Positions 1-64,000 of a stretch of 64,000 nucleotides of DNA are shown in pieces. This stretch comes from Clostridiaceae bacterium (lineage in GTDB: Bacteria > Bacillota > Clostridia > Lachnospirales > Lachnospiraceae), in the NCBI GenBank assembly GCA_902362725.1, contig CABIXM010000016.1:867-64866 (forward strand). The letters run 5' to 3'. Under the pieces are notes generated by a model. The model made no database searches, was not told the DNA's origin, and worked only from the letters and a program-made list of their open reading frames with translations. Both the position numbers and the translations under genes were made by a program. Numbering within the stretch: position 1 is the stretch's first letter; the number at the start of each line of letters is the position of its first letter.

Positions 1-132
1 ATCGGCGAAGGAAAATTGAGAACGCTTATTGACACACATCCCAATGAGGATTTTTATGTGATTAACGGCAATCGTGCCCTCATTAAGCGTGAGAAATTTG
101 AGAGGTATCTGGATCAGGCTACTGCTGTGTAA
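1..132 (+). CDS. xis: Excisionase of a Tn916-family element (3' end only)
   Basis: The first 43 codons are open from base 1 to a TAA at 130-132, with the start outside the window. The translated tail (IGEGKLRTLID near its start, then FYVINGNRALIKREKFERYL) resembles the C-terminal half of Tn916-type excisionases, which have a winged-helix fold with a similar NGNR.xIKR..FE stretch. Such proteins bind the element ends and steer the integrase towards excision. It lies 110 bp before the integrase in the same direction, the usual xis-int order at the right end of these elements. Only the C-terminal part is visible, so the assignment rests on this motif and on context. Confidence 0.8.
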   Translation: MGEGKLRTLIDTHPNEDFYVINGNRALIKREKFERYLDQATAV

Positions 133-176
133 ACAGAGCTGACAGATTTACCGATTTCACATGATATAACTATGCG

Positions 177-226
177 GAGAGCTGGATTTGTGCTATGATA
201 AGAGCGCAAGTCTGGCTCTCTTTTTT
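177..226 (+). terminator. Hairpin with T-run between xis and int
   Basis: A 10-bp stem (177-186 with 211-220, two G-T wobbles) is followed by six T residues at 221-226. It sits between the xis stop and the integrase ribosome binding site, so it could separate or attenuate transcription of the two recombination genes. Confidence 0.6.
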
Positions 227-242
227 GAAAGGAGAGTTCACG

Positions 243-1442
243 ATGAGTGAGAAAAGACGAGATAACCGTAATCGGATTTTGCGAGAGGGCGAGTACCAGC
301 GTAAAGATGGGAGGTATCGGTTCCGCTATATTGATGAGGACGGAAAAGAGAAAAATGTATATAGTTGGCGTTTGGACAAGAATGACCCAATGCCAAAAGG
401 GAAGAAGCGGGAGCCTTCCCTGCGTGAGAAAGAAAAACAGATTGAAGCGGATTTGTTTGACCGTATCGTAACCAACGGTGGCAACTATACTGTTTTGGAA
501 CTGGTAGAAAAGTATGTTTCATTGAAAACAGGAGTTCGTCACAATACGGTTGCCGGATATAAAACGGTCATCAATATGCTGAAAAAAGAGAGTTTTGGGA
601 ATCTGCGAATTGATAAGGTGCGTTTGTCAGACGCAAAGGCATGGTTGATTAAGCTCCAACAAATTGATGGACGAGGATACAGTTCCATTCATTCGATCCG
701 GGGAGTTCTCAGACCGGCATTTCAGATGGCGGTAGATGATGATTTGCTTCGTAAAAATCCATTTGAATTTGAGCTTGCCTCCGTCATTGTCAATGATTCT
801 GTTACCAGAGAAGCGATCACCCGAAAGCAGCAGAGAGATTTGTTGAAGTTTATTCAGGAAGATAAACATTTCAGCAGATACTATGATGCAATCTATATTC
901 TTTTTCACACAGGGCTTCGTATCTCAGAGTTCTGTGGATTGACGGTTTCAGAAATCGAGTTTGGAGAAATGCGTATTAAGGTAGACCATCAGTTACAGCG
1001 TACTGCACAGATGCAGTATGTAATTGAAGAGCCAAAAACTGACAAAGGCATCCGCTATGTGCCGATGACGGAAGCTGTCGCAGCGTGTTTTCGCAGAATC
1101 ATTGCCAACCGCAAGACACCAAAAGTTGAACCGATGGTGGAAGGATATGCAGGATTTTTGTTTCTGGATAAAAACGATATGCCGATGGTTGCCCTTCACT
1201 GGGAAAAGTATCTGGAGCATATCATTCAGAAATACAACAGGATTTACCGTATCCAGATGCCGAAAGTTACCCCTCATGTATGTAGGCACACCTTTTGCTC
1301 TAATATGGCAAAATCCGGGATGAATCCGAAAACCTTGCAGTATATCATGGGTCACGCAGACATCAGTGTAACCTTGAACACTTACACCCATGTGAATTTT
1401 GATGATGCAAAGGAAGAAGTGTATCGGATAGCGAATAGTTAA
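243..1442 (+). CDS. int: Tyrosine-type site-specific integrase, Tn916 family
   Basis: A 399-residue tyrosine recombinase that cuts and rejoins DNA at the ends of an integrative conjugative element. The catalytic set is visible: R226 in GLRISEFCG, H345 and R348 in HVCRHTF, H371 in IMGHADIS and the nucleophile Y381 in NTYTHV. An N-terminal AP2-like arm-binding segment (about 20-75) and a SAM-like core-binding domain (about 90-180) precede it. The length is close to Tn916 Int (about 405 residues). An in-frame ATG exists at 195, but ATG 243 follows AAAGGAG at the right distance and is preferred. It lies next to an excisionase tail, and the element end is within the next 185 bases. All catalytic residues are present, so it is probably functional. 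Confidence 0.96.
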   Translation: MSEKRRDNRNRILREGEYQRKDGRYRFRYIDEDGKEKNVYSWRLDKNDPMPKGKKREPSLREKEKQIEADLFDRIVTNGGNYTVLELVEKYVSLKTGVRHNTVAGYKTVINMLKKESFGNLRIDKVRLSDAKAWLIKLQQIDGRGYSSIHSIRGVLRPAFQMAVDDDLLRKNPFEFELASVIVNDSVTREAITRKQQRDLLKFIQEDKHFSRYYDAIYILFHTGLRISEFCGLTVSEIEFGEMRIKVDHQLQRTAQMQYVIEEPKTDKGIRYVPMTEAVAACFRRIIANRKTPKVEPMVEGYAGFLFLDKNDMPMVALHWEKYLEHIIQKYNRIYRIQMPKVTPHVCRHTFCSNMAKSGMNPKTLQYIMGHADISVTLNTYTHVNFDDAKEEVYRIANS

Positions 1443-1627
1443 AAAAGCCCGTTGGTAAGGACGCTTGCTTTACCAACGGATTTACCAAGATTGCAGGGAA
1501 AAACATAAGAAAATACGAGAAGATTTGAGAAGATACCTTGAAAAGAAAGGACAACTCAAAAGTCGGAAAACCCTGAAATATCAAGCGTTTGAGAAGAAAT
1601 ACAAGATTTAAATGGAGATATAAAAAG
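1443..1627 (+). other. Right end of the integrative element and probable attachment region
   Basis: This AT-rich gap separates the integrase from a chromosomal phosphatase gene. It holds a 10-bp hairpin (1449-1458 with 1470-1479) just after the int stop, without a T-run, and two copies of TTTGAGAAGA (1524-1533 and 1588-1597) that could be integrase arm-binding sites. The exact crossover point cannot be seen because the left end of the element is outside the window. The phosphatase ribosome binding site (GGAG, 1614-1617) must lie at or beyond the junction. Confidence 0.5.
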
Positions 1628-2095
1628 ATGATTAAAGTATTATTTGTTTGCCACGGTAACATCTGCCGCAGCACCATGGCTCAATACGTCATGCAGGATC
1701 TGGTCAACCGCCATGGCCTTGCAGACCATTTCTACATCAATTCCGCCGCCACCAGCATGGAGGAGATCGGAAACCCGGTACACCGCGGAACCAGAGCGAA
1801 GTTAAAAGAGGTGGGGATTCCCTGCGGGGATCATCGGGCGGTGCAGATGCAGCGGTCGGATTATGACAAATACGATTACATCATCGGCATGGACAACTGG
1901 AACCGCCGAAACATGATGCGGATTCTGGGAAAAGATCCGGAGGGAAAGGTGTCTCTGCTTCTGGATTATACGGACCATCCGCGGGATATTGCGGATCCCT
2001 GGTATACCGGGGACTTTGATGCGACCTACGACGACGTGAAAGCGGGCTGCGAAGCCCTGCTGTCACAGATACAGAGGACAAAAGGAGGAAAATAA
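1628..2095 (+). CDS. Low-molecular-weight protein tyrosine phosphatase
   Basis: A 155-residue cytoplasmic phosphatase of the LMW-PTP family, which dephosphorylates phosphotyrosine (in some relatives phosphoarginine) proteins. The P-loop C-x5-R-S is at the extreme N-terminus: C8 HGNIC R14 S15. The general-acid Asp is in the later DPWYTGDFD segment. The length is typical of the family. ATG 1628 is chosen because GGAG lies 10 bases upstream and the family always begins a few residues before the P-loop. The gene is immediately downstream of an inserted element, so its native promoter may have been displaced. The TAA stop is one base before the next ATG, suggesting co-transcription with the nitroreductase. 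Confidence 0.93.
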   Translation: MIKVLFVCHGNICRSTMAQYVMQDLVNRHGLADHFYINSAATSMEEIGNPVHRGTRAKLKEVGIPCGDHRAVQMQRSDYDKYDYIIGMDNWNRRNMMRILGKDPEGKVSLLLDYTDHPRDIADPWYTGDFDATYDDVKAGCEALLSQIQRTKGGK

Positions 2096-2096
2096 T

Positions 2097-2888
2097 ATGG
2101 TAACCATCGAAAAAGATCTCTGCATCGGCTGCGGAAAATGCGTAAAGGACTGCGTAGCCCATAACATCATTCTGAAAGACGGAAAAGCAGAGCCCAAGCG
2201 CGACTGCTTTCTCTGCGGTCATTGCGTAGCCGTCTGTCCCAGGGCCGCCGTATCCGTACCGGAATACAACATGGCCGAAGTAGAAGAGTACAAAAAAGAA
2301 AGCTTTACCATGAATCCAGACACCCTGCTCCACGCTATCAAATACCGCCGCAGCATCCGGGACTACCAGGACCGGAAAATCGAGCCGGAAAAAATCGACG
2401 CTCTGTTCCAGGCAGGCCGCTACACCGCCACAGCCAAAAATAACCAGAGCAGCCATTTCATCCTGGTGCAGCAGGAGCTTAGCACCTTAAAAGAACTGGT
2501 CTGGAATCACATCGACGCCCTGACAGACGTTCCGGCCACAGAGCTTCCAAAAGAATATATCCCCTTCGTCAGCTTCAACCGCCACCGGAAAGCCGATCCC
2601 ACTGACGACTTCCTGTTCCGCAACGCCCCAGCCGTTCTCTACATCACCTCCGACTGGGATCTGGATGCCGGCCTCGCCGCCCAGAACATCGAACACATGG
2701 CCATCGCCCAGGGCCTGGGAGCCCTCTACAACGGCTACCTCCAGCGCATCAGCGACGAAAACGAAGCTCTGAAAACCTGGCTTGGCATCGAAAACGAACG
2801 CATCAAAGCCTGCATGCTTCTGGGATACCCAAACATGATCTACGCCCGCACGGTACCCCGCCGTGAAGCTCGCGTAACCATTCGTTGA
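2097..2888 (+). CDS. Ferredoxin-nitroreductase fusion protein
   Basis: A 263-residue fusion. The first about 60 residues carry two 4Fe-4S motifs: C9-x2-C12-x2-C15-x3-C19 and C37-x2-C40-x2-C43-x3-C47-P. From about residue 75 there is an FMN-dependent nitroreductase domain starting with IKYRRSIRDYQ, with the typical AxNIEHMAIAQGLGALYNGY stretch near 195-215. Such proteins take electrons through the clusters and reduce nitro compounds, quinones or unknown substrates; the physiological substrate is not known. AGGAGG at 2083-2088 supports the start. It follows the phosphatase by one base and ends at a strong terminator hairpin. Codon choice is markedly C-rich at third positions compared with the integrase upstream, consistent with host DNA. 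Confidence 0.93.
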   Translation: MVTIEKDLCIGCGKCVKDCVAHNIILKDGKAEPKRDCFLCGHCVAVCPRAAVSVPEYNMAEVEEYKKESFTMNPDTLLHAIKYRRSIRDYQDRKIEPEKIDALFQAGRYTATAKNNQSSHFILVQQELSTLKELVWNHIDALTDVPATELPKEYIPFVSFNRHRKADPTDDFLFRNAPAVLYITSDWDLDAGLAAQNIEHMAIAQGLGALYNGYLQRISDENEALKTWLGIENERIKACMLLGYPNMIYARTVPRREARVTIR

Positions 2889-2892
2889 CAGA

Positions 2893-2922
2893 AAGGTCCG
2901 GCTCCAATCGGAGCCGGACCTT
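2893..2922. terminator. 13-bp perfect hairpin between convergent genes
   Basis: A perfect inverted repeat (2893-2905 with 2910-2922, loop AATC) lies between the nitroreductase and the convergent PspC gene. The T-run is short on both sides, so termination in both directions is inferred from the stem and its position. Confidence 0.7.
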
Positions 2923-2930
2923 AGCACTAC

Positions 2931-3125
2931 CTAGATCGCTTCTTCCGGAATAATTACCGCCGCAATAATATAAACCAACAACCCGGTTCCGCAGCTACCA
3001 AGCGACAGCAGCACCCACAACAACCGAATGAGTGTCGGATCAATATTGAAATACTCACCAATCCCTCCGCACACACCGCAAACCATTCTGTCATGTATCG
3101 AACGCAACAATTTCTTAGTTCCCAT
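2931..3125 (-). CDS. PspC-domain small membrane protein
   Basis: A 64-residue protein consisting almost only of a PspC domain: a basic N-terminal KKLLRSIHDRMVCGVCGG segment, a helix (YFNIDPTLIRL) and one hydrophobic membrane segment (about 35-58). PspC proteins are linked to envelope-stress sensing. ATG 3125 is preferred over an in-frame ATG 15 bases upstream because GGAGG lies just before it. It is the last gene of a minus-strand run PadR, DUF1700, DUF4097, PspC, a grouping that suggests a membrane-stress or lantibiotic-type response, although this is inferred from context. Confidence 0.88.
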   Translation of the reverse strand: MGTKKLLRSIHDRMVCGVCGGIGEYFNIDPTLIRLLWVLLSLGSCGTGLLVYIIAAVIIPEEAI

Positions 3126-3176
3126 AATAAAATCCTCCATTCAGACATCTGTTCATCAAAAAAACAAACGCAACAG

Positions 3177-4037
3177 TTATAATTCAGAACCGGAATGCCC
3201 GGTTTCAATATCATGGCTGGCAGGCTGCTCCCCGGCAAACCTGAGAGAAATTGCCCCCATACCGCAGTCTGCGCTGATAATCCGTGCCGCCCCGTTGTCC
3301 ACAGAGTGGGAAGAAGAGAGGCCGGAATAGCTGGAACCACCGATATCAATGGAGCCGATGCCACATTCCAGGTCATAATTATAATCCTGTTCCTCCCCGG
3401 CCACCGTGATACTGAGCTGCCCGGTGCCGCAATCCAGCTCCAGATCCGAACCGTCAAAATATCCAATGGTCAGTTCCCCCACATCGATATCGAGAGACGC
3501 ATCCTCCGAAGTCAGCAGAGACTGGATAGTGCCTGCTCCAGCGCCGATATCCAGGGAAAACTGCCGCGCCTGAAGCCGGTCGGCCGTAAGTTCCGCAGCG
3601 CCCAGATCCAGCTCCATTTCCTCCAACACGCGGTCCGGAAGCAGAATCTCCAGTTCCAGGGTGGCCTTCCCTTTGGGACGTTCATCCTCCAGAACCAGCA
3701 TATCGCCGTCCTCCACCGATTCCTTAAAATACTTCCCGGCATTCCGGGCTTTTACAGAGATATGGTCATCCTCCGATGTGCCAATCGTAACGGATGCATA
3801 ATGGACGTCCAGTTCCAGCCTGCGGATAGCGGAATCATACGTATACTCGGAAGAATCTCCGCTATTGCTGTCTTTATTTTGTCCATGGCTCCTGGATAAT
3901 GAGGGAGCCGTATAAGAAAGATTTCCGGCAAGCTGCTCCGGTTTTGCCCCTAAAAGGAAGCCAACGCCGACTCCTATCATTCCCAGTGCCGTCAGAACAG
4001 CAGCTAAAATCAAACAAATTTTTGTAAAACGTTTCAT
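3177..4037 (-). CDS. DUF4097-family envelope protein
   Basis: A 286-residue protein with an N-terminal membrane anchor (about 5-30, LILAAVLTALGMIGVGVGFLL), a Ser/Asn-rich linker, then a repetitive beta-structured region of the DUF4097 type. Regular short motifs such as LELDVHYASVTI, LDIDVGELTI and LELDCGTGQLSI suggest a beta-helix on the outer face of the membrane. Its function is unknown; family members occur with anti-sigma-like DUF1700 proteins. The start overlaps the DUF1700 stop (ATGA type), indicating translational coupling. The C-terminus ends near 3177 with a charged tail and no further domain. Confidence 0.85.
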   Translation of the reverse strand: MKRFTKICLILAAVLTALGMIGVGVGFLLGAKPEQLAGNLSYTAPSLSRSHGQNKDSNSGDSSEYTYDSAIRRLELDVHYASVTIGTSEDDHISVKARNAGKYFKESVEDGDMLVLEDERPKGKATLELEILLPDRVLEEMELDLGAAELTADRLQARQFSLDIGAGAGTIQSLLTSEDASLDIDVGELTIGYFDGSDLELDCGTGQLSITVAGEEQDYNYDLECGIGSIDIGGSSYSGLSSSHSVDNGAARIISADCGMGAISLRFAGEQPASHDIETGHSGSEL

Positions 4038-4726
4038 CGAATGACACCTGCCTTTCGAAATGGAAATTTAATCAGATTGACAAGTCCCTGCACCAATACG
4101 GGTACGACCTTCAACGCAATCCATAACAGCGCCAGCGACAGCAGAATCCCAAGCGCTGTCAGCAGGCAGCCTGCGCCTACGGTGGCAATTCCAAGAGCCG
4201 GTACTGCAAAGAGCTGAACCAGCCCTACGCCGATCACAAAGATTCCGGCGATAAAAATGACGATTCCGGAAACCAGAACGGCTGCTACGGTCAGAACCAC
4301 TGCCAGAAGGAGGCAGAACAGAACTGCCAAAAGGCCAAAGCCAACCGGAATCACAAAGGGGCCAAGTATTATGCATAAAAGCACGATGGCGAGTATCTTC
4401 CACAGATTCCGTTCCTTTTTCGGAGCAGTTTTTTCAGTGCTTTCGGAAGCAGTCGAAGGGGAAGCCGCAGGCGCAGTCCCATTTTCAGCAAAACGTGTAT
4501 CCCGGTATCCCTGCTCGGAAAACTCCGAAGCGTCGTCGGACAGACCGGCCTTGATTTTCCGGGCTACCTGCTCCGGACTGCCAAGCTCCCGGAGAATTCG
4601 CGCTTCCTCCTCCGGACCAGCATCGTCAAAATAATCATGATAGTACTGAAGGGCTTCTTCCCGCTCATTTTCAGAAATATCTGAGAGCAGAACCTGAAGC
4701 TGCTTCATAAATTCCGTTCTTGTCAT
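4034..4726 (-). CDS. DUF1700 (HAAS-domain) membrane protein
   Basis: A 230-residue protein. The N-terminal about 65 residues form the DUF1700/HAAS signalling domain (MTRTEFMKQLQVLL, then YYHDYFDDAGPEEEA and ELGSPEQVARKI). A low-complexity linker rich in Ala/Ser/Glu follows, then four hydrophobic segments between about 110 and 220. In this family the N-terminal domain is thought to relay signals between a PadR-type regulator and membrane partners. It overlaps the PadR gene upstream and the DUF4097 gene downstream by four bases each, so the three are translated as a coupled unit. Confidence 0.9.
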   Translation of the reverse strand: MTRTEFMKQLQVLLSDISENEREEALQYYHDYFDDAGPEEEARILRELGSPEQVARKIKAGLSDDASEFSEQGYRDTRFAENGTAPAASPSTASESTEKTAPKKERNLWKILAIVLLCIILGPFVIPVGFGLLAVLFCLLLAVVLTVAAVLVSGIVIFIAGIFVIGVGLVQLFAVPALGIATVGAGCLLTALGILLSLALLWIALKVVPVLVQGLVNLIKFPFRKAGVIR

Positions 4727-5055
4727 GTCTCCTCACTCCCCACAAACAAATTGGAAATCCGGGTGGAATAAAGTGTCCACTCGTTCCTGTACAGATTCAA
4801 CTGTGCCATCCCGGCCTCCGTAATCCGGTAGTAGCGGCGGTTTCTCCCGCCGAACTCCATGTCGTAGGTCTCCAGACAGCCATCCTTCTGAAGCCGTCGA
4901 AGCACCGGGTACAGTGTTGATTCGGAAATGTCGATAGCCTGTCGGACATCCTGGGTGATCTTATACCCGTAGGTTCCCTGAGTCTCGTGCGATACGACCG
5001 CCAACACAATGGCATCCAGAAGAGCGGCTCCCGTATTAGAAACCATGCAATCCAC
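4723..5055 (-). CDS. PadR-family transcriptional regulator
   Basis: A 110-residue winged-helix repressor of the PadR type. The fold is visible as LLDAIVLAVVSHETQGTYGYKI, the recognition region DISESTLYPVLRRLQKDG, and the wing EFGGRNRRYYRITEAG. Short members with only the N-terminal DNA-binding part commonly control an adjacent membrane-protein operon. Here it heads the DUF1700-DUF4097-PspC operon and likely controls itself from the inverted repeats just upstream (5097-5139). The inducing signal is not evident. Confidence 0.93.
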   Translation of the reverse strand: MDCMVSNTGAALLDAIVLAVVSHETQGTYGYKITQDVRQAIDISESTLYPVLRRLQKDGCLETYDMEFGGRNRRYYRITEAGMAQLNLYRNEWTLYSTRISNLFVGSEET

Positions 5056-5094
5056 TCCTTATTTTATGCAATATAATTTTATAATATTATACGT

Positions 5095-5140
5095 CATATA
5101 GTATTATCGGATGACTATACTATACGATATATAATATCGT
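5095..5140 (-). promoter_or_regulatory. Putative PadR operator palindromes
   Basis: Two inverted repeats sit in the AT-rich gap upstream of padR: TATAGTAT (5097-5104) facing ATACTATA (5117-5124), and the perfect palindrome CGATAT-ATA-ATATCG (5125-5139). PadR proteins usually bind such AT-rich dyads over their own promoter; this assignment is by position. The rest of 5056-5304 holds no other gene. Confidence 0.55.
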
Positions 5141-5304
5141 TTTGCCAATAGGGTTCATAAAAACTTAATAATTATCGGAAATGCTTTATTTGACAGCCTC
5201 CAGACCAGCATTTTATAATAAAAAGAAAACGTCTCCCTACGGGGATACCTGGATGCGCTGCGCTGCGAACATGCGCAAACAGAGGAAAGGAAAGGGGCGA
5301 AACA

Positions 5305-5871
5305 ATGCAACCATTTATTATGACGGCAGATAAGGCCGTGAAAAAGTTAAAGGACGGCAATAAAAAATACCTGGACTCCGAGACCGGAAAGGGCAATATC
5401 TCCAGGGCGCTGCGCCTGTATACGAAGGAGCACGGCCAGCATCCCTATGCGATCATTGTCACCTGTTCCGATTCGCGTGTGATTCCCGAAAGCATTTTCT
5501 CCGCAGGCATCGGAGACCTGTTCGTTATTCGCGTGGCCGGAAATGTCATTGACGATCATCAGCTGGGTAGCATCGAATATGCAGCCAGCCATCTGGGCAG
5601 CCCGCTGATCGTAGTGCTGGGCCACACTTGCTGCGGTGCGGTGGACGCGGCGATCCATCACGACCCGGATGGCTATATCAAATTTATTACCGACGAGATT
5701 AAGCTGGCCATCGGAGACGAGAAGGATGATTTCAAAGCCTGCTGTCTGAATGTGCAGCGCAGCATGGATCTTATCGAGCATAGCCTAGATATTGTGAAAA
5801 TGGAAGAAAAAGGAATGCAGGTAGTGGGAGCCGTGTACCACATCGAGGACGGCCGCGTGGAATTTCTGTAA
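5305..5871 (+). CDS. Beta-class carbonic anhydrase
   Basis: A 188-residue zinc enzyme that interconverts carbon dioxide and bicarbonate. The zinc ligands are recognisable: C54 and D56 with R58 in CSDSR, and H107 and C110 in GHTCCGA. The conserved RVAGN segment at 76-80 is also present. The Asp in CSDSR can act as a fourth zinc ligand in type-II (closed) enzymes, so pH-dependent activity is possible. A purine-rich GAGGAAAGGAAAGGGG tract precedes the ATG. It is a single-gene unit ending at a strong bidirectional terminator shared with the convergent typA. Confidence 0.93.
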   Translation: MQPFIMTADKAVKKLKDGNKKYLDSETGKGNISRALRLYTKEHGQHPYAIIVTCSDSRVIPESIFSAGIGDLFVIRVAGNVIDDHQLGSIEYAASHLGSPLIVVLGHTCCGAVDAAIHHDPDGYIKFITDEIKLAIGDEKDDFKACCLNVQRSMDLIEHSLDIVKMEEKGMQVVGAVYHIEDGRVEFL

Positions 5872-5880
5872 TCCAAATCG

Positions 5881-5930
5881 AAAAAAGCTATGAACCGCTG
5901 CCGTAGTGGCAATGGTTCATAGCTTTTTTA
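5881..5930. terminator. Bidirectional terminator between carbonic anhydrase and typA
   Basis: A perfect 16-bp stem (5881-5896 with 5914-5929) starts with an A-run and ends with a T-run, so it can terminate transcription from both convergent genes. Confidence 0.9.
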
Positions 5931-5946
5931 TTTCAGTCTTAAGCTC

Positions 5947-7773
5947 TTAAGCTTTCTTAAATCCGGCTCTCTTTCTCAGGGTCGGATCGAGAATCTTCTT
6001 ACGGATTCGAAGAGATTTCGGTGTAATCTCCAGAAGCTCGTCCGTATCGATGAACTCCAGGCACTGCTCCAGGCTCAGTACCCGGGGCGGGGTCAGCTTC
6101 AGGGCTTCGTCGGCGCTGGAGGAACGGGTGTTGGTCAGCTTCTTGGTCTTGCAGACGTTCAGTTCGATATCCTCGGCCTTACCGTTCTGGCCGATGACCA
6201 TGCCTGCGTAAACCTTCTCGCCCGGTCCGATGAACAGGGTACCGCGCTCCTGGGCGTTGAACAGACCGTAGGTGATAGCTTCGCCTGCCTCGAACGCAAT
6301 CAGAGAGCCCTGCTTCCGGTACTGGATATCTCCCTTGTAGGGGCCATAGTTCTCAAAAATGGTGTTCAGCACGCCGGTTCCCTTGGTGTCGGTCATGAAC
6401 TCTCCTCTGTATCCGATGAGACCTCTGGCCGGAATCAGGAACTCCAGACGGGTGGATCCGGTGCCGTTGCTGTGCATATTGATGAGCTCGCCTTTACGCT
6501 CGCCCAGTTTCTGGATGACATTTCCCGCGTACTCGTCGTCCACGTCGATGTAAGCGCGCTCCATGGGCTCCAGCTTCTTGCCCTTCTCGTCGGTGTGATA
6601 CAGAACCTCAGCCTTGCTGACTGCGAACTCGTAGCCCTCGCGGCGCATATTCTCGATGAGGACGGACAGATGCAGCTCGCCTCGTCCGGAGACTTTAAAG
6701 CGCTCAGTGGATTCGGTTTCCTCTACGCGCAGGCTGACGTCGGTGTTCAGCTCTCGGAACAGACGGTCGCGCAGATGGCGGGAGGTGATATATTTACCCT
6801 CTTTACCGGCCAGGGGGCTGTCATTTACCAGGAAATCCATGGAAATGGTCGGCTCAGAAATCTTCTGGAACGGAATAGCCACCGGGTTCTCCGGGGAGCA
6901 CAGGGTATCGCCGATATGGATGTCCGCAATGCCGGAGATAGCTACGATGGAACCCACAGTTGCTTCAGATACATCTACCTTATTCAGACCGTCAAACTCA
7001 TAGAGCTTGCTGATCTTGACCTTCTTAAATTTGTCCGGATCGTGGTGGTTTACCATGACCATATCCTGGTTGATACGGATGGTACCGTTGTCCACCTTGC
7101 CGATACCGATACGGCCCACGTACTCGTTGTAGTCAATGGTGCTGATCAGTACCTGGGTTCCGGCATCCGGATCTCCCTCGGGAGCCGGGATGTAGTCCAG
7201 AATAGTCTCGAAGAGCGGCGTCATATCCTTGGGCTCGTCGTCCAGGTTCCGCATGGCGTAGCCGGCCTTGGCGGAAGCGAAGATGAACGGACAATCCAGC
7301 TGCTCGTCGGAAGCGTCCAGATCCATGAACAGCTCCAGAACCTCGTCTACCACCTCAGTGGGGCGGGCCTCAGGACGGTCAATCTTATTGACGCAGACGA
7401 TAACCGGAAGGTCCAGGTCCAGGGCTTTCCGAAGCACGAATTTGGTCTGGGGCATGGAGCCTTCGAAAGCGTCGACCACCAGGACGACACCATTTACCAT
7501 CTTCAGAACCCGCTCTACCTCGCCGCCGAAATCCGCATGGCCCGGGGTATCGATGATGTTAATTTTCACGCCCTTATAGGTAACGGCGGTATTCTTGGAC
7601 AGGATGGTAATACCTCGCTCACGCTCGATATCGCCGGAGTCCATGACGCGCTCCGCCACCTCCTGGTTGGCGCGGAATACGCCGCTCTGCTTTAAGAGCT
7701 CGTCTACCAGTGTAGTCTTACCGTGGTCTACATGGGCAATAATTGCAATATTTCTGATATCTTCTCTTTTCAT
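5947..7773 (-). CDS. typA: Ribosome-associated translational GTPase TypA/BipA
   Basis: A 608-residue translation-factor GTPase that binds the 70S ribosome and helps ribosome assembly and stress adaptation. GTPase motifs are clear: AHVDHGKTT (about 13-21), RERGITI (switch I region), DTPGHADFG and [10 protein letters not shown]. The later EF-G-like domains and the BipA-specific C-terminal domain ([17 protein letters not shown]) are present, and the length matches the family. ATG 7773 is chosen over an in-frame ATG 36 bases upstream because GAGGAA lies seven bases before it and it gives the normal N-terminus MKREDIRN. Transcribed alone. Confidence 0.97.
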
Positions 7774-8015
7774 AAAACAATTCCTCAATGTAAATAGATA
7801 CTTCGTCAACCTTTACAGTTTATCACATTTTCGGCCAATTACAAGGGAAATCTGCTTACTCAGCGTACTTTTTCAAATGCAACCTAGAAAAAATTTACAG
7901 AAACGGTTCTAATTGGAAAATCCTGGACATATATATTTATGAATAATACAGGAATCCGGCGGAAGTATGCGCGAAAATGCCATTTCCAAGGGGAGAAGAA
8001 GGGAGAACACAAACT

Positions 8016-8642
8016 ATGTCAGATAAGGTAATTGAGAACAACCAGGTGTCGGTAAGCGGAGAAATTGTATCGGGATTTACGTTCAGCCATGAGGTATTTG
8101 GTGAGGGCTTCTATATGGTGGATATTCTGGTCCGCCGCCTGTCCGATTCAGCGGATCAGATTCCGGTGATGATATCCGAGCGGCTGATTGACGTATCCGG
8201 GGATTACGTGGGAGAATACATCCGCATCGGCGGACAGTTCCGCTCCTACAACCGGCACGAAGAGAAGAAGAACCGGCTGGTGCTGTCGGTTTTCGCCAGA
8301 GAGGTGGAATTCCTGGACGGGGAAATGGAAAATGCCAAGACGAACCAGATCTTCCTGGACGGCTACATCTGTAAGCCACCGGTGTATCGGAAGACGCCTC
8401 TGGGCCGGGAGATCGCGGATCTGCTTATCGCGGTAAACCGCCCTTATGGGAAATCGGACTACATCCCCTGCATCTGCTGGGGCCGGAATGCCCGCTTCGC
8501 CTCAGGCTTCGAGGTGGGAGGCCATGCCCAGATCTGGGGCAGGATCCAGAGCCGGGAGTACGTGAAAAAGCTCAGCGAGACCGAGTCCGAGCGGCGGATT
8601 GCTTATGAGGTGTCGGTGAGCAAGCTGGAGTATGAATACTGA
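8016..8642 (+). CDS. Single-stranded DNA-binding (OB-fold) protein, SSB-like
   Basis: A 208-residue protein that appears to contain two OB-type segments. The first is about 8-95 (VSVSGEIVSGFTFSHEVFGEGFY to LSVFAREVEFL). The second is about 100-205 and is more SSB-like (FLDGYICKPPVYRKTPLGREIADLLIAVNRPYGKSDYIPCICWG). The second segment has the typical SSB strand pattern with TPLGREIAD and W in CICWGRNA. There is no acidic SSB C-terminal tip, so it is not the main replicative SSB. Similar two-part proteins occur widely in Clostridia with undefined function. ATG 8016 follows GGGAG, and an upstream in-frame ATG at 7977 lacks a ribosome binding site. Confidence 0.75.
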   Translation: MSDKVIENNQVSVSGEIVSGFTFSHEVFGEGFYMVDILVRRLSDSADQIPVMISERLIDVSGDYVGEYIRIGGQFRSYNRHEEKKNRLVLSVFAREVEFLDGEMENAKTNQIFLDGYICKPPVYRKTPLGREIADLLIAVNRPYGKSDYIPCICWGRNARFASGFEVGGHAQIWGRIQSREYVKKLSETESERRIAYEVSVSKLEYEY

Positions 8643-8644
8643 AC

Positions 8645-8673
8645 TTGCAATTCCTCCTGTTTTGTTGTATGAT
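8645..8673 (+). promoter_or_regulatory. Sigma-A-like promoter for the adenosyltransferase gene
   Basis: TTGCAA (8645-8650), a 17-base spacer and TATGAT (8668-8673) lie about 95 bases before the next start codon. Confidence 0.6.
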
Positions 8674-8766
8674 GGGCTTAATTATCGAGGCATTCAGAAA
8701 CAAAGGTTCACAGGCGGATTCTGAGAAGCGTCTGTGGACACAGCGAACAACAAGGGAGTATGGAAA

Positions 8767-9252
8767 ATGGGAAAAGCACATGTAACTGTCTTTTGCGGTA
8801 ACGGAAGAGGGAAAACCTCAGCGGCGCTCGGACAGGGAATCTTCGGAGCCAGCGCAGGGAAATCCGTCATTATCATACAGTTCCTGAAGGGAAAGATTGG
8901 CGAGCGCATTGATTTTATCAAGCGTCTGGAGCCTGAGATTAAAGCCTTCTGCTTTGAAAAATCCGATGTGAACTATGAGGCGCTATCGCCGGAGGAACAG
9001 AAGGAAGAAGCGATGAATATCCGCAATGGCCTGAACTTCGCCAGAAAGGTACTGACCACGGACGGCTGCGACGTCCTGATTCTGGATGAGGTACTGGGAC
9101 TGATCGATAAGGGTATCCTGACGGTGGAAGAGCTGAAGACATTGCTCGAAGCCGGAGACGGCGATACGGAGCTGATGTTGACCGGCATCCGGATGTATGA
9201 TGAGCTGTATCCGTACGTGGACGAGGTATTTCGCATCGACACCTTGAAATAA
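8767..9252 (+). CDS. CobA/CobO-type ATP:corrinoid adenosyltransferase family protein
   Basis: A 161-residue P-loop protein. The family transfers the 5'-deoxyadenosyl group of ATP to cob(I)alamin or its precursors. The N-terminal motif GNGRGKTSAALG (P-loop at 11-18) is characteristic of BtuR/CobO enzymes, followed by VIIIQFLKG and the Walker-B-like VLILDEVLGLIDKGIL. The length is slightly below the usual 175-200 residues, and the C-terminal arginine-rich tail of classic CobO is missing, so substrate specificity is uncertain. ATG 8767 follows GGGAG. No other cobalamin genes are nearby. Confidence 0.8.
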   Translation: MGKAHVTVFCGNGRGKTSAALGQGIFGASAGKSVIIIQFLKGKIGERIDFIKRLEPEIKAFCFEKSDVNYEALSPEEQKEEAMNIRNGLNFARKVLTTDGCDVLILDEVLGLIDKGILTVEELKTLLEAGDGDTELMLTGIRMYDELYPYVDEVFRIDTLK

Positions 9253-9307
9253 ATAAAGACAGGTGTATCTGCCAGGCGGACAAAAAACATGAGATGTCCG
9301 GAAAGCG

Positions 9308-9336
9308 TTGACAAGCGGTACACACTGTGCTAATCT
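9308..9336 (+). promoter_or_regulatory. Sigma-A promoter of the dapA-dapB transcript
   Basis: TTGACA (9308-9313), a 17-base spacer and TAATCT (9331-9336) place the transcription start near 9343, just upstream of the lysine riboswitch. Confidence 0.75.
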
Positions 9337-9369
9337 GAACATAATTGGTAACAAATTAAATAGGAAGAA

Positions 9370-9597
9370 AGATAGAGGTTGCGTTTTCCATTAGTACCTT
9401 TTCGGATATGGCAGGCATAGACGAAGAAGAGGGAAAGGGGCCGACGCCGAAAGAGATTGTTTCCTGTGAGTGGTTTCTTGGGCATACCGTGAAGAACGAT
9501 ATGACTGTCATCAGTTTCTGATGGGGCGCTATCCAGAGAGCAGTATCATAAAGCAGATTCTTTTGGGGCGGCCTTCACGGGTACGCCTCATTTTTTA
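9370..9597 (+). ncRNA. Lysine riboswitch (L box) with terminator
   Basis: Conserved L-box blocks occur in order: AGAGGTTGCG (9374-9383), the AGTA segment near 9392, AAAGGGGCCGACGCCGAA (about 9435-9452), GACTGTCA (9503-9510) and GGGGCGCTATC (9523-9533). A terminator follows: GGGGCG (9565-9570) pairs with CGCCTC (9584-9589) before a T6 run (9591-9596). Lysine binding is expected to favour the terminator and switch off dapA-dapB, which make lysine and diaminopimelate. The order aptamer, terminator, dapA is the classical one. This accounts for nearly all of the gap 9253-9630. Confidence 0.93.
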
Positions 9598-9630
9598 AAC
9601 CTTAGATTCATTTAGCAGGAGGAAATGAAA

Positions 9631-10521
9631 ATGGCTATTTTTAAGGGAGCAGCAGTTGCAATTGTAACACCGTTTCTGGACAATGGAGAGATTAACTATC
9701 CGAAGCTTTCTGAGCTTCTGGATTACCAGATTGAAAATGGCACAGACGCCATCGTCATCTGCGGAACCACCGGTGAGTCATCCACACTGAGCCACGAGGA
9801 GCATCTGGAGGCGATTCGCTTCACCGTAGAGCATGTGAAGAAACGCGTGCCGGTTATCGCCGGAACCGGTTCCAATTGTACGGAGACTGCCATTTATCTG
9901 TCCCGGGAGGCAGAAAAATACGGCGCGGACGCACTGCTGGTGGTGACTCCTTACTATAATAAGGCGACCCAGAAGGGGCTCATCGCCCACTATACCGCAG
10001 TGGCAGAGTCCGTAAGCCTGCCCATCATCATGTACAATGTGCCGTCCCGTACTGGCTGCAATATCCAGCCCGAGACAGCCGTAGCGCTGGCTAAGAATGT
10101 CAGGAACATCGTCGGCATCAAGGAAGCCAGCGGCAATATCTCTCAGGTAGCGAAGCTGATGCAGCTGGCAGACGGATGCATCGAGCTCTACTCCGGAAAT
10201 GACGATCAGGTAGTTCCGATCCTGTCTCTGGGCGGATACGGCGTTATCTCTGTACTTTCCAATGTGGCGCCGAGACAAACCCACGACATGGTCATGAAGT
10301 ACCTGGAGGGCGACACCGCAGGCAGTCTTGCCATCCAGATGAAGGCCATTCCGGTCATCGACAAGCTGTTCTGTGAAGTGAATCCGATTCCGGTAAAAGC
10401 AGCCCTGAATCAGATGGGCTTTGAGGTCGGCCCCCTTCGCATGCCGCTGACCGAGATGGAGCCGGAGCACCAGGCGCAGCTGAAGCAGGCAATGATTGAT
10501 TTTGGAATCGAGGTAAAATAA
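9631..10521 (+). CDS. dapA: 4-hydroxy-tetrahydrodipicolinate synthase
   Basis: A 296-residue TIM-barrel aldolase that condenses pyruvate with aspartate semialdehyde, the first committed step to diaminopimelate and lysine. The Schiff-base lysine K164 (GIKEASGN), Y135 of the catalytic triad with R140 (MYNVPSR) and the GTTGE motif (45-49) are visible. ATG 9631 is preferred over ATG 9625 because AGGAGG is only two bases from the latter but eight from the former. It lies directly behind a lysine riboswitch and three bases before dapB, with which it forms an operon. Confidence 0.97.
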   Translation: MAIFKGAAVAIVTPFLDNGEINYPKLSELLDYQIENGTDAIVICGTTGESSTLSHEEHLEAIRFTVEHVKKRVPVIAGTGSNCTETAIYLSREAEKYGADALLVVTPYYNKATQKGLIAHYTAVAESVSLPIIMYNVPSRTGCNIQPETAVALAKNVRNIVGIKEASGNISQVAKLMQLADGCIELYSGNDDQVVPILSLGGYGVISVLSNVAPRQTHDMVMKYLEGDTAGSLAIQMKAIPVIDKLFCEVNPIPVKAALNQMGFEVGPLRMPLTEMEPEHQAQLKQAMIDFGIEVK

Positions 10522-10524
10522 CAA

Positions 10525-11277
10525 ATGACAAAGATAATACTTCACGGCTGTAACGGCCGTATGGGACAGATGCTGACGGGACTTCTGAAGGAGGATCCGG
10601 AAGCAGAAGTGGTAGCAGGCGTAGATGGTTACACTGGTATCGCCAATAACTATCCGGTATTCACAACGATTGATGAGTGTGATGTACAGGCTGACGTAGT
10701 CATCGACTTTTCCAATGCAAAGGCGGCAGATGGCCTGCTGGATTACTGCGTACGGACCAAGACGCCGGTTGTTCTGTGTACCACAGGTCTCTCCGAGGAG
10801 CAGCTTGTCAAGGTAGAAGAGGCGGCTAAAGAAACCGCGGTTCTGAAGTCTGCCAATATGTCTCTGGGGATTAACCTGCTCATGAAGCTCTTAAAGGAAG
10901 CGACTCCGACTCTGGCGGCAGCCGGATTTGATATCGAGATCGTAGAAAAGCACCACAATCAGAAGCTGGATGCTCCCAGCGGTACCGCCCTGGCCCTGGC
11001 TGACTCTATCAACGAGGCTTCTGACGGAGCTTATCACTATGTATACGACAGAAGCCAGGAACGCAAAAAGCGCGACAGCCGTGAAATCGGCATCTCCGCT
11101 GTCCGCGGCGGCACCATCGTAGGCGACCACGACGTGATTTTCGCAGGCACCGACGAAGTCATCACCTTTGAGCACCGGGCTTACTCCCGCGCTGTATTTG
11201 GTAAGGGAGCGATTCAGGCAGCTAAGTTCCTGGCGGGAAAACCGGCGGGTAGATATGACATGAGCGACGTGATATAA
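10525..11277 (+). CDS. dapB: 4-hydroxy-tetrahydrodipicolinate reductase
   Basis: A 250-residue NAD(P)H-dependent reductase acting directly after DapA. The dinucleotide-binding motif GCNGRMG (8-14) and the family signature EKHHNQKLDAPSGTA are present; the His pair and Lys in this signature are the catalytic residues. Both the N-terminal Rossmann domain and the C-terminal tetramerisation domain are complete. It starts three bases after the dapA stop and shares the lysine-controlled transcript. Confidence 0.97.
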   Translation: MTKIILHGCNGRMGQMLTGLLKEDPEAEVVAGVDGYTGIANNYPVFTTIDECDVQADVVIDFSNAKAADGLLDYCVRTKTPVVLCTTGLSEEQLVKVEEAAKETAVLKSANMSLGINLLMKLLKEATPTLAAAGFDIEIVEKHHNQKLDAPSGTALALADSINEASDGAYHYVYDRSQERKKRDSREIGISAVRGGTIVGDHDVIFAGTDEVITFEHRAYSRAVFGKGAIQAAKFLAGKPAGRYDMSDVI

Positions 11278-11492
11278 CCAGTTCAGGCAAGCTTCTGTGC
11301 AGGCAGATACTATGCTTGCATAAGAATCTGCCTGTATGGAAGCTTGTGTTGAGCGCCATGTCATGAGCAAAAATGAGCTGCGTAGCAGCGGAGAGCTCCG
11401 GAGGAGCGCTTTTGCGAATGGCGCGCCTGACTGAACGTCCCTGTTCACAAAACTTTCACTCAAAAATCACAGAATCCATTCAGAAAAAACAC

Positions 11493-11545
11493 AAAAGAGG
11501 AATATCCTTAGACAGATACGTCTGCAGGGATGTTCCTCTTTTTTC
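11493..11545 (+). terminator. Hairpin terminator downstream of dapB
   Basis: AAAAGAGGAA plus a TATCC extension (11493-11507) pairs with GGATG plus TTCCTCTTTT (11528-11542), followed by T residues. The preceding 11278-11492 contains another hairpin (CAGGCAGAT facing ATCTGCCTG near 11300-11335) but no gene I can support. Confidence 0.75.
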
Positions 11546-11704
11546 GCTCTATAGGAAATACCGTGTTACATTAAAATGTGAAAGTCATGATTCCTATAGA
11601 GCAAAAAGCCCCTCCGGGGGATCGCACTGCGGCGGAATGGAATCATGTCGCTTATGCGACCCGCCGCAGGCGGAGAATCCTGCTTCGCAGGATTCTTTCT
11701 TATT
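11546..11704. repeat. Nested palindromic repeat element after the dapB terminator
   Basis: Three hairpins follow one another: GCTCTATAGGAA (11546-11557) with TTCCTATAGAGC (11591-11602); TGCGGCGG with CCGCCGCA around an inner GTCGC/GCGAC stem (about 11628-11669); and AGAATCCTGC (11674-11683) with GCAGGATTCT (11687-11696). Related pieces, a TATAGGAA or CATAGGA dyad followed by a GGATTCT motif, recur at 26591 and 61471, each directly after a terminator. It looks like a dispersed palindromic element. The rest of the gap to 11753 holds only the ribosome binding site of the next gene. Confidence 0.55.
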
Positions 11705-11753
11705 ACAGAAAGGAGCCAACAGGCAGTCGATGAGAGTGAAGGAGGAAAGAAAC

Positions 11754-12713
11754 TTGATCGAAGTCAAAGACCTGGTGAAACGCTACAGCAAAAATACTGC
11801 AGTGGATCACTTGAATTTTCACGTACAAAAAGGTCAGATCTACGGATTCTTAGGCCCCAACGGCGCCGGAAAATCCACCACTATGAACATGATGACCGGC
11901 TATCTGGCTCCTACTGAGGGCCAAATCCTGATCAACGGCCACGACGTAGCTGAAGAGCCCATGGAAGCCCGGAAATGTATCGGCTACCTGCCGGAGATTC
12001 CGCCGCTTTATCCGGATATGACTGTGCTGGAATATCTGCGCTTTGCTGCAGAGCTGAAACAGGTGCCGAAAAATGACCGGAGCAGCGAGGTGGAGCGCGT
12101 CATGGGCGAAACCCGCATCAAAGACATGGAGCACCGCCTGATCCGCCATCTGTCCAAAGGCTATAAGCAGAGAGTGGGACTGGCCCAGGCTTTGCTTGGG
12201 GATCCGGAGGTTCTGATTCTGGATGAGCCCATGGTCGGCCTGGATCCCAAGCAGATCATCGAGATTCGGGAACTGATCCGCGGGCTTGGACAAAAGCATA
12301 CGGTTATATTGAGTTCCCATATTCTGTCGGAGATCACCAGCGTCTGTGACCATGTCCTGATCATTTCCCATGGAAAGCTGGTGGCCAGCGACACGCCGGA
12401 AAATCTGGGCAGCTACATGAAGCATTCAGACGCAATGGAACTGCAGGTGCGGGGAAGCAAAGGGGCCTGCGAGCAGGCTATGGAGCTTTTGAAGCAAGTA
12501 GAGGGGCTGGAAGTGAGGACCACGCCCGCGGCGTTGGAGGATGTGTTCCTGGAGCTGACTGATGAGGAAAATAATGGAAATTCTGATACGGCAGCAAGAC
12601 AGGAAAAATCAGAGAGCTTTTCACTTGGGAAAAAGAAACAGAAAACAGAAGACACAGAAGAGAAAGCGGTTTCTGTGGAAGAACAAAAATCTGACGAAAA
12701 GGAGGAACAGTAA
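11754..12713 (+). CDS. ABC transporter ATP-binding protein (GldA-type)
   Basis: A 319-residue ATPase. Walker A is GPNGAGKS (34-41), the signature is LSKGYKQRVGLAQAL, and Walker B is VLILDEPMVGLDP. The roughly 70-residue C-terminal extension is highly charged and Glu/Lys-rich. The start is taken as TTG 11754 because AAGGAGG ends eight bases before it; an in-frame ATG at 11730 would overlap that site. It forms an operon with an ABC-2 permease fused to a Gld-type auxiliary domain and a DUF4340 protein, the set seen in GldA-GldFG-like exporters of unknown cargo. Confidence 0.9.
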   Translation: MIEVKDLVKRYSKNTAVDHLNFHVQKGQIYGFLGPNGAGKSTTMNMMTGYLAPTEGQILINGHDVAEEPMEARKCIGYLPEIPPLYPDMTVLEYLRFAAELKQVPKNDRSSEVERVMGETRIKDMEHRLIRHLSKGYKQRVGLAQALLGDPEVLILDEPMVGLDPKQIIEIRELIRGLGQKHTVILSSHILSEITSVCDHVLIISHGKLVASDTPENLGSYMKHSDAMELQVRGSKGACEQAMELLKQVEGLEVRTTPAALEDVFLELTDEENNGNSDTAARQEKSESFSLGKKKQKTEDTEEKAVSVEEQKSDEKEEQ

Positions 12714-12714
12714 C

Positions 12715-14793
12715 ATGTGTGCGATTTACAAAAAGGAACTGCGGGCGTATCTGACCTCCATGACCGGCTACATCTTCATGGCCGTGCTGTTGGCTGTCAC
12801 CAGCCTGTACTATGTGGCCAACTGTCTGGTGGGCGGCTACCCGGCCTTCGGAGCTGTTCTCTCCTCTGTTTATTTTGTATTGCTGATTATTGTGCCGGTT
12901 CTGACCATGCGGAGTATGGCTGAGGAAAAACGCCAGAAGACCGACCAGCTCTTGATGACAGCGCCGGTTTCCCTTTGGAAAATTGTGTTGGGCAAATACC
13001 TGGCCATGGTGACGATTTTCCTGATTCCCATGGCGATTTTGTGCCTGTATCCGCTGATTCTGCTGCAATTCGGAAGCGTCTCATTGCCTATGGCCTATAC
13101 TGCGATTCTGGGCTATACCCTGTTCGGCGCGGCGTGTCTGGGAATCGGGCTGTTCCTGTCGGCCCTCACCGAAAGCCAGGTTATCGCGGCGGTGCTGACC
13201 TTCGGCGTCCTGTTCTTCCTGAACATGGCCTCCGGCATCGCCAATGTCATCGGAGCCAGCGGCGTCCTGGCGTCGGTTTTGAACGCCCTTTGCATCTACC
13301 AGCCGTTCATTAATTTCGTGCAGGGGATGTTCGATCTGACTGGCGTCCTGTACTATGTGACGGTCATCATTCTGTCCCTGTTCCTGACAGTGCAGCTCAT
13401 GCAGAAAAAGCACGGCACCTATCGGGCCAGCATGGTGGTCTTCGGCTGCGTGGCTGCGGTGCTGGTGAATCTGATAGCAGGAAAGCTGCCGTCCCAGTAC
13501 CTGAAATACGACGCCAGTGACCAGAAGCTTTTCACCACCGGCGACCAGACGGCGGAGATTGTAAAAGGCCTGGACGAGGATATTACCCTCTACCTGATTG
13601 CCCAGCAGGGCAGCGAGGACGCCACCTTACAGGAATTGCTGGATCGCTACGCAGGATTATCCTCCCACATCAAGGTAGAGACGAAGGATCCGGTGCTTTA
13701 CCCGAATTTCGCCTCCCGGTATACCAGTGAAAATCTGTCCGAAAACAGCGTGCTGGTGGTGGGACAGAACCGTTCAAAGGCTGTGGATTACTATGATATC
13801 TATCAGTATAGTATGGATTATTCCACTTACAGCAGCTCCTTAAGCAGCTTCGACGGCGAGGGTCAGATCACCAGCGCCATTGCCTATGTAACCGCCGAGG
13901 ATATGCCGGTCGTCTACACGCTGACCGGTCACGACGAGGCAGAGCTGAGTACCACAGTCACTTCTTCCATTGAAAAGGAAAATATTGAATTAAAATCCTT
14001 GAGCCTGCTGACGGAGGAGGCTGTGCCGGAGGACGCGAAAGCTGTTATTATCTACGGTGCGATTTCCGATATTTCAGCGGATGAGAAAAATAAACTGGAA
14101 ACCTATCTGGAGCAGGGCGGACAGCTTGTGATGCTGACTGGCTACACGGACAAGGAAACGCCGAATCTGGACAGCCTGCTGAGTGACTATGGAATCGCTC
14201 TGGCAGAGGGTCTGGTACTGGAGGGCGACAGTCAGCATCACCTGCCCAATTATCCCTATTATCTGCTGCCGACGATTCAGAGTTCCACGTATACATCGGA
14301 CGTCAGCTCCCGCAATGTTCTGCTGGCCTTTGCCCAGGGCATGACAGAAAGCCCGGATATCAGTGACGATCTGACCTATGAAAGTCTGCTGACCACCTCC
14401 GCCCTGTCCTATTCCAAGACCAACCTGGAATCCGAAAATCTCGATCAGGAGGAGGGCGATATTGCGGGGCCCTTTGACCTGGGTGCTGTCGTCACCAAAA
14501 CCATTGACGAAGACACAGAAGCAAAACTCATCGTGTTCTCTTCTGAGACTCTGCTGGATGAACAGGTAGACAATATGGTATCCGGCGGCAACAGCACAAT
14601 GTTTCTGAATGTGATGAGTCAGTTGGTAGACCATGAAAACACCGTTTCTATCGAGCCCAAAAGTATGAGTACCGAATACCTGACGGTAAGTGCGGGCAGC
14701 GCTATTTTCTGGGGGATTCTGACGATTATTCTGCTCCCGCTGTTTCTGCTCATTACAGGGGGCGTTATCTGGTTTGGAAGGAGGAAACGGTAG
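12715..14793 (+). CDS. ABC-2 permease fused to GldG-type auxiliary domain
   Basis: A 692-residue protein. Residues 1-240 form an ABC-2 permease with about six membrane segments and the typical RSMAEEKRQKTDQLLMTAPVSLWKIVLGKY cytoplasmic loop region. Another membrane pair lies near 240-265. A large extracytoplasmic ABC_transp_aux/GldG-like domain (about 280-660) follows, containing VVYTLTGHDEAEL, and a final membrane anchor ends in RRKR. In Bacteroidetes these parts are separate GldF and GldG proteins; here they are one chain. ATG 12715 follows AAGGAGG. It partners the ATPase upstream and DUF4340 protein downstream; transport cargo is unknown. Confidence 0.85.
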   Translation: MCAIYKKELRAYLTSMTGYIFMAVLLAVTSLYYVANCLVGGYPAFGAVLSSVYFVLLIIVPVLTMRSMAEEKRQKTDQLLMTAPVSLWKIVLGKYLAMVTIFLIPMAILCLYPLILLQFGSVSLPMAYTAILGYTLFGAACLGIGLFLSALTESQVIAAVLTFGVLFFLNMASGIANVIGASGVLASVLNALCIYQPFINFVQGMFDLTGVLYYVTVIILSLFLTVQLMQKKHGTYRASMVVFGCVAAVLVNLIAGKLPSQYLKYDASDQKLFTTGDQTAEIVKGLDEDITLYLIAQQGSEDATLQELLDRYAGLSSHIKVETKDPVLYPNFASRYTSENLSENSVLVVGQNRSKAVDYYDIYQYSMDYSTYSSSLSSFDGEGQITSAIAYVTAEDMPVVYTLTGHDEAELSTTVTSSIEKENIELKSLSLLTEEAVPEDAKAVIIYGAISDISADEKNKLETYLEQGGQLVMLTGYTDKETPNLDSLLSDYGIALAEGLVLEGDSQHHLPNYPYYLLPTIQSSTYTSDVSSRNVLLAFAQGMTESPDISDDLTYESLLTTSALSYSKTNLESENLDQEEGDIAGPFDLGAVVTKTIDEDTEAKLIVFSSETLLDEQVDNMVSGGNSTMFLNVMSQLVDHENTVSIEPKSMSTEYLTVSAGSAIFWGILTIILLPLFLLITGGVIWFGRRKR

Positions 14794-15366
14794 ATGACGA
14801 AAAAGAAAAGACAGGTAAAGCTGCTGGCGGCGATAGCCGCCCTGGCTGTCCTGACTCTTGTCTATGTTCTGGTTAGCCGGGCAGACTGGAATCATGAGGA
14901 AGACGAAACCACGGAAGAAATCGAGGTTTTAAGCGTAGCGCCTGCGGAAATCAGTGAAGCCGAGATCACGAATTCCTATGGCACCCTGTATCTAAGCTAT
15001 GATGGCGAAACCTGGATCAGCCCGGATAACCCGGAGATGGATCTGAATCAGGATGCTCTGGCGACCCTGTGGAATCGGTTGAATCCGCTGTCTGCTGTCC
15101 GGGATCTGGGCGAAGCGCCGGAGGACTTAAGTGCTTACAGTCTTGCTGATCCGGCTGTCACGATCCGGATCATCCGCGATGACGGTACGGAACTTACTGT
15201 CTCTATCGGCAGTACGGCTTCGGATGGAAATGTGTATGTGATGACTTCGGAAAGTGATCATATCTATACCTGTGACAGTTATCTGGCGACGGCTTTTACG
15301 TGCAGCTTACGTGATTTTGAGGCGACTGTTGAGGAAGAACCGGGAGATAGCGAGTCTGCGGAATAG
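14794..15366 (+). CDS. DUF4340-domain membrane-anchored protein
   Basis: A 190-residue protein with one N-terminal membrane segment (about 9-27) and an acidic extracytoplasmic domain of the DUF4340 type (residues about 40-175, including LSAYSLADPAVTIRI and VSIGSTASDGNVYV). DUF4340 proteins regularly accompany GldG-like ABC systems and are thought to be part of the complex. It starts at the base after the permease stop, so the two are coupled. The family is often longer, with repeated domains; this copy holds a single one. Confidence 0.83.
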   Translation: MTKKKRQVKLLAAIAALAVLTLVYVLVSRADWNHEEDETTEEIEVLSVAPAEISEAEITNSYGTLYLSYDGETWISPDNPEMDLNQDALATLWNRLNPLSAVRDLGEAPEDLSAYSLADPAVTIRIIRDDGTELTVSIGSTASDGNVYVMTSESDHIYTCDSYLATAFTCSLRDFEATVEEEPGDSESAE

Positions 15367-15405
15367 AAGGACGGACGGGTCGGGGCTTTAGAACCCACAA
15401 ACCAC

Positions 15406-15434
15406 TGGAAATGTGGAAGAAATTCCTTTATACT
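15406..15434 (+). promoter_or_regulatory. Possible promoter upstream of the TIGR01906 gene
   Basis: TGGAAA (15406-15411), 17 bases, and TATACT (15429-15434) lie 30 bases before the start codon. The -35 box is weak. Confidence 0.45.
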
Positions 15435-15463
15435 GAAAAAGACGTCTGTAAAGGAGAATTACT

Positions 15464-16102
15464 ATGAAGATAAAAGCATGGAGCATCCTGCTCTCCCTTA
15501 TCCTGACTTTGACGCTTATTTCCCTGGCTGTCGTCCTGACCCTGGCCTGCAAGCCACTGTATTATCTGGATATCCACGCACTCCATATTCCGGAAACTAC
15601 CGGCTATACGATTTCGGAGATTAAAGCGAATTATGACGCAGTCATCGACTACAGCCTGAGCTTCGGAAATGCTCCGCTGGAATTTCCCACGTTTCCCATG
15701 TCGGAGGGCGGGCGCATTCATTTTGAAGAAGTAAAGAACATCTTCAATCTTTTTAAATGCATGGCTATCTTCGGTACACTGACAGGTGCCGCCGGGATTC
15801 TTCGGCAGCGCCGTAAGCAAAGCTATGGATATCTGAAGCTGACGGCTATCCTGACTGTGGCCCTGCCAGCCGTTATCGGAGCAACCGTCGCCCTGAACTG
15901 GGACTGGACTTTTGCCGCGTTTCATGAGCTCGCTTTCAACAATGACTACTGGCTCTTCGACCCTGCCACCGACCCGGTTATCAATATCCTGCCGGATGCG
16001 TATTTTCTGCACTGCGCAGTTATGATTCTGGTGCTGGTGATCCTGGGAAGCCTTATCTGCGGTCTGATTTACCGGCGAGTACAGAGAAAGAATGTGAAAT
16101 AA
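15464..16102 (+). CDS. TIGR01906/DUF1461 integral membrane protein
   Basis: A 212-residue membrane protein with four hydrophobic segments (about 7-30, 100-118, 130-150 and 182-205) and a long extracytoplasmic loop between the first two. The loop contains the family-typical pattern YDAVIDYSLSFGNAPLEFP followed by MSEGGRIHFEEVKNIF. Function is unknown; the family is widespread in Firmicutes. AAAGGAG precedes the ATG, and it appears to be a single-gene unit. Confidence 0.83.
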   Translation: MKIKAWSILLSLILTLTLISLAVVLTLACKPLYYLDIHALHIPETTGYTISEIKANYDAVIDYSLSFGNAPLEFPTFPMSEGGRIHFEEVKNIFNLFKCMAIFGTLTGAAGILRQRRKQSYGYLKLTAILTVALPAVIGATVALNWDWTFAAFHELAFNNDYWLFDPATDPVINILPDAYFLHCAVMILVLVILGSLICGLIYRRVQRKNVK

Positions 16103-16309
16103 GAAGAAAAACAGAAAGTAAAATAGAATGTAATATAGAGCGCAAACGGCTGCCCGACAGAATCACCTGCGGGCAGTGGGGATTAACGCGGATATGAAGC
16201 AGAGTATCGAAGATATCATGGAATGTTAGTTATAGAAATGAAACAAGAACAGAGGCTGTCACTTCATTCGTGGAGCGTTTCTGTCTTTCTAATAATATTA
16301 AATCGTGAT

Positions 16310-16630
16310 TTATTTCTCCTCTTCCTTAATCTCCCAGTGAATCAAGAACGTCAGCGCAGCCCTGAGCGCAATAATTCCTGCCACCGTTCCGATTTCTTTC
16401 CAGTCCCGGACCACTACGGTTCGCAGGATCTCGCTTCCCAGCTTAAATTCCAGACCCATGGCCAGCCCCCGGGCCAGGGTCAGCTTTGTGTCCGGAGAGC
16501 GGTGCAGGTAACTCCAGAAGCCCCGCAGGCCTGAGAAAATGATAATGCCCACGCCGATAAATTCAAAGAGCAGAATCGCTCCGTCCACGATATTTTCCAG
16601 AATGAGGTGCAGTAATTCTAAAAATTCCAT
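16310..16630 (-). CDS. DUF1622-family membrane protein
   Basis: A 106-residue protein with two or three hydrophobic helices (about 8-32, 60-75 and 80-97) and the conserved motifs LARGLAMGLEFKLGSEILRT and TVAGIIALRAALTFLIHWEI typical of DUF1622. Function is unknown. ATG 16630 is chosen because a GGGGGG tract lies just before it and it gives the family's normal N-terminus (MEFLELLH); the in-frame extension upstream is not conserved in character. It is transcribed against its neighbours and ends within 210 bases of the convergent TIGR01906 gene. Confidence 0.85.
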   Translation of the reverse strand: MEFLELLHLILENIVDGAILLFEFIGVGIIIFSGLRGFWSYLHRSPDTKLTLARGLAMGLEFKLGSEILRTVVVRDWKEIGTVAGIIALRAALTFLIHWEIKEEEK

Positions 16631-16860
16631 AGTAAAATCCCCCCGATTTTCTAAAGTAAGATAAGGACAGTATAACATAAGTTCACACATATTGATATAG
16701 GTTCCATCGTCATTGTCAACGCCCCCCCTGAAGTCACGCATGGAATTTACCAGATCATAGGAATTTCAGTTCCGAAAGAAGAGAGGCAGCAAGAAAGCAG
16801 CCGATGTTTTTTTAGCTGGGCAGTGAATGCTCGGGGGCGTTTTTTATGTCAAATTGCTGA

Positions 16861-16889
16861 TTGACAAACTGTAGACTGAATGATAATAT
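16861..16889 (+). promoter_or_regulatory. Strong promoter of the cysteine-desulfidase gene
   Basis: A consensus TTGACA (16861-16866), exactly 17 bases, and TAATAT (16884-16889). The following stretch 16891-16918 repeats TAATA/CTA motifs and may bind the nearby GntR-type regulator. The rest of the gap 16631-16931 has a T-rich hairpin region near 16800-16845 but no gene I can support. Confidence 0.75.
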
Positions 16890-16931
16890 GCCATTAATAA
16901 TACTACTAATAATATCAGAGGAGGGAAGAAT

Positions 16932-18215
16932 ATGTTAAAGAAAGAACTGGAGGAGAGCTACATACGTATACTGCAGAGAGAACTGGTGCCTGCATTGGGA
17001 TGTACAGAACCTATTGCGCTTGCTTATGCAGCGGCAAAGGCCTGCAAAGTACTGGGACAGTTCCCGGAAAAAATGATTGTGTATTGCAGCGGTAATGTAA
17101 TAAAAAATGTGAAAGCAGTAACGGTACCGAATTCAGGCGGAATGCGTGGAGTAGACGCAGCCTGTGTACTTGGGGCAGTAGGCGGAAATGCAGACAGAGA
17201 GTTAGAGGTTTTAGAGGATATCACAGAGGAAGACATAAAAAAGACAAGGAAGCTGTTAAAAACAGATTTCATTGAATGCAGGCTTCAGAAGGATGTGGAG
17301 AACTTATACATTGTAGCTGAGGTATATGCAAAAAATCATTCGGCAAAAGTAAAAATAGTCAACCGGCATACGTTAATTACAGAGATTGTAAAAGATGAAA
17401 AAGTAATCTATCAGATAGATATGGCAGCTGAGAACAGCAAGGAAGATTATGCAAAGCTGACGATTCGTGATATTTTGGAGTTTGCAAATACAGTAGCGAC
17501 AGATAAACTGAAGAATGTTTTGGACAGACAGATAGAGATGAATCAGGCTGTTTCCAATGAGGGAATGAAGAATCCTTACGGTGCTGAAGTAGGAAGAACC
17601 TTAATGGAAAAAGCGGATTCAAGTGTACGGACCAGAGCCTGTGCCTATGCAGCTGCAGGATCTGATGCCAGAATGGGAGGCTGTTCTCTGCCAGTGGTGA
17701 TTAATTCTGGAAGCGGTAATCAGGGAATGACAGTAAGTCTGCCAGTCATTGTATACGCAGAGTATCTTGGAAAGTCAAGAGAAGAATTATACAGAGCATT
17801 GATTGTAAGTAATCTGGTTGCAATTCATCAGAAGCATTATATAGGAAGCTTATCCGCGTTTTGCGGCGCAGTCATTGCAGCCAGCGGCGCGGGAGCGGCA
17901 ATTACCTATATGATGGAGGGTTCTTATGAAGCAGTATCAAGAACCATTGTAAATACAGTTGCGAATGTCGGGGGCATTGTATGTGATGGAGCAAAAGCAT
18001 CCTGCGCTGCTAAAATTGCCTCTGCAGTAGATGCGGCGATTTTAGCGCATAGCCTGAGTATGAAGGGACGTACGTTCCATGAAGGGGAAGGAATTATACA
18101 GGATACGGTAGAAGAAACGATACAGAGTGTCGGATATGTGGGCCGAGTGGGAATGAAAGAAACAGATCACCAGATCCTGAAAATTATGTTGAATCAGGTT
18201 CAATTTGAAAAATAA
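16932..18215 (+). CDS. L-cysteine desulfidase / UPF0597 family iron-sulfur protein
   Basis: A 427-residue member of UPF0597. Characterised relatives break L-cysteine into pyruvate, ammonia and sulfide using a 4Fe-4S cluster. The N-terminal cysteine is in ALGCTEPIA (about residue 24). Three further cysteines occur late: SAFCGAVIAASGAG and the pair in VCDGAKASC, which are seven residues apart as in the archaeal enzyme. The central NSGSGNQGM and DARMGG segments are also conserved. AGGAGGG precedes the ATG. Codon use is more AT-rich than in flanking core genes. Its neighbours are remnants of an amidohydrolase and a KdgT-like permease plus a GntR regulator, so the substrate may be a cysteine-containing compound or another amino acid derivative. 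Confidence 0.88.
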   Translation: MLKKELEESYIRILQRELVPALGCTEPIALAYAAAKACKVLGQFPEKMIVYCSGNVIKNVKAVTVPNSGGMRGVDAACVLGAVGGNADRELEVLEDITEEDIKKTRKLLKTDFIECRLQKDVENLYIVAEVYAKNHSAKVKIVNRHTLITEIVKDEKVIYQIDMAAENSKEDYAKLTIRDILEFANTVATDKLKNVLDRQIEMNQAVSNEGMKNPYGAEVGRTLMEKADSSVRTRACAYAAAGSDARMGGCSLPVVINSGSGNQGMTVSLPVIVYAEYLGKSREELYRALIVSNLVAIHQKHYIGSLSAFCGAVIAASGAGAAITYMMEGSYEAVSRTIVNTVANVGGIVCDGAKASCAAKIASAVDAAILAHSLSMKGRTFHEGEGIIQDTVEETIQSVGYVGRVGMKETDHQILKIMLNQVQFEK

Positions 18216-18218
18216 GAT

Positions 18219-18353
18219 ATGATTGGAGCATATAATCCGGAAAAGGGCTGTACATATCCGCAGCACCATGAATGCTATCAGATAGATGAGAGTATTTTAA
18301 AGCGCGGCGTGGCCATGTATGTGCAAATGGCCGTAGATTTTTTGAAACAGTAG
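18219..18353 (+). pseudogene. C-terminal remnant of an M20-family amidohydrolase
   Basis: A 44-codon open stretch (MIGAYNPEKGCTYPQHHECY ... ending RGVAMYVQMAVDFLKQ) matches in character the extreme C-terminus of M20D amino-acid amidohydrolases: a His-rich HHECYQIDE segment followed by an RGVAMYVQ-like helix. The rest of the enzyme, about 350 residues, is absent, and the fragment starts only four bases after the cysteine-desulfidase stop. It is best explained as what is left after deletion of an operon gene. Confidence 0.72.
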
Positions 18354-18401
18354 ATTTTTAATCTTCCGTTTGCTATAATCAGATAGAAAAGGAGGCTGTT
18401 T

Positions 18402-19055
18402 ATGAAAAACGAAAAGAGCCTGAAGGACACAATCTATAACGCAATACTGGAAGATATATTTTCATTGGAATATAAACCTGGAGATATTTTAAATGAAAAG
18501 GCGCTGGTTGAAAAGTATGAGTGTAGTAAATCGCCAGTCAGGGAAGCACTTTTAGAGCTGTGCAAAGACAATGTGTTGCGCAATATTCCGAGATATGGAT
18601 ATGAAGTGGTAAAACTTACAATGGATGATGTGCGTGAAATGATAGAATTCCGCTATCTTCTGGAGGCGGGAATTCTTCGCAAGCAATATTCAGATCTGAC
18701 GGAAGTTCATTTTTCTATTCTGGAAGATATAGATAAGCAGTGCAGAAAAAAAGAAAATACAATGTGGGAGCATTGGAGCTTAAACACGGAATTCCATCTG
18801 AAGCTGGTTGGATTTGGAAGAAATAATTTTGCGATGGAAGAATTGAAAAGGTGTATGGACAGATTAAAACGCGCATATACGAGATTTTGCTGGGAGCAAT
18901 ATGAGTTGGAATTGGAACTGGATACACGAAATCATGCAATGATTATACAGGCATTACGCGAGCGTGATATAGAGAAAGCGGTACAATATCTTGCAAGGGA
19001 TTTGAACGATTTTGGCGGGAAAAATTACAGGTTTATAGAGGAAAAAAATATGTAA
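18402..19055 (+). CDS. GntR-family (FCD subfamily) transcriptional regulator
   Basis: A 217-residue regulator. An N-terminal winged helix (about 5-70: TIYNAILEDIFSLEYKPGDILNE, then CSKSPVREALLEL) is followed by an all-helical FCD ligand domain (about 80-205) with the conserved metal/ligand residues in EFRYLLEAG, NTEFHLKLV and RNHAMIIQAL. FADR/FCD proteins sense small organic acids. It likely controls the cysteine-desulfidase operon upstream. AAAGGAGG precedes the ATG, and a terminator follows directly. Confidence 0.92.
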   Translation: MKNEKSLKDTIYNAILEDIFSLEYKPGDILNEKALVEKYECSKSPVREALLELCKDNVLRNIPRYGYEVVKLTMDDVREMIEFRYLLEAGILRKQYSDLTEVHFSILEDIDKQCRKKENTMWEHWSLNTEFHLKLVGFGRNNFAMEELKRCMDRLKRAYTRFCWEQYELELELDTRNHAMIIQALRERDIEKAVQYLARDLNDFGGKNYRFIEEKNM

Positions 19056-19095
19056 AAGACTGGCTGTTGAAGGCAACTTTAACAGCCAGTCTTTT
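19054..19095 (+). terminator. 15-bp hairpin terminator after the GntR gene
   Basis: A perfect stem (19054-19068 with 19081-19095) begins with AAAA and ends with TTTT; it begins at the last base of the GntR gene's stop codon. Confidence 0.85.
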
Positions 19096-19111
19096 AAAAG
19101 GATAAAGAGAG

Positions 19112-19561
19112 ATGAAAAAAAGGATAACTGCGATTCCGGGAAGCCTGATGCTGATTCCAATGGCGATATCTGCGCTCGTATGCACTTATTACCCATTTCT
19201 TAGCAGATTAAAGAGCCCGGCTTCAGAGAGTGTCGGCTGTTGAAGTGGCAGCATGTCTGAGTAGTATGAGCCCCGGTGTTTATATAGCGCTGATGAATGA
19301 AAAAGGCGATGATGTAGACAAAGCCGGTTATACATTTATAAGTTTGGTATCATTGCCGTTTATCCCTGTTTGTTTTTTGAGTATTTCAGAAGGCAGTGGA
19401 ATAGACTGGTGTCTGTCTCTGTCCCGGCAATTCTGGCGTCTGAACATATAGAATATCTGCCATATGTGGAAACTGCAACCGCTCAGATTGCGATGGTTGT
19501 ATTATTAAGTACATTTATGACACCGGTATTCGTAAAAATATTGGACTCTAAAAAAGCATAA
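19112..19561 (+). pseudogene. Decayed KdgT-like (2-keto-3-deoxygluconate permease family) transporter
   Basis: Three pieces of one permease remain in two frames. Piece one (19112-19243) starts normally with a ribosome binding site and reads MKKRITAIPGSLMLIPMAIS..., the typical KdgT N-terminus, then stops after 43 codons. Piece two, another frame from about 19240, has SSMSPGVYIALMNEKGDDVD, resembling the central SNSNGGLYLALMGQYGD-type region. Piece three, back in the first frame and ending at 19561, has YVETATAQIAMVVLLSTFMTPV, like the C-terminus. Intact members are about 320 residues, so about half the gene has been lost by internal deletions plus frameshifts. With the M20 remnant it marks a degrading catabolic operon. 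Confidence 0.75.
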
Positions 19562-19601
19562 GAAATTTATAACTGTTCACATATTTTTAAGATTTATTTT
19601 C

Positions 19602-19666
19602 TTGACAATCCATAACAATCGTAATAACATATAGGATACTATATAGGACACTATATAGTATCCTAT
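19602..19666 (+). promoter_or_regulatory. Promoter and 36-base operator palindrome of the MarR/ABC operon
   Basis: TTGACA (19602-19607), 17 bases, then TAACAT (19625-19630). Immediately downstream is a perfect inverted repeat with 16-base arms (19631-19646 and 19651-19666) around GACA; each arm contains AGGATACTATATAG. It covers the expected transcription start. A MarR protein binding here would block the operon it belongs to. Confidence 0.85.
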
Positions 19667-19702
19667 TTATTATGAAAAAATTCGCAGAAGGAGGATCAAC
19701 CA

Positions 19703-20200
19703 ATGAGGAGGGGGCCCAGCCCAATCAGCAAGCGGATTCGGATTATCAACAACAAGTTCCGCAAGCTGTGGGATAAAAATCTTCTGAAATACAACCTGAC
19801 CGGCGTGCAGATGGAAATACTCTGCTACCTGAAATGCAATCCGGACAAGGAAATCCATCAGCGGGAGATCGAGTACTGGTTCCAGTTGAAAAACCCGACG
19901 GTGACCGGTATCCTGAACCGGCTGGAGGAAAAAGGCTATATCACCAGGCGGCGCAATCCGGCTGACGGCAGATACCGGATCATTGAAGTGACGGAAAAAG
20001 GCAATCAGGTCATGGAGGATATGGGAGAGGGAGCCAGAAATCTGGACGAACGAATCTACGCCTGTATGACGGACGAGGAACAGGCAAAGCTTCTGGAGCT
20101 TCTGGATCGGATTTTGGCGACTATGACGGAAAATGATGGAACAGAAGAACAGTTAGAGCAGCATAGAGAAAGAATCACACAAGGAGGACACACATGCTGA
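19703..20200 (+). CDS. MarR-family transcriptional regulator
   Basis: A 165-residue winged-helix regulator. The DNA-binding domain spans about 28-110: GVQMEILCYLKCN, helix-turn-helix around LKNPTVTGILNRLEEKGYI, and wing TRRRNPADGRYRIIEVTEKG. MarR proteins repress efflux or stress genes and release DNA when a small ligand binds. AAGGAGG precedes the ATG. It overlaps the first ABC exporter gene by seven bases, and a near-perfect operator lies at 19631-19666, so autorepression of the whole exporter operon is very likely. Confidence 0.94.
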   Translation: MRRGPSPISKRIRIINNKFRKLWDKNLLKYNLTGVQMEILCYLKCNPDKEIHQREIEYWFQLKNPTVTGILNRLEEKGYITRRRNPADGRYRIIEVTEKGNQVMEDMGEGARNLDERIYACMTDEEQAKLLELLDRILATMTENDGTEEQLEQHRERITQGGHTC

Positions 20201-21939
20201 AGACATTAAAGGCCTATATAGGCGAGTACAAAAAGACGGCCATCTCAGCGCCGATTTTTATTGTCTTCGAGGTTATCTTTGAGATGATCATTCCGCTTCT
20301 GATGGCGGCTATCATCGACAACGGACTTGAGACAGGCAACATGAAATATGTAATCACGATGGGACTGGTGATGCTTCTGGTATCCTTTGCGTCCCTGTTC
20401 TGTGGATCCATGGCGGCGAAGCAGGCGGCCATCGCGTCTACCGGATTTGCGAAAAATGTAAGAGAGGGAATGTACAATCATATCCAGGAATTTTCCTTCT
20501 CCAATATCGACCATTTCTCTACCGCGGGACTGGTTACGCGTCTGACCACCGATGTAACGAATGTACAGAACGCGTTCCAGATGATGATGCGTATGCTGAT
20601 GCGCGCGCCGGTCATGCTGGTTACGGCCATGACGATGACCTTTATCATCAACGCCAGACTGTCCTGTGTATATCTGGTGGCGCTGGTATTCTTAGGAATC
20701 GTCATTGCCTTCCTGATGGGCCGCGTAGGAAAATATTTCCGTGAAATGTTCGACAAATACGACGCCCTGAACGCGGATATCCAGGAAAATCTGACCGGTA
20801 TTCGGGTAGTCAAGGCGTACGTGCGTGAGGAGCATGAGAAGCAGAAGTTCGGCAAGGCCTCCGAGGCCGTATACCGCTGCGCGGTTCGGGCCCAGAAGCT
20901 GATGGTCAGCATGATGCCCACCATGCAGTTTACGGTTTACGCCTGTATCATCGCGGTGTCCTGGCTGGGCGCCAGAACCATCGTGGCGGGCAATATGACC
21001 ACTGGCCAGCTGATGAGTCTCTTTACTTATACGATGAATATCATGATGAGCCTGATGTTCATCGCCATGGTAGCCGTTATGCTGACCATGGCTAAATCCT
21101 CCGCAGAGCGTATCTGCGAGGTCTTAAATGAAAAGAGCAGCCTGACCAATAAGGAGCAGGCCGTCACAGAGGTTCCCGATGGCTCCATTACCTTTGACAA
21201 CGTATCCTTCAGCTACCGGAACGACGAGGGGAACCTGAATCTGGATCATATCAATCTGGAAATCAAATCCGGCGAGACCGTAGGGATCCTGGGCGGCACC
21301 GGAAGCGCCAAGTCTACGCTGGTACAGCTGATCCCAAGATTGTATGACGTAACAGGAGGAAGCGTCCGGGTAGGCGGCATCGACGTCCGGGATTATGACC
21401 TGGATTCCCTCCGGAATCAGGTGTCCATGGTGCTTCAGAAGAATGTGCTGTTTTCCGGCACCATCAAGGAAAACCTGCGCTGGGGCGATAAGGACGCCAG
21501 CGATGAGGAGCTGATCCGTGTCTGTAAGCTGGCCTGCGCCGATGAATTTATCCAGCGCTTCCCGGAGCAGTATGACACCTGGATTGAGCAGGGCGGCAGC
21601 AATGTGTCCGGCGGACAGAAACAGCGTCTCTGTATCGCCAGAGCCCTGTTAAAGAAGCCGAGAATCCTGATTCTGGACGATTCCACCAGCGCGGTGGATA
21701 CCCATACGGATGCCATGATCCGGAAGGCCTTCCGGGAGGAGATTCCCGATACCACCAAGATCATCATTGCCCAGCGTATCTCTTCCGTACAGGATTCGGA
21801 TAAGATTATCGTGCTGGACGACGGTGCGGTTAGCGGTGTCGGAACCCATGCGGAATTATTGAAAAATAACGCAATCTACCGGGAAGTATACGAATCCCAG
21901 CAGAAGCCCACAGACAGCGAAGGAGGTGACGCAGAATGA
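20194..21939 (+). CDS. ABC exporter half-transporter (degenerate-site subunit)
   Basis: A 581-residue type-IV ABC half-transporter: six membrane helices in the first about 310 residues, then a nucleotide-binding domain. Its motifs are unusual: Walker A reads GGTGSAKST (Ala in place of the second-last Gly), and Walker B ends ILILDDSTSAVD, with Asp where the catalytic Glu should be. The signature NVSGGQKQR is intact. The partner encoded next has normal motifs. This is the pattern of heterodimeric exporters such as BmrC/BmrD or TM287/288, with one degenerate and one active ATP site. Substrate is probably a drug or peptide; MarR control supports efflux. Confidence 0.93.
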   Translation: MLKTLKAYIGEYKKTAISAPIFIVFEVIFEMIIPLLMAAIIDNGLETGNMKYVITMGLVMLLVSFASLFCGSMAAKQAAIASTGFAKNVREGMYNHIQEFSFSNIDHFSTAGLVTRLTTDVTNVQNAFQMMMRMLMRAPVMLVTAMTMTFIINARLSCVYLVALVFLGIVIAFLMGRVGKYFREMFDKYDALNADIQENLTGIRVVKAYVREEHEKQKFGKASEAVYRCAVRAQKLMVSMMPTMQFTVYACIIAVSWLGARTIVAGNMTTGQLMSLFTYTMNIMMSLMFIAMVAVMLTMAKSSAERICEVLNEKSSLTNKEQAVTEVPDGSITFDNVSFSYRNDEGNLNLDHINLEIKSGETVGILGGTGSAKSTLVQLIPRLYDVTGGSVRVGGIDVRDYDLDSLRNQVSMVLQKNVLFSGTIKENLRWGDKDASDEELIRVCKLACADEFIQRFPEQYDTWIEQGGSNVSGGQKQRLCIARALLKKPRILILDDSTSAVDTHTDAMIRKAFREEIPDTTKIIIAQRISSVQDSDKIIVLDDGAVSGVGTHAELLKNNAIYREVYESQQKPTDSEGGDAE

Positions 21940-23855
21940 GCAACAGCAAAAGACCTGGAGGTCCCGGAGGACCCAGAGGCATGAGAAAAGGCCCCAAGGC
22001 GAAAAACCCCATGAAGACGCTGAAGCGGATCTTCGCGATCATCGTAAAGGGTTATCCGATTCAGTGCGTACTGGTTATCATCGGTATCGTAGTCGGAGTA
22101 CTGGCCAACGTATACGGCAGCTTATTTCTGCAGTCTCTGATCGATGACTATATCACACCCCTGGTGGGAAGCTCCGCACCGGATTTCACGCCGCTTTTGA
22201 AGGCACTGGCCACCATGGCAGTGATTTATCTGGTGGGCGTAGTCTCCAACTATCTGTACAACCGCCTGATGATTTACATTTCCGAGGGCAGCCTGAAAAA
22301 AGTAAGGGACGGACTGTTCGACCACATGGAGACCCTGACGATCCCGTATTTTGACACCCATACCCACGGAGACCTGATGAGTATCTACACCAATGATACA
22401 GATACCCTGCGCCAGATGATCAGCCAGAGTATCCCGCAGCTGCTGTCCTCCGCCATTACCATCGTCAGCGTATTCGCGTCCATGGTATACTTAAGCCCGA
22501 TTCTGACCCTGATGATCATTGCCATGGTATTCGTCATGACAAATGTCATCAAGAAAATCGGCGGCCAGTCTGGCCGGTACTTTATGGCGCAGCAGCAGGA
22601 TCTGGGTAAAGTCAACGGCTACATCGAGGAAATGATGGACGGCCAGAAGGTGGTAAAGGTCTTCTGCCATGAAGAAGAAGCGAAAGAAAAATTCAAGGAG
22701 CTGAACGACAAGCTCTTCGACAGCGCCAGCAACGCGAACATCTACGCCAACGTGCTGATGCCGGTAATGGGAAATATTGGAAATATCAATTATGTACTGA
22801 CCACCATCGTAGGCTCTCTGCTGGCTATCGGCGGGATCGGCGGCCTGACTCTGGGCGGTCTTGCCTCCTTCCTGCAGCTGACAAGAAGCTTCAATCAGCC
22901 GATTGCGCAGATTGCCCAGCAGTTCAACTCTATCATTATGGCCCTGGCAGGCGCGGAGCGAATCTTCAACCTGATGGATGAGCCCTCTGAGCAGGACGGC
23001 GGTTATGTAACCCTGGTCAATGCCCGCTATGAGGGTGACAAGCTGGTGGAGGTGCCGGAGCGTACCGGTATCTGGGCCTGGAAGCATCCCCATCATGACG
23101 GTACCATCACATACACGGAGCTGAAGGGCGACGTAGTCATGGACGGGGTAGACTTCGGTTATACACCGGAAAAAACCGTACTTCACGACATTAAGCTCTA
23201 CGCGAAGCCCGGACAGAAGGTGGCCTTTGTAGGCGCTACCGGAGCCGGAAAAACGACCATTACCAACCTGATTAACCGGTTTTACGATATTCAGGACGGA
23301 AAGATCCGTTACGACGGTATCAACATCAATAAGATTAAGAAGCAGGATCTGCGCCGTTCCCTGGGTATGGTACTTCAGGACAGCCATCTGTTCACCGGCA
23401 CCGTAGCCGACAATATCCGGTACGGCAAGCTGGACGCCACCGACAGCGAGGTCAAGGGCGCAGCCATGCTGGCAGGAGCAGACAGCTTTATCAGGCACCT
23501 GCCCCAGGGCTATGATACCATGCTTACCGGAGACGGCGGCAACCTGTCCCAGGGACAGCGTCAGCTTCTGACGATAGCCCGGGCAGCCATTGCAGATCCG
23601 CCTGTTCTGATTCTGGATGAGGCGACCTCCAGTATCGATACCCGTACAGAGGCCATCGTACAGCGGGGTATGGACAGCCTGATGGAGGGCCGTACCGTAT
23701 TTGTTATTGCCCACCGTCTGTCTACGGTCCAGAATTCAGATGTCATCATGGTGCTGGATCAGGGCCGAATTATCGAGCGGGGCAGCCACGAGGAGCTGAT
23801 TGCCCAGAAGGGTAAATATTATCAGCTCTATACCGGAGCCTTTGAACTCTCATAA
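21936..23855 (+). CDS. ABC exporter half-transporter (consensus-site subunit)
   Basis: A 639-residue ABC half-transporter, partner of the preceding gene, whose stop it overlaps by four bases. A Pro/Gly/Arg-rich cytoplasmic N-terminus (about 1-30) precedes six membrane segments. The nucleotide-binding domain has a canonical Walker A (GATGAGKTT), Q-loop in VLQDSHLFTGT, and Walker B with catalytic Glu (VLILDEATSSID). The signature is NLSQGQRQL. An inserted segment of about 40 residues between membrane and ATPase domains (ERTGIWAWKHPHHDG region) is common in this clostridial subfamily. AGGAGG precedes the start. Confidence 0.94.
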   Translation: MSNSKRPGGPGGPRGMRKGPKAKNPMKTLKRIFAIIVKGYPIQCVLVIIGIVVGVLANVYGSLFLQSLIDDYITPLVGSSAPDFTPLLKALATMAVIYLVGVVSNYLYNRLMIYISEGSLKKVRDGLFDHMETLTIPYFDTHTHGDLMSIYTNDTDTLRQMISQSIPQLLSSAITIVSVFASMVYLSPILTLMIIAMVFVMTNVIKKIGGQSGRYFMAQQQDLGKVNGYIEEMMDGQKVVKVFCHEEEAKEKFKELNDKLFDSASNANIYANVLMPVMGNIGNINYVLTTIVGSLLAIGGIGGLTLGGLASFLQLTRSFNQPIAQIAQQFNSIIMALAGAERIFNLMDEPSEQDGGYVTLVNARYEGDKLVEVPERTGIWAWKHPHHDGTITYTELKGDVVMDGVDFGYTPEKTVLHDIKLYAKPGQKVAFVGATGAGKTTITNLINRFYDIQDGKIRYDGININKIKKQDLRRSLGMVLQDSHLFTGTVADNIRYGKLDATDSEVKGAAMLAGADSFIRHLPQGYDTMLTGDGGNLSQGQRQLLTIARAAIADPPVLILDEATSSIDTRTEAIVQRGMDSLMEGRTVFVIAHRLSTVQNSDVIMVLDQGRIIERGSHEELIAQKGKYYQLYTGAFELS

Positions 23856-23873
23856 CCTTAATCTCGAAAACCA

Positions 23874-24012
23874 GCTCTGTGGGGTTCGAAAAATCAGGGT
23901 GTCCGGCTTTTCGCGGATTGTGTGTGTCTGGGGCGAACAGGCTTGCCTGTCCGTTCCAGACATACATTGTCTGTGAAACGTCCGAACACACGATTTTTGA
24001 ACCTCGCAGAGC
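23874..24012. repeat. Long imperfect inverted repeat (possible structured RNA or miniature element)
   Basis: Bases 23874-23906 (GCTCTGTGGGGTTCGAAAAA onwards) pair imperfectly with 23980-24012, and an inner dyad pairs TGTCTGG with CCAGACA around 23928-23968. The whole can fold into one long hairpin of about 139 bases. It fills the gap between the ABC operon and the zinc-ribbon gene. Function is unknown; a terminator, a mobile palindromic element or a structured leader are all possible. Confidence 0.5.
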
Positions 24013-24034
24013 GTCCGTCTTAAAAGGAGCTTTT

Positions 24035-24430
24035 ATGCGAGAAAAATTTCAACATTTTATGCAGGGACGCTACGGCGCCGACCAGCTGTCCCGGTTTCTG
24101 ACTGCCATCGGCCTGGTTCTGATTATTCTGAACCTGTTTGTCCACAGCAATGCGATCGTCTATCTGGTAATGGCTCTGCTTGTTTACTGCTATTACCGGA
24201 TGTTTTCCAGGGATTATAACCGCCGTTACGCGGAAAATCAGAAATTCCTGACCTGGCAGAACAAAATAAAATACAAAGTAAATAACTGGAAAAGAAACCT
24301 GGCCGACCGAAAAACCCACCATATCTACAAGTGTCCCAGCTGTGGTCAAAAGATCCGTGTCCCCAAGGGCAAAGGCAAAATCATCGTAACCTGCCCCAAA
24401 TGCCGGACGGAATTTCAGAAAAAAAGCTAA
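24035..24430 (+). CDS. Small membrane protein with C-terminal zinc ribbon
   Basis: A 131-residue protein with two hydrophobic segments (about 20-36 and 40-55), a basic helical linker, and a C-terminal zinc ribbon: CPSCGQKIRVPKGKGKI then CPKCRTEF (two Cys pairs near residues 101-104 and 120-123). Function is unknown; such ribbons are common in small clostridial membrane proteins. ATG 24035 follows AAAGGAG and is preferred over longer in-frame starts that run into the upstream inverted repeat. A terminator follows the stop closely. Confidence 0.8.
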   Translation: MREKFQHFMQGRYGADQLSRFLTAIGLVLIILNLFVHSNAIVYLVMALLVYCYYRMFSRDYNRRYAENQKFLTWQNKIKYKVNNWKRNLADRKTHHIYKCPSCGQKIRVPKGKGKIIVTCPKCRTEFQKKS

Positions 24431-24435
24431 AACCC

Positions 24436-24486
24436 AAAAAGCAATGCAGTCTGTAAAAAGATTACATTGCTTTTTTAATAGAACAA
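24436..24486 (+). terminator. Hairpin terminator after the zinc-ribbon gene
   Basis: AAAAAGCAATG (24436-24446) pairs with CATTGCTTTTT (24475-24485), followed by T. Confidence 0.85.
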
Positions 24487-24590
24487 AGTGGAAAAATAAC
24501 ATTTCCCTGTGTATAAAAAAATCAGGAACCGCTCATAATGTGGATAGAAACGGATACCGTCCAGCGACGGCAGAAAGGAGATTCTATATT

Positions 24591-24929
24591 ATGAAGAGGT
24601 TCAGAAAATACACAGCAGGACTGTTGCTGCTTGTACTGGTCCTGGGCGTAAGCGCCTGTGGCAATTCCGACAACAACGGAGGCACCAACAAGCCGAACAC
24701 CGAAAACAACGGAACAACCAATGATGGAGCCAATACGAACGGCACTACGAACAATGGCAACATCGTAGACGACGCCGTAGACGGCGCAGGAGACGCAGTG
24801 GAAGACGTAGGCGACGGCATCATGAACGGTGTGGACGACGTGGTAGACGGCACAGAAAATGTGGTGGACGATATGACGAATGGGACAACGAACACCAATA
24901 ACGGCACCACAAACCAGACCACTCGTTAA
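24591..24929 (+). CDS. Low-complexity lipoprotein
   Basis: A 112-residue secreted lipoprotein. The signal peptide ends in the lipobox LGVSAC (Cys about residue 23). The mature part is low complexity: Asn/Thr/Gly-rich flanks and a centre of degenerate VDDAVDG, VEDVGDG, VDDVVDG and VVDDM repeats with acidic residues. It probably forms a flexible or helical surface linker; no enzymatic domain can be seen. AAAGGAG precedes ATG 24591. It stands alone with its own terminator. Confidence 0.78.
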   Translation: MKRFRKYTAGLLLLVLVLGVSACGNSDNNGGTNKPNTENNGTTNDGANTNGTTNNGNIVDDAVDGAGDAVEDVGDGIMNGVDDVVDGTENVVDDMTNGTTNTNNGTTNQTTR

Positions 24930-24950
24930 GCCTGAAAAGAAAGCAAAAAG

Positions 24951-24992
24951 CAATGCCCTGCAGATCGAGATGGATTTGCAGGGCAATTTTAT
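24951..24992 (+). terminator. Hairpin terminator after the lipoprotein gene
   Basis: GCCCTGCA (24955-24962) pairs with TGCAGGGC (24977-24984), followed by AATTTT. Confidence 0.75.
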
Positions 24993-25035
24993 GGGAAAAC
25001 CCGGTCTGACGGTGAGATTCTTTAAGATTCCTGTC

Positions 25036-25064
25036 TTGCAGACCAGGCCAAAATGCGCTATACT
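25036..25064 (+). promoter_or_regulatory. Promoter of asnS
   Basis: TTGCAG (25036-25041), 17 bases, TATACT (25059-25064). I see no T-box in the short leader before the start codon. Confidence 0.7.
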
Positions 25065-25131
25065 ATAAGCTAAATCGGCGCGCGGGAAAGGCGCCGGAAG
25101 CAAGAGAAAGAAAAGGATAGGGATAAAGAAC

Positions 25132-26523
25132 ATGAAGTGCATTACTGTAAAAGAATTATATCGTAATACTGAAAGCTATCTGGATAAGGAAATCACAGTA
25201 GCGGGCTGGCTCCGCAGTAACCGTGGATCCAAGGCCTTCGGCTTCCTGGTTATGGGAGACGGAAGCTGCTTCCAGACACTACAGATCGTATACCATGATA
25301 CCATGGAGAACTTTAAAGAGGTTTCCAAGCTGAACGTGGGCGCTGCCGTGATTGTAAAGGGAACTCTGGTTGCTACACCGGAGGCAAAGCAGCCCTTCGA
25401 GATTCAGGCAGAAGAGGTTGTGGTAGAGGGCGATTCCGCGCCGGATTATCCGCTGCAGAAGAAGCGCCACTCCTTCGAGTATCTGAGAACCATTCCTCAT
25501 CTGCGTGCCAGAACCAATACCTTCCAGGCTGTATTCCGGGTTCGCTCCCTGATTGCCTATGCGATTCACCAGTTCTTCCAGGAGAGAGGCTTTGTATACG
25601 TACATACGCCGCTGATTACCGGAAGCGACTGCGAGGGCGCAGGCGAGATGTTCCAGGTAACGACATTGGATCTGAACAATGTACCGAAGACCGAAGAGGG
25701 ACAGATCGATTACAGCCAGGACTTCTTCGGAAAAGAGACGAATCTGACCGTAAGCGGACAGCTGAATGGCGAGACCTACGCTATGGCGTTCCGTGACATC
25801 TATACTTTTGGACCGACCTTCCGCGCGGAGAATTCCAATACCACCCGTCATGCGGCTGAGTTCTGGATGATCGAGCCGGAGATGGCATTCGCCGATCTGG
25901 AAGACAATATGGAAGTAGCTGAGGCTATGCTGAAATATGTTATCAGTTACGTGCTGGAGAACGCTCCGGAGGAGATGAATTTCTTCAACCAGTTTGTGGA
26001 CAAGGGACTTCTGGACAGACTGCACGGCGTACTGAACTCCGAGTTTGGCCATGTGACCTACACCGAGGCCATTGAAATTCTGGAGAAGAACAACGACAAC
26101 TTTGATTATAAGGTAAGCTGGGGCTGTGATCTGCAGACGGAGCATGAGCGTTATCTGACCGAGCAGGTCTTCAAACGCCCGATTTTCGTAACAGATTACC
26201 CGAAGGACATCAAGGCCTTCTATATGAAGCTGAATGAGGACGGCAAGACCGTAGCCGCTATGGACTGTCTGGTACCGGGTATCGGTGAGATCATCGGCGG
26301 AAGCCAGAGAGAGGATGACCTGGAGAAGCTGACCGGTCGTATGCAGGAGCTGGGTCTGAAGGAAGAGGATTACGGCTTCTACCTTGACCTGCGGAAATAC
26401 GGCTCTGTCCGTCATTCCGGTTTTGGCCTGGGCTTCGAGCGCTGCGTCATGTATCTGACCGGCATGGGCAATATCCGCGACGTGATTCCGTTCCCGAGAA
26501 CCGTAAATAACTGCGAGCTGTAA
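25132..26523 (+). CDS. asnS: Asparaginyl-tRNA synthetase
   Basis: A 463-residue class II synthetase that charges tRNA-Asn. An N-terminal OB-fold anticodon-binding domain (about 1-100, [24 protein letters not shown]) is followed by the class II core. Motif 2 is in [24 protein letters not shown] and motif 3 in [27 protein letters not shown]. The HAAEFWM and [10 protein letters not shown] strings favour Asn over Asp specificity. Length is normal. It has its own promoter and terminator. Confidence 0.97.
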
Positions 26524-26546
26524 GATTATAGTTTACAGAAAATTCC

Positions 26547-26590
26547 AAATATCTGTATCATTCCCCTGGGGCGTGATACAGATATTTTTT
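26547..26590 (+). terminator. Terminator of asnS
   Basis: A 14-bp stem (26547-26560 with 26574-26587) ends in a T6 run. Confidence 0.9.
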
Positions 26591-26645
26591 GTCATAGGAA
26601 ACTTCGTCCTATGACACAAAAACGCTCCGCGGGATTCTATTTTAT
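26591..26645. repeat. Short palindromic element after the asnS terminator
   Basis: GTCATAGGA (26591-26599) pairs with TCCTATGAC (26607-26615), followed by a CGCGGGATTCT motif. It resembles the elements at 11546 and 61471 in sequence and in lying directly behind a terminator. Confidence 0.5.
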
Positions 26646-26718
26646 GTTCTTTATAAAGCGGGGGCGGCGTGTTAAAATGATAGACAAGAAGAAAGGCGAA
26701 AGGAAGCGGAGCGGGGAT

Positions 26719-27924
26719 ATGAAAAATCAGGCCGGCCAGTACACAACCGAATACGAAATCCTTGAACTGCTGAAGCTGAAGCTCTACCAGCGGCTTCACG
26801 GCCTGGCTCCGGTGCTGGGCGCAGTGGAGTTCCGGATCGAAGAGCCGAAGCAGCCGGAACCTAATGGGGGAGTGGAACAGGAAAGCGCGGACAGGGCCTG
26901 CGCGGGCTTTCGGATCGACGGCCGCGTCTTTTATCTCTCCCCGTCCCGGATCCGGTCAGATTTCCTGAAAGACAGCGATTTCCTCTGCCGGGAGCTGCTG
27001 CACATGCTCAGCCATTGTCTCCTGGGGCATCCTTTCGAGGCCTGGCGTGTGGAACGGGAGGAGCGAAAAGTCTGGGAGTCTGACTGCGACGAAAAGGCCT
27101 GGGCGCTGACGGAAGAGCTTTGGGGAAAGTCCATCCCGGAAAAGCCCCCGGTAGACGATCACAGCTTCTGGGGACAGAAGCCTGACGAGCGGGAAAAGGC
27201 CTTCTGGCAGGGGCAGGGTGAGAAGCTGCTTCGAAGCGGCAATCCCAGAGGAAAACGGAAAGCGGGGACGGCGAAGCGGCACCGCACCCGGCAGCTGGTT
27301 CCGGCAGCCGGTCAGCGGGGCGATTATCGGAGTATTTTAAGAGGCCTGTCCTCCTACCGGGAAGACAGCCGTCTGAATCTGGACGAGTTTCAGTATTCCT
27401 GGTACACTTACGGACTGGAAATATATGGAAATATGCCGTTGATAGAACCGCTGGAATACAGCGAGGAACGGAAAATCGCCGACCTGGTCATTGTTATCGA
27501 TACCTCCGGTTCCTGTGAAAAAGAACTGGTGCGGGTATTCCTGGAGGAGACCAGGGGAATTCTGGAGCAGGATCGCCTGTTTTTCCGAAGCTTCTGCCTG
27601 CACCTGATCCAGTGCGACAATCAGATCCAGCGGGACGATTGTATTCACAGCCGGGAAGAATTCGAAAAATATCTGGAGCACCTGGAGATCCGGGGCGGGG
27701 GCGGGACAGATTTCCGCCCAGCCTTTGCGCGGATCGAGGAGCTGAGGCAGCAGGGAGAGCTGCGGGATTTACAGGGAATTCTGTATTTTACGGACGGCTG
27801 CGGCTGGTATCCGAAGAAGGAGCCGGACTATCAGGTCTGGTTCGTAATGCTGCAGGGGCATTTTGACAGTATCGATATGCCGGACTGGGTACACAGACTG
27901 GTATTGGAGGAGAAAAGGGCATGA
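26719..27924 (+). CDS. VWA-like/metallopeptidase-like DUF2201 protein
   Basis: A 401-residue protein of the DUF2201 type. The N-terminal half carries a metallopeptidase-like helix, CRELLHMLSHCLLGHPF, with closely spaced His residues. The C-terminal half is a von Willebrand A-like domain starting IADLVIVIDTSGSCEKEL, whose DTSGS is a MIDAS metal site, and includes GGGGTDFRPAF. It overlaps by four bases with a MoxR-type AAA ATPase. Such pairs act as chaperone-like machines that insert metals or remodel protein complexes; the client here is unknown. ATG 26719 follows a GGAGCGGGG tract and gives a normal N-terminus; longer in-frame starts exist. Confidence 0.85.
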   Translation: MKNQAGQYTTEYEILELLKLKLYQRLHGLAPVLGAVEFRIEEPKQPEPNGGVEQESADRACAGFRIDGRVFYLSPSRIRSDFLKDSDFLCRELLHMLSHCLLGHPFEAWRVEREERKVWESDCDEKAWALTEELWGKSIPEKPPVDDHSFWGQKPDEREKAFWQGQGEKLLRSGNPRGKRKAGTAKRHRTRQLVPAAGQRGDYRSILRGLSSYREDSRLNLDEFQYSWYTYGLEIYGNMPLIEPLEYSEERKIADLVIVIDTSGSCEKELVRVFLEETRGILEQDRLFFRSFCLHLIQCDNQIQRDDCIHSREEFEKYLEHLEIRGGGGTDFRPAFARIEELRQQGELRDLQGILYFTDGCGWYPKKEPDYQVWFVMLQGHFDSIDMPDWVHRLVLEEKRA

Positions 27925-29393
27925 ATATACAGGAAGCAAAAGAAGAAATCAAAAAGACAGTCCGGGCTTACACAGCCAGAACGGCGGCGGGAACCTTCCG
28001 GATTCCGGTGCCAAGACAGCGGCCGGTGCTGCTGATTGGCCCGCCGGGTATCGGCAAGACCGCCATCATGGAGCAGATTGCCGGGGAATGCGGCGTCGGC
28101 CTGGTGTCTTACACCATGACCCACCATACCCGTCAGAGCGCCATCGGCCTGCCGGTATTGACAGAAAAGCAGTTTGCGGGAAAAGCGTATACCGTGACTT
28201 CTTATACCATGAGTGAAATCATTGCGTCGGTCTATGAGCAGATAGAAAAAACCGGCTGCAGGGACGGCATTTTATTCCTGGACGAGATCAACTGTGTGTC
28301 AGAGACGTTGATGCCGGCCATGCTGCAGTTCCTCCAGTATAAGACCTTCGGAAGCCATGCGCTACCCGAGGGCTGGGTCATCGTGGCGGCCGGTAATCCG
28401 CCTGCCTACAACCGTTCGGCGCGGGAATTCGATACGGTTACCCTGGATCGGGTACGCTATATGAAGGTGGAACCGGATTTCCCCATCTGGAAGCATTATG
28501 CGGTGGAGAGCGGCCTGCACCCGGCGGTATTGTCCTTCCTGGAGCTGCGCCCGGAACGCTTTTACGTGATGGAGCCTGGCGAGAAGGGCTTTGTGACCGG
28601 ACGGGCCTGGGAAGATTTGTCAGAGATACTACTGACCATGGAGGAACTGGAGCTTGGCGTGGAGGAGGCGCTGTTCGGTCAGTATCTTCAGGACGAGGAT
28701 ACGGCGACGGAATTTACCTTTTATTACCGTCTTTATGAAAAATGGAAGAAGGAGCTGAAGCCCGAGCAGATTCTGACCGGAGCAGCGGACGTGCCGACGA
28801 ACCTGCCGTCCCTGCCCTTTGACGAGCGCCTCTGCATCGTCTGGCTTTTGTTACAGCGTATTTACACCCTGGGCAGGGCGTACGAGGAGCAGCAGAAGCT
28901 GTCCGACAGTTTGCGCTTCTTTGCGGACGGACTGGGACAGGGAACCGCAGAGCAGCTGACAGCGCTTGTGGACGAGCGCCTGGACCGTCGGAGAAAGAGT
29001 CTGGCGGTCCGCAAAGAAAACGGTCTGTTGGCTGCAGGGGAAGAAGAACGGGAACAGCGGCTTTTCAACGTGATCCGGGACTGCAGGGAGGCAGTCAGGA
29101 CAGGCGGAGCTACGGACGCATTTTCGGAGAGAAGCGCACAGGAACAAAACCGGGCAGAGCGGCAGCGGAAAGAGCTGACCGCAGCCATGCAAAACGGCGC
29201 GGCCTTCGTCCGTGAAGCCTTCGGGAAAAAGCAGGAGCTGGTGATCTTTCTGACCGGCCTTCGGGAGCAGCCGGTCTGCAGCAGGGTATTGCAGGAGGAG
29301 CTGGGGGAGCTTTCCGGGGAGGCGGAAGACTTTCTGAATGCCGGAGGAAAAGAGGAGGAGCTTCGCCGGAAATTGACGGAGCAGCAGGCGTAA
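27921..29393 (+). CDS. MoxR-type AAA+ ATPase
   Basis: A 490-residue AAA+ ATPase. Walker A is GPPGIGKTA (about 36-44), Walker B is GILFLDEINC, and sensor 1 lies in VIVAAGNPPAYNRSAREFD. The C-terminal half is helical and charged with runs of Glu/Arg, suggesting a coiled coil. The family pairs with VWA-domain partners, and the gene overlaps the VWA gene upstream by four bases (ATGA). The protein is longer than minimal MoxR (about 320 residues) because of the extra C-terminal region. Confidence 0.9.
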   Translation: MNIQEAKEEIKKTVRAYTARTAAGTFRIPVPRQRPVLLIGPPGIGKTAIMEQIAGECGVGLVSYTMTHHTRQSAIGLPVLTEKQFAGKAYTVTSYTMSEIIASVYEQIEKTGCRDGILFLDEINCVSETLMPAMLQFLQYKTFGSHALPEGWVIVAAGNPPAYNRSAREFDTVTLDRVRYMKVEPDFPIWKHYAVESGLHPAVLSFLELRPERFYVMEPGEKGFVTGRAWEDLSEILLTMEELELGVEEALFGQYLQDEDTATEFTFYYRLYEKWKKELKPEQILTGAADVPTNLPSLPFDERLCIVWLLLQRIYTLGRAYEEQQKLSDSLRFFADGLGQGTAEQLTALVDERLDRRRKSLAVRKENGLLAAGEEEREQRLFNVIRDCREAVRTGGATDAFSERSAQEQNRAERQRKELTAAMQNGAAFVREAFGKKQELVIFLTGLREQPVCSRVLQEELGELSGEAEDFLNAGGKEEELRRKLTEQQA

Positions 29394-29432
29394 AAGCCCA
29401 AAAAAGTGGGAAAAACATCCCCTCACCCAGGA

Positions 29433-29461
29433 TTGTATTTTGAATATGCGTGTGCTATACT
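29433..29461 (+). promoter_or_regulatory. Promoter of the CsoR-type sensor gene
   Basis: TTGTAT (29433-29438), 17 bases, TATACT (29456-29461), about 25 bases before the start codon. Confidence 0.7.
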
Positions 29462-29485
29462 GAACAAAACCCAAGAAAGAGAACG

Positions 29486-29917
29486 ATGATCATGAAGGAA
29501 CAGATACATACCCATACACATATAGCGCCGGACGGCACCGTCTATGAGCATACGCACACAGATGGGGAACACAGTCATTTGGAACCGCACACACATGAGC
29601 ACAGCCATGAGCATAGTCATGAGGACGGTCACGCCCATGGTCACGGGCATACCCATACCCATCAGAACACCAAGGCCGTTCTGAACCGCCTGTCCAGGGC
29701 CATCGGCCACATGGAGTCCATCAAACGCATGGTGGAAGATGGCCGCGACTGCAGCGAAGTACTGGTTCAGCTTTCCGCCGTCAAAGCCGCCATCAACAAC
29801 ACGGCCAAAGTGATCCTGAAAGACCACATCGAGCACTGTATGGTAGACGCGGTGGAGAGCGGCGACCATGAAGCTATCGAAGAGCTGACGGCGGCCATTG
29901 ACCGGTTTATCAAATAA
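29486..29917 (+). CDS. CsoR/FrmR-family metal-sensing repressor with His-rich N-terminus
   Basis: A 143-residue protein. Residues about 62-143 form the helical CsoR/FrmR (DUF156) domain (AVLNRLSRAIGHMESIKRMVEDGRDC...). The copper-type ligand set C89, H114, C118 has the same 25- and 4-residue spacing as in CsoR. The first 60 residues are a histidine-rich tail with 19 His, mostly in HTH or HSH steps, which would bind several Ni, Co, Zn or Cu ions. The family represses metal-efflux genes, but no transporter is adjacent, so its targets must be elsewhere. ATG 29492 is an alternative start two codons later. Confidence 0.88.
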   Translation: MIMKEQIHTHTHIAPDGTVYEHTHTDGEHSHLEPHTHEHSHEHSHEDGHAHGHGHTHTHQNTKAVLNRLSRAIGHMESIKRMVEDGRDCSEVLVQLSAVKAAINNTAKVILKDHIEHCMVDAVESGDHEAIEELTAAIDRFIK

Positions 29918-29995
29918 ATAAAAAAATCTTCATAAAAATTTAAACGAAGCTACGGAAAAATGCGCTAAGATAACAGAAACAGGAGGCGCAAGAAT

Positions 29996-30853
29996 ATGAA
30001 GAGAAAAAAGATATTGCTATGCATATTGCTGACCGCAGCCCTGCTGGCCGGCTGCAATGCCAGAAACACAAATACGGATACAACAACACCTTCCCAGGGT
30101 ACCGAAGACACCGCAGATTCCGATACCCCGCTGATATCCGAGAACGAAAAATCCGGAAGCGTCACCTCGCTGGCCGTCAATATCCCGACCGAGATAAACG
30201 GAACAGAATTTACCATTACCACAGAGCAGGCCTACCCGGACGACGATGAGATTCTTGCAGTCAACGCTATATACGGGGATCAGACCCTGAAGCTGGATGA
30301 AAGTCTGGGGGTAAAGGGTATCTACGAGGTAGTTCAGAAGGACGGTATCTATATGCTGACAGAAACCGGCACCTTCAATGACTGGCGAGTGGTCTATCTG
30401 CTTCGGGCGGACGAGAAGGGAATCACTGAGACAGATGTGATAGATGGTTCCCTGGGTGATATGCCAAAGAATCCCGAGGACGGATTTTCTATTACCTCCA
30501 AGATAGACGTGCTGGGCAGCTATGGCGGTACCCGGACTTACACCATTGAAAATGGCCGCTTCACCACAGACAGCACGCTGTATGAATTCCGGGGCACTCC
30601 GGACGGATACAGGCCTGTGCTAACCGTAACAGGCGAGATCAGCTGCCGGATCGAAGGCGGCAGTACGGAGCTGAAGCCTGGCGATATCATCACCCCAACG
30701 GCATATTCGGAGGACGGAGTATTCTATTTTGAAAGGGAGGACGGCACTCCGGGCAGCTTCCAGGTGGATCTGGACGAAGAAGGAAATTACGCATATACAA
30801 TTGGCGGTGTAGATGAGAATGAGCTGTTTGAATCACTGCCCTATGCAGGTTAA
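29996..30853 (+). CDS. Lipoprotein of unknown function
   Basis: A 285-residue secreted lipoprotein: signal peptide with lipobox LLAGC (Cys about 20), a Thr/Ser/Asp-rich linker to about 55, and a beta-rich domain to the end. I do not recognise the family. Visible features are an acidic composition and a C-terminal half with alternating hydrophobic strands (GYRPVLTVTGEISCRIEGG, VFYFEREDGTPGSFQVDL). AGGAGG precedes the start. It sits between the metal sensor and the CRISPR locus and has its own terminator. Confidence 0.78.
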   Translation: MKRKKILLCILLTAALLAGCNARNTNTDTTTPSQGTEDTADSDTPLISENEKSGSVTSLAVNIPTEINGTEFTITTEQAYPDDDEILAVNAIYGDQTLKLDESLGVKGIYEVVQKDGIYMLTETGTFNDWRVVYLLRADEKGITETDVIDGSLGDMPKNPEDGFSITSKIDVLGSYGGTRTYTIENGRFTTDSTLYEFRGTPDGYRPVLTVTGEISCRIEGGSTELKPGDIITPTAYSEDGVFYFEREDGTPGSFQVDLDEEGNYAYTIGGVDENELFESLPYAG

Positions 30854-30864
30854 AGACAGGTGTG

Positions 30865-30903
30865 ACACCCGGTCGGAAGGAATCCTTCCGCCGGGTGTTT
30901 TTG
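30865..30903 (+). terminator. Strong terminator before the CRISPR-Cas locus
   Basis: ACACCCGG plus CGGAAGG (30865-30880) pairs with CCTTCCG plus CCGGGTGT (30884-30898), followed by a T-run. Confidence 0.9.
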
Positions 30904-31002
30904 CACGAATTTGAAAGGATTATTTTAGAAACTTAGATCTAGATGTCGGAGCGTTGGCTTGGTACAATATAAAAAATGACGATTCATATATGGGGAAATT
31001 CA

Positions 31003-33153
31003 ATGGATTATTATGCACATCTGACGGAGAGCAGGAAACAATCGGTAAAAGAACATTTACAGGGAACAGCAAAGCTTGCTGAAAAGTTTGCCGCAAAATT
31101 CGGCTCAGCAGACTGGGGATATTACTGCGGATTACTTCACGATATAGGAAAGTATTCATCAGAATTTCAGCGTAAAATTCAGGAGAATCCGGATCTGCGC
31201 GTGGATCACTCTACGGCAGGGGCGCAGGTAAGCAATGAATTGGGAGCATATTATAGCCTGATGAGCTATTGTATCGCCGGACACCATGCCGGACTTCCGG
31301 ATTGCGGGAGAAAAGGAGTATCCGCCAGCCTGTTGGGCAGACTTGAAAAAAAGGTTTGTGATTACAGCGAATATAAAAAAGAAATAGAGATACCGAAAAT
31401 CACTACGGAGCCATTTGCGCCGGAACAGGTGGCGGATTTTGATTTCTCATTGAGTACCTTTATCCGTATGCTATACTCCTGTCTGGTAGATGCAGATTTC
31501 CTTGATACGGAACAATTCATGAGCGGCGGGGTAGCTCAAAGAGATTCCGGGGAGAATATGGAAAATCTTTTACTCAGATTCAAAGAGCATATAGCTACAT
31601 GGCTTGAAGATTGGGACGATAGAACCATCAACGGCAGACGAAGTGAGATCCTTAGAAATTGTCTGGAGCAGGGTAAATCATGTAAGGGGTTATTTCAACT
31701 TACGGTGCCTACCGGTGGAGGAAAAACGATTTCTTCGATGGCATTTGCATTGCAGCATGCCGTGAAAAATCAGATGGATCGGATCATCTATGTCATTCCC
31801 TATACAAGTATTATTGAACAGAATGCACAGGTATTTCGTGAAATACTGGGGAATGAAAATGTATTGGAAAATCACAGCAATGTGGATTATGAAAGCTCAG
31901 AGGAATTTAAACCGATGCAGCTGGCGGCGGAAAACTGGGATAAACCGATAGTGGTGACTACAAATGTCCAGTTTTTTGAATCTCTGTATGCCAATAAATC
32001 ATCGAAATGCCGGAAGCTGCATAATATTGCAAACAGTGTGATTATATTTGATGAGGCACAGATGCTTCCGACAAATTATTTAAAGCCGTGTATTGCAATC
32101 ATGGAGGAATTGCTGCAGCGATATGGAGCCAGCATCGTATTGTGTACGGCGACACAGCCGGCGTTGCTTCCGTTTTTTCATGGAAAACAGACGGTCAGAG
32201 AATTATGTCCAAGAAGAGAGGAACAGTTTCAATTTTTTGAAAGAGTTACTTATCAGAATATGGGAACGGTAACGGAAGAGAATATGATAGAAAATCTGTG
32301 TCAGGAGGGACAGGCACTGTGTATTGTTAATACACGGAAAAGAGCGCAGAGACTTTATGAACAGCTGCGGGGCGAGGGGATCTATCATTTATCGACCAGC
32401 ATGTATCCGTTACACAGAAGGAGAGTCCTGAATGAAATCCGCAGCAGGATAAAGGAGAAGGATAAAAAATGTATTGTTATTTCTACAAGTCTGGTAGAGG
32501 CGGGAGTAGATTTGGATTTTAAGTCTGTATATCGGGAACTTGCCGGTGTGGATTCCATGATTCAGGCAGCAGGACGCTGTAATCGAAATGGGAACAGAGA
32601 TAAAAAAGAGAGTGTGGTCCATATATTTCAATGGGAGGACAAAGAACACATACCGGGACAACAGCAGCAGATCGATACGACAAAAAGTCTGTTGGCAGAG
32701 GGAAAAGATATTACAACCCTGGAGCATATTACGGAATATTTCCGCAGACTTTATCACATCAGGGGCGGGAGCCTGGATAAAAAAGATATTTTAGATAAAT
32801 TCAAAGACAGAGATTACCATTTTGCAACAGTCGCCAGGGAATTTAATCTGATTGAAGAAAATTCAGTTACCGTATATGTAAACAGAGAACCGGAGGCAGA
32901 GGAGCTTTTGCAGGAAATTCGGCAAAAGGGACTGACAAAGGGATTGATGAGAAAAGCCGGAAAATATTGCGTAAATGTCTATCGGGGAGACGGTCGGAAA
33001 GAAATGCTGTTTGAGAAGATGTACAGAGCGGGAATGCTGCGTCTGGTGGTGGACGGAGCACAGGATTTTTACGAGCTTACGGATAAAGAGCAGTATCTGG
33101 AAAATACAGGAATGAAACTGGACGTGGAACTGGGCGGAATGATACTGATCTGA
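31003..33153 (+). CDS. cas3: CRISPR-associated helicase-nuclease Cas3 (type I-C)
   Basis: A 716-residue effector that is recruited by target-bound Cascade and degrades DNA. The N-terminal HD nuclease domain has LLHDIGK (H46-D47), a DHSTAG segment and GHHAGLPD. The SF2 helicase follows: TGGGKT (237-242), DEAQ (350-353), CTATQPAL, and motif VI AAGRCNRNG. All catalytic motifs are intact, so interference should be possible. ATG 31003 follows GGGGAAA; ATG 30976 is an alternative without a clear site. It precedes the other cas genes, separated from cas5 by a 314-base gap that carries the crRNA-like element described below. Confidence 0.96.
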   Translation: MDYYAHLTESRKQSVKEHLQGTAKLAEKFAAKFGSADWGYYCGLLHDIGKYSSEFQRKIQENPDLRVDHSTAGAQVSNELGAYYSLMSYCIAGHHAGLPDCGRKGVSASLLGRLEKKVCDYSEYKKEIEIPKITTEPFAPEQVADFDFSLSTFIRMLYSCLVDADFLDTEQFMSGGVAQRDSGENMENLLLRFKEHIATWLEDWDDRTINGRRSEILRNCLEQGKSCKGLFQLTVPTGGGKTISSMAFALQHAVKNQMDRIIYVIPYTSIIEQNAQVFREILGNENVLENHSNVDYESSEEFKPMQLAAENWDKPIVVTTNVQFFESLYANKSSKCRKLHNIANSVIIFDEAQMLPTNYLKPCIAIMEELLQRYGASIVLCTATQPALLPFFHGKQTVRELCPRREEQFQFFERVTYQNMGTVTEENMIENLCQEGQALCIVNTRKRAQRLYEQLRGEGIYHLSTSMYPLHRRRVLNEIRSRIKEKDKKCIVISTSLVEAGVDLDFKSVYRELAGVDSMIQAAGRCNRNGNRDKKESVVHIFQWEDKEHIPGQQQQIDTTKSLLAEGKDITTLEHITEYFRRLYHIRGGSLDKKDILDKFKDRDYHFATVAREFNLIEENSVTVYVNREPEAEELLQEIRQKGLTKGLMRKAGKYCVNVYRGDGRKEMLFEKMYRAGMLRLVVDGAQDFYELTDKEQYLENTGMKLDVELGGMILI

Positions 33154-33171
33154 ATAAAGGAAGAATGGAAA

Positions 33172-33256
33172 CGGCGGTACACCATAAAAAAGTGTACCGC
33201 CGCTCTTTGAACATAACAAAAATTATAATTATTTCAATCCACAGGGATTCCCTGAC
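33172..33256 (-). ncRNA. Putative crRNA-like cas-regulating RNA (solitary degenerate repeat plus pseudo-spacer)
   Basis: On the minus strand, 33256-33231 reads as a shortened CRISPR repeat. It opens with GTC, has its own small hairpin CAGGG-AAT-CCCTG and ends with GTGGATTGAAAT, exactly the last 12 bases (including the 11-base crRNA handle) of the array repeat. The next bases (33230 downwards) would be the guide: AATTATAATTTTTGTTATGT. A strong hairpin (33172-33182 with 33192-33202) could form the 3' end. The guide matches 33309-33325 on the plus strand at 16 of 17 positions, next to TTC, upstream of the putative cas5 promoter. Layout and match suggest a guide that makes Cascade repress its own operon; transcription is inferred, not shown. 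Confidence 0.72.
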
Positions 33257-33262
33257 GTGTAT

Positions 33263-33292
33263 AGTGTACCACAGGTTTGGTAGTTTATTCAA
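33263..33292 (-). promoter_or_regulatory. Putative promoter of the crRNA-like RNA
   Basis: On the minus strand, TTGAAT (33292-33287), 18 bases, TACACT (33268-33263). The predicted transcription start, six or seven bases further on, falls at 33256-33257, the first base of the degenerate repeat. Confidence 0.55.
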
Positions 33293-33305
33293 GGCGATGT
33301 ATAAT

Positions 33306-33371
33306 TTCAATTATAATTTATGTTACAAAAAATAATTTACTATTGCAATTCTAAAATAAATGTGATACAGT
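33306..33371 (+). promoter_or_regulatory. Putative cas5-cas2 operon promoter and self-target site
   Basis: TTC at 33306-33308 is the expected type I-C PAM, followed at 33309 by the pseudo-protospacer matching the crRNA-like RNA. Directly after the 34-base footprint comes TTGCAA (33343-33348), 17 bases and TACAGT (33366-33371) with an extended TG, a plausible promoter whose start would be near 33378. Cascade bound at the site would cover the DNA up to the -35 box. An alternative -10 (TATAAT, 33312-33317) lies inside the target itself, but I see no good -35 for it. Confidence 0.6.
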
Positions 33372-33467
33372 CTAATTATCAGATAAATGCAGGACGAAAT
33401 ATAACGTTATCTCGCAGATACTGTAGATGAGAGTAATAGTTTAACGATGAAAGAAGGTGAAAATAAA

Positions 33468-34130
33468 ATGGGAATTGGAGTAAAGGTGCATGTATGGGGT
33501 GATTACGCATTGTTTTCAAGACCGGAGCTTAAGACAGAACGCTACAGCTATGACGTCATTACCCCCTCGGCGGCCCGTGGCATCCTGGACGCCGTATACT
33601 GGCATCCAGGTATGAGGTGGGTCATCGATAAAATCTATGTGAAAAATCCTGTTTGTTTTACAAGTGTACGGCGGAACGAAGTAAAAAGCAAAATTCTGGC
33701 AAGCAATGTGCTGCAGGCGTACAATGGCGCAGACAAGCCGTTGTATATCAGCGCCAGGGAGGACATTGTCCAGAGAGCAGCGCTGATGTTGTGTAATGTT
33801 TCCTATGTGATAGAGGCGCATTTTGAAATGACAGACAAGGCAAACGCGTCGGATAATCCGGGTAAATTTAAGGATATCATTATGCGGCGATTGCGAAGGG
33901 GAGAGTGCTTCCAGATGCCTTGTCTCGGATGCAGAGAATTTCCGGCGAATTTCGCTCTCTGCGAGGAAGAAGAGATCCATACCGCTTATGATGAAGTGCC
34001 GGAAAAAGATTTGGGACTTATGTTATACGATATGGATTACAGCGAACCGGAAAATATTCAGCCCATGTTTTTCCATGCGGTTATGCGTCATGGTGTGATA
34101 GATTTAAGAGAATGCGAGGTGTTACGATGA
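33468..34130 (+). CDS. cas5: CRISPR-associated protein Cas5c (type I-C)
   Basis: A 220-residue RAMP protein. In type I-C, Cas5 replaces Cas6: it cuts the pre-crRNA at the repeat hairpin and stays bound to the handle in Cascade. The family features are visible: an N-terminal ferredoxin-like strand (VKVHVWGDYALFSRPELK), YDVITPSAARGILDAVYW, and the glycine/Phe-rich CLGCREFPANF late in the chain. ATG 33468 follows AAGGTGA. It is the first gene of the downstream cas operon and overlaps cas8c by four bases. Confidence 0.95.
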   Translation: MGIGVKVHVWGDYALFSRPELKTERYSYDVITPSAARGILDAVYWHPGMRWVIDKIYVKNPVCFTSVRRNEVKSKILASNVLQAYNGADKPLYISAREDIVQRAALMLCNVSYVIEAHFEMTDKANASDNPGKFKDIIMRRLRRGECFQMPCLGCREFPANFALCEEEEIHTAYDEVPEKDLGLMLYDMDYSEPENIQPMFFHAVMRHGVIDLRECEVLR

Positions 34131-35857
34131 TCTTGCAGGCATTGGTAAAACAATATGAGAATCTGGAAAGACAGGGAAAAGTATCCGGGCTGGGCTGGTG
34201 TCAGGCCAAAGTGTCATACGAACTTGATTTGTCAAAAAATGGAGACGTTCTGGGCGTTACTTCGCGGAAGATAGAAGAAATGCGCGGTAAAAAGACCGTC
34301 TGGGCACCAGCATCTCTGATTGTCCCGGAAATGGTGACGCGCTCTTCTGGTGTGTCAGCTAATTTCCTGTGTGATAATTCCAAGTATATGCTGGGAATTG
34401 ATGTGCAGGGAACAAATCAGCGTGTTATTGATTGCTTTCAGGCCACAAGAGAAAAGCACCGGAGCGTGTTGAAAAACGCGCAGGGAGAAATAGCCCGCGC
34501 GATTTTGGCCTATTTTGAGAAGTGGGATCCGCAAAAAGCAGAACAGCATCCGGTTATTCGAGAAAACTGGGAAAAGTTGACAGAAGGCGGAAACCTGATT
34601 TTCAGCGTAGAAGGACAGGAGGCGCAGGAGGACGAGGAAATCCGGACGTGTTGGGAACAGTACCGGGAGCAAGACGATGGTGAACGTAAGGGGCTTTGTC
34701 TTGTTACAGGTAGGAAAACTGAGATTTCCCGAATCCATAAAGTGATCAAAGGAGTTCCGGGCGCGCAGTCCAGCGGAGCGGCATTGGTATCTTTTAATGC
34801 CCCGGCATTTGAGTCTTATGGAAAAGAACAGAGCTACAATGCACCGGTGGGGAAATATGCGGAATTTGCCTATACGACAGCATTAAATTATCTTTTGACA
34901 CAGAGAGACTATACCTTTTCTCTGGGCGACGCCATGGTGGTGTACTGGGCAGAAAGCGGAAAAGAAGAATATCAGAAGTGCTTTTTTGATATCCTGAGAC
35001 CGACCAAAGATAATCAAAAAAAATTAAAGGATATTTTTGATAGTTTAAAAGAAGATACGAAGGTATATCTGGAAAACGCAGAGATGGATCCGGAACAGAA
35101 ATTTTATATCCTGGCGTTGGCGCCCAATGCGGCTCGCTTATCGGTACGATTTTTTTACATGAATTCATTTGGGAAGATATTGCAGAATATTGCGGAACAT
35201 TATGAGCGGCTCAGCATTGTAAAACCGGCCTGGGCAGAGCAGGATTATTTGGGAATTCGCGATATGCTGAATGAGACCGTGAACCAGAAGTCGAAAGATA
35301 AAACACCCATTTCAAATATGTCATCGCTTGTATTGCAGGCGATTCTGTCAGGAAGCAGATATCCGGCAAGCCTTTATACAGATACTTTGATTCGCATACG
35401 GGCAGAGAATGGCAAGATTACATGGGGGAGAGCCGCTATTATCAAAGCATATCTGAATCGCAACTATGGGTGGAAGAAAGGAGAAAGATTTATGGGACTA
35501 AAGGAAGAATGCACGGATACAGCTTATGTATTAGGAAGATTATTTTCCCTTCTGGAAGCAATACAGAAAGAAGCAAATCCATCAATCACAACGACAATCC
35601 GGGATCGGTATTTTAATTCCGCCTGTGCAACACCTGCAAGCGTATTCCCGGTGTTGATCAAATTGAAAAACAGTCATATCAAGAAGCTGGAAAGAGATAA
35701 AGGGGGCGCAAAAATTTATTATGAAAAACAGCTGACAGATATCATGGGGAGACTGGAGGAATTTCCAAAACGGTTATCATTGGAGCAGCAGGGACAATTT
35801 ACGCTGGGTTACTATCATCAGCAGCAGAAAAGATATGAAAAAGGGGAGGAAAAATAA
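34127..35857 (+). CDS. cas8c: CRISPR-associated Cascade large subunit Cas8c/Csd1
   Basis: A 576-residue large subunit that recognises the PAM and the displaced strand in type I-C Cascade. The sequence follows the Csd1 pattern: LGWCQAKVSYELDL near the start, FLCDNSKYMLG at about 80, a CLVTGRK segment near 195, SFNAPAFESYGKEQ, and NRNYGWKKGERFMG in the C-terminal third. The length is usual (about 570-600). The stop-start overlap ATGA with cas5 and the immediate join to cas7 show a single translated unit. Confidence 0.95.
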   Translation: MILQALVKQYENLERQGKVSGLGWCQAKVSYELDLSKNGDVLGVTSRKIEEMRGKKTVWAPASLIVPEMVTRSSGVSANFLCDNSKYMLGIDVQGTNQRVIDCFQATREKHRSVLKNAQGEIARAILAYFEKWDPQKAEQHPVIRENWEKLTEGGNLIFSVEGQEAQEDEEIRTCWEQYREQDDGERKGLCLVTGRKTEISRIHKVIKGVPGAQSSGAALVSFNAPAFESYGKEQSYNAPVGKYAEFAYTTALNYLLTQRDYTFSLGDAMVVYWAESGKEEYQKCFFDILRPTKDNQKKLKDIFDSLKEDTKVYLENAEMDPEQKFYILALAPNAARLSVRFFYMNSFGKILQNIAEHYERLSIVKPAWAEQDYLGIRDMLNETVNQKSKDKTPISNMSSLVLQAILSGSRYPASLYTDTLIRIRAENGKITWGRAAIIKAYLNRNYGWKKGERFMGLKEECTDTAYVLGRLFSLLEAIQKEANPSITTTIRDRYFNSACATPASVFPVLIKLKNSHIKKLERDKGGAKIYYEKQLTDIMGRLEEFPKRLSLEQQGQFTLGYYHQQQKRYEKGEEK

Positions 35858-36769
35858 ATGAGTGAAGCGATTAAAAATAGATACGAGTTCGTGATATTAT
35901 TTGACGTGGAAAATGGAAATCCAAATGGCGACCCCGACGCAGGCAATATGCCCAGAATCGATCCGGAGAGTGGACTGGGACTGGTAACAGATGTTTGCCT
36001 GAAGCGCAAGATTCGCAATTATGTGGAAACGGTAAAAGAGGATGCGCAGGGATATAAAATTTACATCAAAGAGTCTGTACCTTTGAACCGCAGTGACAGA
36101 GAGGCCTGCGCAGATCTGGGAATCAGGGAAACAGAGGAAAAAAAGGTAACGGAAGAATTGAAGAAATTAAAGAAAGATGATCCGGACGCAGATCTTAAGC
36201 TGAAGGATTATATGTGCCGGAATTTCTATGACATTCGTACTTTTGGAGCCGTAATGACTACTTTTGTCAAAGCCTCTTTGAACTGTGGTCAGGTAAGAGG
36301 TCCTGTTCAGATTGGTTTCGCCCGCAGCGTTGATCCGATTATCGGTCAGGAGGTGACAATTACGAGAGTTGCTATCACTACTGAAAAAGATGCGGAAAAC
36401 AAAAATACAGAAATGGGCAGAAAGACGATCGTTCCTTATGGACTTTATCGCGCGGAGGGATATATTTCTGCAAATCTGGCGCGAAAAGTAACCGGCTTTT
36501 CGGAAGAAGATCTGGAACTGTTGTGGGAAGCAATTCTCAATATGTTTGAAATAGATCATTCTGCTGCAAGGGGAAATATGGCAGTACGGGAGTTGATTGT
36601 CTTTAAGCACAGTAAGGAATTGGGAGATTGTCCGGCGTACAAATTATTCGATGCGGTAGAAGTAAAGAGAAAGGAAGATGTGGAATACCCCAAAAAATAT
36701 CAGGATTATATCGTAACGGTTCACAAAGAACAGATTCCTGATTCCGTAGAAGTAAGAAGGATAAATTGA
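35858..36769 (+). CDS. cas7: CRISPR-associated Cascade backbone protein Cas7c/Csd2
   Basis: A 303-residue RAMP that polymerises along the crRNA to form the Cascade backbone. Typical Csd2 strings are present: FDVENGNPNGDPDAGNMPR at the N-terminus, DIRTFGAVM in the middle, RGPVQIGFARSVDPI, and YGLYRAEGYISANLARKVTGF. It begins at the base after the cas8c stop (TAA directly followed by ATG), with GAGGAAAA within the end of cas8c as ribosome binding site. Confidence 0.96.
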   Translation: MSEAIKNRYEFVILFDVENGNPNGDPDAGNMPRIDPESGLGLVTDVCLKRKIRNYVETVKEDAQGYKIYIKESVPLNRSDREACADLGIRETEEKKVTEELKKLKKDDPDADLKLKDYMCRNFYDIRTFGAVMTTFVKASLNCGQVRGPVQIGFARSVDPIIGQEVTITRVAITTEKDAENKNTEMGRKTIVPYGLYRAEGYISANLARKVTGFSEEDLELLWEAILNMFEIDHSAARGNMAVRELIVFKHSKELGDCPAYKLFDAVEVKRKEDVEYPKKYQDYIVTVHKEQIPDSVEVRRIN

Positions 36770-37431
36770 TGGAATACACAGAAGACGATTATCTTATGAT
36801 ATCCGGAATTCAGCATTTCAGGTTCTGTAAAAGGCAGTGGGCGTTGATTCACATAGAACAGCAGTGGGCAGAGAATGAACACACAGTTATTGGTGAATTG
36901 ATGCATAAAAAAGTACACGATCCCTATCTTACAGAAAAACGAAAAGATATCATCATTGCGCGGGCTATGCCGGTGGCGTCCAGAAAAATGGGCGTCACTG
37001 GTGAATGCGACGTAGTAGAGTTTCACCGATGTGAGGAGGGAATTCGCCTGTATGGACATCGAGGCAACTTTTCTGTTTATCCGATAGAATACAAAAAAGG
37101 AAAGCCTAAAATTACGGAAGAAGACAGATTGCAGCTGACCGCACAGGCAATGTGCCTGGAGGAAATGCTTTCCACGCATATTTCAGAGGGGGCTTTGTTC
37201 TACGGGGAAACAAGACGGCGTGAACCTGTGAAAATAACGGAAGAGCTCCGCAATGAAGTAAAAGAAATGTTTCAGGAGATGCATCAATATTATAAGCGAC
37301 AGTATACGCCGAAGGTAAAACCGGGCAAGAAATGTACAGCATGCTCGTTGAAAGATGTCTGCCTTCCAAAACTTGGAAAAAACGGTTCTGTGAAAATGTA
37401 TCTGGACCAGGCGCTGGAGGAAGATGTATGA
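36769..37431 (+). CDS. cas4: CRISPR adaptation nuclease Cas4
   Basis: A 220-residue RecB-type nuclease that trims prespacers and selects those with the proper PAM for Cas1-Cas2. The iron-sulfur ligands are C20 (FRFCKRQW) and C189, C192, C198 (CTACSLKDVC). The nuclease core is shown by GECDVVEFHR and YPIEYKKGKP (Asp/Glu and Lys of the PD-ExK site). ATG 36769 overlaps the cas7 stop (TGATG). It is intact even though the cas1 gene that follows is interrupted. Confidence 0.94.
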   Translation: MEYTEDDYLMISGIQHFRFCKRQWALIHIEQQWAENEHTVIGELMHKKVHDPYLTEKRKDIIIARAMPVASRKMGVTGECDVVEFHRCEEGIRLYGHRGNFSVYPIEYKKGKPKITEEDRLQLTAQAMCLEEMLSTHISEGALFYGETRRREPVKITEELRNEVKEMFQEMHQYYKRQYTPKVKPGKKCTACSLKDVCLPKLGKNGSVKMYLDQALEEDV

Positions 37432-38459
37432 AAAAATTATTGAACACGTTATATGTTACTTCCGAAAACAGTTATCTGTCATTAGACGGTGAGAATATTG
37501 TTATTTATGAGAAGGAAAGCGAACTGGGAAGAGTCCCGTTGCATAATCTGGAAGGAATTGTATCCTTTGGTTATCGTGGAACCAGTCCGGCGCTTATGGG
37601 AGCCTGCGCAGAAAAAAATATTTCCCTGTGCTATATGACTCCTCAGGGGAAATTCCTGGCGCGCGTTACAGGAAAAACACGGGGAAATGTAGTTCTGCGT
37701 AAGCAGCAGTACGAGAGCAGTAACGACGATACAATCGCGCTGGAGATTGCTAAGAGTTGCATTCTGGGAAAGGTACATAATGCGCGCTGGGTTCTGGAGC
37801 GGGCTATTCGGGATCACGCTATGCAGATAGATGCGGAGCGTGTAAAAAAGGCGTCTGAACTGTTAAAAAATTCTATTGCGATGGTTCGGAGCAGTACATC
37901 AAAGGACGAACTCAGAGGATATGAAGGAGAAGCGGCCAGTATTTACTTTGGAGTATTTGACGAACTGATCCTGCAGCAGAAAAAGGATTTTACGTTTCAG
38001 GGCAGGAATAGAAGACCGCCTATGGATAAGATGAATGCAATGCTGTCATTTGTTTATACATTGCTGACCAATATGGAGACGTCTGCACTGGAAAGTGTAG
38101 GGCTGGATCCCTGTGTCGGTTACCTTCATACAGAACGACCCGGCAGAGTTTCGTTAGCACTGGATATGATGGAAGAACTCAGGGCAGTTCTGGCAGATCG
38201 GTTTGTGTTGTCGTTAGTGAATAAGAAAATGATTACAGGCAAAAATTTTACATAGAAGGAAAACGGTGCGGTACTTCTTGATGACAATGGACGCAGACTG
38301 ATATTGACGGAATGGCAGAACAGAAAAAAGGAGTTCATAACGCATCCGTTTTTACAGGAAAAGGTGGAGTGGGGAATGGTTCCTTATGTTCAGGCAATGT
38401 TGCTGGCACGTTTTTTGCGTGGCGATTTGGATGGCTATCCGGTTTTTCTGTGGAAATGA
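37428..38459 (+). pseudogene. cas1: cas1 (integrase of CRISPR adaptation) with an in-frame amber codon
   Basis: The reading frame from ATG 37428 (overlapping the cas4 stop) continues for 343 codons to TGA 38457-38459, the normal Cas1 length for type I-C. However, codon 276 is TAG (38253-38255), in [22 protein letters not shown]. After it the frame is fully conserved in character: [20 protein letters not shown] and [20 protein letters not shown], ending FLWK. The catalytic residues lie before the stop (Glu in RGYEGEAASIYF, His in VGYLHTERPG, then Asp in LALDMMEEL). A 275-residue truncated protein, a nonfunctional gene, readthrough or a sequencing error are all possible. Confidence 0.9.
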
Positions 38460-38467
38460 GGTGTGGA

Positions 38468-38758
38468 ATGTTAGTATTAATTACGTATGATGTGAATACC
38501 GAAAATGCGGCCGGAAAGACAAGGCTGCGGAAAGTCGCAAAGCAGTGTGTCAATTATGGCAGAAGAGTGCAAAATTCGGTATTTGAGTGCCTCCTGGATA
38601 ATGCGCAGAGTATTACCTTGAAAGCAATCCTTGCGGATATTATTGATCCAGAGAAGGATAGTCTTCGCATTTATTATTTAGGAAACAAATATCAAACAAA
38701 GATAGAACATATTGGAGTAGACAGAGGGATTGCTGCAGATCAGACGCTTATTTTATAA
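38468..38758 (+). CDS. cas2: CRISPR adaptation protein Cas2
   Basis: A 96-residue ferredoxin-fold protein that bridges two Cas1 dimers during spacer integration. It begins MLVLITYDV with the conserved metal-binding Asp, and includes GRRVQNSVFECLLD and DSLRIYYLGNKY, as normal for type I-C. An in-frame ATG at 38456 overlaps the cas1 stop, but the standard N-terminus and GAGGTG placement favour ATG 38468. It is the last cas gene, 165 bases before the array. Confidence 0.95.
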   Translation: MLVLITYDVNTENAAGKTRLRKVAKQCVNYGRRVQNSVFECLLDNAQSITLKAILADIIDPEKDSLRIYYLGNKYQTKIEHIGVDRGIAADQTLIL

Positions 38759-38923
38759 GTTCGGTGCGAAAGCCAATGACACATAAATGGACTGAGGGAT
38801 TCGCACCTGAAAATAAGTCATGGAATGCTTAAATATGTTCTGTAAAATCGAAATGTTTAATGATTTTAAAAGTTTTAAACAATTTTTGCTGAGAATTAGA
38901 TAAGATTTTAGGTAAAAATTGCT
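38759..38923 (+). promoter_or_regulatory. CRISPR leader
   Basis: This AT-rich 165-base gap between cas2 and the first repeat is the expected leader. It starts with a hairpin (GGTGCGAA near 38762 facing TTCGCACC near 38801). A/T-rich sequence follows up to repeat 1. The most recent spacers should be at this end, which agrees with degenerate repeats being at the far end. Confidence 0.75.
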
Positions 38924-41632
38924 GTCGCTCCCCTCGCGGGGGGCGTGGATTGAAATATTTGCTTTCGGTGTTGTTAATTCGAAAGGATTGGTCGCTCCCC
39001 TCGCGGGGGGCGTGGATTGAAATCACTAACCTCAACAGGATACGTGCGAAGAGAGGTCGTCGCTCCCCTCGCGGGGGGCGTGGATTGAAATCAAAAAGTA
39101 ATTGATGTGGACTGCGTGCCAATTTAGTCGCTCCCCTCGCGGGGGGCGTGGATTGAAATCTGTCGGAGCTGGGCTATAACAACACGAATTACAGTCGCTC
39201 CCCTCGCGGGGGGCGTGGATTGAAATAATGCAAGTACGAATGACGATGGAAGCGACGTGTGTCGCTCCCCTCGCGGGGGGCGTGGATTGAAATCGCGAAT
39301 ATGAGGACACGCTGACAACGCCTGTGAAGTCGCTCCCCTCGCGGGGGGCGTGGATTGAAATGCTAACTCCAAGTATTGATTCTGCAAGACGTTCACCGTC
39401 GCTCCCCTCGCGGGGGGCGTGGATTGAAATCACCGCAAAAACCGGGAGGGGTGGCTTGTGACTAGTCGCTCCCCTCGCGGGGGGCGTGGATTGAAATTAC
39501 GGCACAATCGAACAGTTTCGGGGAAAAGTTAGTCGCTCCCCTCGCGGGGGGCGTGGATTGAAATTCTTACTCAATGTAAACTCCCCCATTCATAGCGTGT
39601 CGCTCCCCTCGCGGGGGGCGTGGATTGAAATGTGCCAAAATGTATTATAATACTGGCCAAGCGCATGTCGCTCCCCTCGCGGGGGGCGTGGATTGAAATT
39701 TGATATCGAAACTGCGAGCGCATGGGACAATATGGTCGCTCCCCTCGCGGGGGGCGTGGATTGAAATTAAATCATTGAACAACGATTTCGGGTGGAACGT
39801 GTCGCTCCCCTCGCGGGGGGGCGTGGATTGAAATTCAAACTCGTTGCCATAATACATTACCTCTCTTTGTCGCTCCCCTCGCGGGGGGCGTGGATTGAAA
39901 TTTCCGAAACTCTCTGGAGCGACTTGCAGGGGATGGTCGCTCCCCTCGCGGGGGGCATGGATTGAAATCTATTGTAATGTGCGGGTTATTGTTCTGGTAC
40001 AGTCGCTCCCCTCGCGGGGGGCGTGGATTGAAATCGGATCTCGTTTGTGTCCTGCAAGTGTACCCTCGTCGCTCCCCTCGCGGGGGGCGTGGATTGAAAT
40101 TGTACAGTCACAACGTTGCGCAGGTCGGTTATAGTCGCTCCCCTCGCGGGGGGCGTGGATTGAAATAATGATGGAACAACTACGCGGCACACGCCGTTTA
40201 CGTCGCTTCCCTCGCGGGGGGCGTGGATTGAAATTGTCAGAGTTGGGCTATAACAACACGAATTACAAGTCGCTCCCCTCGCGGGGGGCGTGGATTGAAA
40301 TTCTTCCGGATCCTCATCCGGATAACGGCGATCCAGTCGCTCCCCTCGCGGGGGGCGTGGATTGAAATAGAAAAGTCATCGTGAATCCGTCCGCAAAAGT
40401 TGTCGCTCCCCTCGCGGGGGGCGTGGATTGAAATGAGCGCTTTTATAACGACGTCCAGGATCTGAATGTCGCTCCCCTCGCGGGGGGCGTGGATTGAAAT
40501 AATCCTCGCAGTGCACCGCGGATCGCACCCTCCGTCGCTCCCCTCGCGGGAGCGTGGATTGAAATCTCTGTGTTGACGGACAACCCTAATTCTGCGCAGT
40601 CGCTCCCCTCGCGGGAGCGTGGATTGAAATAATCCTCGCAGTGCACCGCGGATCGCACCCTCCAGTCGCTCCCCTCGCGGGAGCGTGGATTGAAATGTTT
40701 CGGACTGGAAGGAACTGAAAATGTAACAGCCGTCGCTCCCCTCGCGGGAGCGTGGATTGAAATTTCCACAACTGCGAGAAATGCCGACAACATTTCGTCG
40801 CTCCCCTCGCGGGAGCGTGGATTGAAATGGTCTATAAATGTGTATTGTTTCGCCGTCATTCAAAGTCGCTCCCCTCGCGGGAGCGTGGATTGAAATTTCA
40901 GCGAAAGATCTATGTGCTGAAATCCCACAAGGTCGCTCCCCTCGCGGGAGCGTGGATTGAAATTTCCAGCCTCATTTTTTCGTCCGTCCACCACTCCGTC
41001 GCTCCCCTCGCGGGAGCGTGGATTGAAATAGGACTGCAACAGGCTTCTGCGCCGGGTGGATCTTCGTCGCTCCCCTCGCGGGAGCGTGGATTGAAATCCG
41101 AACATACAGGATATCTCCCGGCTTGTACGGTGTCGCTCCCCTCGCGGGAGCGTGGATTGAAATGTGGAAGCTCTTATTGAGCGTGAAAGCCGATGGAAAG
41201 TCGCTCCCCTCGCGGGAGCGCGGATTGAAATAACCGGGACCGATTTATCCTGAACAGCATTACGGTGGTCGCTCCCCTCGCGGGAGCGTGGATTGAAATA
41301 TATAGGATTTCTCTTGTATCCGTATCGCTCATGTCGCTCCCCTCGCGGGAGCGTGGATTGAAATTGGAGGATTCAAATGAGTAAAATATATATTACGGCA
41401 GTCGCTCCCCTCGCGGGAGCGTGGATTGAAATCAGTTAGAGGGTTTGTATAGCGTTCCACAAACTGTCGCTCCCCTCACGGGAGCGTGGATTGAAATACG
41501 ATGTTATCTATTCTTTTGGCAATGTGGACTGGTGTCGCTCCCCTCGCAGGGGCGTGGATTGAAATGTTATATTATATAATTCAGAAAACGTTGAAGCGAA
41601 GTCGCTCCCCTTGCGGGAGCGAGGATTGGAAT
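38924..41632 (+). CRISPR. Type I-C CRISPR array: 41 repeats, 40 spacers
   Basis: Every repeat starts GTCGCTCCCCTCGCG and ends GTGGATTGAAAT, apart from single substitutions. Repeats 1-24 (38924-40500) are the 33-base form with a GGGGGGCG middle; repeats 25-41 (40534-41632) are the 32-base form with GGGAGCG. Variants: repeat 14 has one extra G, repeat 16 a G-to-A, repeat 20 a C-to-T, repeat 35 a T-to-C, and repeats 39-41 decay progressively, the last ending GAGGATTGGAAT. Spacers are 33-36 bases. Spacers 24 (40501) and 26 (40631) are identical apart from one end base. Spacers 4 (39160) and 20 (40235) are variants of one target. No spacer was seen to match elsewhere in this window. Confidence 0.99.
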
Positions 41633-41780
41633 TTGTAATATACCACATTATATTTGTCGAACAAAAATATTTGACGATGATGTAAAATTATGCTAGTCTG
41701 AATTTATCATCATTATCTGAAAAAGTTCAGGGAGTGAATCACTCCAAATATTCCAGAGATTGTGAGCCCACAAAAGATAG

Positions 41781-41817
41781 CGACGCCTTTACTTTGGCAT
41801 AAGAATCAAATATAATA
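41781..41817 (+). promoter_or_regulatory. Promoter cassette, copy 1
   Basis: CGACGCCTTTACTTT starts a unit with TTTACT (41788-41793), 17 bases and TATAAT (41811-41816). The same cassette recurs at 42315-42350, 534 bases further on. The rest of 41633-41853 holds no gene I can support. Confidence 0.7.
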
Positions 41818-41853
41818 AAGGAAGGAGAACAGGCAGAGCTGATAGATGGACAA

Positions 41854-42306
41854 ATGTACATGTTGGCGACACCCAGTACAAGACACCAGAGATTATCGCA
41901 TTTCTTGCTTAGAAAGATAGATTCCTATATTGAATCGAAAAAGGGGAAGTGCGAGGTGTTTTATGCACCGTTTGGTGTGTTCCTGAAAAATGAAAAATGG
42001 GGAGAGGATTTTGTAGAACCAGATCTTATGGTAATATGCGATCCGAATAAGGTAGACGAAAAAGGCTGTCACGGAGCACCCGATTGGGTGATAGAGATAG
42101 TCTCTCTTTCCAGCAGAATGAGGGATTACCTGCAAAAAGCAAACCTGTACATGAACAATGGTGTCCGGGAATACTGGATTGTGGATCCGGTGCGCGAGGT
42201 GACCGTAGTTTATAAGCGCGAGGAAGAAGGATTCCCGGTAATATACAAATTCGGCGAGCCGGTAAAGGCAGGGATATACGAGGACCTTGAGATTACGATA
42301 GAGTAG
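41854..42306 (+). CDS. Uma2-family (DUF820) putative endonuclease, N-terminally truncated
   Basis: A 150-residue protein with the PD-ExK-like Uma2 fold: VEPDLMVICDPNKV supplies the Asp, PDWVIEIVS the Glu, and REYWIVDP the conserved C-terminal strand. Uma2 proteins are widely scattered and often multicopy; their function is poorly known. Codons before ATG 41854 still read in frame as GEQAELIDGQ, the conserved segment that normally follows about 20 more residues, but a stop lies at 41800. The usual N-terminus is therefore missing, and no ribosome binding site fits ATG 41854 well. Initiation at CTG 41839 behind GGAG is conceivable. It lies between two promoter cassettes. Confidence 0.72.
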   Translation: MYMLATPSTRHQRLSHFLLRKIDSYIESKKGKCEVFYAPFGVFLKNEKWGEDFVEPDLMVICDPNKVDEKGCHGAPDWVIEIVSLSSRMRDYLQKANLYMNNGVREYWIVDPVREVTVVYKREEEGFPVIYKFGEPVKAGIYEDLEITIE

Positions 42307-42314
42307 GAGAGATT

Positions 42315-42350
42315 CGACGCCTTTACTTTCACTCAGAGATCAAATATAAT
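42315..42350 (+). promoter_or_regulatory. Promoter cassette, copy 2 (upstream of rpiR-type gene)
   Basis: CGACGCCTTTACTTT, TTTACT (42322-42327), 17 bases and TATAAT (42345-42350), nearly the same as 41781-41817. It lies 36 bases before the RpiR-family start. Confidence 0.7.
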
Positions 42351-42385
42351 GGAGAAAGAAACGGAAGCGTGCAGGGGGGATACAT

Positions 42386-43135
42386 GTGGAGAAGTTTATC
42401 GGTGAGTATGAAAATTTAACAGACAGTGAAAGAAATGTTTTTACGTATGTATTTCAGAACCAGGAAAAAGTTTCTGTTATGAAGATAAATGATCTGGCTG
42501 AAGAGACGGCGGTTTCAAAAACAGTTGTGATTAATATGTGTCAGAAATTGGGGTTTGATGGCTTTGGAGATCTGAAATATTATTTAAAAGGCAGGCAGGA
42601 AGAACAGAGCCAAAGAACCTATGAGGATATACAATTTCAGTGTCTTGATCAGGTAAAGAAGACGATGGCAGTGGTAGATCGGCAGTGTCTGAAAAGGGTG
42701 GCGTCTGCTATTATCAAGACAAAAACAGTATATATTGTTGCCAGAGGAACAAGTAAAGCTGCGGCAGATTATCTGGAACATTTACTTTTACTGATAGGAA
42801 TTAAGTGTATTAATTTACGGGATTACAATCTGAATTCTACAGTTATCAAAAAAATTAATATGAACGAATCTGTAATTTTAATTTCTTTATCAGGCGAAAC
42901 AAGAAAAATAGTCGAAGTGGCAAGAATTGCAAAAGCCAGATCTGCAACGGTAATTGCCCTGACTGGCTTTTTTTCCAGTACGATTGGACGATTGGCGGAT
43001 TATACCTTATATTGTTCCGCAGAAAATGCAGATACCAGAGAAAATGATATTAATTCAAGGCTGGGAATGTTTGTCGTGATTGATATGCTGGTAACAATTG
43101 TAAAGGAAATGTACGAAGAAAATATATTTAAATGA
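42386..43135 (+). CDS. RpiR/MurR-family transcriptional regulator
   Basis: A 249-residue regulator: N-terminal helix-turn-helix (about 1-75, with KINDLAEETAVSKTVVINMCQKLGFDGF) and C-terminal SIS sugar-phosphate-binding domain (about 100-240, VYIVARGTSKAAADYLEHLL and VILISLSGETRKIVEVARIAK). The start is GTG 42386 behind a GGGGGG tract; an ATG two bases upstream is out of frame. It heads an operon-like run with an alpha-glucoside PTS and 6-phospho-alpha-glucosidase, so it probably responds to a phosphorylated disaccharide. Confidence 0.93.
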   Translation: MEKFIGEYENLTDSERNVFTYVFQNQEKVSVMKINDLAEETAVSKTVVINMCQKLGFDGFGDLKYYLKGRQEEQSQRTYEDIQFQCLDQVKKTMAVVDRQCLKRVASAIIKTKTVYIVARGTSKAAADYLEHLLLLIGIKCINLRDYNLNSTVIKKINMNESVILISLSGETRKIVEVARIAKARSATVIALTGFFSSTIGRLADYTLYCSAENADTRENDINSRLGMFVVIDMLVTIVKEMYEENIFK

Positions 43136-43278
43136 AAATGGCAGAAATGACATAAGTCAGAAGTTGTGACATTAGTATTGAAAAACAATCTATGTCACAG
43201 CTTTTTTATTGTATGGCAGGAAATATCTTTTTATAATTAGTTCATGGTTAACCAAAAAATAAGTATGGGAGAAGAAGA

Positions 43279-44835
43279 ATGTTAAAGAAATATAATCAGG
43301 CAATACAGAAATTCGGAAGAACCTTGTTATTGCCAATTGGCGTTATGGCGCCAGTAGGTATGGTATTGGGAATTACGGGAGCTCTTGTACAAAGCTATAT
43401 GATAGCAAGATTTCCATTTTTAGGGACTCCGGTTGTCAACACGATCTTAGTAAGTATCAGAACAATTGCAAGTATTATCTTTGATAATATCCCGTTGCTG
43501 TTTGCGATGGGCGTCGCATATGGAATGAGTAAGAAAGACAAGGGAATTGCAACATTTGCCTCTGTTATTGGTTATCTGGTTATGCTGATTGCCATGAATG
43601 TGTGGTTGAAGGTAACGGGCAATCTGGCAGATCCGGAAACGATGAGTCAGGTAGGACAGATTCAAATCCTTGGAATTCAGACGTTAAATATAAACGCGCT
43701 GGGCGGAATCGTCGCAGGTCTGATAGCGGCATGGGCTACCGACAAGTTTTATAATCTTGAGTTACCGGTTGCATTCGCATTTTTTGCGGGTAAAAAATCA
43801 GTCTCTATTATCTGTATTCTGCTGATGTCAGCATTTGGTCTGACGGTTCCGTTTGTGTGGCAGTTCTTTGTAAAGGGACTTACTAAATTATCCGTTATAT
43901 TTCTGTCTCCGGTAGGACCATTTTTTACAGCAGCAGGGGAAAGGGTATTTATTCCCTTTGGTCTTCATCATTTATGGAATTCTCTGTTCCGTTTCACGGA
44001 AGCTGGAGGAAGTTATGTGATTAACGGTGAAACATATGTAGGCGTGGTTCCGGCCATGAATGAGATTTTGTTTAATCTTGGACCGTCCAGTGAATATTGG
44101 TCCATGATGCCAAAACTGACCAGATTTATGGCACAGCAGCAGATGCTGTGTACAATGTTTGCATTTCCGGCGATTGCGCTTGCTATGTATCAGACAGCCT
44201 ATAAGAAAAATAAACCGCTGGTAAAATCATTGATGATCACCTGTGTAGTTACTGCGCTGTTGGGAAATGTTACGGAACCGTTGGAGTTCTCTTTTGTATT
44301 CATTTCTCCAATTCTGTATGTTATTTATGCTTGTATCATAGGAATCGGAGCAGTTGCTTTGAGCTTTGCCCATGTTGCGATTGGATATATCCGTGGCACC
44401 ATTTTTGACTTTGCAATTTTTGGTTTATTGTATGAAAAAACAAACTGGATATTCTTTGTCCTGATCGGTCTTGTCGTGTCAGTTGTAACCTATCTGGTAT
44501 TTAAATGGTTTATCTTGAAATTCGACATAAAAACGCCGGGACGTGAGGACGCTCCATCTTTGGACAATACGCTGATTAAAGAAAAGAAGTATGACAAAAT
44601 TGCGGAGATAGTTATTGAAGCGCTCGGTGGAAAAGAAAATATCAAAAATGTAGATAATTGTATCACCCGATTGAGAATTGACGTGGAAGATATTAAGAAA
44701 ATTGATAAGAAAAAGCTGAGTGAATCAGGCTGCTCAGGCGTATTTTTCCCGGCTCCGCAGCATATTCATATTGTGTTTGGTCCATTGGTTGAGTTTGTAA
44801 GAAATGCAGTAGATGACAGATTGGAGATAAGATAG
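43279..44835 (+). CDS. PTS EIICB component, alpha-glucoside/glucose family
   Basis: A 518-residue phosphotransferase permease. About ten membrane segments form the EIIC channel (residues 1-430; TAAGERVFIPFGLHHLWNSL and VTEPLEFSFVFISP are family signatures, the Glu in the latter binding sugar). The EIIB domain follows, with the phosphorylated C461 in NCITRLR. No EIIA domain is fused, so a EIIA from elsewhere must serve it. The gene lies just upstream of a GH4 6-phospho-alpha-glucosidase, which points to maltose-like alpha-glucosides. A weak GGGAG site precedes the ATG. Confidence 0.92.
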   Translation: MLKKYNQAIQKFGRTLLLPIGVMAPVGMVLGITGALVQSYMIARFPFLGTPVVNTILVSIRTIASIIFDNIPLLFAMGVAYGMSKKDKGIATFASVIGYLVMLIAMNVWLKVTGNLADPETMSQVGQIQILGIQTLNINALGGIVAGLIAAWATDKFYNLELPVAFAFFAGKKSVSIICILLMSAFGLTVPFVWQFFVKGLTKLSVIFLSPVGPFFTAAGERVFIPFGLHHLWNSLFRFTEAGGSYVINGETYVGVVPAMNEILFNLGPSSEYWSMMPKLTRFMAQQQMLCTMFAFPAIALAMYQTAYKKNKPLVKSLMITCVVTALLGNVTEPLEFSFVFISPILYVIYACIIGIGAVALSFAHVAIGYIRGTIFDFAIFGLLYEKTNWIFFVLIGLVVSVVTYLVFKWFILKFDIKTPGREDAPSLDNTLIKEKKYDKIAEIVIEALGGKENIKNVDNCITRLRIDVEDIKKIDKKKLSESGCSGVFFPAPQHIHIVFGPLVEFVRNAVDDRLEIR

Positions 44836-44837
44836 AA

Positions 44838-46169
44838 ATGACAATGAACAGAAAAAAACATATCATTACGATTGCGGGAGCAGGCAGCGCCAGAGTGCCG
44901 GCTCTGGTAGGCAATCTGATTGAGATGAAAGAACGTTTTCCGCTTACGAAAATCATATTTTACGATATTGATAATGAACGTATGGGAAAAATGCAGGCAT
45001 ATGACGAACTGGTTCTCAAAACTTATTATCCGGAAGTAGAGGTTGTATTTACTACAGATATGGATGTTGCGTATTGTCATACCGACTTTGTGTTTTGTCA
45101 GATGAGGGTCGGAAAAGGCAAAATGAGAAGCTATGATGAAAAAATGCCTTTAAAATACGGACTGGTAGGACAGGAAACCTGCGGACCGGGAGGATTTTCC
45201 TACGGGATGCGCTCTCTGGGAGCCATGAAGGAAATGGTGGAAAAGGTTCGTTCTTATTCGAAAGATACCTGGATTCTGAATTATACAAATCCGGCAGCTA
45301 TTGTAGCGCTTGGATTGGATCGGTTATTTCCGGATGATAAACGAATTTTAAATTTATGTGATCAGCCATTTTCTCTGATGAAGTCTTTTGCAAAAATCCT
45401 GGGGATTCCGCAGGAAACATTAAGGGCAAGATATTTTGGATTGAATCATTTTGGCTGGTTTACAGATTTATTTGATACAGCAGGAAATAATTATTTTGAT
45501 CAGTTGCGGGATTATCTGAAAAATCATGATTTTAAGCCATTTAATGCGGAGCAGAGATCAAAATCCTGGCTGGATACATATGTAAGAGTTAACAAGTATA
45601 TGCAGTACTTTGATGAGTACATTCCGACCACATATTTACAGTATTATTTCTTCCCGGATGAAATTGTGCAGGAAAGTAATCCACAGTATACCAGAGTGGA
45701 TGAAGCGCGGGACAGTCGAGAGAAAGAAGTATTTGAGGTTTGCGGACAGGCCGTCGGACGAGATACAATGGACGGAATTACCATGCTTACCAATGGGGTC
45801 TTTGGTAAACTGATGGTAGAAGTGGCGGAATCCATAGCATACGATCTCCATAATGAGTTTATTGTTCTGGTAAAAAATAACGGCATTATTCCTAATTTTG
45901 AAAAGGACGCAATTGTAGAAGTTGCAGGAACAATCGGGAAAAATGGAGCAGAAGGTTATTACTTTGGAAACATCGACATGTTTTACAAAGGCCTGATGGA
46001 AAATCAATACGCATATGAGAGCTTGACGGTAGACGCGTTTATTGAGCAGGACTATAAAAAGGCGCTGGAAGCTCTGACGTTAAACAGAACAGTTATTGAT
46101 CCGGAAAAAGCAAAAGCCATCTTAGATGATTTTCAGTTGGTTTCAAAAGATTATTGGGTATTAAAGTAG
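44838..46169 (+). CDS. 6-phospho-alpha-glucosidase, glycoside hydrolase family 4
   Basis: A 443-residue GH4 enzyme that uses NAD+ and Mn2+ to cleave 6-phospho-alpha-glucosides imported by the PTS. The NAD-binding motif is AGAGSAR (about 13-19), and metal ligands are C174 (NLCDQP) and H204 (LNHFGWF), spaced as in GlvA. The ETCGPGGFSYGMR segment fits the alpha-glucosidase branch. It begins two bases after the EIICB stop. GGAG at about 44824 is the ribosome binding site. Cytoplasmic product would be glucose 6-phosphate plus the free sugar. Confidence 0.93.
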   Translation: MTMNRKKHIITIAGAGSARVPALVGNLIEMKERFPLTKIIFYDIDNERMGKMQAYDELVLKTYYPEVEVVFTTDMDVAYCHTDFVFCQMRVGKGKMRSYDEKMPLKYGLVGQETCGPGGFSYGMRSLGAMKEMVEKVRSYSKDTWILNYTNPAAIVALGLDRLFPDDKRILNLCDQPFSLMKSFAKILGIPQETLRARYFGLNHFGWFTDLFDTAGNNYFDQLRDYLKNHDFKPFNAEQRSKSWLDTYVRVNKYMQYFDEYIPTTYLQYYFFPDEIVQESNPQYTRVDEARDSREKEVFEVCGQAVGRDTMDGITMLTNGVFGKLMVEVAESIAYDLHNEFIVLVKNNGIIPNFEKDAIVEVAGTIGKNGAEGYYFGNIDMFYKGLMENQYAYESLTVDAFIEQDYKKALEALTLNRTVIDPEKAKAILDDFQLVSKDYWVLK

Positions 46170-46176
46170 AATCGCG

Positions 46177-46216
46177 AAAAGCCATGATGAGAAAATAGTT
46201 TCATTATGGCTTTTTT
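46177..46216 (+). terminator. Terminator of the alpha-glucoside operon
   Basis: AAAAGCCATGATGA (46177-46190) pairs with TCATTATGGCTTTT (46201-46214), one G-T wobble, then T residues. Confidence 0.88.
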
Positions 46217-46264
46217 TACATTTCTTTGCATATATTATAGAAAAAATTCATACAGGAAACCATT

Positions 46265-47527
46265 ATGCAAAATTTTAGAGTAAAAGCCATGCAGTCCGAC
46301 CTGCCGGACTACGGGAAGCTGCAGATTCATATTACTTCCGCCCTAGGCGCGCATCCGATTCCGGGGGCGAAGGTGGCTATCTCTTATACCGGAGAGCCGG
46401 ATCAGACCATGGAGGAGCTGACGACCAACAGTTCCGGGCAGACCGATGAGGTGGAGCTGGCCGCGCCGCCGCTGGAGTACAGTGTGGAGCCAAGCGAGCC
46501 CCAGCCCTACTCGGAATATACCCTGTCGGTGACCGCACCGGGGTATGAGCCGGTGGAGATCGCAGGAACTGAGATTCTGCCGGAGGTGACGGCCATTCAG
46601 GAGATTCGGATGCAGCCCCGGCAGGGAGAAGAGTATGAGCGCTATGTCATCGGAGCTCATACCCTGTTCGGGAATTATCCGCCGAAGATCGCGGAGGCGG
46701 AGATTAAGCCGGTGGGCGAGAGCGGGGAGATTGTCCTGAGCCGTGTGGTGGTGCCGGAGTACGTCATCGTCCATGACGGCGCGCCCTCGGACAGCTCCGC
46801 GTCAGACTACTGGGTCCGCTACCGGGATTACATCAAAAATGTGGCCTGCAGCGAAATCTACGCCACCTGGACCGACGCGGCCATCCGCGCCAATGTGCTG
46901 GCAATTATGTCCTTTACGCTTAACCGGGTGTATACCGAGTGGTATAGAAACAAGGGCTACGACTTTACGATTACCTCGTCCACAGCATTCGACCACAAAT
47001 GGATCCATAACCGAAACATTTTTGAAAACATCTCTCTGATCGTTGATGAGCTCTTCGCGGACTATCTGTCCCGGCCCAATGTGAAGCAGCCCATCCTGAC
47101 CCAATACTGCGATGGCCGACGGGTGAACTGTCCCAACTGGATGAGTCAGTGGGGAAGTCAGTCTCTGGGCGAGCAGGGCTATATGGCCATTGAGATTCTG
47201 CGGAATTATTACGGGGAGTCCATGTATATCAATACAGCGGAGGAGATCTCTGGCGTGCCGTATTCCTGGCCCGGCTACGAGCTGACGGAGGGAGCTTCCG
47301 GGCAGAAGGTACTGCAGCTACAGGAGCAGTTAAACCGGATTGCGCGGAACTATCCGGCGATTCCGACCGTCTCCGAGGATGGTATCTACGGCCCGGCCAC
47401 GGCGGAGAGCGTGCGGACGTTTCAGTCTATCTTTGGATTGCCCCAGACCGGGGTGGTGGATTATCGGACCTGGTATAAGATTTCGGAGATCTATGTAGGC
47501 GTGTCCAGAATCGCGGAGCTGAATTAG
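46265..47527 (+). CDS. SpoIID-like protein with C-terminal peptidoglycan-binding domain
   Basis: A 420-residue protein without an evident signal peptide. The first about 125 residues contain carboxypeptidase-regulatory-like beta repeats (GKLQIHITSALGAHPIPGAKVAI, YTLSVTAPGYEPVEIAG). The middle resembles the SpoIID/LytB region: an N-terminal VPEYVIVHDG segment, and WMSQWGSQSLGEQGY as in amidase-activating SpoIID proteins. A PG_binding_1 domain follows (about 345-410, VLQLQEQLNRIARNYP and ESVRTFQSIFGLPQTGVVDYRTW). The likely role is spore- or wall-related peptidoglycan remodelling. It is a single-gene unit. Confidence 0.78.
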   Translation: MQNFRVKAMQSDLPDYGKLQIHITSALGAHPIPGAKVAISYTGEPDQTMEELTTNSSGQTDEVELAAPPLEYSVEPSEPQPYSEYTLSVTAPGYEPVEIAGTEILPEVTAIQEIRMQPRQGEEYERYVIGAHTLFGNYPPKIAEAEIKPVGESGEIVLSRVVVPEYVIVHDGAPSDSSASDYWVRYRDYIKNVACSEIYATWTDAAIRANVLAIMSFTLNRVYTEWYRNKGYDFTITSSTAFDHKWIHNRNIFENISLIVDELFADYLSRPNVKQPILTQYCDGRRVNCPNWMSQWGSQSLGEQGYMAIEILRNYYGESMYINTAEEISGVPYSWPGYELTEGASGQKVLQLQEQLNRIARNYPAIPTVSEDGIYGPATAESVRTFQSIFGLPQTGVVDYRTWYKISEIYVGVSRIAELN

Positions 47528-47541
47528 AACAGATTAAAAAG

Positions 47542-47589
47542 TACCGGCATTCAGGGAATGAATAACAACTCTCTGAATACCGGTATTTT
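47542..47589 (+). terminator. Hairpin terminator after the SpoIID-like gene
   Basis: TACCGGCATTCAG (47542-47554) pairs with CTGAATACCGGTA (47573-47585) with one mismatch, followed by TTTT. Confidence 0.75.
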
Positions 47590-47656
47590 CGCTTTACAAA
47601 AGAAAAACAATTCTATTATAATAGGGAAAATGATTGGAAAGCGGGGAAAGAAATTT

Positions 47657-48427
47657 ATGCGTTTTCGTCCATGTATCGATATCCACAATGGCCAGGTCAA
47701 GCAGATCGTGGGAGGCAGCCTGACTGATAAAAATGATTTCGCCAGGGAAAATTTTGTGTCGGAGCAGGATGCGGCCTGGTACGCGAAGCTTTATCAGGAA
47801 GACGGCCTGAAAGGAGGCCATGTGATTCTGCTGAACGGCGCGGATTCTCCTTATTATGAGGCCACGAAAGCGCAGGCGTTGAAAGCCTTAAAGGCCTACC
47901 CGGGGGGCCTTCAGATCGGCGGCGGCATCCATCCGGAAAACGCGGCGGAATATCTGGACGCCGGAGCCAGCCAGGTCATCGTGACCTCTTATGTCTTCAA
48001 AAACGGCCGGATCCAGTATGAGAATCTGGGAAAAATGCTTGCAGCTGTGGGCCGCGACCGCCTGGTGCTGGACTTGAGCTGCCGCAAAAAGGGCGGCGCG
48101 TACTACATCGTCACCGACCGCTGGCAGAAATTTACAGACGTCCGGGTGACGCCCGCCCTTCTGGATGAATTGTCCGGGAAATGCAGCGAATTTTTAATCC
48201 ACGCCGTGGACGTGGAGGGCAAAGCTTCAGGGATCGAAAAAGAACTGGCAGCCATGCTCGGCGACTGGGCCGGAATTCCCGTAACCTATGCGGGCGGCGT
48301 GGGCAGCCTGGAGGATGTGGAGGCGCTTCGCACCCTCGGAAAGGGCCGCCTGGACGTGACCATCGGAAGCGCTTTAGATCTTTTTGGCGGTTGTATCCCG
48401 TACCGAAATGTGGTATACTTGCGTTAG
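47657..48427 (+). CDS. hisA: Eukaryotic-type HisA (ProFAR isomerase)
   Basis: A 256-residue TIM-barrel isomerase of histidine biosynthesis. It opens RFRPCIDIHNGQVKQIVGG, has LQIGGGIHPENAAEYL, VLDLSCRKKGG, EFLIHAVDVEGKASGI and VTYAGGVGSLEDVE. The CIDIHNGQVKQIVGG opening, DLSCRK and FLIHA.DVEG strings are those of yeast and plant HIS6-like proteins rather than normal bacterial HisA. The catalytic Asp pair is D8-like in CIDIHNG and D in LIHAVDVEG. No other his gene is close by. ATG 47657 follows GGGGAAAG. Confidence 0.9.
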   Translation: MRFRPCIDIHNGQVKQIVGGSLTDKNDFARENFVSEQDAAWYAKLYQEDGLKGGHVILLNGADSPYYEATKAQALKALKAYPGGLQIGGGIHPENAAEYLDAGASQVIVTSYVFKNGRIQYENLGKMLAAVGRDRLVLDLSCRKKGGAYYIVTDRWQKFTDVRVTPALLDELSGKCSEFLIHAVDVEGKASGIEKELAAMLGDWAGIPVTYAGGVGSLEDVEALRTLGKGRLDVTIGSALDLFGGCIPYRNVVYLR

Positions 48428-48464
48428 AGAGAGATCTCGAAATACCCGTAAAGGAGTTGATTTT

Positions 48465-48989
48465 ATGCGTTATGTAATCAGCGGCAAAAATATCGATGTG
48501 ACAGAGGGGCTCCGTACAGCGATCACGGACAAGCTCGGAAAGTTAGAGCGCTATTTTACTCCGGACACGGAAGTACATGTTACTTTAAGTGTCGAGAAAG
48601 AAAGACAGAAGATTGAGGTAACCATTCCTGTAAAGGGAACCGTCATTCGTTCCGAGCAGGTAAGCAACGATATGTACGTATCTATCGATCTGGTGGAGGA
48701 AGTTATCGAGCGTCAGCTCCGCAAGTACAAGAACAAGATCGTACAGCGCGAGCAGGGAGCCGGAAGCTTCCGTCAGGAGTTTATCGACAAAGAGGCAGAG
48801 GATGAGGAGGTTCGCATCATCCGTACCAAGCAGTTCGACATGAAGCCCATGTATCCCGAGGACGCATGCGTGCAGATGGAGATGCTGGGCCACAGCTTCT
48901 ATGTATTTGTAAATGCGGAGACCGAGCAGATCAACGTGGTTTACAAGAGAAAGGGCAATACCTACGGACTCATTGAGCCGGAACATTAA
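48465..48989 (+). CDS. hpf: Ribosome hibernation promoting factor, long form
   Basis: A 174-residue long HPF. The N-terminal YfiA domain (about 1-100, MRYVISGKNIDVTEGLRTAI) binds the 30S decoding region. After a linker, the C-terminal domain (about 115-174, VRIIRTKQFDMKPMYPEDA and HSFYVFVNAETEQINVVYKRKGNTYGLIEP) joins two ribosomes into 100S dimers. AAAGGAG precedes ATG 48465. A terminator follows, so it is not co-transcribed with secA. Confidence 0.96.
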   Translation: MRYVISGKNIDVTEGLRTAITDKLGKLERYFTPDTEVHVTLSVEKERQKIEVTIPVKGTVIRSEQVSNDMYVSIDLVEEVIERQLRKYKNKIVQREQGAGSFRQEFIDKEAEDEEVRIIRTKQFDMKPMYPEDACVQMEMLGHSFYVFVNAETEQINVVYKRKGNTYGLIEPEH

Positions 48990-49002
48990 AACAGGATTTT
49001 TC

Positions 49003-49033
49003 AGGGGCTGCGCGCAGGCGCAGCCCCTTTTTG
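49003..49033 (+). terminator. Terminator between hpf and secA
   Basis: AGGGGCTGCG (49003-49012) pairs with CGCAGCCCCT (49019-49028), then TTTT. Confidence 0.92.
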
Positions 49034-49050
49034 GCTGGCGGCGAAACTTC

Positions 49051-49079
49051 TTGAATATTCTGCCGTGTAGTGTTAAAAT
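49051..49079 (+). promoter_or_regulatory. Promoter of secA
   Basis: TTGAAT (49051-49056), 17 bases, TAAAAT (49074-49079), about 50 bases before the secA start. Confidence 0.7.
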
Positions 49080-49131
49080 GATAAACAGAGTATTGTCTGA
49101 AATATCAGAAACTTAAGATTGGAGTTAGCAG

Positions 49132-51705
49132 ATGAATTTATTTACAAAAATGTTTGGTACTCACAGCGAGCGTGAATTAAAGCTGATTTATCCGCTGGTA
49201 GACAAGATCGAAGCACTCCGCCCGGAGATGCAGAAGCTGTCTGACGAGGAACTGAAAGGCAAGACAAAAGAATTCAGACAGCGTCTGGCGGATGGCGAGA
49301 CCCTGGATGATTTACTGGTAGAGGCTTTCGCGGCAGTCCGCGAGGCTGCGAAACGAGTGCTTGGCATGGAGCATTATCGGGTACAGCTCATCGGTGGTAT
49401 TATCCTCCATCAGGGACGTATCGCCGAGATGAAGACTGGTGAAGGTAAGACCCTGGTGTCTACTCTCCCGGCATACCTGAACGCACTGGAAGGCAAGGGT
49501 GTCCACATTGTCACGGTCAACGACTATCTGGCACACCGTGATGCCGAGTGGATGGGCAAGGTTCATGAGGCTCTGGGTCTGACCGTGGGCGTGGTACTGA
49601 ACAGCAGCACGGGTGACGAGCGCCGTGCCGCTTATAACTGTGACATTACCTATGTAACCAATAACGAGCTTGGTTTCGACTATCTGCGTGACAACATGGT
49701 CATTTACAAGGAACAGCTGGTACAGAGAGACCTGCATTACGCCATTATCGATGAGATTGACTCCATCCTCATCGACGAGGCCCGTACCCCGTTGATTATC
49801 TCCGGACAGAGCGGCAAGTCCACAAAGCTTTACGAGATCTGCGACGCGCTAGCGAAGACCATGAAGCGTGGCGAGGCCAGCGGAGAGTTCAGCAAGATGA
49901 ACGCCATCATGGGCGAGGAGATCGAGGAGACCGGTGAGTTTATCGTCAATGAGAAGGATAAGATTGTCAATCTGACCGCCGACGGCGTGAAGCGTGTGGA
50001 GGATTATTTCCACATCGAGAACCTGGCTGACCCGGAGAACCTGGAGATTCAGCACAATATGATTCTGGCCCTTCGCGCCAACTATCTGATGTTCCGCGAT
50101 CAGGATTACGTGGTGAAGGATGATCAGGTATTGATTGTCGATGAGTTTACCGGACGTATCATGCCGGGCCGCCGCTATTCCGACGGACTCCATCAGGCCA
50201 TTGAGGCAAAGGAGCATGTGAAGGTCAAGAGAGAGAGCAAGACTCTGGCCAATATTACGTTCCAGAACTTCTTCAATAAATACAATAAGAAGGCCGGTAT
50301 GACCGGTACCGCCCTCACTGAGGAGAAGGAGTTCCGCGAGATCTACGGTATGGACGTTATCGAGATCCCGACCAACCGTCCGGTTATCCGAAAAGACTTG
50401 GATGATGCGGTATATAAGACCAAGAAAGAGAAGTTCCATGCGGTGGTAGAGGAAATCGAGCGGGCCCACGCCAAGGGACAGCCGGTTCTGGTGGGTACCA
50501 TTACCATCGAGACATCCGAGTACTTAAGCGGACTGCTCCGCAAAAAGGGGATCCAGCATGAAGTCCTGAACGCCAAGTTCCATGAGCGCGAGGCTGAGAT
50601 CGTAGCCCTGGCCGGTCAGCACGGCGCGGTTACCATCGCCACGAACATGGCAGGCCGTGGTACCGATATCAAGCTGGATGATGACGCGAGAGCAGCAGGA
50701 GGACTGAAAATCATCGGTACCGAGCGCCATGAGTCCCGTCGTATCGATAACCAGCTGCGCGGACGTTCCGGCCGTCAGGGAGATCCGGGAGAATCCCGCT
50801 TCTACATTTCCCTGGAGGACGATCTGATGCGTCTCTTCGGATCCGAGCGTCTCATGAGCGTGTTCAACGCCCTGGGCGTGCCGGAAAATGAGCAGATCGA
50901 GCACAAGATGCTTTCTGATGCCATCGAGAAAGCCCAGAAGAAGATTGAGAGCAATAACTTCGGTATCCGTAAGAACTTGCTGGAGTACGACCAGGTTATG
51001 AATGAGCAGCGTGAGATCATTTACGCGGAGCGCCGCCGGGTACTGAACGGCGAGAGCATGCGCGACGCCATCTACAAGATGCTCACTGATACCGTGGAAA
51101 ATGTGGTAGACAGCCTGATTGGCGACGACCAGGATAAATCCGAGTGGGATCTTCTGGGACTGAATGAGTCCCTGCTTCGCACGATTCCGCTTCAGACGAT
51201 TACGCCGGAGCGTATCGCCGATAAGAAGAATAAGGCAGAGCTGAAGCATATGCTGAAGGAAGAGGCTGTGAAGCTCTACGAGCTGAAGGAGGCGGAGTTC
51301 CCGAATCCGGAGATGCTTCGTGAACTGGAGCGTGTATTCCTTCTGAAGGTCATCGACCGCAAGTGGATGGATCACATCGACGATATGGAGCAGCTTCGTC
51401 AGGGCATCGGTCTGCAGGCTTTTGCTCAGCGTGATCCGCTGGTAGAGTATAAGCTCAGCGGCTATGAGATGTTCTCCGCCATGACGGCCAGCATCCAGGA
51501 AGAGACCGTCCGGATTCTGCTTCATGTACGCGTGGAGGAGAAGGCCGAGCGTGAGCAGGTAGCCAAGGTAACGGGCACCAATAAGGACACCACACTGGCA
51601 GCAGCGCCCAAGAAGCGCGAGAGCGCCAAGGTCTATCCGAACGATCCCTGCCCCTGCGGAAGCGGAAAGAAGTATAAGCAGTGCTGCGGAAGAAAAGGCG
51701 CGTAA
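49132..51705 (+). CDS. secA: Preprotein translocase ATPase SecA
   Basis: An 857-residue motor that pushes unfolded preproteins through SecYEG. Walker A is KTGEGKT (101-107), the DEAD-like box is in [17 protein letters not shown], and the second helicase domain carries [13 protein letters not shown] and [13 protein letters not shown]. The preprotein cross-linking, scaffold ([19 protein letters not shown]) and C-terminal zinc motif ([13 protein letters not shown]) are complete. Length is normal for Firmicutes. A spore-protein gene follows; no prfB with its usual frameshift is seen. Confidence 0.98.
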
Positions 51706-51728
51706 TATCGCATAAGCTATGAAAAAAT

Positions 51729-51772
51729 GGCCATACTCTTTTTAGAATAATCAGAAAGGGGTATGGTCTTTT
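51729..51772 (+). terminator. secA terminator overlapping the next ribosome binding site
   Basis: A stem of about 14 bp (51729-51742 with 51755-51768, several G-T pairs) is followed by T5 directly before ATG 51774. The AAAGGGG used as ribosome binding site of the spore-protein gene lies in its right arm. Confidence 0.75.
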
Positions 51773-51773
51773 T

Positions 51774-51965
51774 ATGTCAAAAAAGAAAAAGCCGGATCTG
51801 AAGCACCTGGAGCCGGAAGAACAGCTGAAATACGAGATCGCCGAGGAGCTGGGACTTCTCGACAAGGTCCTGGCGGACGGCTGGAAGGCCCTGTCATCCA
51901 AGGAGACCGGACGGATCGGCGGGCTGATGACAAAAAAGAAGAAAGAACTGAACAAATCCAGGTAA
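51774..51965 (+). CDS. Alpha/beta-type small acid-soluble spore protein
   Basis: A 63-residue basic protein of the SASP alpha/beta type, which coats and protects spore DNA. The core matches the clostridial form: KYEIAEELGLLDKVLADGWKAL, then SSKETGRIGGLMTKKKK, containing the conserved EIAEELG (protease GPR cleavage region) and the GRIGG turn. It is Lys-rich at both ends. Its ribosome binding site is embedded in the secA terminator stem, so translation from secA read-through RNA may be limited; I see no clear separate promoter, though a sporulation sigma factor could use one I cannot recognise. Confidence 0.85.
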   Translation: MSKKKKPDLKHLEPEEQLKYEIAEELGLLDKVLADGWKALSSKETGRIGGLMTKKKKELNKSR

Positions 51966-52038
51966 GACGCAGCCAGCTTGCTATTTTTAACGGGGTGTAT
52001 ATAATGAAGAATACAAAAAACGGAATAGGAGAAAATGC

Positions 52039-52358
52039 ATGCTCCGTGTATTAGTAGCAGATGATGAGGAAAAGGCATGTCAGTTGATTTGCAAGCTGAT
52101 TCACTGGGAAGAACTGGAAATGAAATCGGTGGGAACCGCATCAAATGGAATTGGAGCTCTTCAGATGATAGAAGCGGAACACCGGATCTGGTGCTGACGG
52201 ATATCCGGATGCCCGGATATGATGGAATGGAGCTTTTGAAACGGGCGCGCATCCAAAACCCGGATATGGAATTTATTATTATCAGTGGATATTCCCATTT
52301 TGAATATATGCGGTTTCACCTGGCAGTCAGCGGAGAAGCACAGGATATAGGACAATAA
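52039..52358 (+). pseudogene. Frameshifted, truncated response-regulator receiver domain
   Basis: From ATG 52039 the frame reads [20 protein letters not shown], the start of a receiver domain with the acidic pair DD. It stops at TGA 52195 after 52 codons. The same domain continues in another frame from about 52183: [18 protein letters not shown] (phosphoacceptor Asp) and [12 protein letters not shown], as in YesN/AraC-type regulators. It then ends at 52358, with no DNA-binding domain. One frameshift and a 3' deletion make it nonfunctional. No histidine kinase is adjacent. Confidence 0.82.
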
Positions 52359-52426
52359 GTAATAGCATAAGTAATAGCGCAGTATAAGTTTCAAGTAGGA
52401 TATTTCCGGTAATTGAGTAAAAAAGC

Positions 52427-52455
52427 TTGCATGAAGGAGCTGGGACTGGTATACT
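52427..52455 (+). promoter_or_regulatory. Promoter of the riboswitch transcript
   Basis: TTGCAT (52427-52432), 17 bases, TATACT (52450-52455); the start near 52462 is just before the riboswitch. Confidence 0.65.
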
Positions 52456-52475
52456 TGGTTCAAATTCATAGATCC

Positions 52476-52694
52476 GGCAGAGGATAACTCTAGAGACTCC
52501 GGCTGAATAAAGCAAAAGGGGCGCCGAAGAAGCAAACTGTGGGAATTCATCATTCCGCAGTGGAAACTGGCAGGCAAAAGGAAGGTTATCCGACGGAACT
52601 CTGGAGAGAGCGAGCAATCGCCGCCTACGTGGAGATAACCAACTGGTAAAAGGACAGAGAGATTGATGTACAGGCATCAGTCTCTCTATTTTTT
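52476..52694 (+). ncRNA. Putative tandem glycine riboswitch with terminator
   Basis: Two glycine-aptamer-like units follow each other. Aptamer 1 is closed by GGATAAC (52482-52488) with GTTATCC (52585-52591) and contains GCGCCGAAGAAGCAAAC (from 52521) and CAGGCAAAAGGA (52571). Aptamer 2 starts GGAACTCTGGAGAG (52595) and ends CTGGTAAAAGGACAG (52643-52657); its central part is less typical. A terminator stem overlapping its 3' side (52656-52668 with 52675-52687) ends in T6. The downstream gene is a saccharopine-dehydrogenase-like oxidoreductase, not a glycine-cleavage gene. With the promoter it fills the gap 52359-52713. Confidence 0.8.
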
Positions 52695-52713
52695 ATGGAA
52701 AAGGAGAAAAGAT

Positions 52714-53979
52714 ATGAGAATGATGCTGACAGGCGCAGGCGCCGTAGGAGAATGTATTTTAAAAATGCTGGAAAAGCGGGATCCCAAGGGAGAGTGGCTT
52801 TCCTATGTGCTGCTGGCGGATTTTGATTTAAAGCGGGCGGATGAGGTAAAGAGCCATCTGGAGCAGGAGCGGAAATTCCGGGAAGGAACGCAGTATGAGA
52901 CGGCGCAGGTGGACGCCAGAGACCGGGAGGCGCTGACGGCGCTTATGCGGGAGCACCGGATTGATTTCGTGATGGACGCGGCCTCTCCCTTTGTGAGCAA
53001 TTTTATATTTGACGCGGCCTTTGAGGCGGGAGCCGATTATGCCAGCATGGGAACCTGGTCGGTGCCAAAGGATCACCCGGAATTCGGAAAGGGCTTTGAG
53101 GGGGCTTACCTGGAGCCCATGACCAAATATAATTTTGACCGGCATGAGGCCTGGAAGGAAAAAGGACAGATGGCCTGTATCTGTCTGGGCATCGATCCGG
53201 GCGTGGTAAATGTATTTGCCAAATATGCGGCAGAATACTTATTTGATGAGCTGCTGGAGGTGCATGTGAAGGACGGCGGCAATCTGACGCCGCCGGAGAG
53301 CGAGAAGGACGAGATCATTTTTGGCTTCAATGTATGGACGGTATTGGACGAGGTGATGAATCCCAACGCGGAATGGAGCCGGGAGGGCGGCTTCCTCATC
53401 GAGGACGCCTTTGCGGGAGAGGAAGATTTCCGGATGCCGGATCCCTTCGGCGTCAACCATCTGGTAAAGGTGGAGCACGAGGAGGTAGTTACCATGCCGC
53501 GATATTTGGAAAAATATGGATTGCAGAAGGCCAGCTTCAAGATTGCCCTGGACGATAACCTGCTGAACGCCCTGAAGGTTCTGGATAAGCTGGGACTCCG
53601 GAATATCCATCCGGTTCAAGTGGGAGATGTGAAGGTAGTGCCCCGGGACGTGGTAGCGGCCTGCGCGCCCCAGCCCAAGGATATCGGAGAGGACATGACA
53701 GGCGGTATGTGCGTGGGCGTGGATTGTATCGGTATCAAGGACGGAGAGAGGAAGGAATATTTTATCTATCAGCCCTTTGACAATCAGGAGGCGCTGCGGG
53801 ACTTCGGACTGCAGGCAGTGGTGGCCCAGACCGGTTTCGGGGCGGCTCTGGCCATCGAGCTTATGGGCCGGGGAATTTGGAAGGAGGCCGGCGTATTCTC
53901 GCCGGAGTACTTCCCCTCCCGTCCCTACATGGATCTGATGGAGGAGGCAGGACTGGTCTATCAGATCCAGGAACGCTAA
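52714..53979 (+). CDS. Saccharopine dehydrogenase-family oxidoreductase
   Basis: A 421-residue NAD(P)-dependent enzyme. The N-terminal Rossmann motif is MLTGAGAVGECILKML, followed by a C-terminal domain with the family pattern GIDPGVVNVFAKYAAEYLF and, near the end, GFGAALAIELMGRG. Family members join or split amino-acid/keto-acid pairs (saccharopine, carboxynorspermidine); the substrate here is unknown. ATG 52714 follows AAAAGGAG. The putative glycine riboswitch in its leader suggests a role linked to glycine or a related amino acid, which is inference. Confidence 0.88.
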   Translation: MRMMLTGAGAVGECILKMLEKRDPKGEWLSYVLLADFDLKRADEVKSHLEQERKFREGTQYETAQVDARDREALTALMREHRIDFVMDAASPFVSNFIFDAAFEAGADYASMGTWSVPKDHPEFGKGFEGAYLEPMTKYNFDRHEAWKEKGQMACICLGIDPGVVNVFAKYAAEYLFDELLEVHVKDGGNLTPPESEKDEIIFGFNVWTVLDEVMNPNAEWSREGGFLIEDAFAGEEDFRMPDPFGVNHLVKVEHEEVVTMPRYLEKYGLQKASFKIALDDNLLNALKVLDKLGLRNIHPVQVGDVKVVPRDVVAACAPQPKDIGEDMTGGMCVGVDCIGIKDGERKEYFIYQPFDNQEALRDFGLQAVVAQTGFGAALAIELMGRGIWKEAGVFSPEYFPSRPYMDLMEEAGLVYQIQER

Positions 53980-54069
53980 AGCGCTAAAGCGTCCGGACGG
54001 CGTGGTTGACGGAAAGCCGGATTCAAGGTACACTGTAAGTACCAATGCGTAATAAGGAGAAGAATTACC

Positions 54070-54513
54070 ATGTTTGCACTGAAAAAAATGACAAAAGAGA
54101 TGCACGATGAAGTGCTGGCGATGGTGGAGGAGTTTTATCACAGCGACGCAGTCTGCCATCCGGTTCCTGAGGAGCGGCTGGAGCAGACCTTTGCGGACGC
54201 AGTGAGCGATGATCCGATTCTGGAGGGCTTTGTGCTGACCGAGGATGGAAAGACCGTGGGCTTTGCCTATATTACCGAATACTATGCCTGCGAGGTGGGC
54301 GGCCGCTGCCTGATGTTTGAGGAACTTTACCTGAAGGAGGAGACTAGGGGAAAGGGCTACGGCACCCGCTTCTTTGATGAAATTATGAAAGCAAAGCCGG
54401 AGGTGCGCCGCTTCCGTCTGGAGGTTACCCGCAGCAATGAGAAGGCTGTGCGTCTCTACGAGCGTCTGGGCTTCACCTTCCTGGATTATGATCAGATGAT
54501 TCTCGACCGGTAA
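54070..54513 (+). CDS. GNAT-family N-acetyltransferase
   Basis: A 147-residue GCN5-related acetyltransferase. The acetyl-CoA-binding motif A is visible as FEELYLKEETRGKGYGTRFFDEIM (R/Q-x-x-G-x-G/A pattern RGKGYG), and motif B as RRFRLEVTRSNEKAVRLYERLGF. Length fits a single-domain member. The acceptor substrate is unknown. AAGGAG precedes the ATG, and the next gene, cytidine deaminase, starts 14 bases after its stop. Confidence 0.92.
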   Translation: MFALKKMTKEMHDEVLAMVEEFYHSDAVCHPVPEERLEQTFADAVSDDPILEGFVLTEDGKTVGFAYITEYYACEVGGRCLMFEELYLKEETRGKGYGTRFFDEIMKAKPEVRRFRLEVTRSNEKAVRLYERLGFTFLDYDQMILDR

Positions 54514-54527
54514 ATGAGGAGATACAG

Positions 54528-54956
54528 ATGAGTGATGAGAAATTAATGGAGCTGGCTCTGGCGGCCAGAGAAGGATCTTACAGTCCCTATTCCCATTTCC
54601 GGGTAGGGGCGGCTCTGCTCTGCGCCGACGGCAGCATTTACACCGGCTGTAATATCGAAAATGCTGCCTTTACGCCGGGCATCTGCGCCGAGCGCACGGC
54701 TATCTACAAGGCGGTCAGTGAGGGCAAGCGGGACTTTCAGGCCATCGCCATCGCGGGCGGCCCGGAGGGCGGAGAGCCGGCCCTGACCGCGCCCTGCGGC
54801 GTCTGCCGCCAGGTCATGCGGGAATTCTGCGATCCGGAAGAATTTCGGATTATCCTGGGAGCCGGAACCGGGGAGAAGCAGGTGTATTTATTAAAAGAGC
54901 TGCTTCCATTGAGCTTTGGCCCGGATAATCTGAAGGGGAAGGAGAAATATTCATGA
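54528..54956 (+). CDS. cdd: Cytidine deaminase
   Basis: A 142-residue zinc enzyme deaminating cytidine and deoxycytidine to uridine forms in pyrimidine salvage. The zinc and proton-shuttle motif is CAERTAIYKAV, with the Cys pair in PCGVCRQVMREF. The substrate-binding NIENAAFTPGI segment precedes. A small tetrameric type with three Cys ligands is expected. AGGAGA precedes the ATG. It overlaps the following membrane-protein gene by four bases. Confidence 0.96.
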   Translation: MSDEKLMELALAAREGSYSPYSHFRVGAALLCADGSIYTGCNIENAAFTPGICAERTAIYKAVSEGKRDFQAIAIAGGPEGGEPALTAPCGVCRQVMREFCDPEEFRIILGAGTGEKQVYLLKELLPLSFGPDNLKGKEKYS

Positions 54957-56995
54957 AATTCTGGAAAAACCAGTCAATCCGGAGAAAAGAAGTTTCCTTT
55001 TTCCTGGCCATGGTGCTGTTCGGGGTGTTGAAGGAATTCCTGGTCTACAACCTGCCGATCATGGCGGTGCCCAAAGGCATCCACGACGACTGGATCATGG
55101 TACATATGGCGGATGCCCTGCGGAGCGGCCAGTGGCTGGGCGAATATAACGATCTGACCCTGACCAAGGGTATGTTTTTCCCGCTCTATCTGGCGGTGCT
55201 GAATTTCCTGCGCCTGTCCTATTTAAGTGTGTCGGCGCTTCTGTATACGGTAAGCTGTATGATTTTCGTGTATGCCCTGCGGCCCCTTTTGAAGAAGTAC
55301 TGGGCTTGCTTTACGCTTTATCTGGTGCTTCTGTGGAACCCGGTGTCCTATTCGGTGCAGGCGTTCCAGCGCGTGTACCGCAACAGCATTTCCTATATTC
55401 AGGTACTGCTGATCTTCGGTGGCCTGCTGGCCCTGTGGCTCAGACGCAAAGAACCGGTGAAGAAGCAGATTCTGTGGCTTCTGACCGCCGCAGTGGGCAT
55501 GGTCACGTTCTTTTATACCCGGGAGGACGCCATTTGGGTGGAGCCCTTCCTGCTGGTGTTCCTGCTGGTTTACCTGGGAACTATGTTCTTTTCATGGAAG
55601 AAGGAGCACAGGCGCGAATATGTGGGAAAGGCAGTGCTGGTGCTTTTGCCCTTCCTCAGCGTCTGGGGCGCAGGACAGCTGATTGCCCAGGAAAATGATA
55701 ATCATTATAACATTCGTCTGACCAACGAGTTGCAAAAGGGCGGCTTTGCGGAAATGTATAAGAGTATGATGGCGGTGAAGCCGGAGGAGGATATTCCGGG
55801 CGTGACCATGACCCGGGAGAAAATCGCGCGGATGTGCGACGAGTGCCCGACCTTGGAGAAGCTGGAACCCTATATCCAGAGCAGCCGACTCTACTGGGCA
55901 GGTTCCGGGGAAAATGAGAAGGACTGGGAAGTACGGGACGGCTGGGTCTTCTGGATCTTTCGGACAGCCCTCGCGCAGGCCGGTTATTATACGGACGGCG
56001 GGACGGTCAATCAGGTGTGTCTGCAGATTCGGGACGAGCTGGAGGCGGCCATGGACGAGGGACGCCTCACACGGCAGGCGACCATGCCATCCACCTATAT
56101 GTCCCCCTGGCGGGAAGGATATCTCGGAGATCTGTTCGGCGCGTTAGGCAAGGCGATTGCTTATACTACTACTTATGACGAAATGGAGACCCTGGTGTAT
56201 CTCTACAGCGAGCCCGATGAAAATGGCGGAATTCCGCTGTTTGAGCGGATGACCGGAGACAAGGCTGTCTGGTATGAGTCAGATCTGGTGGAAATGGCAG
56301 GCTGGTATGCTTCCTATGAAGGCATGGAGGGCGTGACCCTGCAGGCGGAAGCAACGGACGGTACGGTGCTTGGCACGGCGGAATTTACCGAGAGCGATGA
56401 TATCGCGGCTTATCTGGCGGGACAGGGGATTGAAGCACCCGGCAGTGAAAAATGTCGCTTCTCCCTGAAGCTGTCGGTGAAGGATAAACCGCAGACGGTC
56501 TATCTGAAGGCCTACCGGAATGGAACGCTTCTGGATTCCTACGAGCTTTCGGAGGATCTGACCCGGGTGGAGAGCGGGGCTTCCTGCCTGAATCTGGACT
56601 GGTACTGGGATGTGCCGGAGCGGCATGGTTTCCTGGCAAAGATCAATTATAAGGGCGTCCTTTTAAATGGAATCCGTCAGGTGTACCATGTTACCGGAGC
56701 CGTGGCGGCAGCGGCAGGAGCTTTGGCTTATGTGGCGCTCTGCGTGCGGATGTTGAAGCGCCGCCTGCAGAAGGTGAAGGATGAGGACGGACGGGATTTG
56801 TCCGTATGGCTTACGCTTTCTGCACTGTTGGCCAGCTATTTCGTGCTACTGGGGGGAATCTCTTATTCGGAGATCTCCGGCTGGAACGCGATTCTGTACT
56901 GGTATCTGTCGGGGGCTTATCCGATTATGATTGCCTTTGAGGCGCTGGCGGTGCTGTTCCTGGTGCAGGAACTGCGGGAAAAAGTAAATCAGTAA
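54953..56995 (+). CDS. Large polytopic membrane protein of unknown function
   Basis: A 680-residue protein I cannot assign. About eight membrane segments occur in the first 245 residues, a large extracytoplasmic stretch spans about 250-580, and three or four segments lie at the C-terminus. The N-terminal part (GIHDDWIMVHMADALRSGQWLG, then LTKGMFFPLYLAVLNFL) recalls GT-C-type glycosyltransferases in having an acidic motif in the first loop and a hydrophobic bundle, but no decisive motif is seen. The start overlaps the cdd stop by four bases, yet a functional link with cytidine deaminase is not obvious. Confidence 0.7.
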   Translation: MKFWKNQSIRRKEVSFFLAMVLFGVLKEFLVYNLPIMAVPKGIHDDWIMVHMADALRSGQWLGEYNDLTLTKGMFFPLYLAVLNFLRLSYLSVSALLYTVSCMIFVYALRPLLKKYWACFTLYLVLLWNPVSYSVQAFQRVYRNSISYIQVLLIFGGLLALWLRRKEPVKKQILWLLTAAVGMVTFFYTREDAIWVEPFLLVFLLVYLGTMFFSWKKEHRREYVGKAVLVLLPFLSVWGAGQLIAQENDNHYNIRLTNELQKGGFAEMYKSMMAVKPEEDIPGVTMTREKIARMCDECPTLEKLEPYIQSSRLYWAGSGENEKDWEVRDGWVFWIFRTALAQAGYYTDGGTVNQVCLQIRDELEAAMDEGRLTRQATMPSTYMSPWREGYLGDLFGALGKAIAYTTTYDEMETLVYLYSEPDENGGIPLFERMTGDKAVWYESDLVEMAGWYASYEGMEGVTLQAEATDGTVLGTAEFTESDDIAAYLAGQGIEAPGSEKCRFSLKLSVKDKPQTVYLKAYRNGTLLDSYELSEDLTRVESGASCLNLDWYWDVPERHGFLAKINYKGVLLNGIRQVYHVTGAVAAAAGALAYVALCVRMLKRRLQKVKDEDGRDLSVWLTLSALLASYFVLLGGISYSEISGWNAILYWYLSGAYPIMIAFEALAVLFLVQELREKVNQ

Positions 56996-57157
56996 ATTCC
57001 ATTAGCAAAGTCGGTTTTCATAGAATTTGCAGTGTAACGGTTACAAAGCAGCTGTAAGGATTTTTCGGTGGCAAGTTCTTAGATGACGGTACGGAACCGT
57101 TACGCAAAAAGTACAGAATCAGGACAGATATATGTTAAATTTTAGACATATTATGCA

Positions 57158-57185
57158 TTGTATTTTGAGCGGATTCTAGTATAAT
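57158..57185 (+). promoter_or_regulatory. Promoter region of the aldolase gene
   Basis: TTGTAT (57158-57163), 16 bases, TATAAT (57180-57185). The leader after it (57186-57260) is a run of imperfect ACAACAAAAA repeats, an unstructured A-rich 5' region. Upstream, AACGGTTAC near 57036 and GAACCGTTACG near 57095 form an inverted pair that could bind a regulator. No gene is seen in 56996-57309. Confidence 0.6.
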
Positions 57186-57309
57186 AGGATATAACAGAAT
57201 ATAACAAAATACAACAAAAATACAACAAAAAACATAACAAAAACACAACATTCCAAAACAAAACCGGCCCTTACGGATGGCAGGCCCGTTGGAAAAGGAG
57301 AGGAATCCT

Positions 57310-57984
57310 ATGAAACTGATTATTGATAACGCGAACATTGATGACATTCGTTCCATGTATGAGTATTTTCCCATGGACGGCGTAACCTGTAACCCGACCA
57401 TTCTGGCCAAGGAAAAGCGCCCGCCCTACGAGGTACTGAAGGAGATCCGTGATTTTATCGAGGAAGGAGAGCTCCATGTACAGGTCTTAAACGACAAGGC
57501 CGAGGGTATGGTGGAGGAAGCCTACAAGATCCGCAAGGAGCTGGGAGACGATACCTATATTAAGATCCCGACCACCAAGGAGGGATTGAAGGCTATCCGG
57601 ATTCTGGCGGCGGCAGGTATCCATGTGACAGCCACAGCGATTTATACCCAGATGCAGGCGTTCCTGGCGGCCAAATCCGGCGCGCTTTATGTGGCGCCCT
57701 ACATCAACCGTATTGATAACCTGGGATCCGACGGCGTGCGTACCGCCAAGGAGATCCACGATATGTTCCGCAACTACGGCTTCAAGACGGAGGTGCTGGC
57801 AGCCAGCTTTAAGAATTCCCGCCAGGTCATCACCCTGTGCGAGTATGGAATCGGCGCGACTACCATTTCCCCGGACGTACTGGATCTGCTGATTAAAAAT
57901 GATTCCGTAACAGCGGCCCTGAATGTATTCCGCAGTGACTTTGAGCGTGTCTGCGGCAAGGGCAAGACCATGCTGGACTGTTAA
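57310..57984 (+). CDS. Transaldolase-like fructose-6-phosphate aldolase (TalC/FSA type)
   Basis: A 224-residue short transaldolase-family protein. The Schiff-base lysine is K85 in YIKIPTTKEG, as in E. coli FSA. DNANIDDI at the N-terminus and TCNPTILAKE are family motifs; LAASFKNSRQV and GIGATTISPDVLDLL lie in the C-terminal half. It could cleave fructose 6-phosphate to dihydroxyacetone and glyceraldehyde 3-phosphate, or act as a transaldolase. ATG 57310 follows AAAGGAGAGG. Confidence 0.92.
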   Translation: MKLIIDNANIDDIRSMYEYFPMDGVTCNPTILAKEKRPPYEVLKEIRDFIEEGELHVQVLNDKAEGMVEEAYKIRKELGDDTYIKIPTTKEGLKAIRILAAAGIHVTATAIYTQMQAFLAAKSGALYVAPYINRIDNLGSDGVRTAKEIHDMFRNYGFKTEVLAASFKNSRQVITLCEYGIGATTISPDVLDLLIKNDSVTAALNVFRSDFERVCGKGKTMLDC

Positions 57985-58001
57985 AAATAAGAGGATTTCC
58001 T

Positions 58002-58988
58002 ATGATAGATTTGCATTTGCATTTTGATGGTTCCCTGCTTCCGCGCACCGTACTGGAGCTTGCGCAGGAGCAGGGAATCCTGCTTCCGGCGAAAGAGCCG
58101 GACGAATTAAAATTATTTCTGACAGCTCCGGAGAACTGCAAGAGCCTGAATGAATATCTGGAGAAGTTTGATCTGCCTCTTAAGGTGCTGCAGACCAGGG
58201 AGGCTGTCCGGAAGGCTATGTATATCCTGGTCAGCTCTCTGAAGGAGCAGGGAATGCTTTATGCGGAAATCCGGTTTGCGCCCCAGCTTCATACGAAAAA
58301 GGGGTTGTCCCAGGAACGGGTGGTACAGGCTGCCCTTCTGGGTATGCAGGAGGCGCTGGCGGGTTCCTTTTTCCGGTGTAAGCTGATTCTGTGCTGTATG
58401 CGTGGGGCGGACAATCATGAGGAAAATCTGCTGACCGTTCGGACGGCGGCGGCCTTTCTGGGCCGGGGCGTGGCGGCGGTAGATCTGGCCGGGGCGGAGG
58501 CTCTGTATCCTACGGCGGATTTCGCGGACGTGTTCGGGCTTGCGAGGGAGCTTGGAGTGCCCTTTACGATTCATGCGGGAGAGGCCGACGGGCCGGAGAG
58601 TATCGAAGCAGCGCTGGACTTCGGGGCCAGCCGGATCGGACACGGCGTGCGGGCAGCGGAGAAGCCGGAGCTTCTGGAGCGGCTGCGGGACCAGCGGATT
58701 CCACTGGAAATGTGTCCCAGCAGCAATGTGCAGACGAAGGCGGTTCCCTCTCTTTCGCGGCATCCGGTTCTGGAGTTTCTGCGGCAGGGTCTGTGCGTGA
58801 CAGTCAATACAGACAATATGACGGTGTCGGATACAACCATAGAGAAGGAATTCGGCCTGCTGTCCCGGAAACTGGGAATGACGGCAGAAGAACGGAAAAA
58901 ATTGCTTCTCAACGCAGCGGACGCGGCCTTTTTGACGTCGGAGGAGCGGTGGCGGCTGAAAGACGTAATAGAAAAGATATGTTGCTGA
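58002..58988 (+). CDS. add: Adenosine deaminase
   Basis: A 328-residue zinc metallo-hydrolase converting adenosine to inosine in purine salvage. Zinc ligands are H5 and H7 (DLHLHFDG), the HAGEADGPE motif supplies a His and the catalytic Glu, and the C-terminal part has SRIGHG and TVNTDNMTVSDT (metal-binding Asp). Length and order are normal. It starts 17 bases after the aldolase stop. Adenine deaminase activity is a less likely alternative. Confidence 0.94.
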   Translation: MIDLHLHFDGSLLPRTVLELAQEQGILLPAKEPDELKLFLTAPENCKSLNEYLEKFDLPLKVLQTREAVRKAMYILVSSLKEQGMLYAEIRFAPQLHTKKGLSQERVVQAALLGMQEALAGSFFRCKLILCCMRGADNHEENLLTVRTAAAFLGRGVAAVDLAGAEALYPTADFADVFGLARELGVPFTIHAGEADGPESIEAALDFGASRIGHGVRAAEKPELLERLRDQRIPLEMCPSSNVQTKAVPSLSRHPVLEFLRQGLCVTVNTDNMTVSDTTIEKEFGLLSRKLGMTAEERKKLLLNAADAAFLTSEERWRLKDVIEKICC

Positions 58989-59080
58989 ATCTATGGAGTC
59001 TGAAATGAATTCAGGAACGTAAAAGCTATAGATAATAGAATGAATAAGCCCGGGAAACGGGCGCAGACAGGGAGAAGAGA

Positions 59081-59671
59081 ATGGCGAAGAAAAACGCGAG
59101 AAATACAAGAGGAAAAATTGTCAGCGCAGCCTGGAAGCTTTTTTACGAGCAGGGCTATGAGGACACGACGGTGGAAGAGATCATCGCCCTCTCCGGCACC
59201 TCCAAGGGATCCTTCTATCACTATTTCGACGGCAAGGACGCGCTTCTCTCTACCTTAAGTTCTCTTTTCGATGAGAAGTATGAGGAGCTGATGGAGGAAT
59301 TGACGCCGGAGATGACAGCGATGGAGCAGCTGTTGTTTCTGAATCAGGAGCTGTTTAAGATGATCGAGGACAGCATTTCCCTGGATCTGCTGGCGCGGCT
59401 TTATTCGACCCAGCTGACCACCAGCGGGGAAAAGCATCTGCTGGATCACAATCGCATATACTATAAGCTGCTGCGGAAAATCATTGCCAAGGGCCGGGAG
59501 GATGGGCAGCTGAGCCGCACATCCAGCGTCAGCGAGATGGTGAAGCTCTACGCGCTCTGCGAGCGGGCGCTTTTGTACGACTGGTGCCTCTGCGCCGGGG
59601 AGTATTCCCTGGTGGAGTATAGCGGACGTGTGCTGCCGGTATTCCTGAGCAGCTTTCTGCCTCAAAAGTAG
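59081..59671 (+). CDS. TetR-family transcriptional regulator
   Basis: A 196-residue regulator. The helix-turn-helix is in the first 55 residues (TRGKIVSAAWKLFYEQGYEDTTVEEIIALSGTSKGSFYHYFDGKDALL), followed by a helical ligand-binding domain of typical length. The ligand and targets are unknown; the downstream PutP-type symporter, 219 bases away with its own promoter, is a candidate target. AGGGAGAAGAG precedes the ATG. Confidence 0.94.
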   Translation: MAKKNARNTRGKIVSAAWKLFYEQGYEDTTVEEIIALSGTSKGSFYHYFDGKDALLSTLSSLFDEKYEELMEELTPEMTAMEQLLFLNQELFKMIEDSISLDLLARLYSTQLTTSGEKHLLDHNRIYYKLLRKIIAKGREDGQLSRTSSVSEMVKLYALCERALLYDWCLCAGEYSLVEYSGRVLPVFLSSFLPQK

Positions 59672-59795
59672 AAAATTTATTTTTTGTATTTCATATCTTC
59701 TAAAATACCGTCTAGTTTAAAAATGTTGTAAATAAAAGAAAAATATTGATTTTTTAATATAAAAGTACAGCATTCGTTCTATACAATATTCTGTA

Positions 59796-59824
59796 TTGTG
59801 GTCTACTTTCCCCTGTGTTATAAT
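59796..59824 (+). promoter_or_regulatory. Promoter of the PutP-type symporter gene
   Basis: TTGTGG (59796-59801), 17 bases, TATAAT (59819-59824). A small hairpin (GCGGGA with TCCCGC) lies in the leader near 59837-59862. Confidence 0.65.
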
Positions 59825-59890
59825 AAGCCTCATGTGCGGGAGACGCCTGAACGGATCCCGCGATTGTAAAGGTATGAGGAGGAAGTAACT

Positions 59891-61423
59891 ATGGCAGGAC
59901 AAGTGGGAATTCTCGCGGCGATCGTGATTTATCTGGCAGCGATGGTCTATGTGGGATTCTATTTCAGTAAGAAAGGCAGCGGAGATTCCACAGATGAATT
60001 TTATCTGGGCGGCCGTAAGCTGGGACCGCTGGTAACGGCAATGAGCGCGGAGGCCTCCGACATGAGCAGCTGGCTCCTGATGGGATTGCCGGGCGTCGCT
60101 TATCTGACCGGTATCTCTGACGCAGGCTGGACCGCTATCGGCCTGGGCCTGGGAACCTATCTGAACTGGCTTATCGTGGCGAAGCGTCTGCGCCGCTATT
60201 CTGTAAAATGCAACGCCATTACCATTCCGGATTTCTTTTCCAGACGTTTCCGGGACGAGAAGAACATTCTGATGTGTATCGCGGCGATTGTGATTCTGAT
60301 TTTCTTTATTCCCTATACGGCGTCTGGCTTTAAGGCGATCGGAACACTGTTCTCCAGTCTCTTCGGAGTCGAGTATCATGTGGCGATGATTGTCGGAGCA
60401 GTAGTAATCGTAGGTTACACCGTCATGGGCGGTTTTATGGCCGTATCTACTACAGACCTGATTCAGAGTATTGTTATGAGTATTTCTTTGGTAGTTATCG
60501 TATTTTACGGAATCCATCTGGCAGGCGGCTGGGACGCGGTTATGGCAAATGCGAACTCACTGGCCGGATATCTTTCTATGACGCAGATGCATGATGGTGC
60601 CACCAATACGGCTAGCCCCTACAGCCTGCTGACGATTATATCTACCATGGCGTGGGGACTGGGGTATTTCGGAATGCCCCATATCCTGCTTCGTTTTATG
60701 GCTATCGAAGACGAGAATAAACTGACACTTTCCCGTCGGATTGCCAGTATCTGGGTTGTAATTTCCATGGCAGTGGCTATCCTGATCGGTGTGATTGGCT
60801 GTGCGGCTTCTGTACAGGGGGCGATTCCGACCTTTGCGACCAGCGCGGAGTCCGAGACCGTCATTATCCGTTTCGCCCATCTGCTGGGACAGCATAATTT
60901 CCTGCTCTCCCTGATTGCAGGCGTGGTTCTGGCCGGTATCCTGGCCTGCACCATGTCTACGGCAGACTCTCAGCTTCTGACGGCAGCTTCCGGCGTATCC
61001 CAGAACTTGCTGCAGGATTTTCTGAAGATTAAGATGAGCGCAAAGGCTTCCATGATGGCAGCGCGTCTGACCGTAATTGGCATTGCCGTTGTGGCGATTT
61101 TCCTGGCATGGAATCCGGACAGCTCCGTATTCTATATCGTATCCTTTGCATGGGCAGGCTTCGGCGCAGCCTTCGGACCGCTGGTTCTCTTTGCACTGTT
61201 CTGGAAGCGTACCAATATGCAGGGCGCTCTGGCCGGCATGATCGCAGGCGGCGTGATGGTATTCGTATGGAAGTATCTGGTTCGTCCCATGGGCGGTGTC
61301 TGGAACATCTATGAGCTGCTTCCGGCGTTCATTGTATCCGCACTGGCAATTATCATTGTTTCTCTGCTGACAGCGGCTCCGTCCAAGGAGATTTGTGACG
61401 AGTTTGATTCCGTAGGAAGATAA
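59891..61423 (+). CDS. putP: Sodium/proline symporter family protein (PutP-like)
   Basis: A 510-residue sodium/solute symporter with about 13 membrane segments. Strings typical of PutP are GGRKLGPLVTAMSAEASDMSSWLLMGLPG (N-terminal sodium-site region), GWTAIGLGLGTYLNWLIVAKRLRRY, and LACTMSTADSQLLTAASG for the second sodium site. Proline uptake is the likely role, since the ASDMSSWLLMGLPG and STADSQLL motifs are those of PutP. AGGAGGAAG precedes the ATG. It has its own promoter and terminator; a TetR-family regulator lies upstream. Confidence 0.93.
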   Translation: MAGQVGILAAIVIYLAAMVYVGFYFSKKGSGDSTDEFYLGGRKLGPLVTAMSAEASDMSSWLLMGLPGVAYLTGISDAGWTAIGLGLGTYLNWLIVAKRLRRYSVKCNAITIPDFFSRRFRDEKNILMCIAAIVILIFFIPYTASGFKAIGTLFSSLFGVEYHVAMIVGAVVIVGYTVMGGFMAVSTTDLIQSIVMSISLVVIVFYGIHLAGGWDAVMANANSLAGYLSMTQMHDGATNTASPYSLLTIISTMAWGLGYFGMPHILLRFMAIEDENKLTLSRRIASIWVVISMAVAILIGVIGCAASVQGAIPTFATSAESETVIIRFAHLLGQHNFLLSLIAGVVLAGILACTMSTADSQLLTAASGVSQNLLQDFLKIKMSAKASMMAARLTVIGIAVVAIFLAWNPDSSVFYIVSFAWAGFGAAFGPLVLFALFWKRTNMQGALAGMIAGGVMVFVWKYLVRPMGGVWNIYELLPAFIVSALAIIIVSLLTAAPSKEICDEFDSVGR

Positions 61424-61433
61424 GAAATCTGTA

Positions 61434-61470
61434 AAAAAATCCCGGTAGCCAAACGCTATCGGGATTTTTT
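61434..61470 (+). terminator. Terminator of the symporter gene
   Basis: A 16-bp stem (61434-61449 with 61455-61470, one G-T pair) with A-run and T-run ends. Confidence 0.92.
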
Positions 61471-61559
61471 ATGTCATAGGAAGTTCTGTTAGAATTCCCT
61501 ATGATATAGAAGCAAACAGAGTTTGCCAAAGAAGCGCACTCGGCGCAGGATTCTTATTA
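61471..61559. repeat. Palindromic element after the symporter terminator
   Basis: ATGTCATAGGAAGTTCT (61471-61487) pairs imperfectly with AGAATTCCCTATGATAT (61491-61507), followed near 61544 by GCGCAGGATTCTTATTAC. It shares the CATAGGA dyad and GGATTCT ending with 11546-11704 and 26591-26645. Confidence 0.5.
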
Positions 61560-62261
61560 CAGCTTAATATTTTTGAACAGATCTCCAAGCGTCGTAGTCA
61601 GCTCCTCCGCCTTCGGAATTTCGATTTTTTCTTCCGGAAGATCTTCCGCAGCGGCTTCGTTCAGCGCCTTCATGCTCAGGGACAGCTTGCCGTCCTTGAT
61701 AGCGATAACCTTTACCTTTACGGTGTCGCCGACCTTCAGGACTACGTCCGGGCTCTTGATACGCTTTTCAGAAATCTGGGATACATGTACCAGTCCGGAG
61801 AGACCGTCGCCCAGATCGATGAATGCGCCATAGGGCTGAATGCTCTCGACCTTTCCTTCCGTTACCAGACCGACCTGTACGCTGGCCAGCTTTGACCGAC
61901 GCTCCTCGGCAGCCTTCTCGCGAAGCAGCTCTCTTGCGGAGAGAACCAGCTTCTGGTTCTCCGGATCCGCAGTGATAACCTGTACCTGGATCTTCTTATT
62001 CAGCCAGTCCTCCAGGTTCTCCACATAGCCCAGAGAAAGCTTGGAAGCCGGGATAAAGCCGCGGATTCCTTCTACGTAAGCGACTACGCCGGACTTGACA
62101 ATGCCGCCGATTTTTACGGTGAGAACGGTCTTGTCCTCCAGATACTGTACCAGAGTCTGCCATGCCGGATCTGTGATGTCAGCCACATCATTCTCCTGTG
62201 TATCCTGGAAGGAAGCCTCCAGCTCTTCCTTGAAATCGTCCATTGTTGTTTTTTCTTCCAT
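61557..62261 (-). CDS. S1-domain RNA-binding protein (ribosomal protein S1-like)
   Basis: A 234-residue protein with two S1 OB-fold domains: residues about 45-112 (VLTVKIGGIVKSGVVAYVEGIRGFIPASKLSL) and about 130-200 (GLVTEGKVESIQPYGAFIDLGDGLSGLVHVSQISEKRI). An acidic N-terminus and an acidic C-terminal tail flank them. Clostridial S1-like proteins of this size are common in place of the long six-domain S1 and probably bind mRNA at the ribosome. It runs convergent with the symporter gene. Confidence 0.9.
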   Translation of the reverse strand: MEEKTTMDDFKEELEASFQDTQENDVADITDPAWQTLVQYLEDKTVLTVKIGGIVKSGVVAYVEGIRGFIPASKLSLGYVENLEDWLNKKIQVQVITADPENQKLVLSARELLREKAAEERRSKLASVQVGLVTEGKVESIQPYGAFIDLGDGLSGLVHVSQISEKRIKSPDVVLKVGDTVKVKVIAIKDGKLSLSMKALNEAAAEDLPEEKIEIPKAEELTTTLGDLFKNIKL

Positions 62262-62384
62262 TTCCCAATACCTCGTTTCATATAAAATTCAGATTACAGA
62301 CAGATTTCTGAGAAATCCGCTGTCCAATAGTTCTATTATATGGTAAAATGGTGCAAAAAGCAAACGGAATCAGGAGAAAAATAG

Positions 62385-63146
62385 ATGAATCAAGTGAAAA
62401 TAAGAAAACTTGTTTTTGGAGAAGGAAGACCGAAGATCTGCGTTCCGATAACGGGCCGCACCAGAGAAGAGATTGCGCTGCGGACGGCAGAGCTGAAAGC
62501 GGCGAAGCCGGATCTGGCGGAATGGCGGGCCGACTGGTATGAGGAAGTATTTGACAGGGAAAAACTGGAAACTACGCTGGCGTGGCTGCGTGAAGAGCTG
62601 GGCGAGCTGCCGCTTCTGGTGACCTTCCGGACCAGAGAGGAGGGCGGCGAGCAGAGTGTTAGCCCGGAGGACTATGCGGCATTTTTAAGGACGGTCCTTA
62701 TGTCCGGACAGGCAGATCTCATCGACGTGGAGCTGTTCCGGGGAGAGAAGCTGCTTCGGGATATCTGCAAAGAGGCAAAGGCGCAGGGGGTAAAGGTGAT
62801 TGCCTCCAGCCATGACTTTGAAAAGACTCCGGCAAAAGAGGAGATCCTTGCCCGGCTAATCCGGATGCAGGACTGCGGGGCGGATCTTCTGAAGCTGGCC
62901 GTCATGCCCCAGGATGCCGCCGACGTGCTGACCCTTCTGTCCGCCACTTTAGAGATGAGCGAAAAATATGCAAAGCAGCCCGTGGTAACCATGTCCATGG
63001 GAGCAAAAGGCGCAGTGAGCCGCTTGGCCGGAGAAGTCTTTGGTTCCGCTATGACCTTCGGATCCGCCGGCGTAGCTTCTGCCCCGGGTCAGGTGAGCGT
63101 GCCGGAGCTGAAGATGGCGCTGGAGGTGCTGCGACAGGGGAAATGA
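62385..63146 (+). CDS. aroD: Type I 3-dehydroquinate dehydratase
   Basis: A 253-residue TIM-barrel enzyme forming 3-dehydroshikimate in the shikimate pathway. The catalytic H143 (ASSHDFEKTP) and the Schiff-base lysine K170 (ADLLKLAVMP) fall at the same numbers as in the Salmonella enzyme. KICVPITGRTREEI and EWRADWYEE are also conserved, as is the substrate loop near the end (SAPGQVSVPEL). No other aro gene is close by. Confidence 0.96.
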   Translation: MNQVKIRKLVFGEGRPKICVPITGRTREEIALRTAELKAAKPDLAEWRADWYEEVFDREKLETTLAWLREELGELPLLVTFRTREEGGEQSVSPEDYAAFLRTVLMSGQADLIDVELFRGEKLLRDICKEAKAQGVKVIASSHDFEKTPAKEEILARLIRMQDCGADLLKLAVMPQDAADVLTLLSATLEMSEKYAKQPVVTMSMGAKGAVSRLAGEVFGSAMTFGSAGVASAPGQVSVPELKMALEVLRQGK

Positions 63147-63269
63147 GTTTTTCGTTATATAATATCAGCTTATTGGCGTATTGAGTTTGATGAAGTTAAA
63201 TTTAAAATGTAGATTATTATAGATACATAACATATAATTTATTTAAAGATGAAAATATATGGTATATCT

Positions 63270-64000
63270 ATGAATAATCCAACGATGGAAAATGTATTAA
63301 ACCTGGCTCTGGACGCCACTCCCCAGGAGCTGGCCCGCTCCGAAGATCTGAACGTGGGTTTCGACAGTACCGAAAAAATCTGGGAGCTTATCGTAAAATA
63401 TTCCGGATCGCTTACGGGACTTTCATCCCTTGGCGTGACTGTCACAGAGCTCCTGAACGAATACGCAATCCTGACAGTGCCGGAGTCCCTGGTAGAGCGT
63501 CTGGCGCTGGTTCCGGAAATCGAATATATCGAAAAACCAAAGAGGCTGTTTTTTTCTGTAAATCAGGGAAAAGCAGCCTCCTGTATTCCGGCGGTCCAGA
63601 ATGCCCGTTATGATTTATATGGAGACGGCGTTCTGGTGGCGCTGTTGGATTCCGGTGTGGATTATGCCCACCCGGATTTTAGAAATGAGGACGGGACGAC
63701 GCGGATCCTGGCCCTGTGGGATCAGACCATCCCGGGCAGACCGCCGGAGGGTTACCGCATCGGCACGGAATACACACAGCAGGAGATCAATGAAGCACTG
63801 GCGGCGGATACAGAGAGCGCCCGTTATGCATTGGTACCAAGCCGGGACGTAAGCGGCCACGGCACCAGGGTTCTCGGCATCGCGGCAGGCAATGGCCGTG
63901 CCAGCGGCGGCCGCTATCGGGGAATCGCAAGCCGCAGTCCGATCCTGGCCGTGAAGCTTGGCATGCCCCGGGAGGAGGGCTTTCCACGGACCACAGAGCT
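63270..64000 (+). CDS. Subtilisin-like (S8) protease, Csp germination-protease-like, 5' part
   Basis: The first 243 residues of an S8-family protease that runs past the window end. Residues about 1-85 are a prodomain typical of clostridial Csp-like proteins (ENVLNLALDATPQELARSEDLN, then IVKYSGSL and ILTVPESLVERL). The catalytic Asp is in VALLDSGVDYAHPDF and the His in DVSGHGTRVLGIAAGNG; the Ser lies beyond the window. No signal peptide. The family includes spore-cortex hydrolase activators CspB/CspC, consistent with a spore former. ATG 63270 is chosen by family start; ATG 63249 is an in-frame alternative, and neither has a good ribosome binding site. Confidence 0.88.
   Translation, partial: MNNPTMENVLNLALDATPQELARSEDLNVGFDSTEKIWELIVKYSGSLTGLSSLGVTVTELLNEYAILTVPESLVERLALVPEIEYIEKPKRLFFSVNQGKAASCIPAVQNARYDLYGDGVLVALLDSGVDYAHPDFRNEDGTTRILALWDQTIPGRPPEGYRIGTEYTQQEINEALAADTESARYALVPSRDVSGHGTRVLGIAAGNGRASGGRYRGIASRSPILAVKLGMPREEGFPRTTE

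Follow-up and report, generated by a model that had tools for sequence, protein, structure and literature searches.

Why does the gap between cas3 and cas5c of a type I-C CRISPR-Cas locus hold a single repeat-like element, and what would an RNA made from it do? The locus, complete with cas genes and CRISPR array, lies inside the 64-kb stretch of DNA analysed here (the window), and a first-pass annotation had read the element as a regulatory guide of type I-C. Comparison of related loci supports that reading at the level of sequence. The element is very probably a type I-C CreR, that is, a self-regulating guide whose RNA would lead Cascade to repress cas5-cas2. The parts of the locus are listed below, with the basis for each in brackets.

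30976..33153, plus strand: cas3 (TIGR01587, TIGR01596)
33169..33205, minus strand: 15-pair hairpin closing the predicted guide RNA (predicted fold)
33206..33230, minus strand: guide, of which nt 1-17 (33230-33214) are the part matching the promoter site (sequence)
33231..33256, minus strand: solitary repeat-like element made up of GTC, a 5-bp hairpin and a 12-nt handle (sequence; handle uniqueness; relatives)
33254-33242, minus strand: repeat hairpin, CAGGG-AAT-CCCTG (sequence)
33242-33231, minus strand: handle, GTGGATTGAAAT (sequence)
33263..33292, minus strand: predicted guide-RNA promoter, TTGAAT-N18-TACACT, with TG before the -10 (sequence; recurrence in relatives)
33306..33308, plus strand: TTC, the PAM beside the target (sequence; PAM-blind search in relatives)
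33309..33325, plus strand: target, corresponding to guide nt 1-11 and 13-17 (sequence)
33343..33371, plus strand: predicted promoter of the cas5-cas2 operon, TTGCAA-N17-TACAGT (sequence; layout in relatives)
33468..34130, plus strand (ORF from 33447): cas5c, first gene of the presumed guide-controlled operon (TIGR01876)
34112..38758, plus strand: cas8c, cas7, cas4, cas1 and cas2, in that order at 34112-35857, 35858-36769, 36766-37431, 37332-38255 and 38312-38758 (ORF calls and profile matches)
38924..41632, plus strand: CRISPR array of 41 repeats in two length forms, most copies terminating in GTGGATTGAAAT

Cas5c likely starts at ATG 33468 rather than at ATG 33447, the former being favoured because the closest homologues are 220 aa long. 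These homologues are 97-99% identical, and one at 98% is labelled Laedolimicola sp., a genus of the Lachnospiraceae. The array has a history of its own. At about 40531 the repeat switches from a 33-nt form (GGGGGGCG) to a 32-nt form (GGGAGCG), and a repeat-spacer unit is duplicated (40483-40533 and 40613-40663, 98% identity over 51 nt), each copy carrying a different repeat form. Two spacers, 39161-39193 and 40235-40267, share 94% identity across 33 nt, which would fit two samplings of related invaders. An Rfam search of 29000-46000 returned no family at the gathering score.

Read along the minus strand, the gap presents in order a promoter-like TTGAAT-N18-TACACT, the 26-nt repeat-like element, the guide and the hairpin. 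The repeat is degenerate except for its handle; its GTC, its hairpin and the exact handle all lie within 33256-33231, where the first-pass annotation had placed them. Outside the array, GTGGATTGAAAT occurs at a single site in the 64-kb window, the solitary element itself. When one mismatch is allowed the window holds 41 matches, 40 of them in the array, against a mean of 0.47 across 100 shuffles. The locus thus has the extra-array repeat with processing hairpin and 5' handle by which a CreR is recognised. No second repeat was seen by eye 3' of the guide, its place being occupied by the long hairpin. As folded by prediction, this hairpin (33169..33205) would end the guide RNA, and it may also terminate cas3 transcription on the opposite strand.

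The usual PAM of type I-C systems is TTC, and positions 6 and 12, which fall at the 6-nt kinks, are unread by type I complexes. Matches between guide and DNA were therefore scored as identities at 15 positions of nt 1-17, with 6 and 12 left out. The window guide attains 15/15 (nt 1-5, 7-11 and 13-17) at a TTC-flanked site adjoining the cas promoter; the full protospacer of about 35 bp would extend to 33343. In 20,000 dinucleotide shuffles of 33257-33446, with TTC required, a score of 15/15 was reached in none, at least 13 in one and at least 12 in 40, and the next-best TTC-flanked site for this guide anywhere in the window scores 11/15. The earlier claim that plus-strand 33309-33325 corresponds to guide positions 1-11 and 13-17 is confirmed, and with it the partial complementarity to a PAM-flanked cas-promoter site that characterises CreR.

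If the guide and its site belong together, they should change together in relatives. A Cas5c alignment scan gave 275 relatives, of which the best 80 of 275 were kept; their Cas5c is 65-81% identical, the nearest being at 80-81%. Elements were selected on the handle alone, blind to the match: on the minus strand, no more than about 1450 nt upstream of cas5, allowing up to 2 mismatches to GTGGATTGAAA and requiring one of three fixed 8-mers. By this rule 40 of the 80 loci (best 80 of 275) carry an element, giving 41 with the window. A TTC-flanked partial match accompanies 40 of these 41, in 39 cases within 300 nt (counting sites on both strands and tolerating a single 1-nt bulge). Without gaps, 27 of the 41 score at least 12 at a plus-strand TTC site; six more (L005, L008, L022, L027, L037 and L039) have a plus-strand site in which one 1-nt bulge is kept after nt 9-10; and seven have their TTC site on the opposite strand (L043, L050, L052, L055, L056, L071 and L046). 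The site of L046, which lies at cas5, was found only after the range was extended from 300 to 620 nt, and the handle-like element of L079 has no paired site under any of these match classes. The bulge and opposite-strand classes were defined after inspection of the data, so that the ungapped plus-strand figures and the new loci described below are the cleaner tests.

Shuffled guides (200 for each, 8,200 trials) reached a score of at least 12 in 0.22% of trials and at least 13 in 0.06%. Summed over the guides, the score in their own gaps was 464, whereas 10,000 permutations of guides over gaps averaged 315 (sd 9.4, maximum 357). For 27 of 41 guides no other gap outscored the own one, and for 22 the own gap was strictly highest; the figure stays at 27 because relatives share similar seeds. 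When guides and sites were swapped among the 42 ungapped pairs, 3.9% of the combinations reached 12, and none scored above 14. Co-variation of guide and target in related I-C gaps, named at the outset as a check on the regulatory reading, is thus seen: 40 of 41 elements have their site, and own pairs beat permuted ones.

Three further pairs (L019, L036 and L061, the last with its element upstream of a long ORF presumed to be cas3) came from a joint search for handle and match in loci outside the first 27; having been selected on the match, they are no independent tests. Whole-genome searches supplied 59 more loci with Cas5c (29 + 30), 42 of which do not duplicate the first 80 and a few of which are incomplete at contig ends. 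A handle within 1.5 kb is present in eight of the 42 and absent from 34. A paired site occurs in six of these eight (L092, L096, L136, L139, L151 and L156; shuffle p 0.001-0.002), whereas L147 and L152, each with 2 handle mismatches, have none. Because L136, L139, L151 and L156 derive from a class-wide sample, the element reaches past the closest relatives. In all there are 49 paired elements (40 + 3 + 6 new) with 43 different 10-nt seeds, and the guide-target match is kept in related loci (40/41, and 6/8 in the new loci) as it is for CreR.

The element is not universal. By the rules used, none was found in 37 of the 80 loci (best 80 of 275); several of the contigs stop near cas5, and in some element-less loci cas5 follows the preceding long ORF (presumed cas3) without a gap. 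In L060 a plus-strand copy of GTGGATTGAAAT stands 37 nt before cas5, in the orientation opposite to that of the other elements, and this handle has no paired site by the rules used. Comparison of the gap DNA with 392 genomes gave short, weak matches in 22 genomes, and those loci were not used.

The pattern of the matches bears the marks of recognition by Cascade. Across the 42 ungapped pairs, nt 1-9 match in 42, 42, 42, 42, 42, 13, 41, 38 and 40 cases, and nt 10-17 in 42, 41, 6, 34, 40, 36, 34 and 27. Mismatches are thus concentrated at nt 6 (13/42 match) and nt 12 (6/42 match), while nt 1-5 match in 42/42; over nt 18-36 there are 4 to 13 matches per position (27 plus-strand pairs). When sites were sought without regard to the PAM, the best site scored at least 13 for 29 of 41 elements and all 29 are preceded by TTC, for which the background is 2.35%; where the best score was below 13, TTC precedes 6 of 12. 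The TTC at 33306-33308, proposed earlier as the PAM of the window target, accordingly stands. In the haloarchaeal I-B creA, changes at nt 6 or 12 are described as harmless and the other ten of nt 1-12 as required (PMC8501985). These results decide against a relic repeat with a chance match. Such a relic would account for the degeneracy outside the handle and for the lone unmatched handles of L079, L147 and L152, but the shuffles, the permutations and the PAM-blind search are all contrary to it, and it was rejected as extremely improbable.

The layout of promoters indicates what the guide would act upon. The TTGCAA 33343/TACAGT 33366 promoter of the first-pass annotation is present, with boxes at 33343-33348 and 33366-33371 and a TG at 33363-33364, and its position relative to the protospacer, +35/+58, is identical to that in L014, L016 and L024. 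A second promoter-like pair, TTGGTA-N17-TATAAT (33277-33305, 10/12 consensus), ends at the PAM, and automatic promoter scoring chose this pair for the window over the downstream TTGCAA/TACAGT, a point that counts against the CreR reading. In 22 of 27 plus-target loci the -35 of the best-scoring promoter lies at +21 to +36 from protospacer nt 1, which is inside or beside the protospacer of about 35 bp; the window is among the five outside this range because the scoring took its upstream TTGGTA/TATAAT pair. Of the 11 opposite-strand loci examined, 9 have their best -10 within the protospacer, L136 and L139 being the exceptions and L092 having been left out; the promoter of L071, which has an opposite-strand site, scores poorly. 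As predicted from these positions, plus-strand sites abut the -35 and opposite-strand sites usually cover the -10, and either placement would put Cascade on or against the same promoter.

The guide has a predicted promoter of its own. In the window TTGAAT occupies 33292-33287 and TACACT 33268-33263 of the minus strand, with an expected start at about 33256, which bears out the minus-strand TTGAAT-N18-TACACT promoter proposed earlier. Counting the window, 20 of the 27 plus-target loci have the end of the guide's best -10 at a distance of 31-37 nt ahead of the guide, which places the RNA start near the repeat; of the remainder, five have it at another distance and two are without a promoter. Four loci (L016, L019, L031 and L036) have two TTC-flanked sites per guide, each scoring 13-14/15 and 23-27 nt apart. 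These twin sites lie upstream of cas5 or of a gene pair containing DUF3990 (see below), with the first site near the guide's own promoter, and transcription of the guide might here be under its own control as well.

A minus-strand RNA beside cas5, such as is predicted here, could in principle be an ordinary antisense or sense RNA that acts on cas mRNA independently of Cascade. The plus-class sites, however, lie upstream of the conserved promoter, guide and site there have the same sense, and the matched strand varies by locus; the mismatches at nt 6 and 12 and the TTC flank are, moreover, marks of Cascade. Antisense action is disfavoured by the upstream plus-strand targets and the varying strand, and an RNA of either sense independent of Cascade is considered highly improbable.

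The repeat itself appears suited to processing. Of the 49 paired elements, 42 have a stem of at least 4 bp beside the handle (shuffles 28%), its 3' arm taking 18 different forms, and a stem of at least 10 pairs follows the guide on its 3' side in 42 of 49 (shuffles 10%). Cas5d is reported to cut the repeat at the base of its hairpin, so that 11 nt remain as the 5' handle (PMC3890593), and its minimal substrate is given as a 3-bp stem with a tetraloop (PMC7064716). The window hairpin has 5 bp and a 3-nt loop in place of the tetraloop, which counts against the CreR reading. Among 33 loci with a readable array, the element's 12-nt handle is identical to the handle of its own array in 13; the differences are mostly of single bases. 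Strict co-variation of element handle with array handle was on this count rejected.

A solitary repeat that Cas5c could bind might instead be a decoy that mimics the array repeat and sequesters Cas5c or Cascade, in the manner of the phage Racr RNAs; solitary type I-C repeats do serve as RNA anti-CRISPRs, as described for RacrIC1 (PMC10651486). The element here belongs to the cas locus itself, and the 17 nt that follow its repeat remain aligned with a promoter site next to TTC, something a decoy would not require, so that sequestration is regarded as very unlikely.

The preferred reading is that of a CreR, for which the following course is proposed. A minus-strand RNA would run from about 33256 to the hairpin at 33205-33169; Cas5c would recognise the repeat hairpin and cut it to leave an 11-nt 5' handle; and the processed guide would assemble with Cas8c and Cas7 and bind the promoter site through about 17 nt. 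The bound complex would block RNA polymerase, presumably with no cutting by Cas3 because pairing stops at about nt 17. Array crRNAs would compete with the guide RNA for the same proteins, with the result that the operon would open when Cascade is scarce or blocked. For CreR, competition by array crRNAs and relief of repression by anti-CRISPRs are described in PMC12737573. Control by the guide need not extend to the window cas3, which is located upstream of the element.

In relatives the presumed regulated unit may be larger. A DUF3990 gene (PF13151) and a second gene precede cas5 in 26 of the 80 loci (best 80 of 275), as in this example:

L014:8101-8989: DUF3990 gene and partner, inside a type I-C cas operon

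The pair matches the PADLOC candidate pair PDC-M10A/M10B, and DUF3990 is placed within the ADP-ribosyltransferase clan (PMC7955679). The element is directly upstream of the pair in 19 of the 26; in L019 and L036 it lies 2-3 kb further off, with other DNA between; L007 and L018 are cut off near the element site; and in L009, L032 and L033 the pair is present and an element was not found. The window has no DUF3990 pair and no gene between target and cas5c. The element's position before cas5 in the first-pass annotation consequently holds for the window and has to be widened for relatives, since 19 of 80 loci (best 80 of 275) have the DUF3990 pair directly downstream. In these 19 loci the guide would act on the pair together with the cas genes, silencing both.

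This arrangement could be the original one, the element being antitoxin-like in origin (CreA/CrePA type) with the silencing of the DUF3990 pair as its older task, and the window copy being a derived form that has lost the pair and tunes cas only. Its place directly before the pair in those 19 of 80 loci, with two more distant, would agree with such an origin, as would the partial pairs that persist in L002, L021 and L023 and the kinship of DUF3990 with ADP-ribosyltransferases and of the pair with PDC-M10A/M10B. The full pair is nevertheless missing from 21 of 42 paired loci (among the best 80 of 275), from the window and, to judge by position near cas5, from several loci of the wider sample, and the toxin is a putative one. 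Such an origin, which seems rather unlikely, would also alter the cargo and not the mechanism.

Starting again from the CreR reading, a wider scheme can be put forward tentatively, as possible though doubtful. The element would be an old clostridial I-C guide for self-silencing, cut to its mature form by Cas5c, whose own operon it turns off; its site would have moved across the promoter, flank to flank, with the promoter itself retained as target; and in about a quarter of the sampled loci it would also hold down an ADP-ribosyltransferase-like DUF3990 pair, as a combined CreR and CrePA alarm. If this is true, an anti-CRISPR that blocks Cascade would, through a single promoter, both increase the output of Cas proteins and set a toxin free. 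The DUF3990 pair would thereby be tied to Cascade control, in a compact system that, as type I-C, is without Cas6. The loci provide concrete sites at which to ask whether anti-CRISPRs de-repress type I-C operons, and the 43 seeds that keep the 1-5/7-11/13-17 match amount to a natural mutational scan of the pairing that would repress without cutting.

How do these elements compare with known systems? CreR autorepression is named for I-B, I-E and V-A in PMC13131331, and its scope is given as 'Type I and Type V-A' in PMC12737573. Within the literature searched, as far as the available text of the papers extends, no description of a type I-C CreR was recognised; an entry in the primary CreR tables is possible. 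The standalone-repeat elements of Shmakov et al. 2023 are reportedly predicted regulatory guides near cas genes, mostly of type I, and they possibly include these I-C loci. That work is cited in PMC10910872.

The CreA of CreTA, from I-B haloarchaea, has in common with the window guide a TTC-flanked site and a seed of nt 1-5 and 7-11 with nt 6 and 12 free, and in H. hispanica a one-repeat creA is ended by a terminator (PMC8501985). The target of CreA as described is the promoter of a toxin RNA, whereas that of the window guide is the cas promoter, with a match to nt 17. CrePA, in which a protein toxin is under Cascade control (PMC12737573), finds its counterpart in the predicted toxin-like gene behind the controlled promoter in 19 of 80 relatives (best 80 of 275). 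CreP is described as having a KilA-N domain (PMC12737573), in contrast to the DUF3990 gene and partner inside the cas operon of the relatives. Control of a toxin gene by the guide, which defines CreTA and CrePA, has no counterpart in the window, where the target is followed directly by cas5c. The Racr RNA anti-CRISPRs of phages likewise comprise a solitary type I-C repeat that Cas5 could bind (PMC10651486). As described they are borne on phages or plasmids away from cas genes, unlike the present element, which is chromosomal, lies between cas3 and cas5c of the cas locus and has a conserved guide match; two seed patterns searched in viral contigs gave no matches.

The closest resemblance is to CreR. 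From the accounts available, both have a repeat-like sequence and guide near cas genes, partial complementarity to a cas promoter and predicted repression by their own effector. The window system differs from the CreR systems described in being of type I-C, with Cas5c in place of Cas6 and Cas5c itself the first gene of the presumed repressed operon; in having one repeat followed by a long hairpin; in the two mirror placements of the site; and in the DUF3990 pair of some relatives. The kind is thus rated as already known, and what is rated as new is a one-repeat guide in a Cas6-less system, with mirror sites and, in relatives, a shared DUF3990 cargo.
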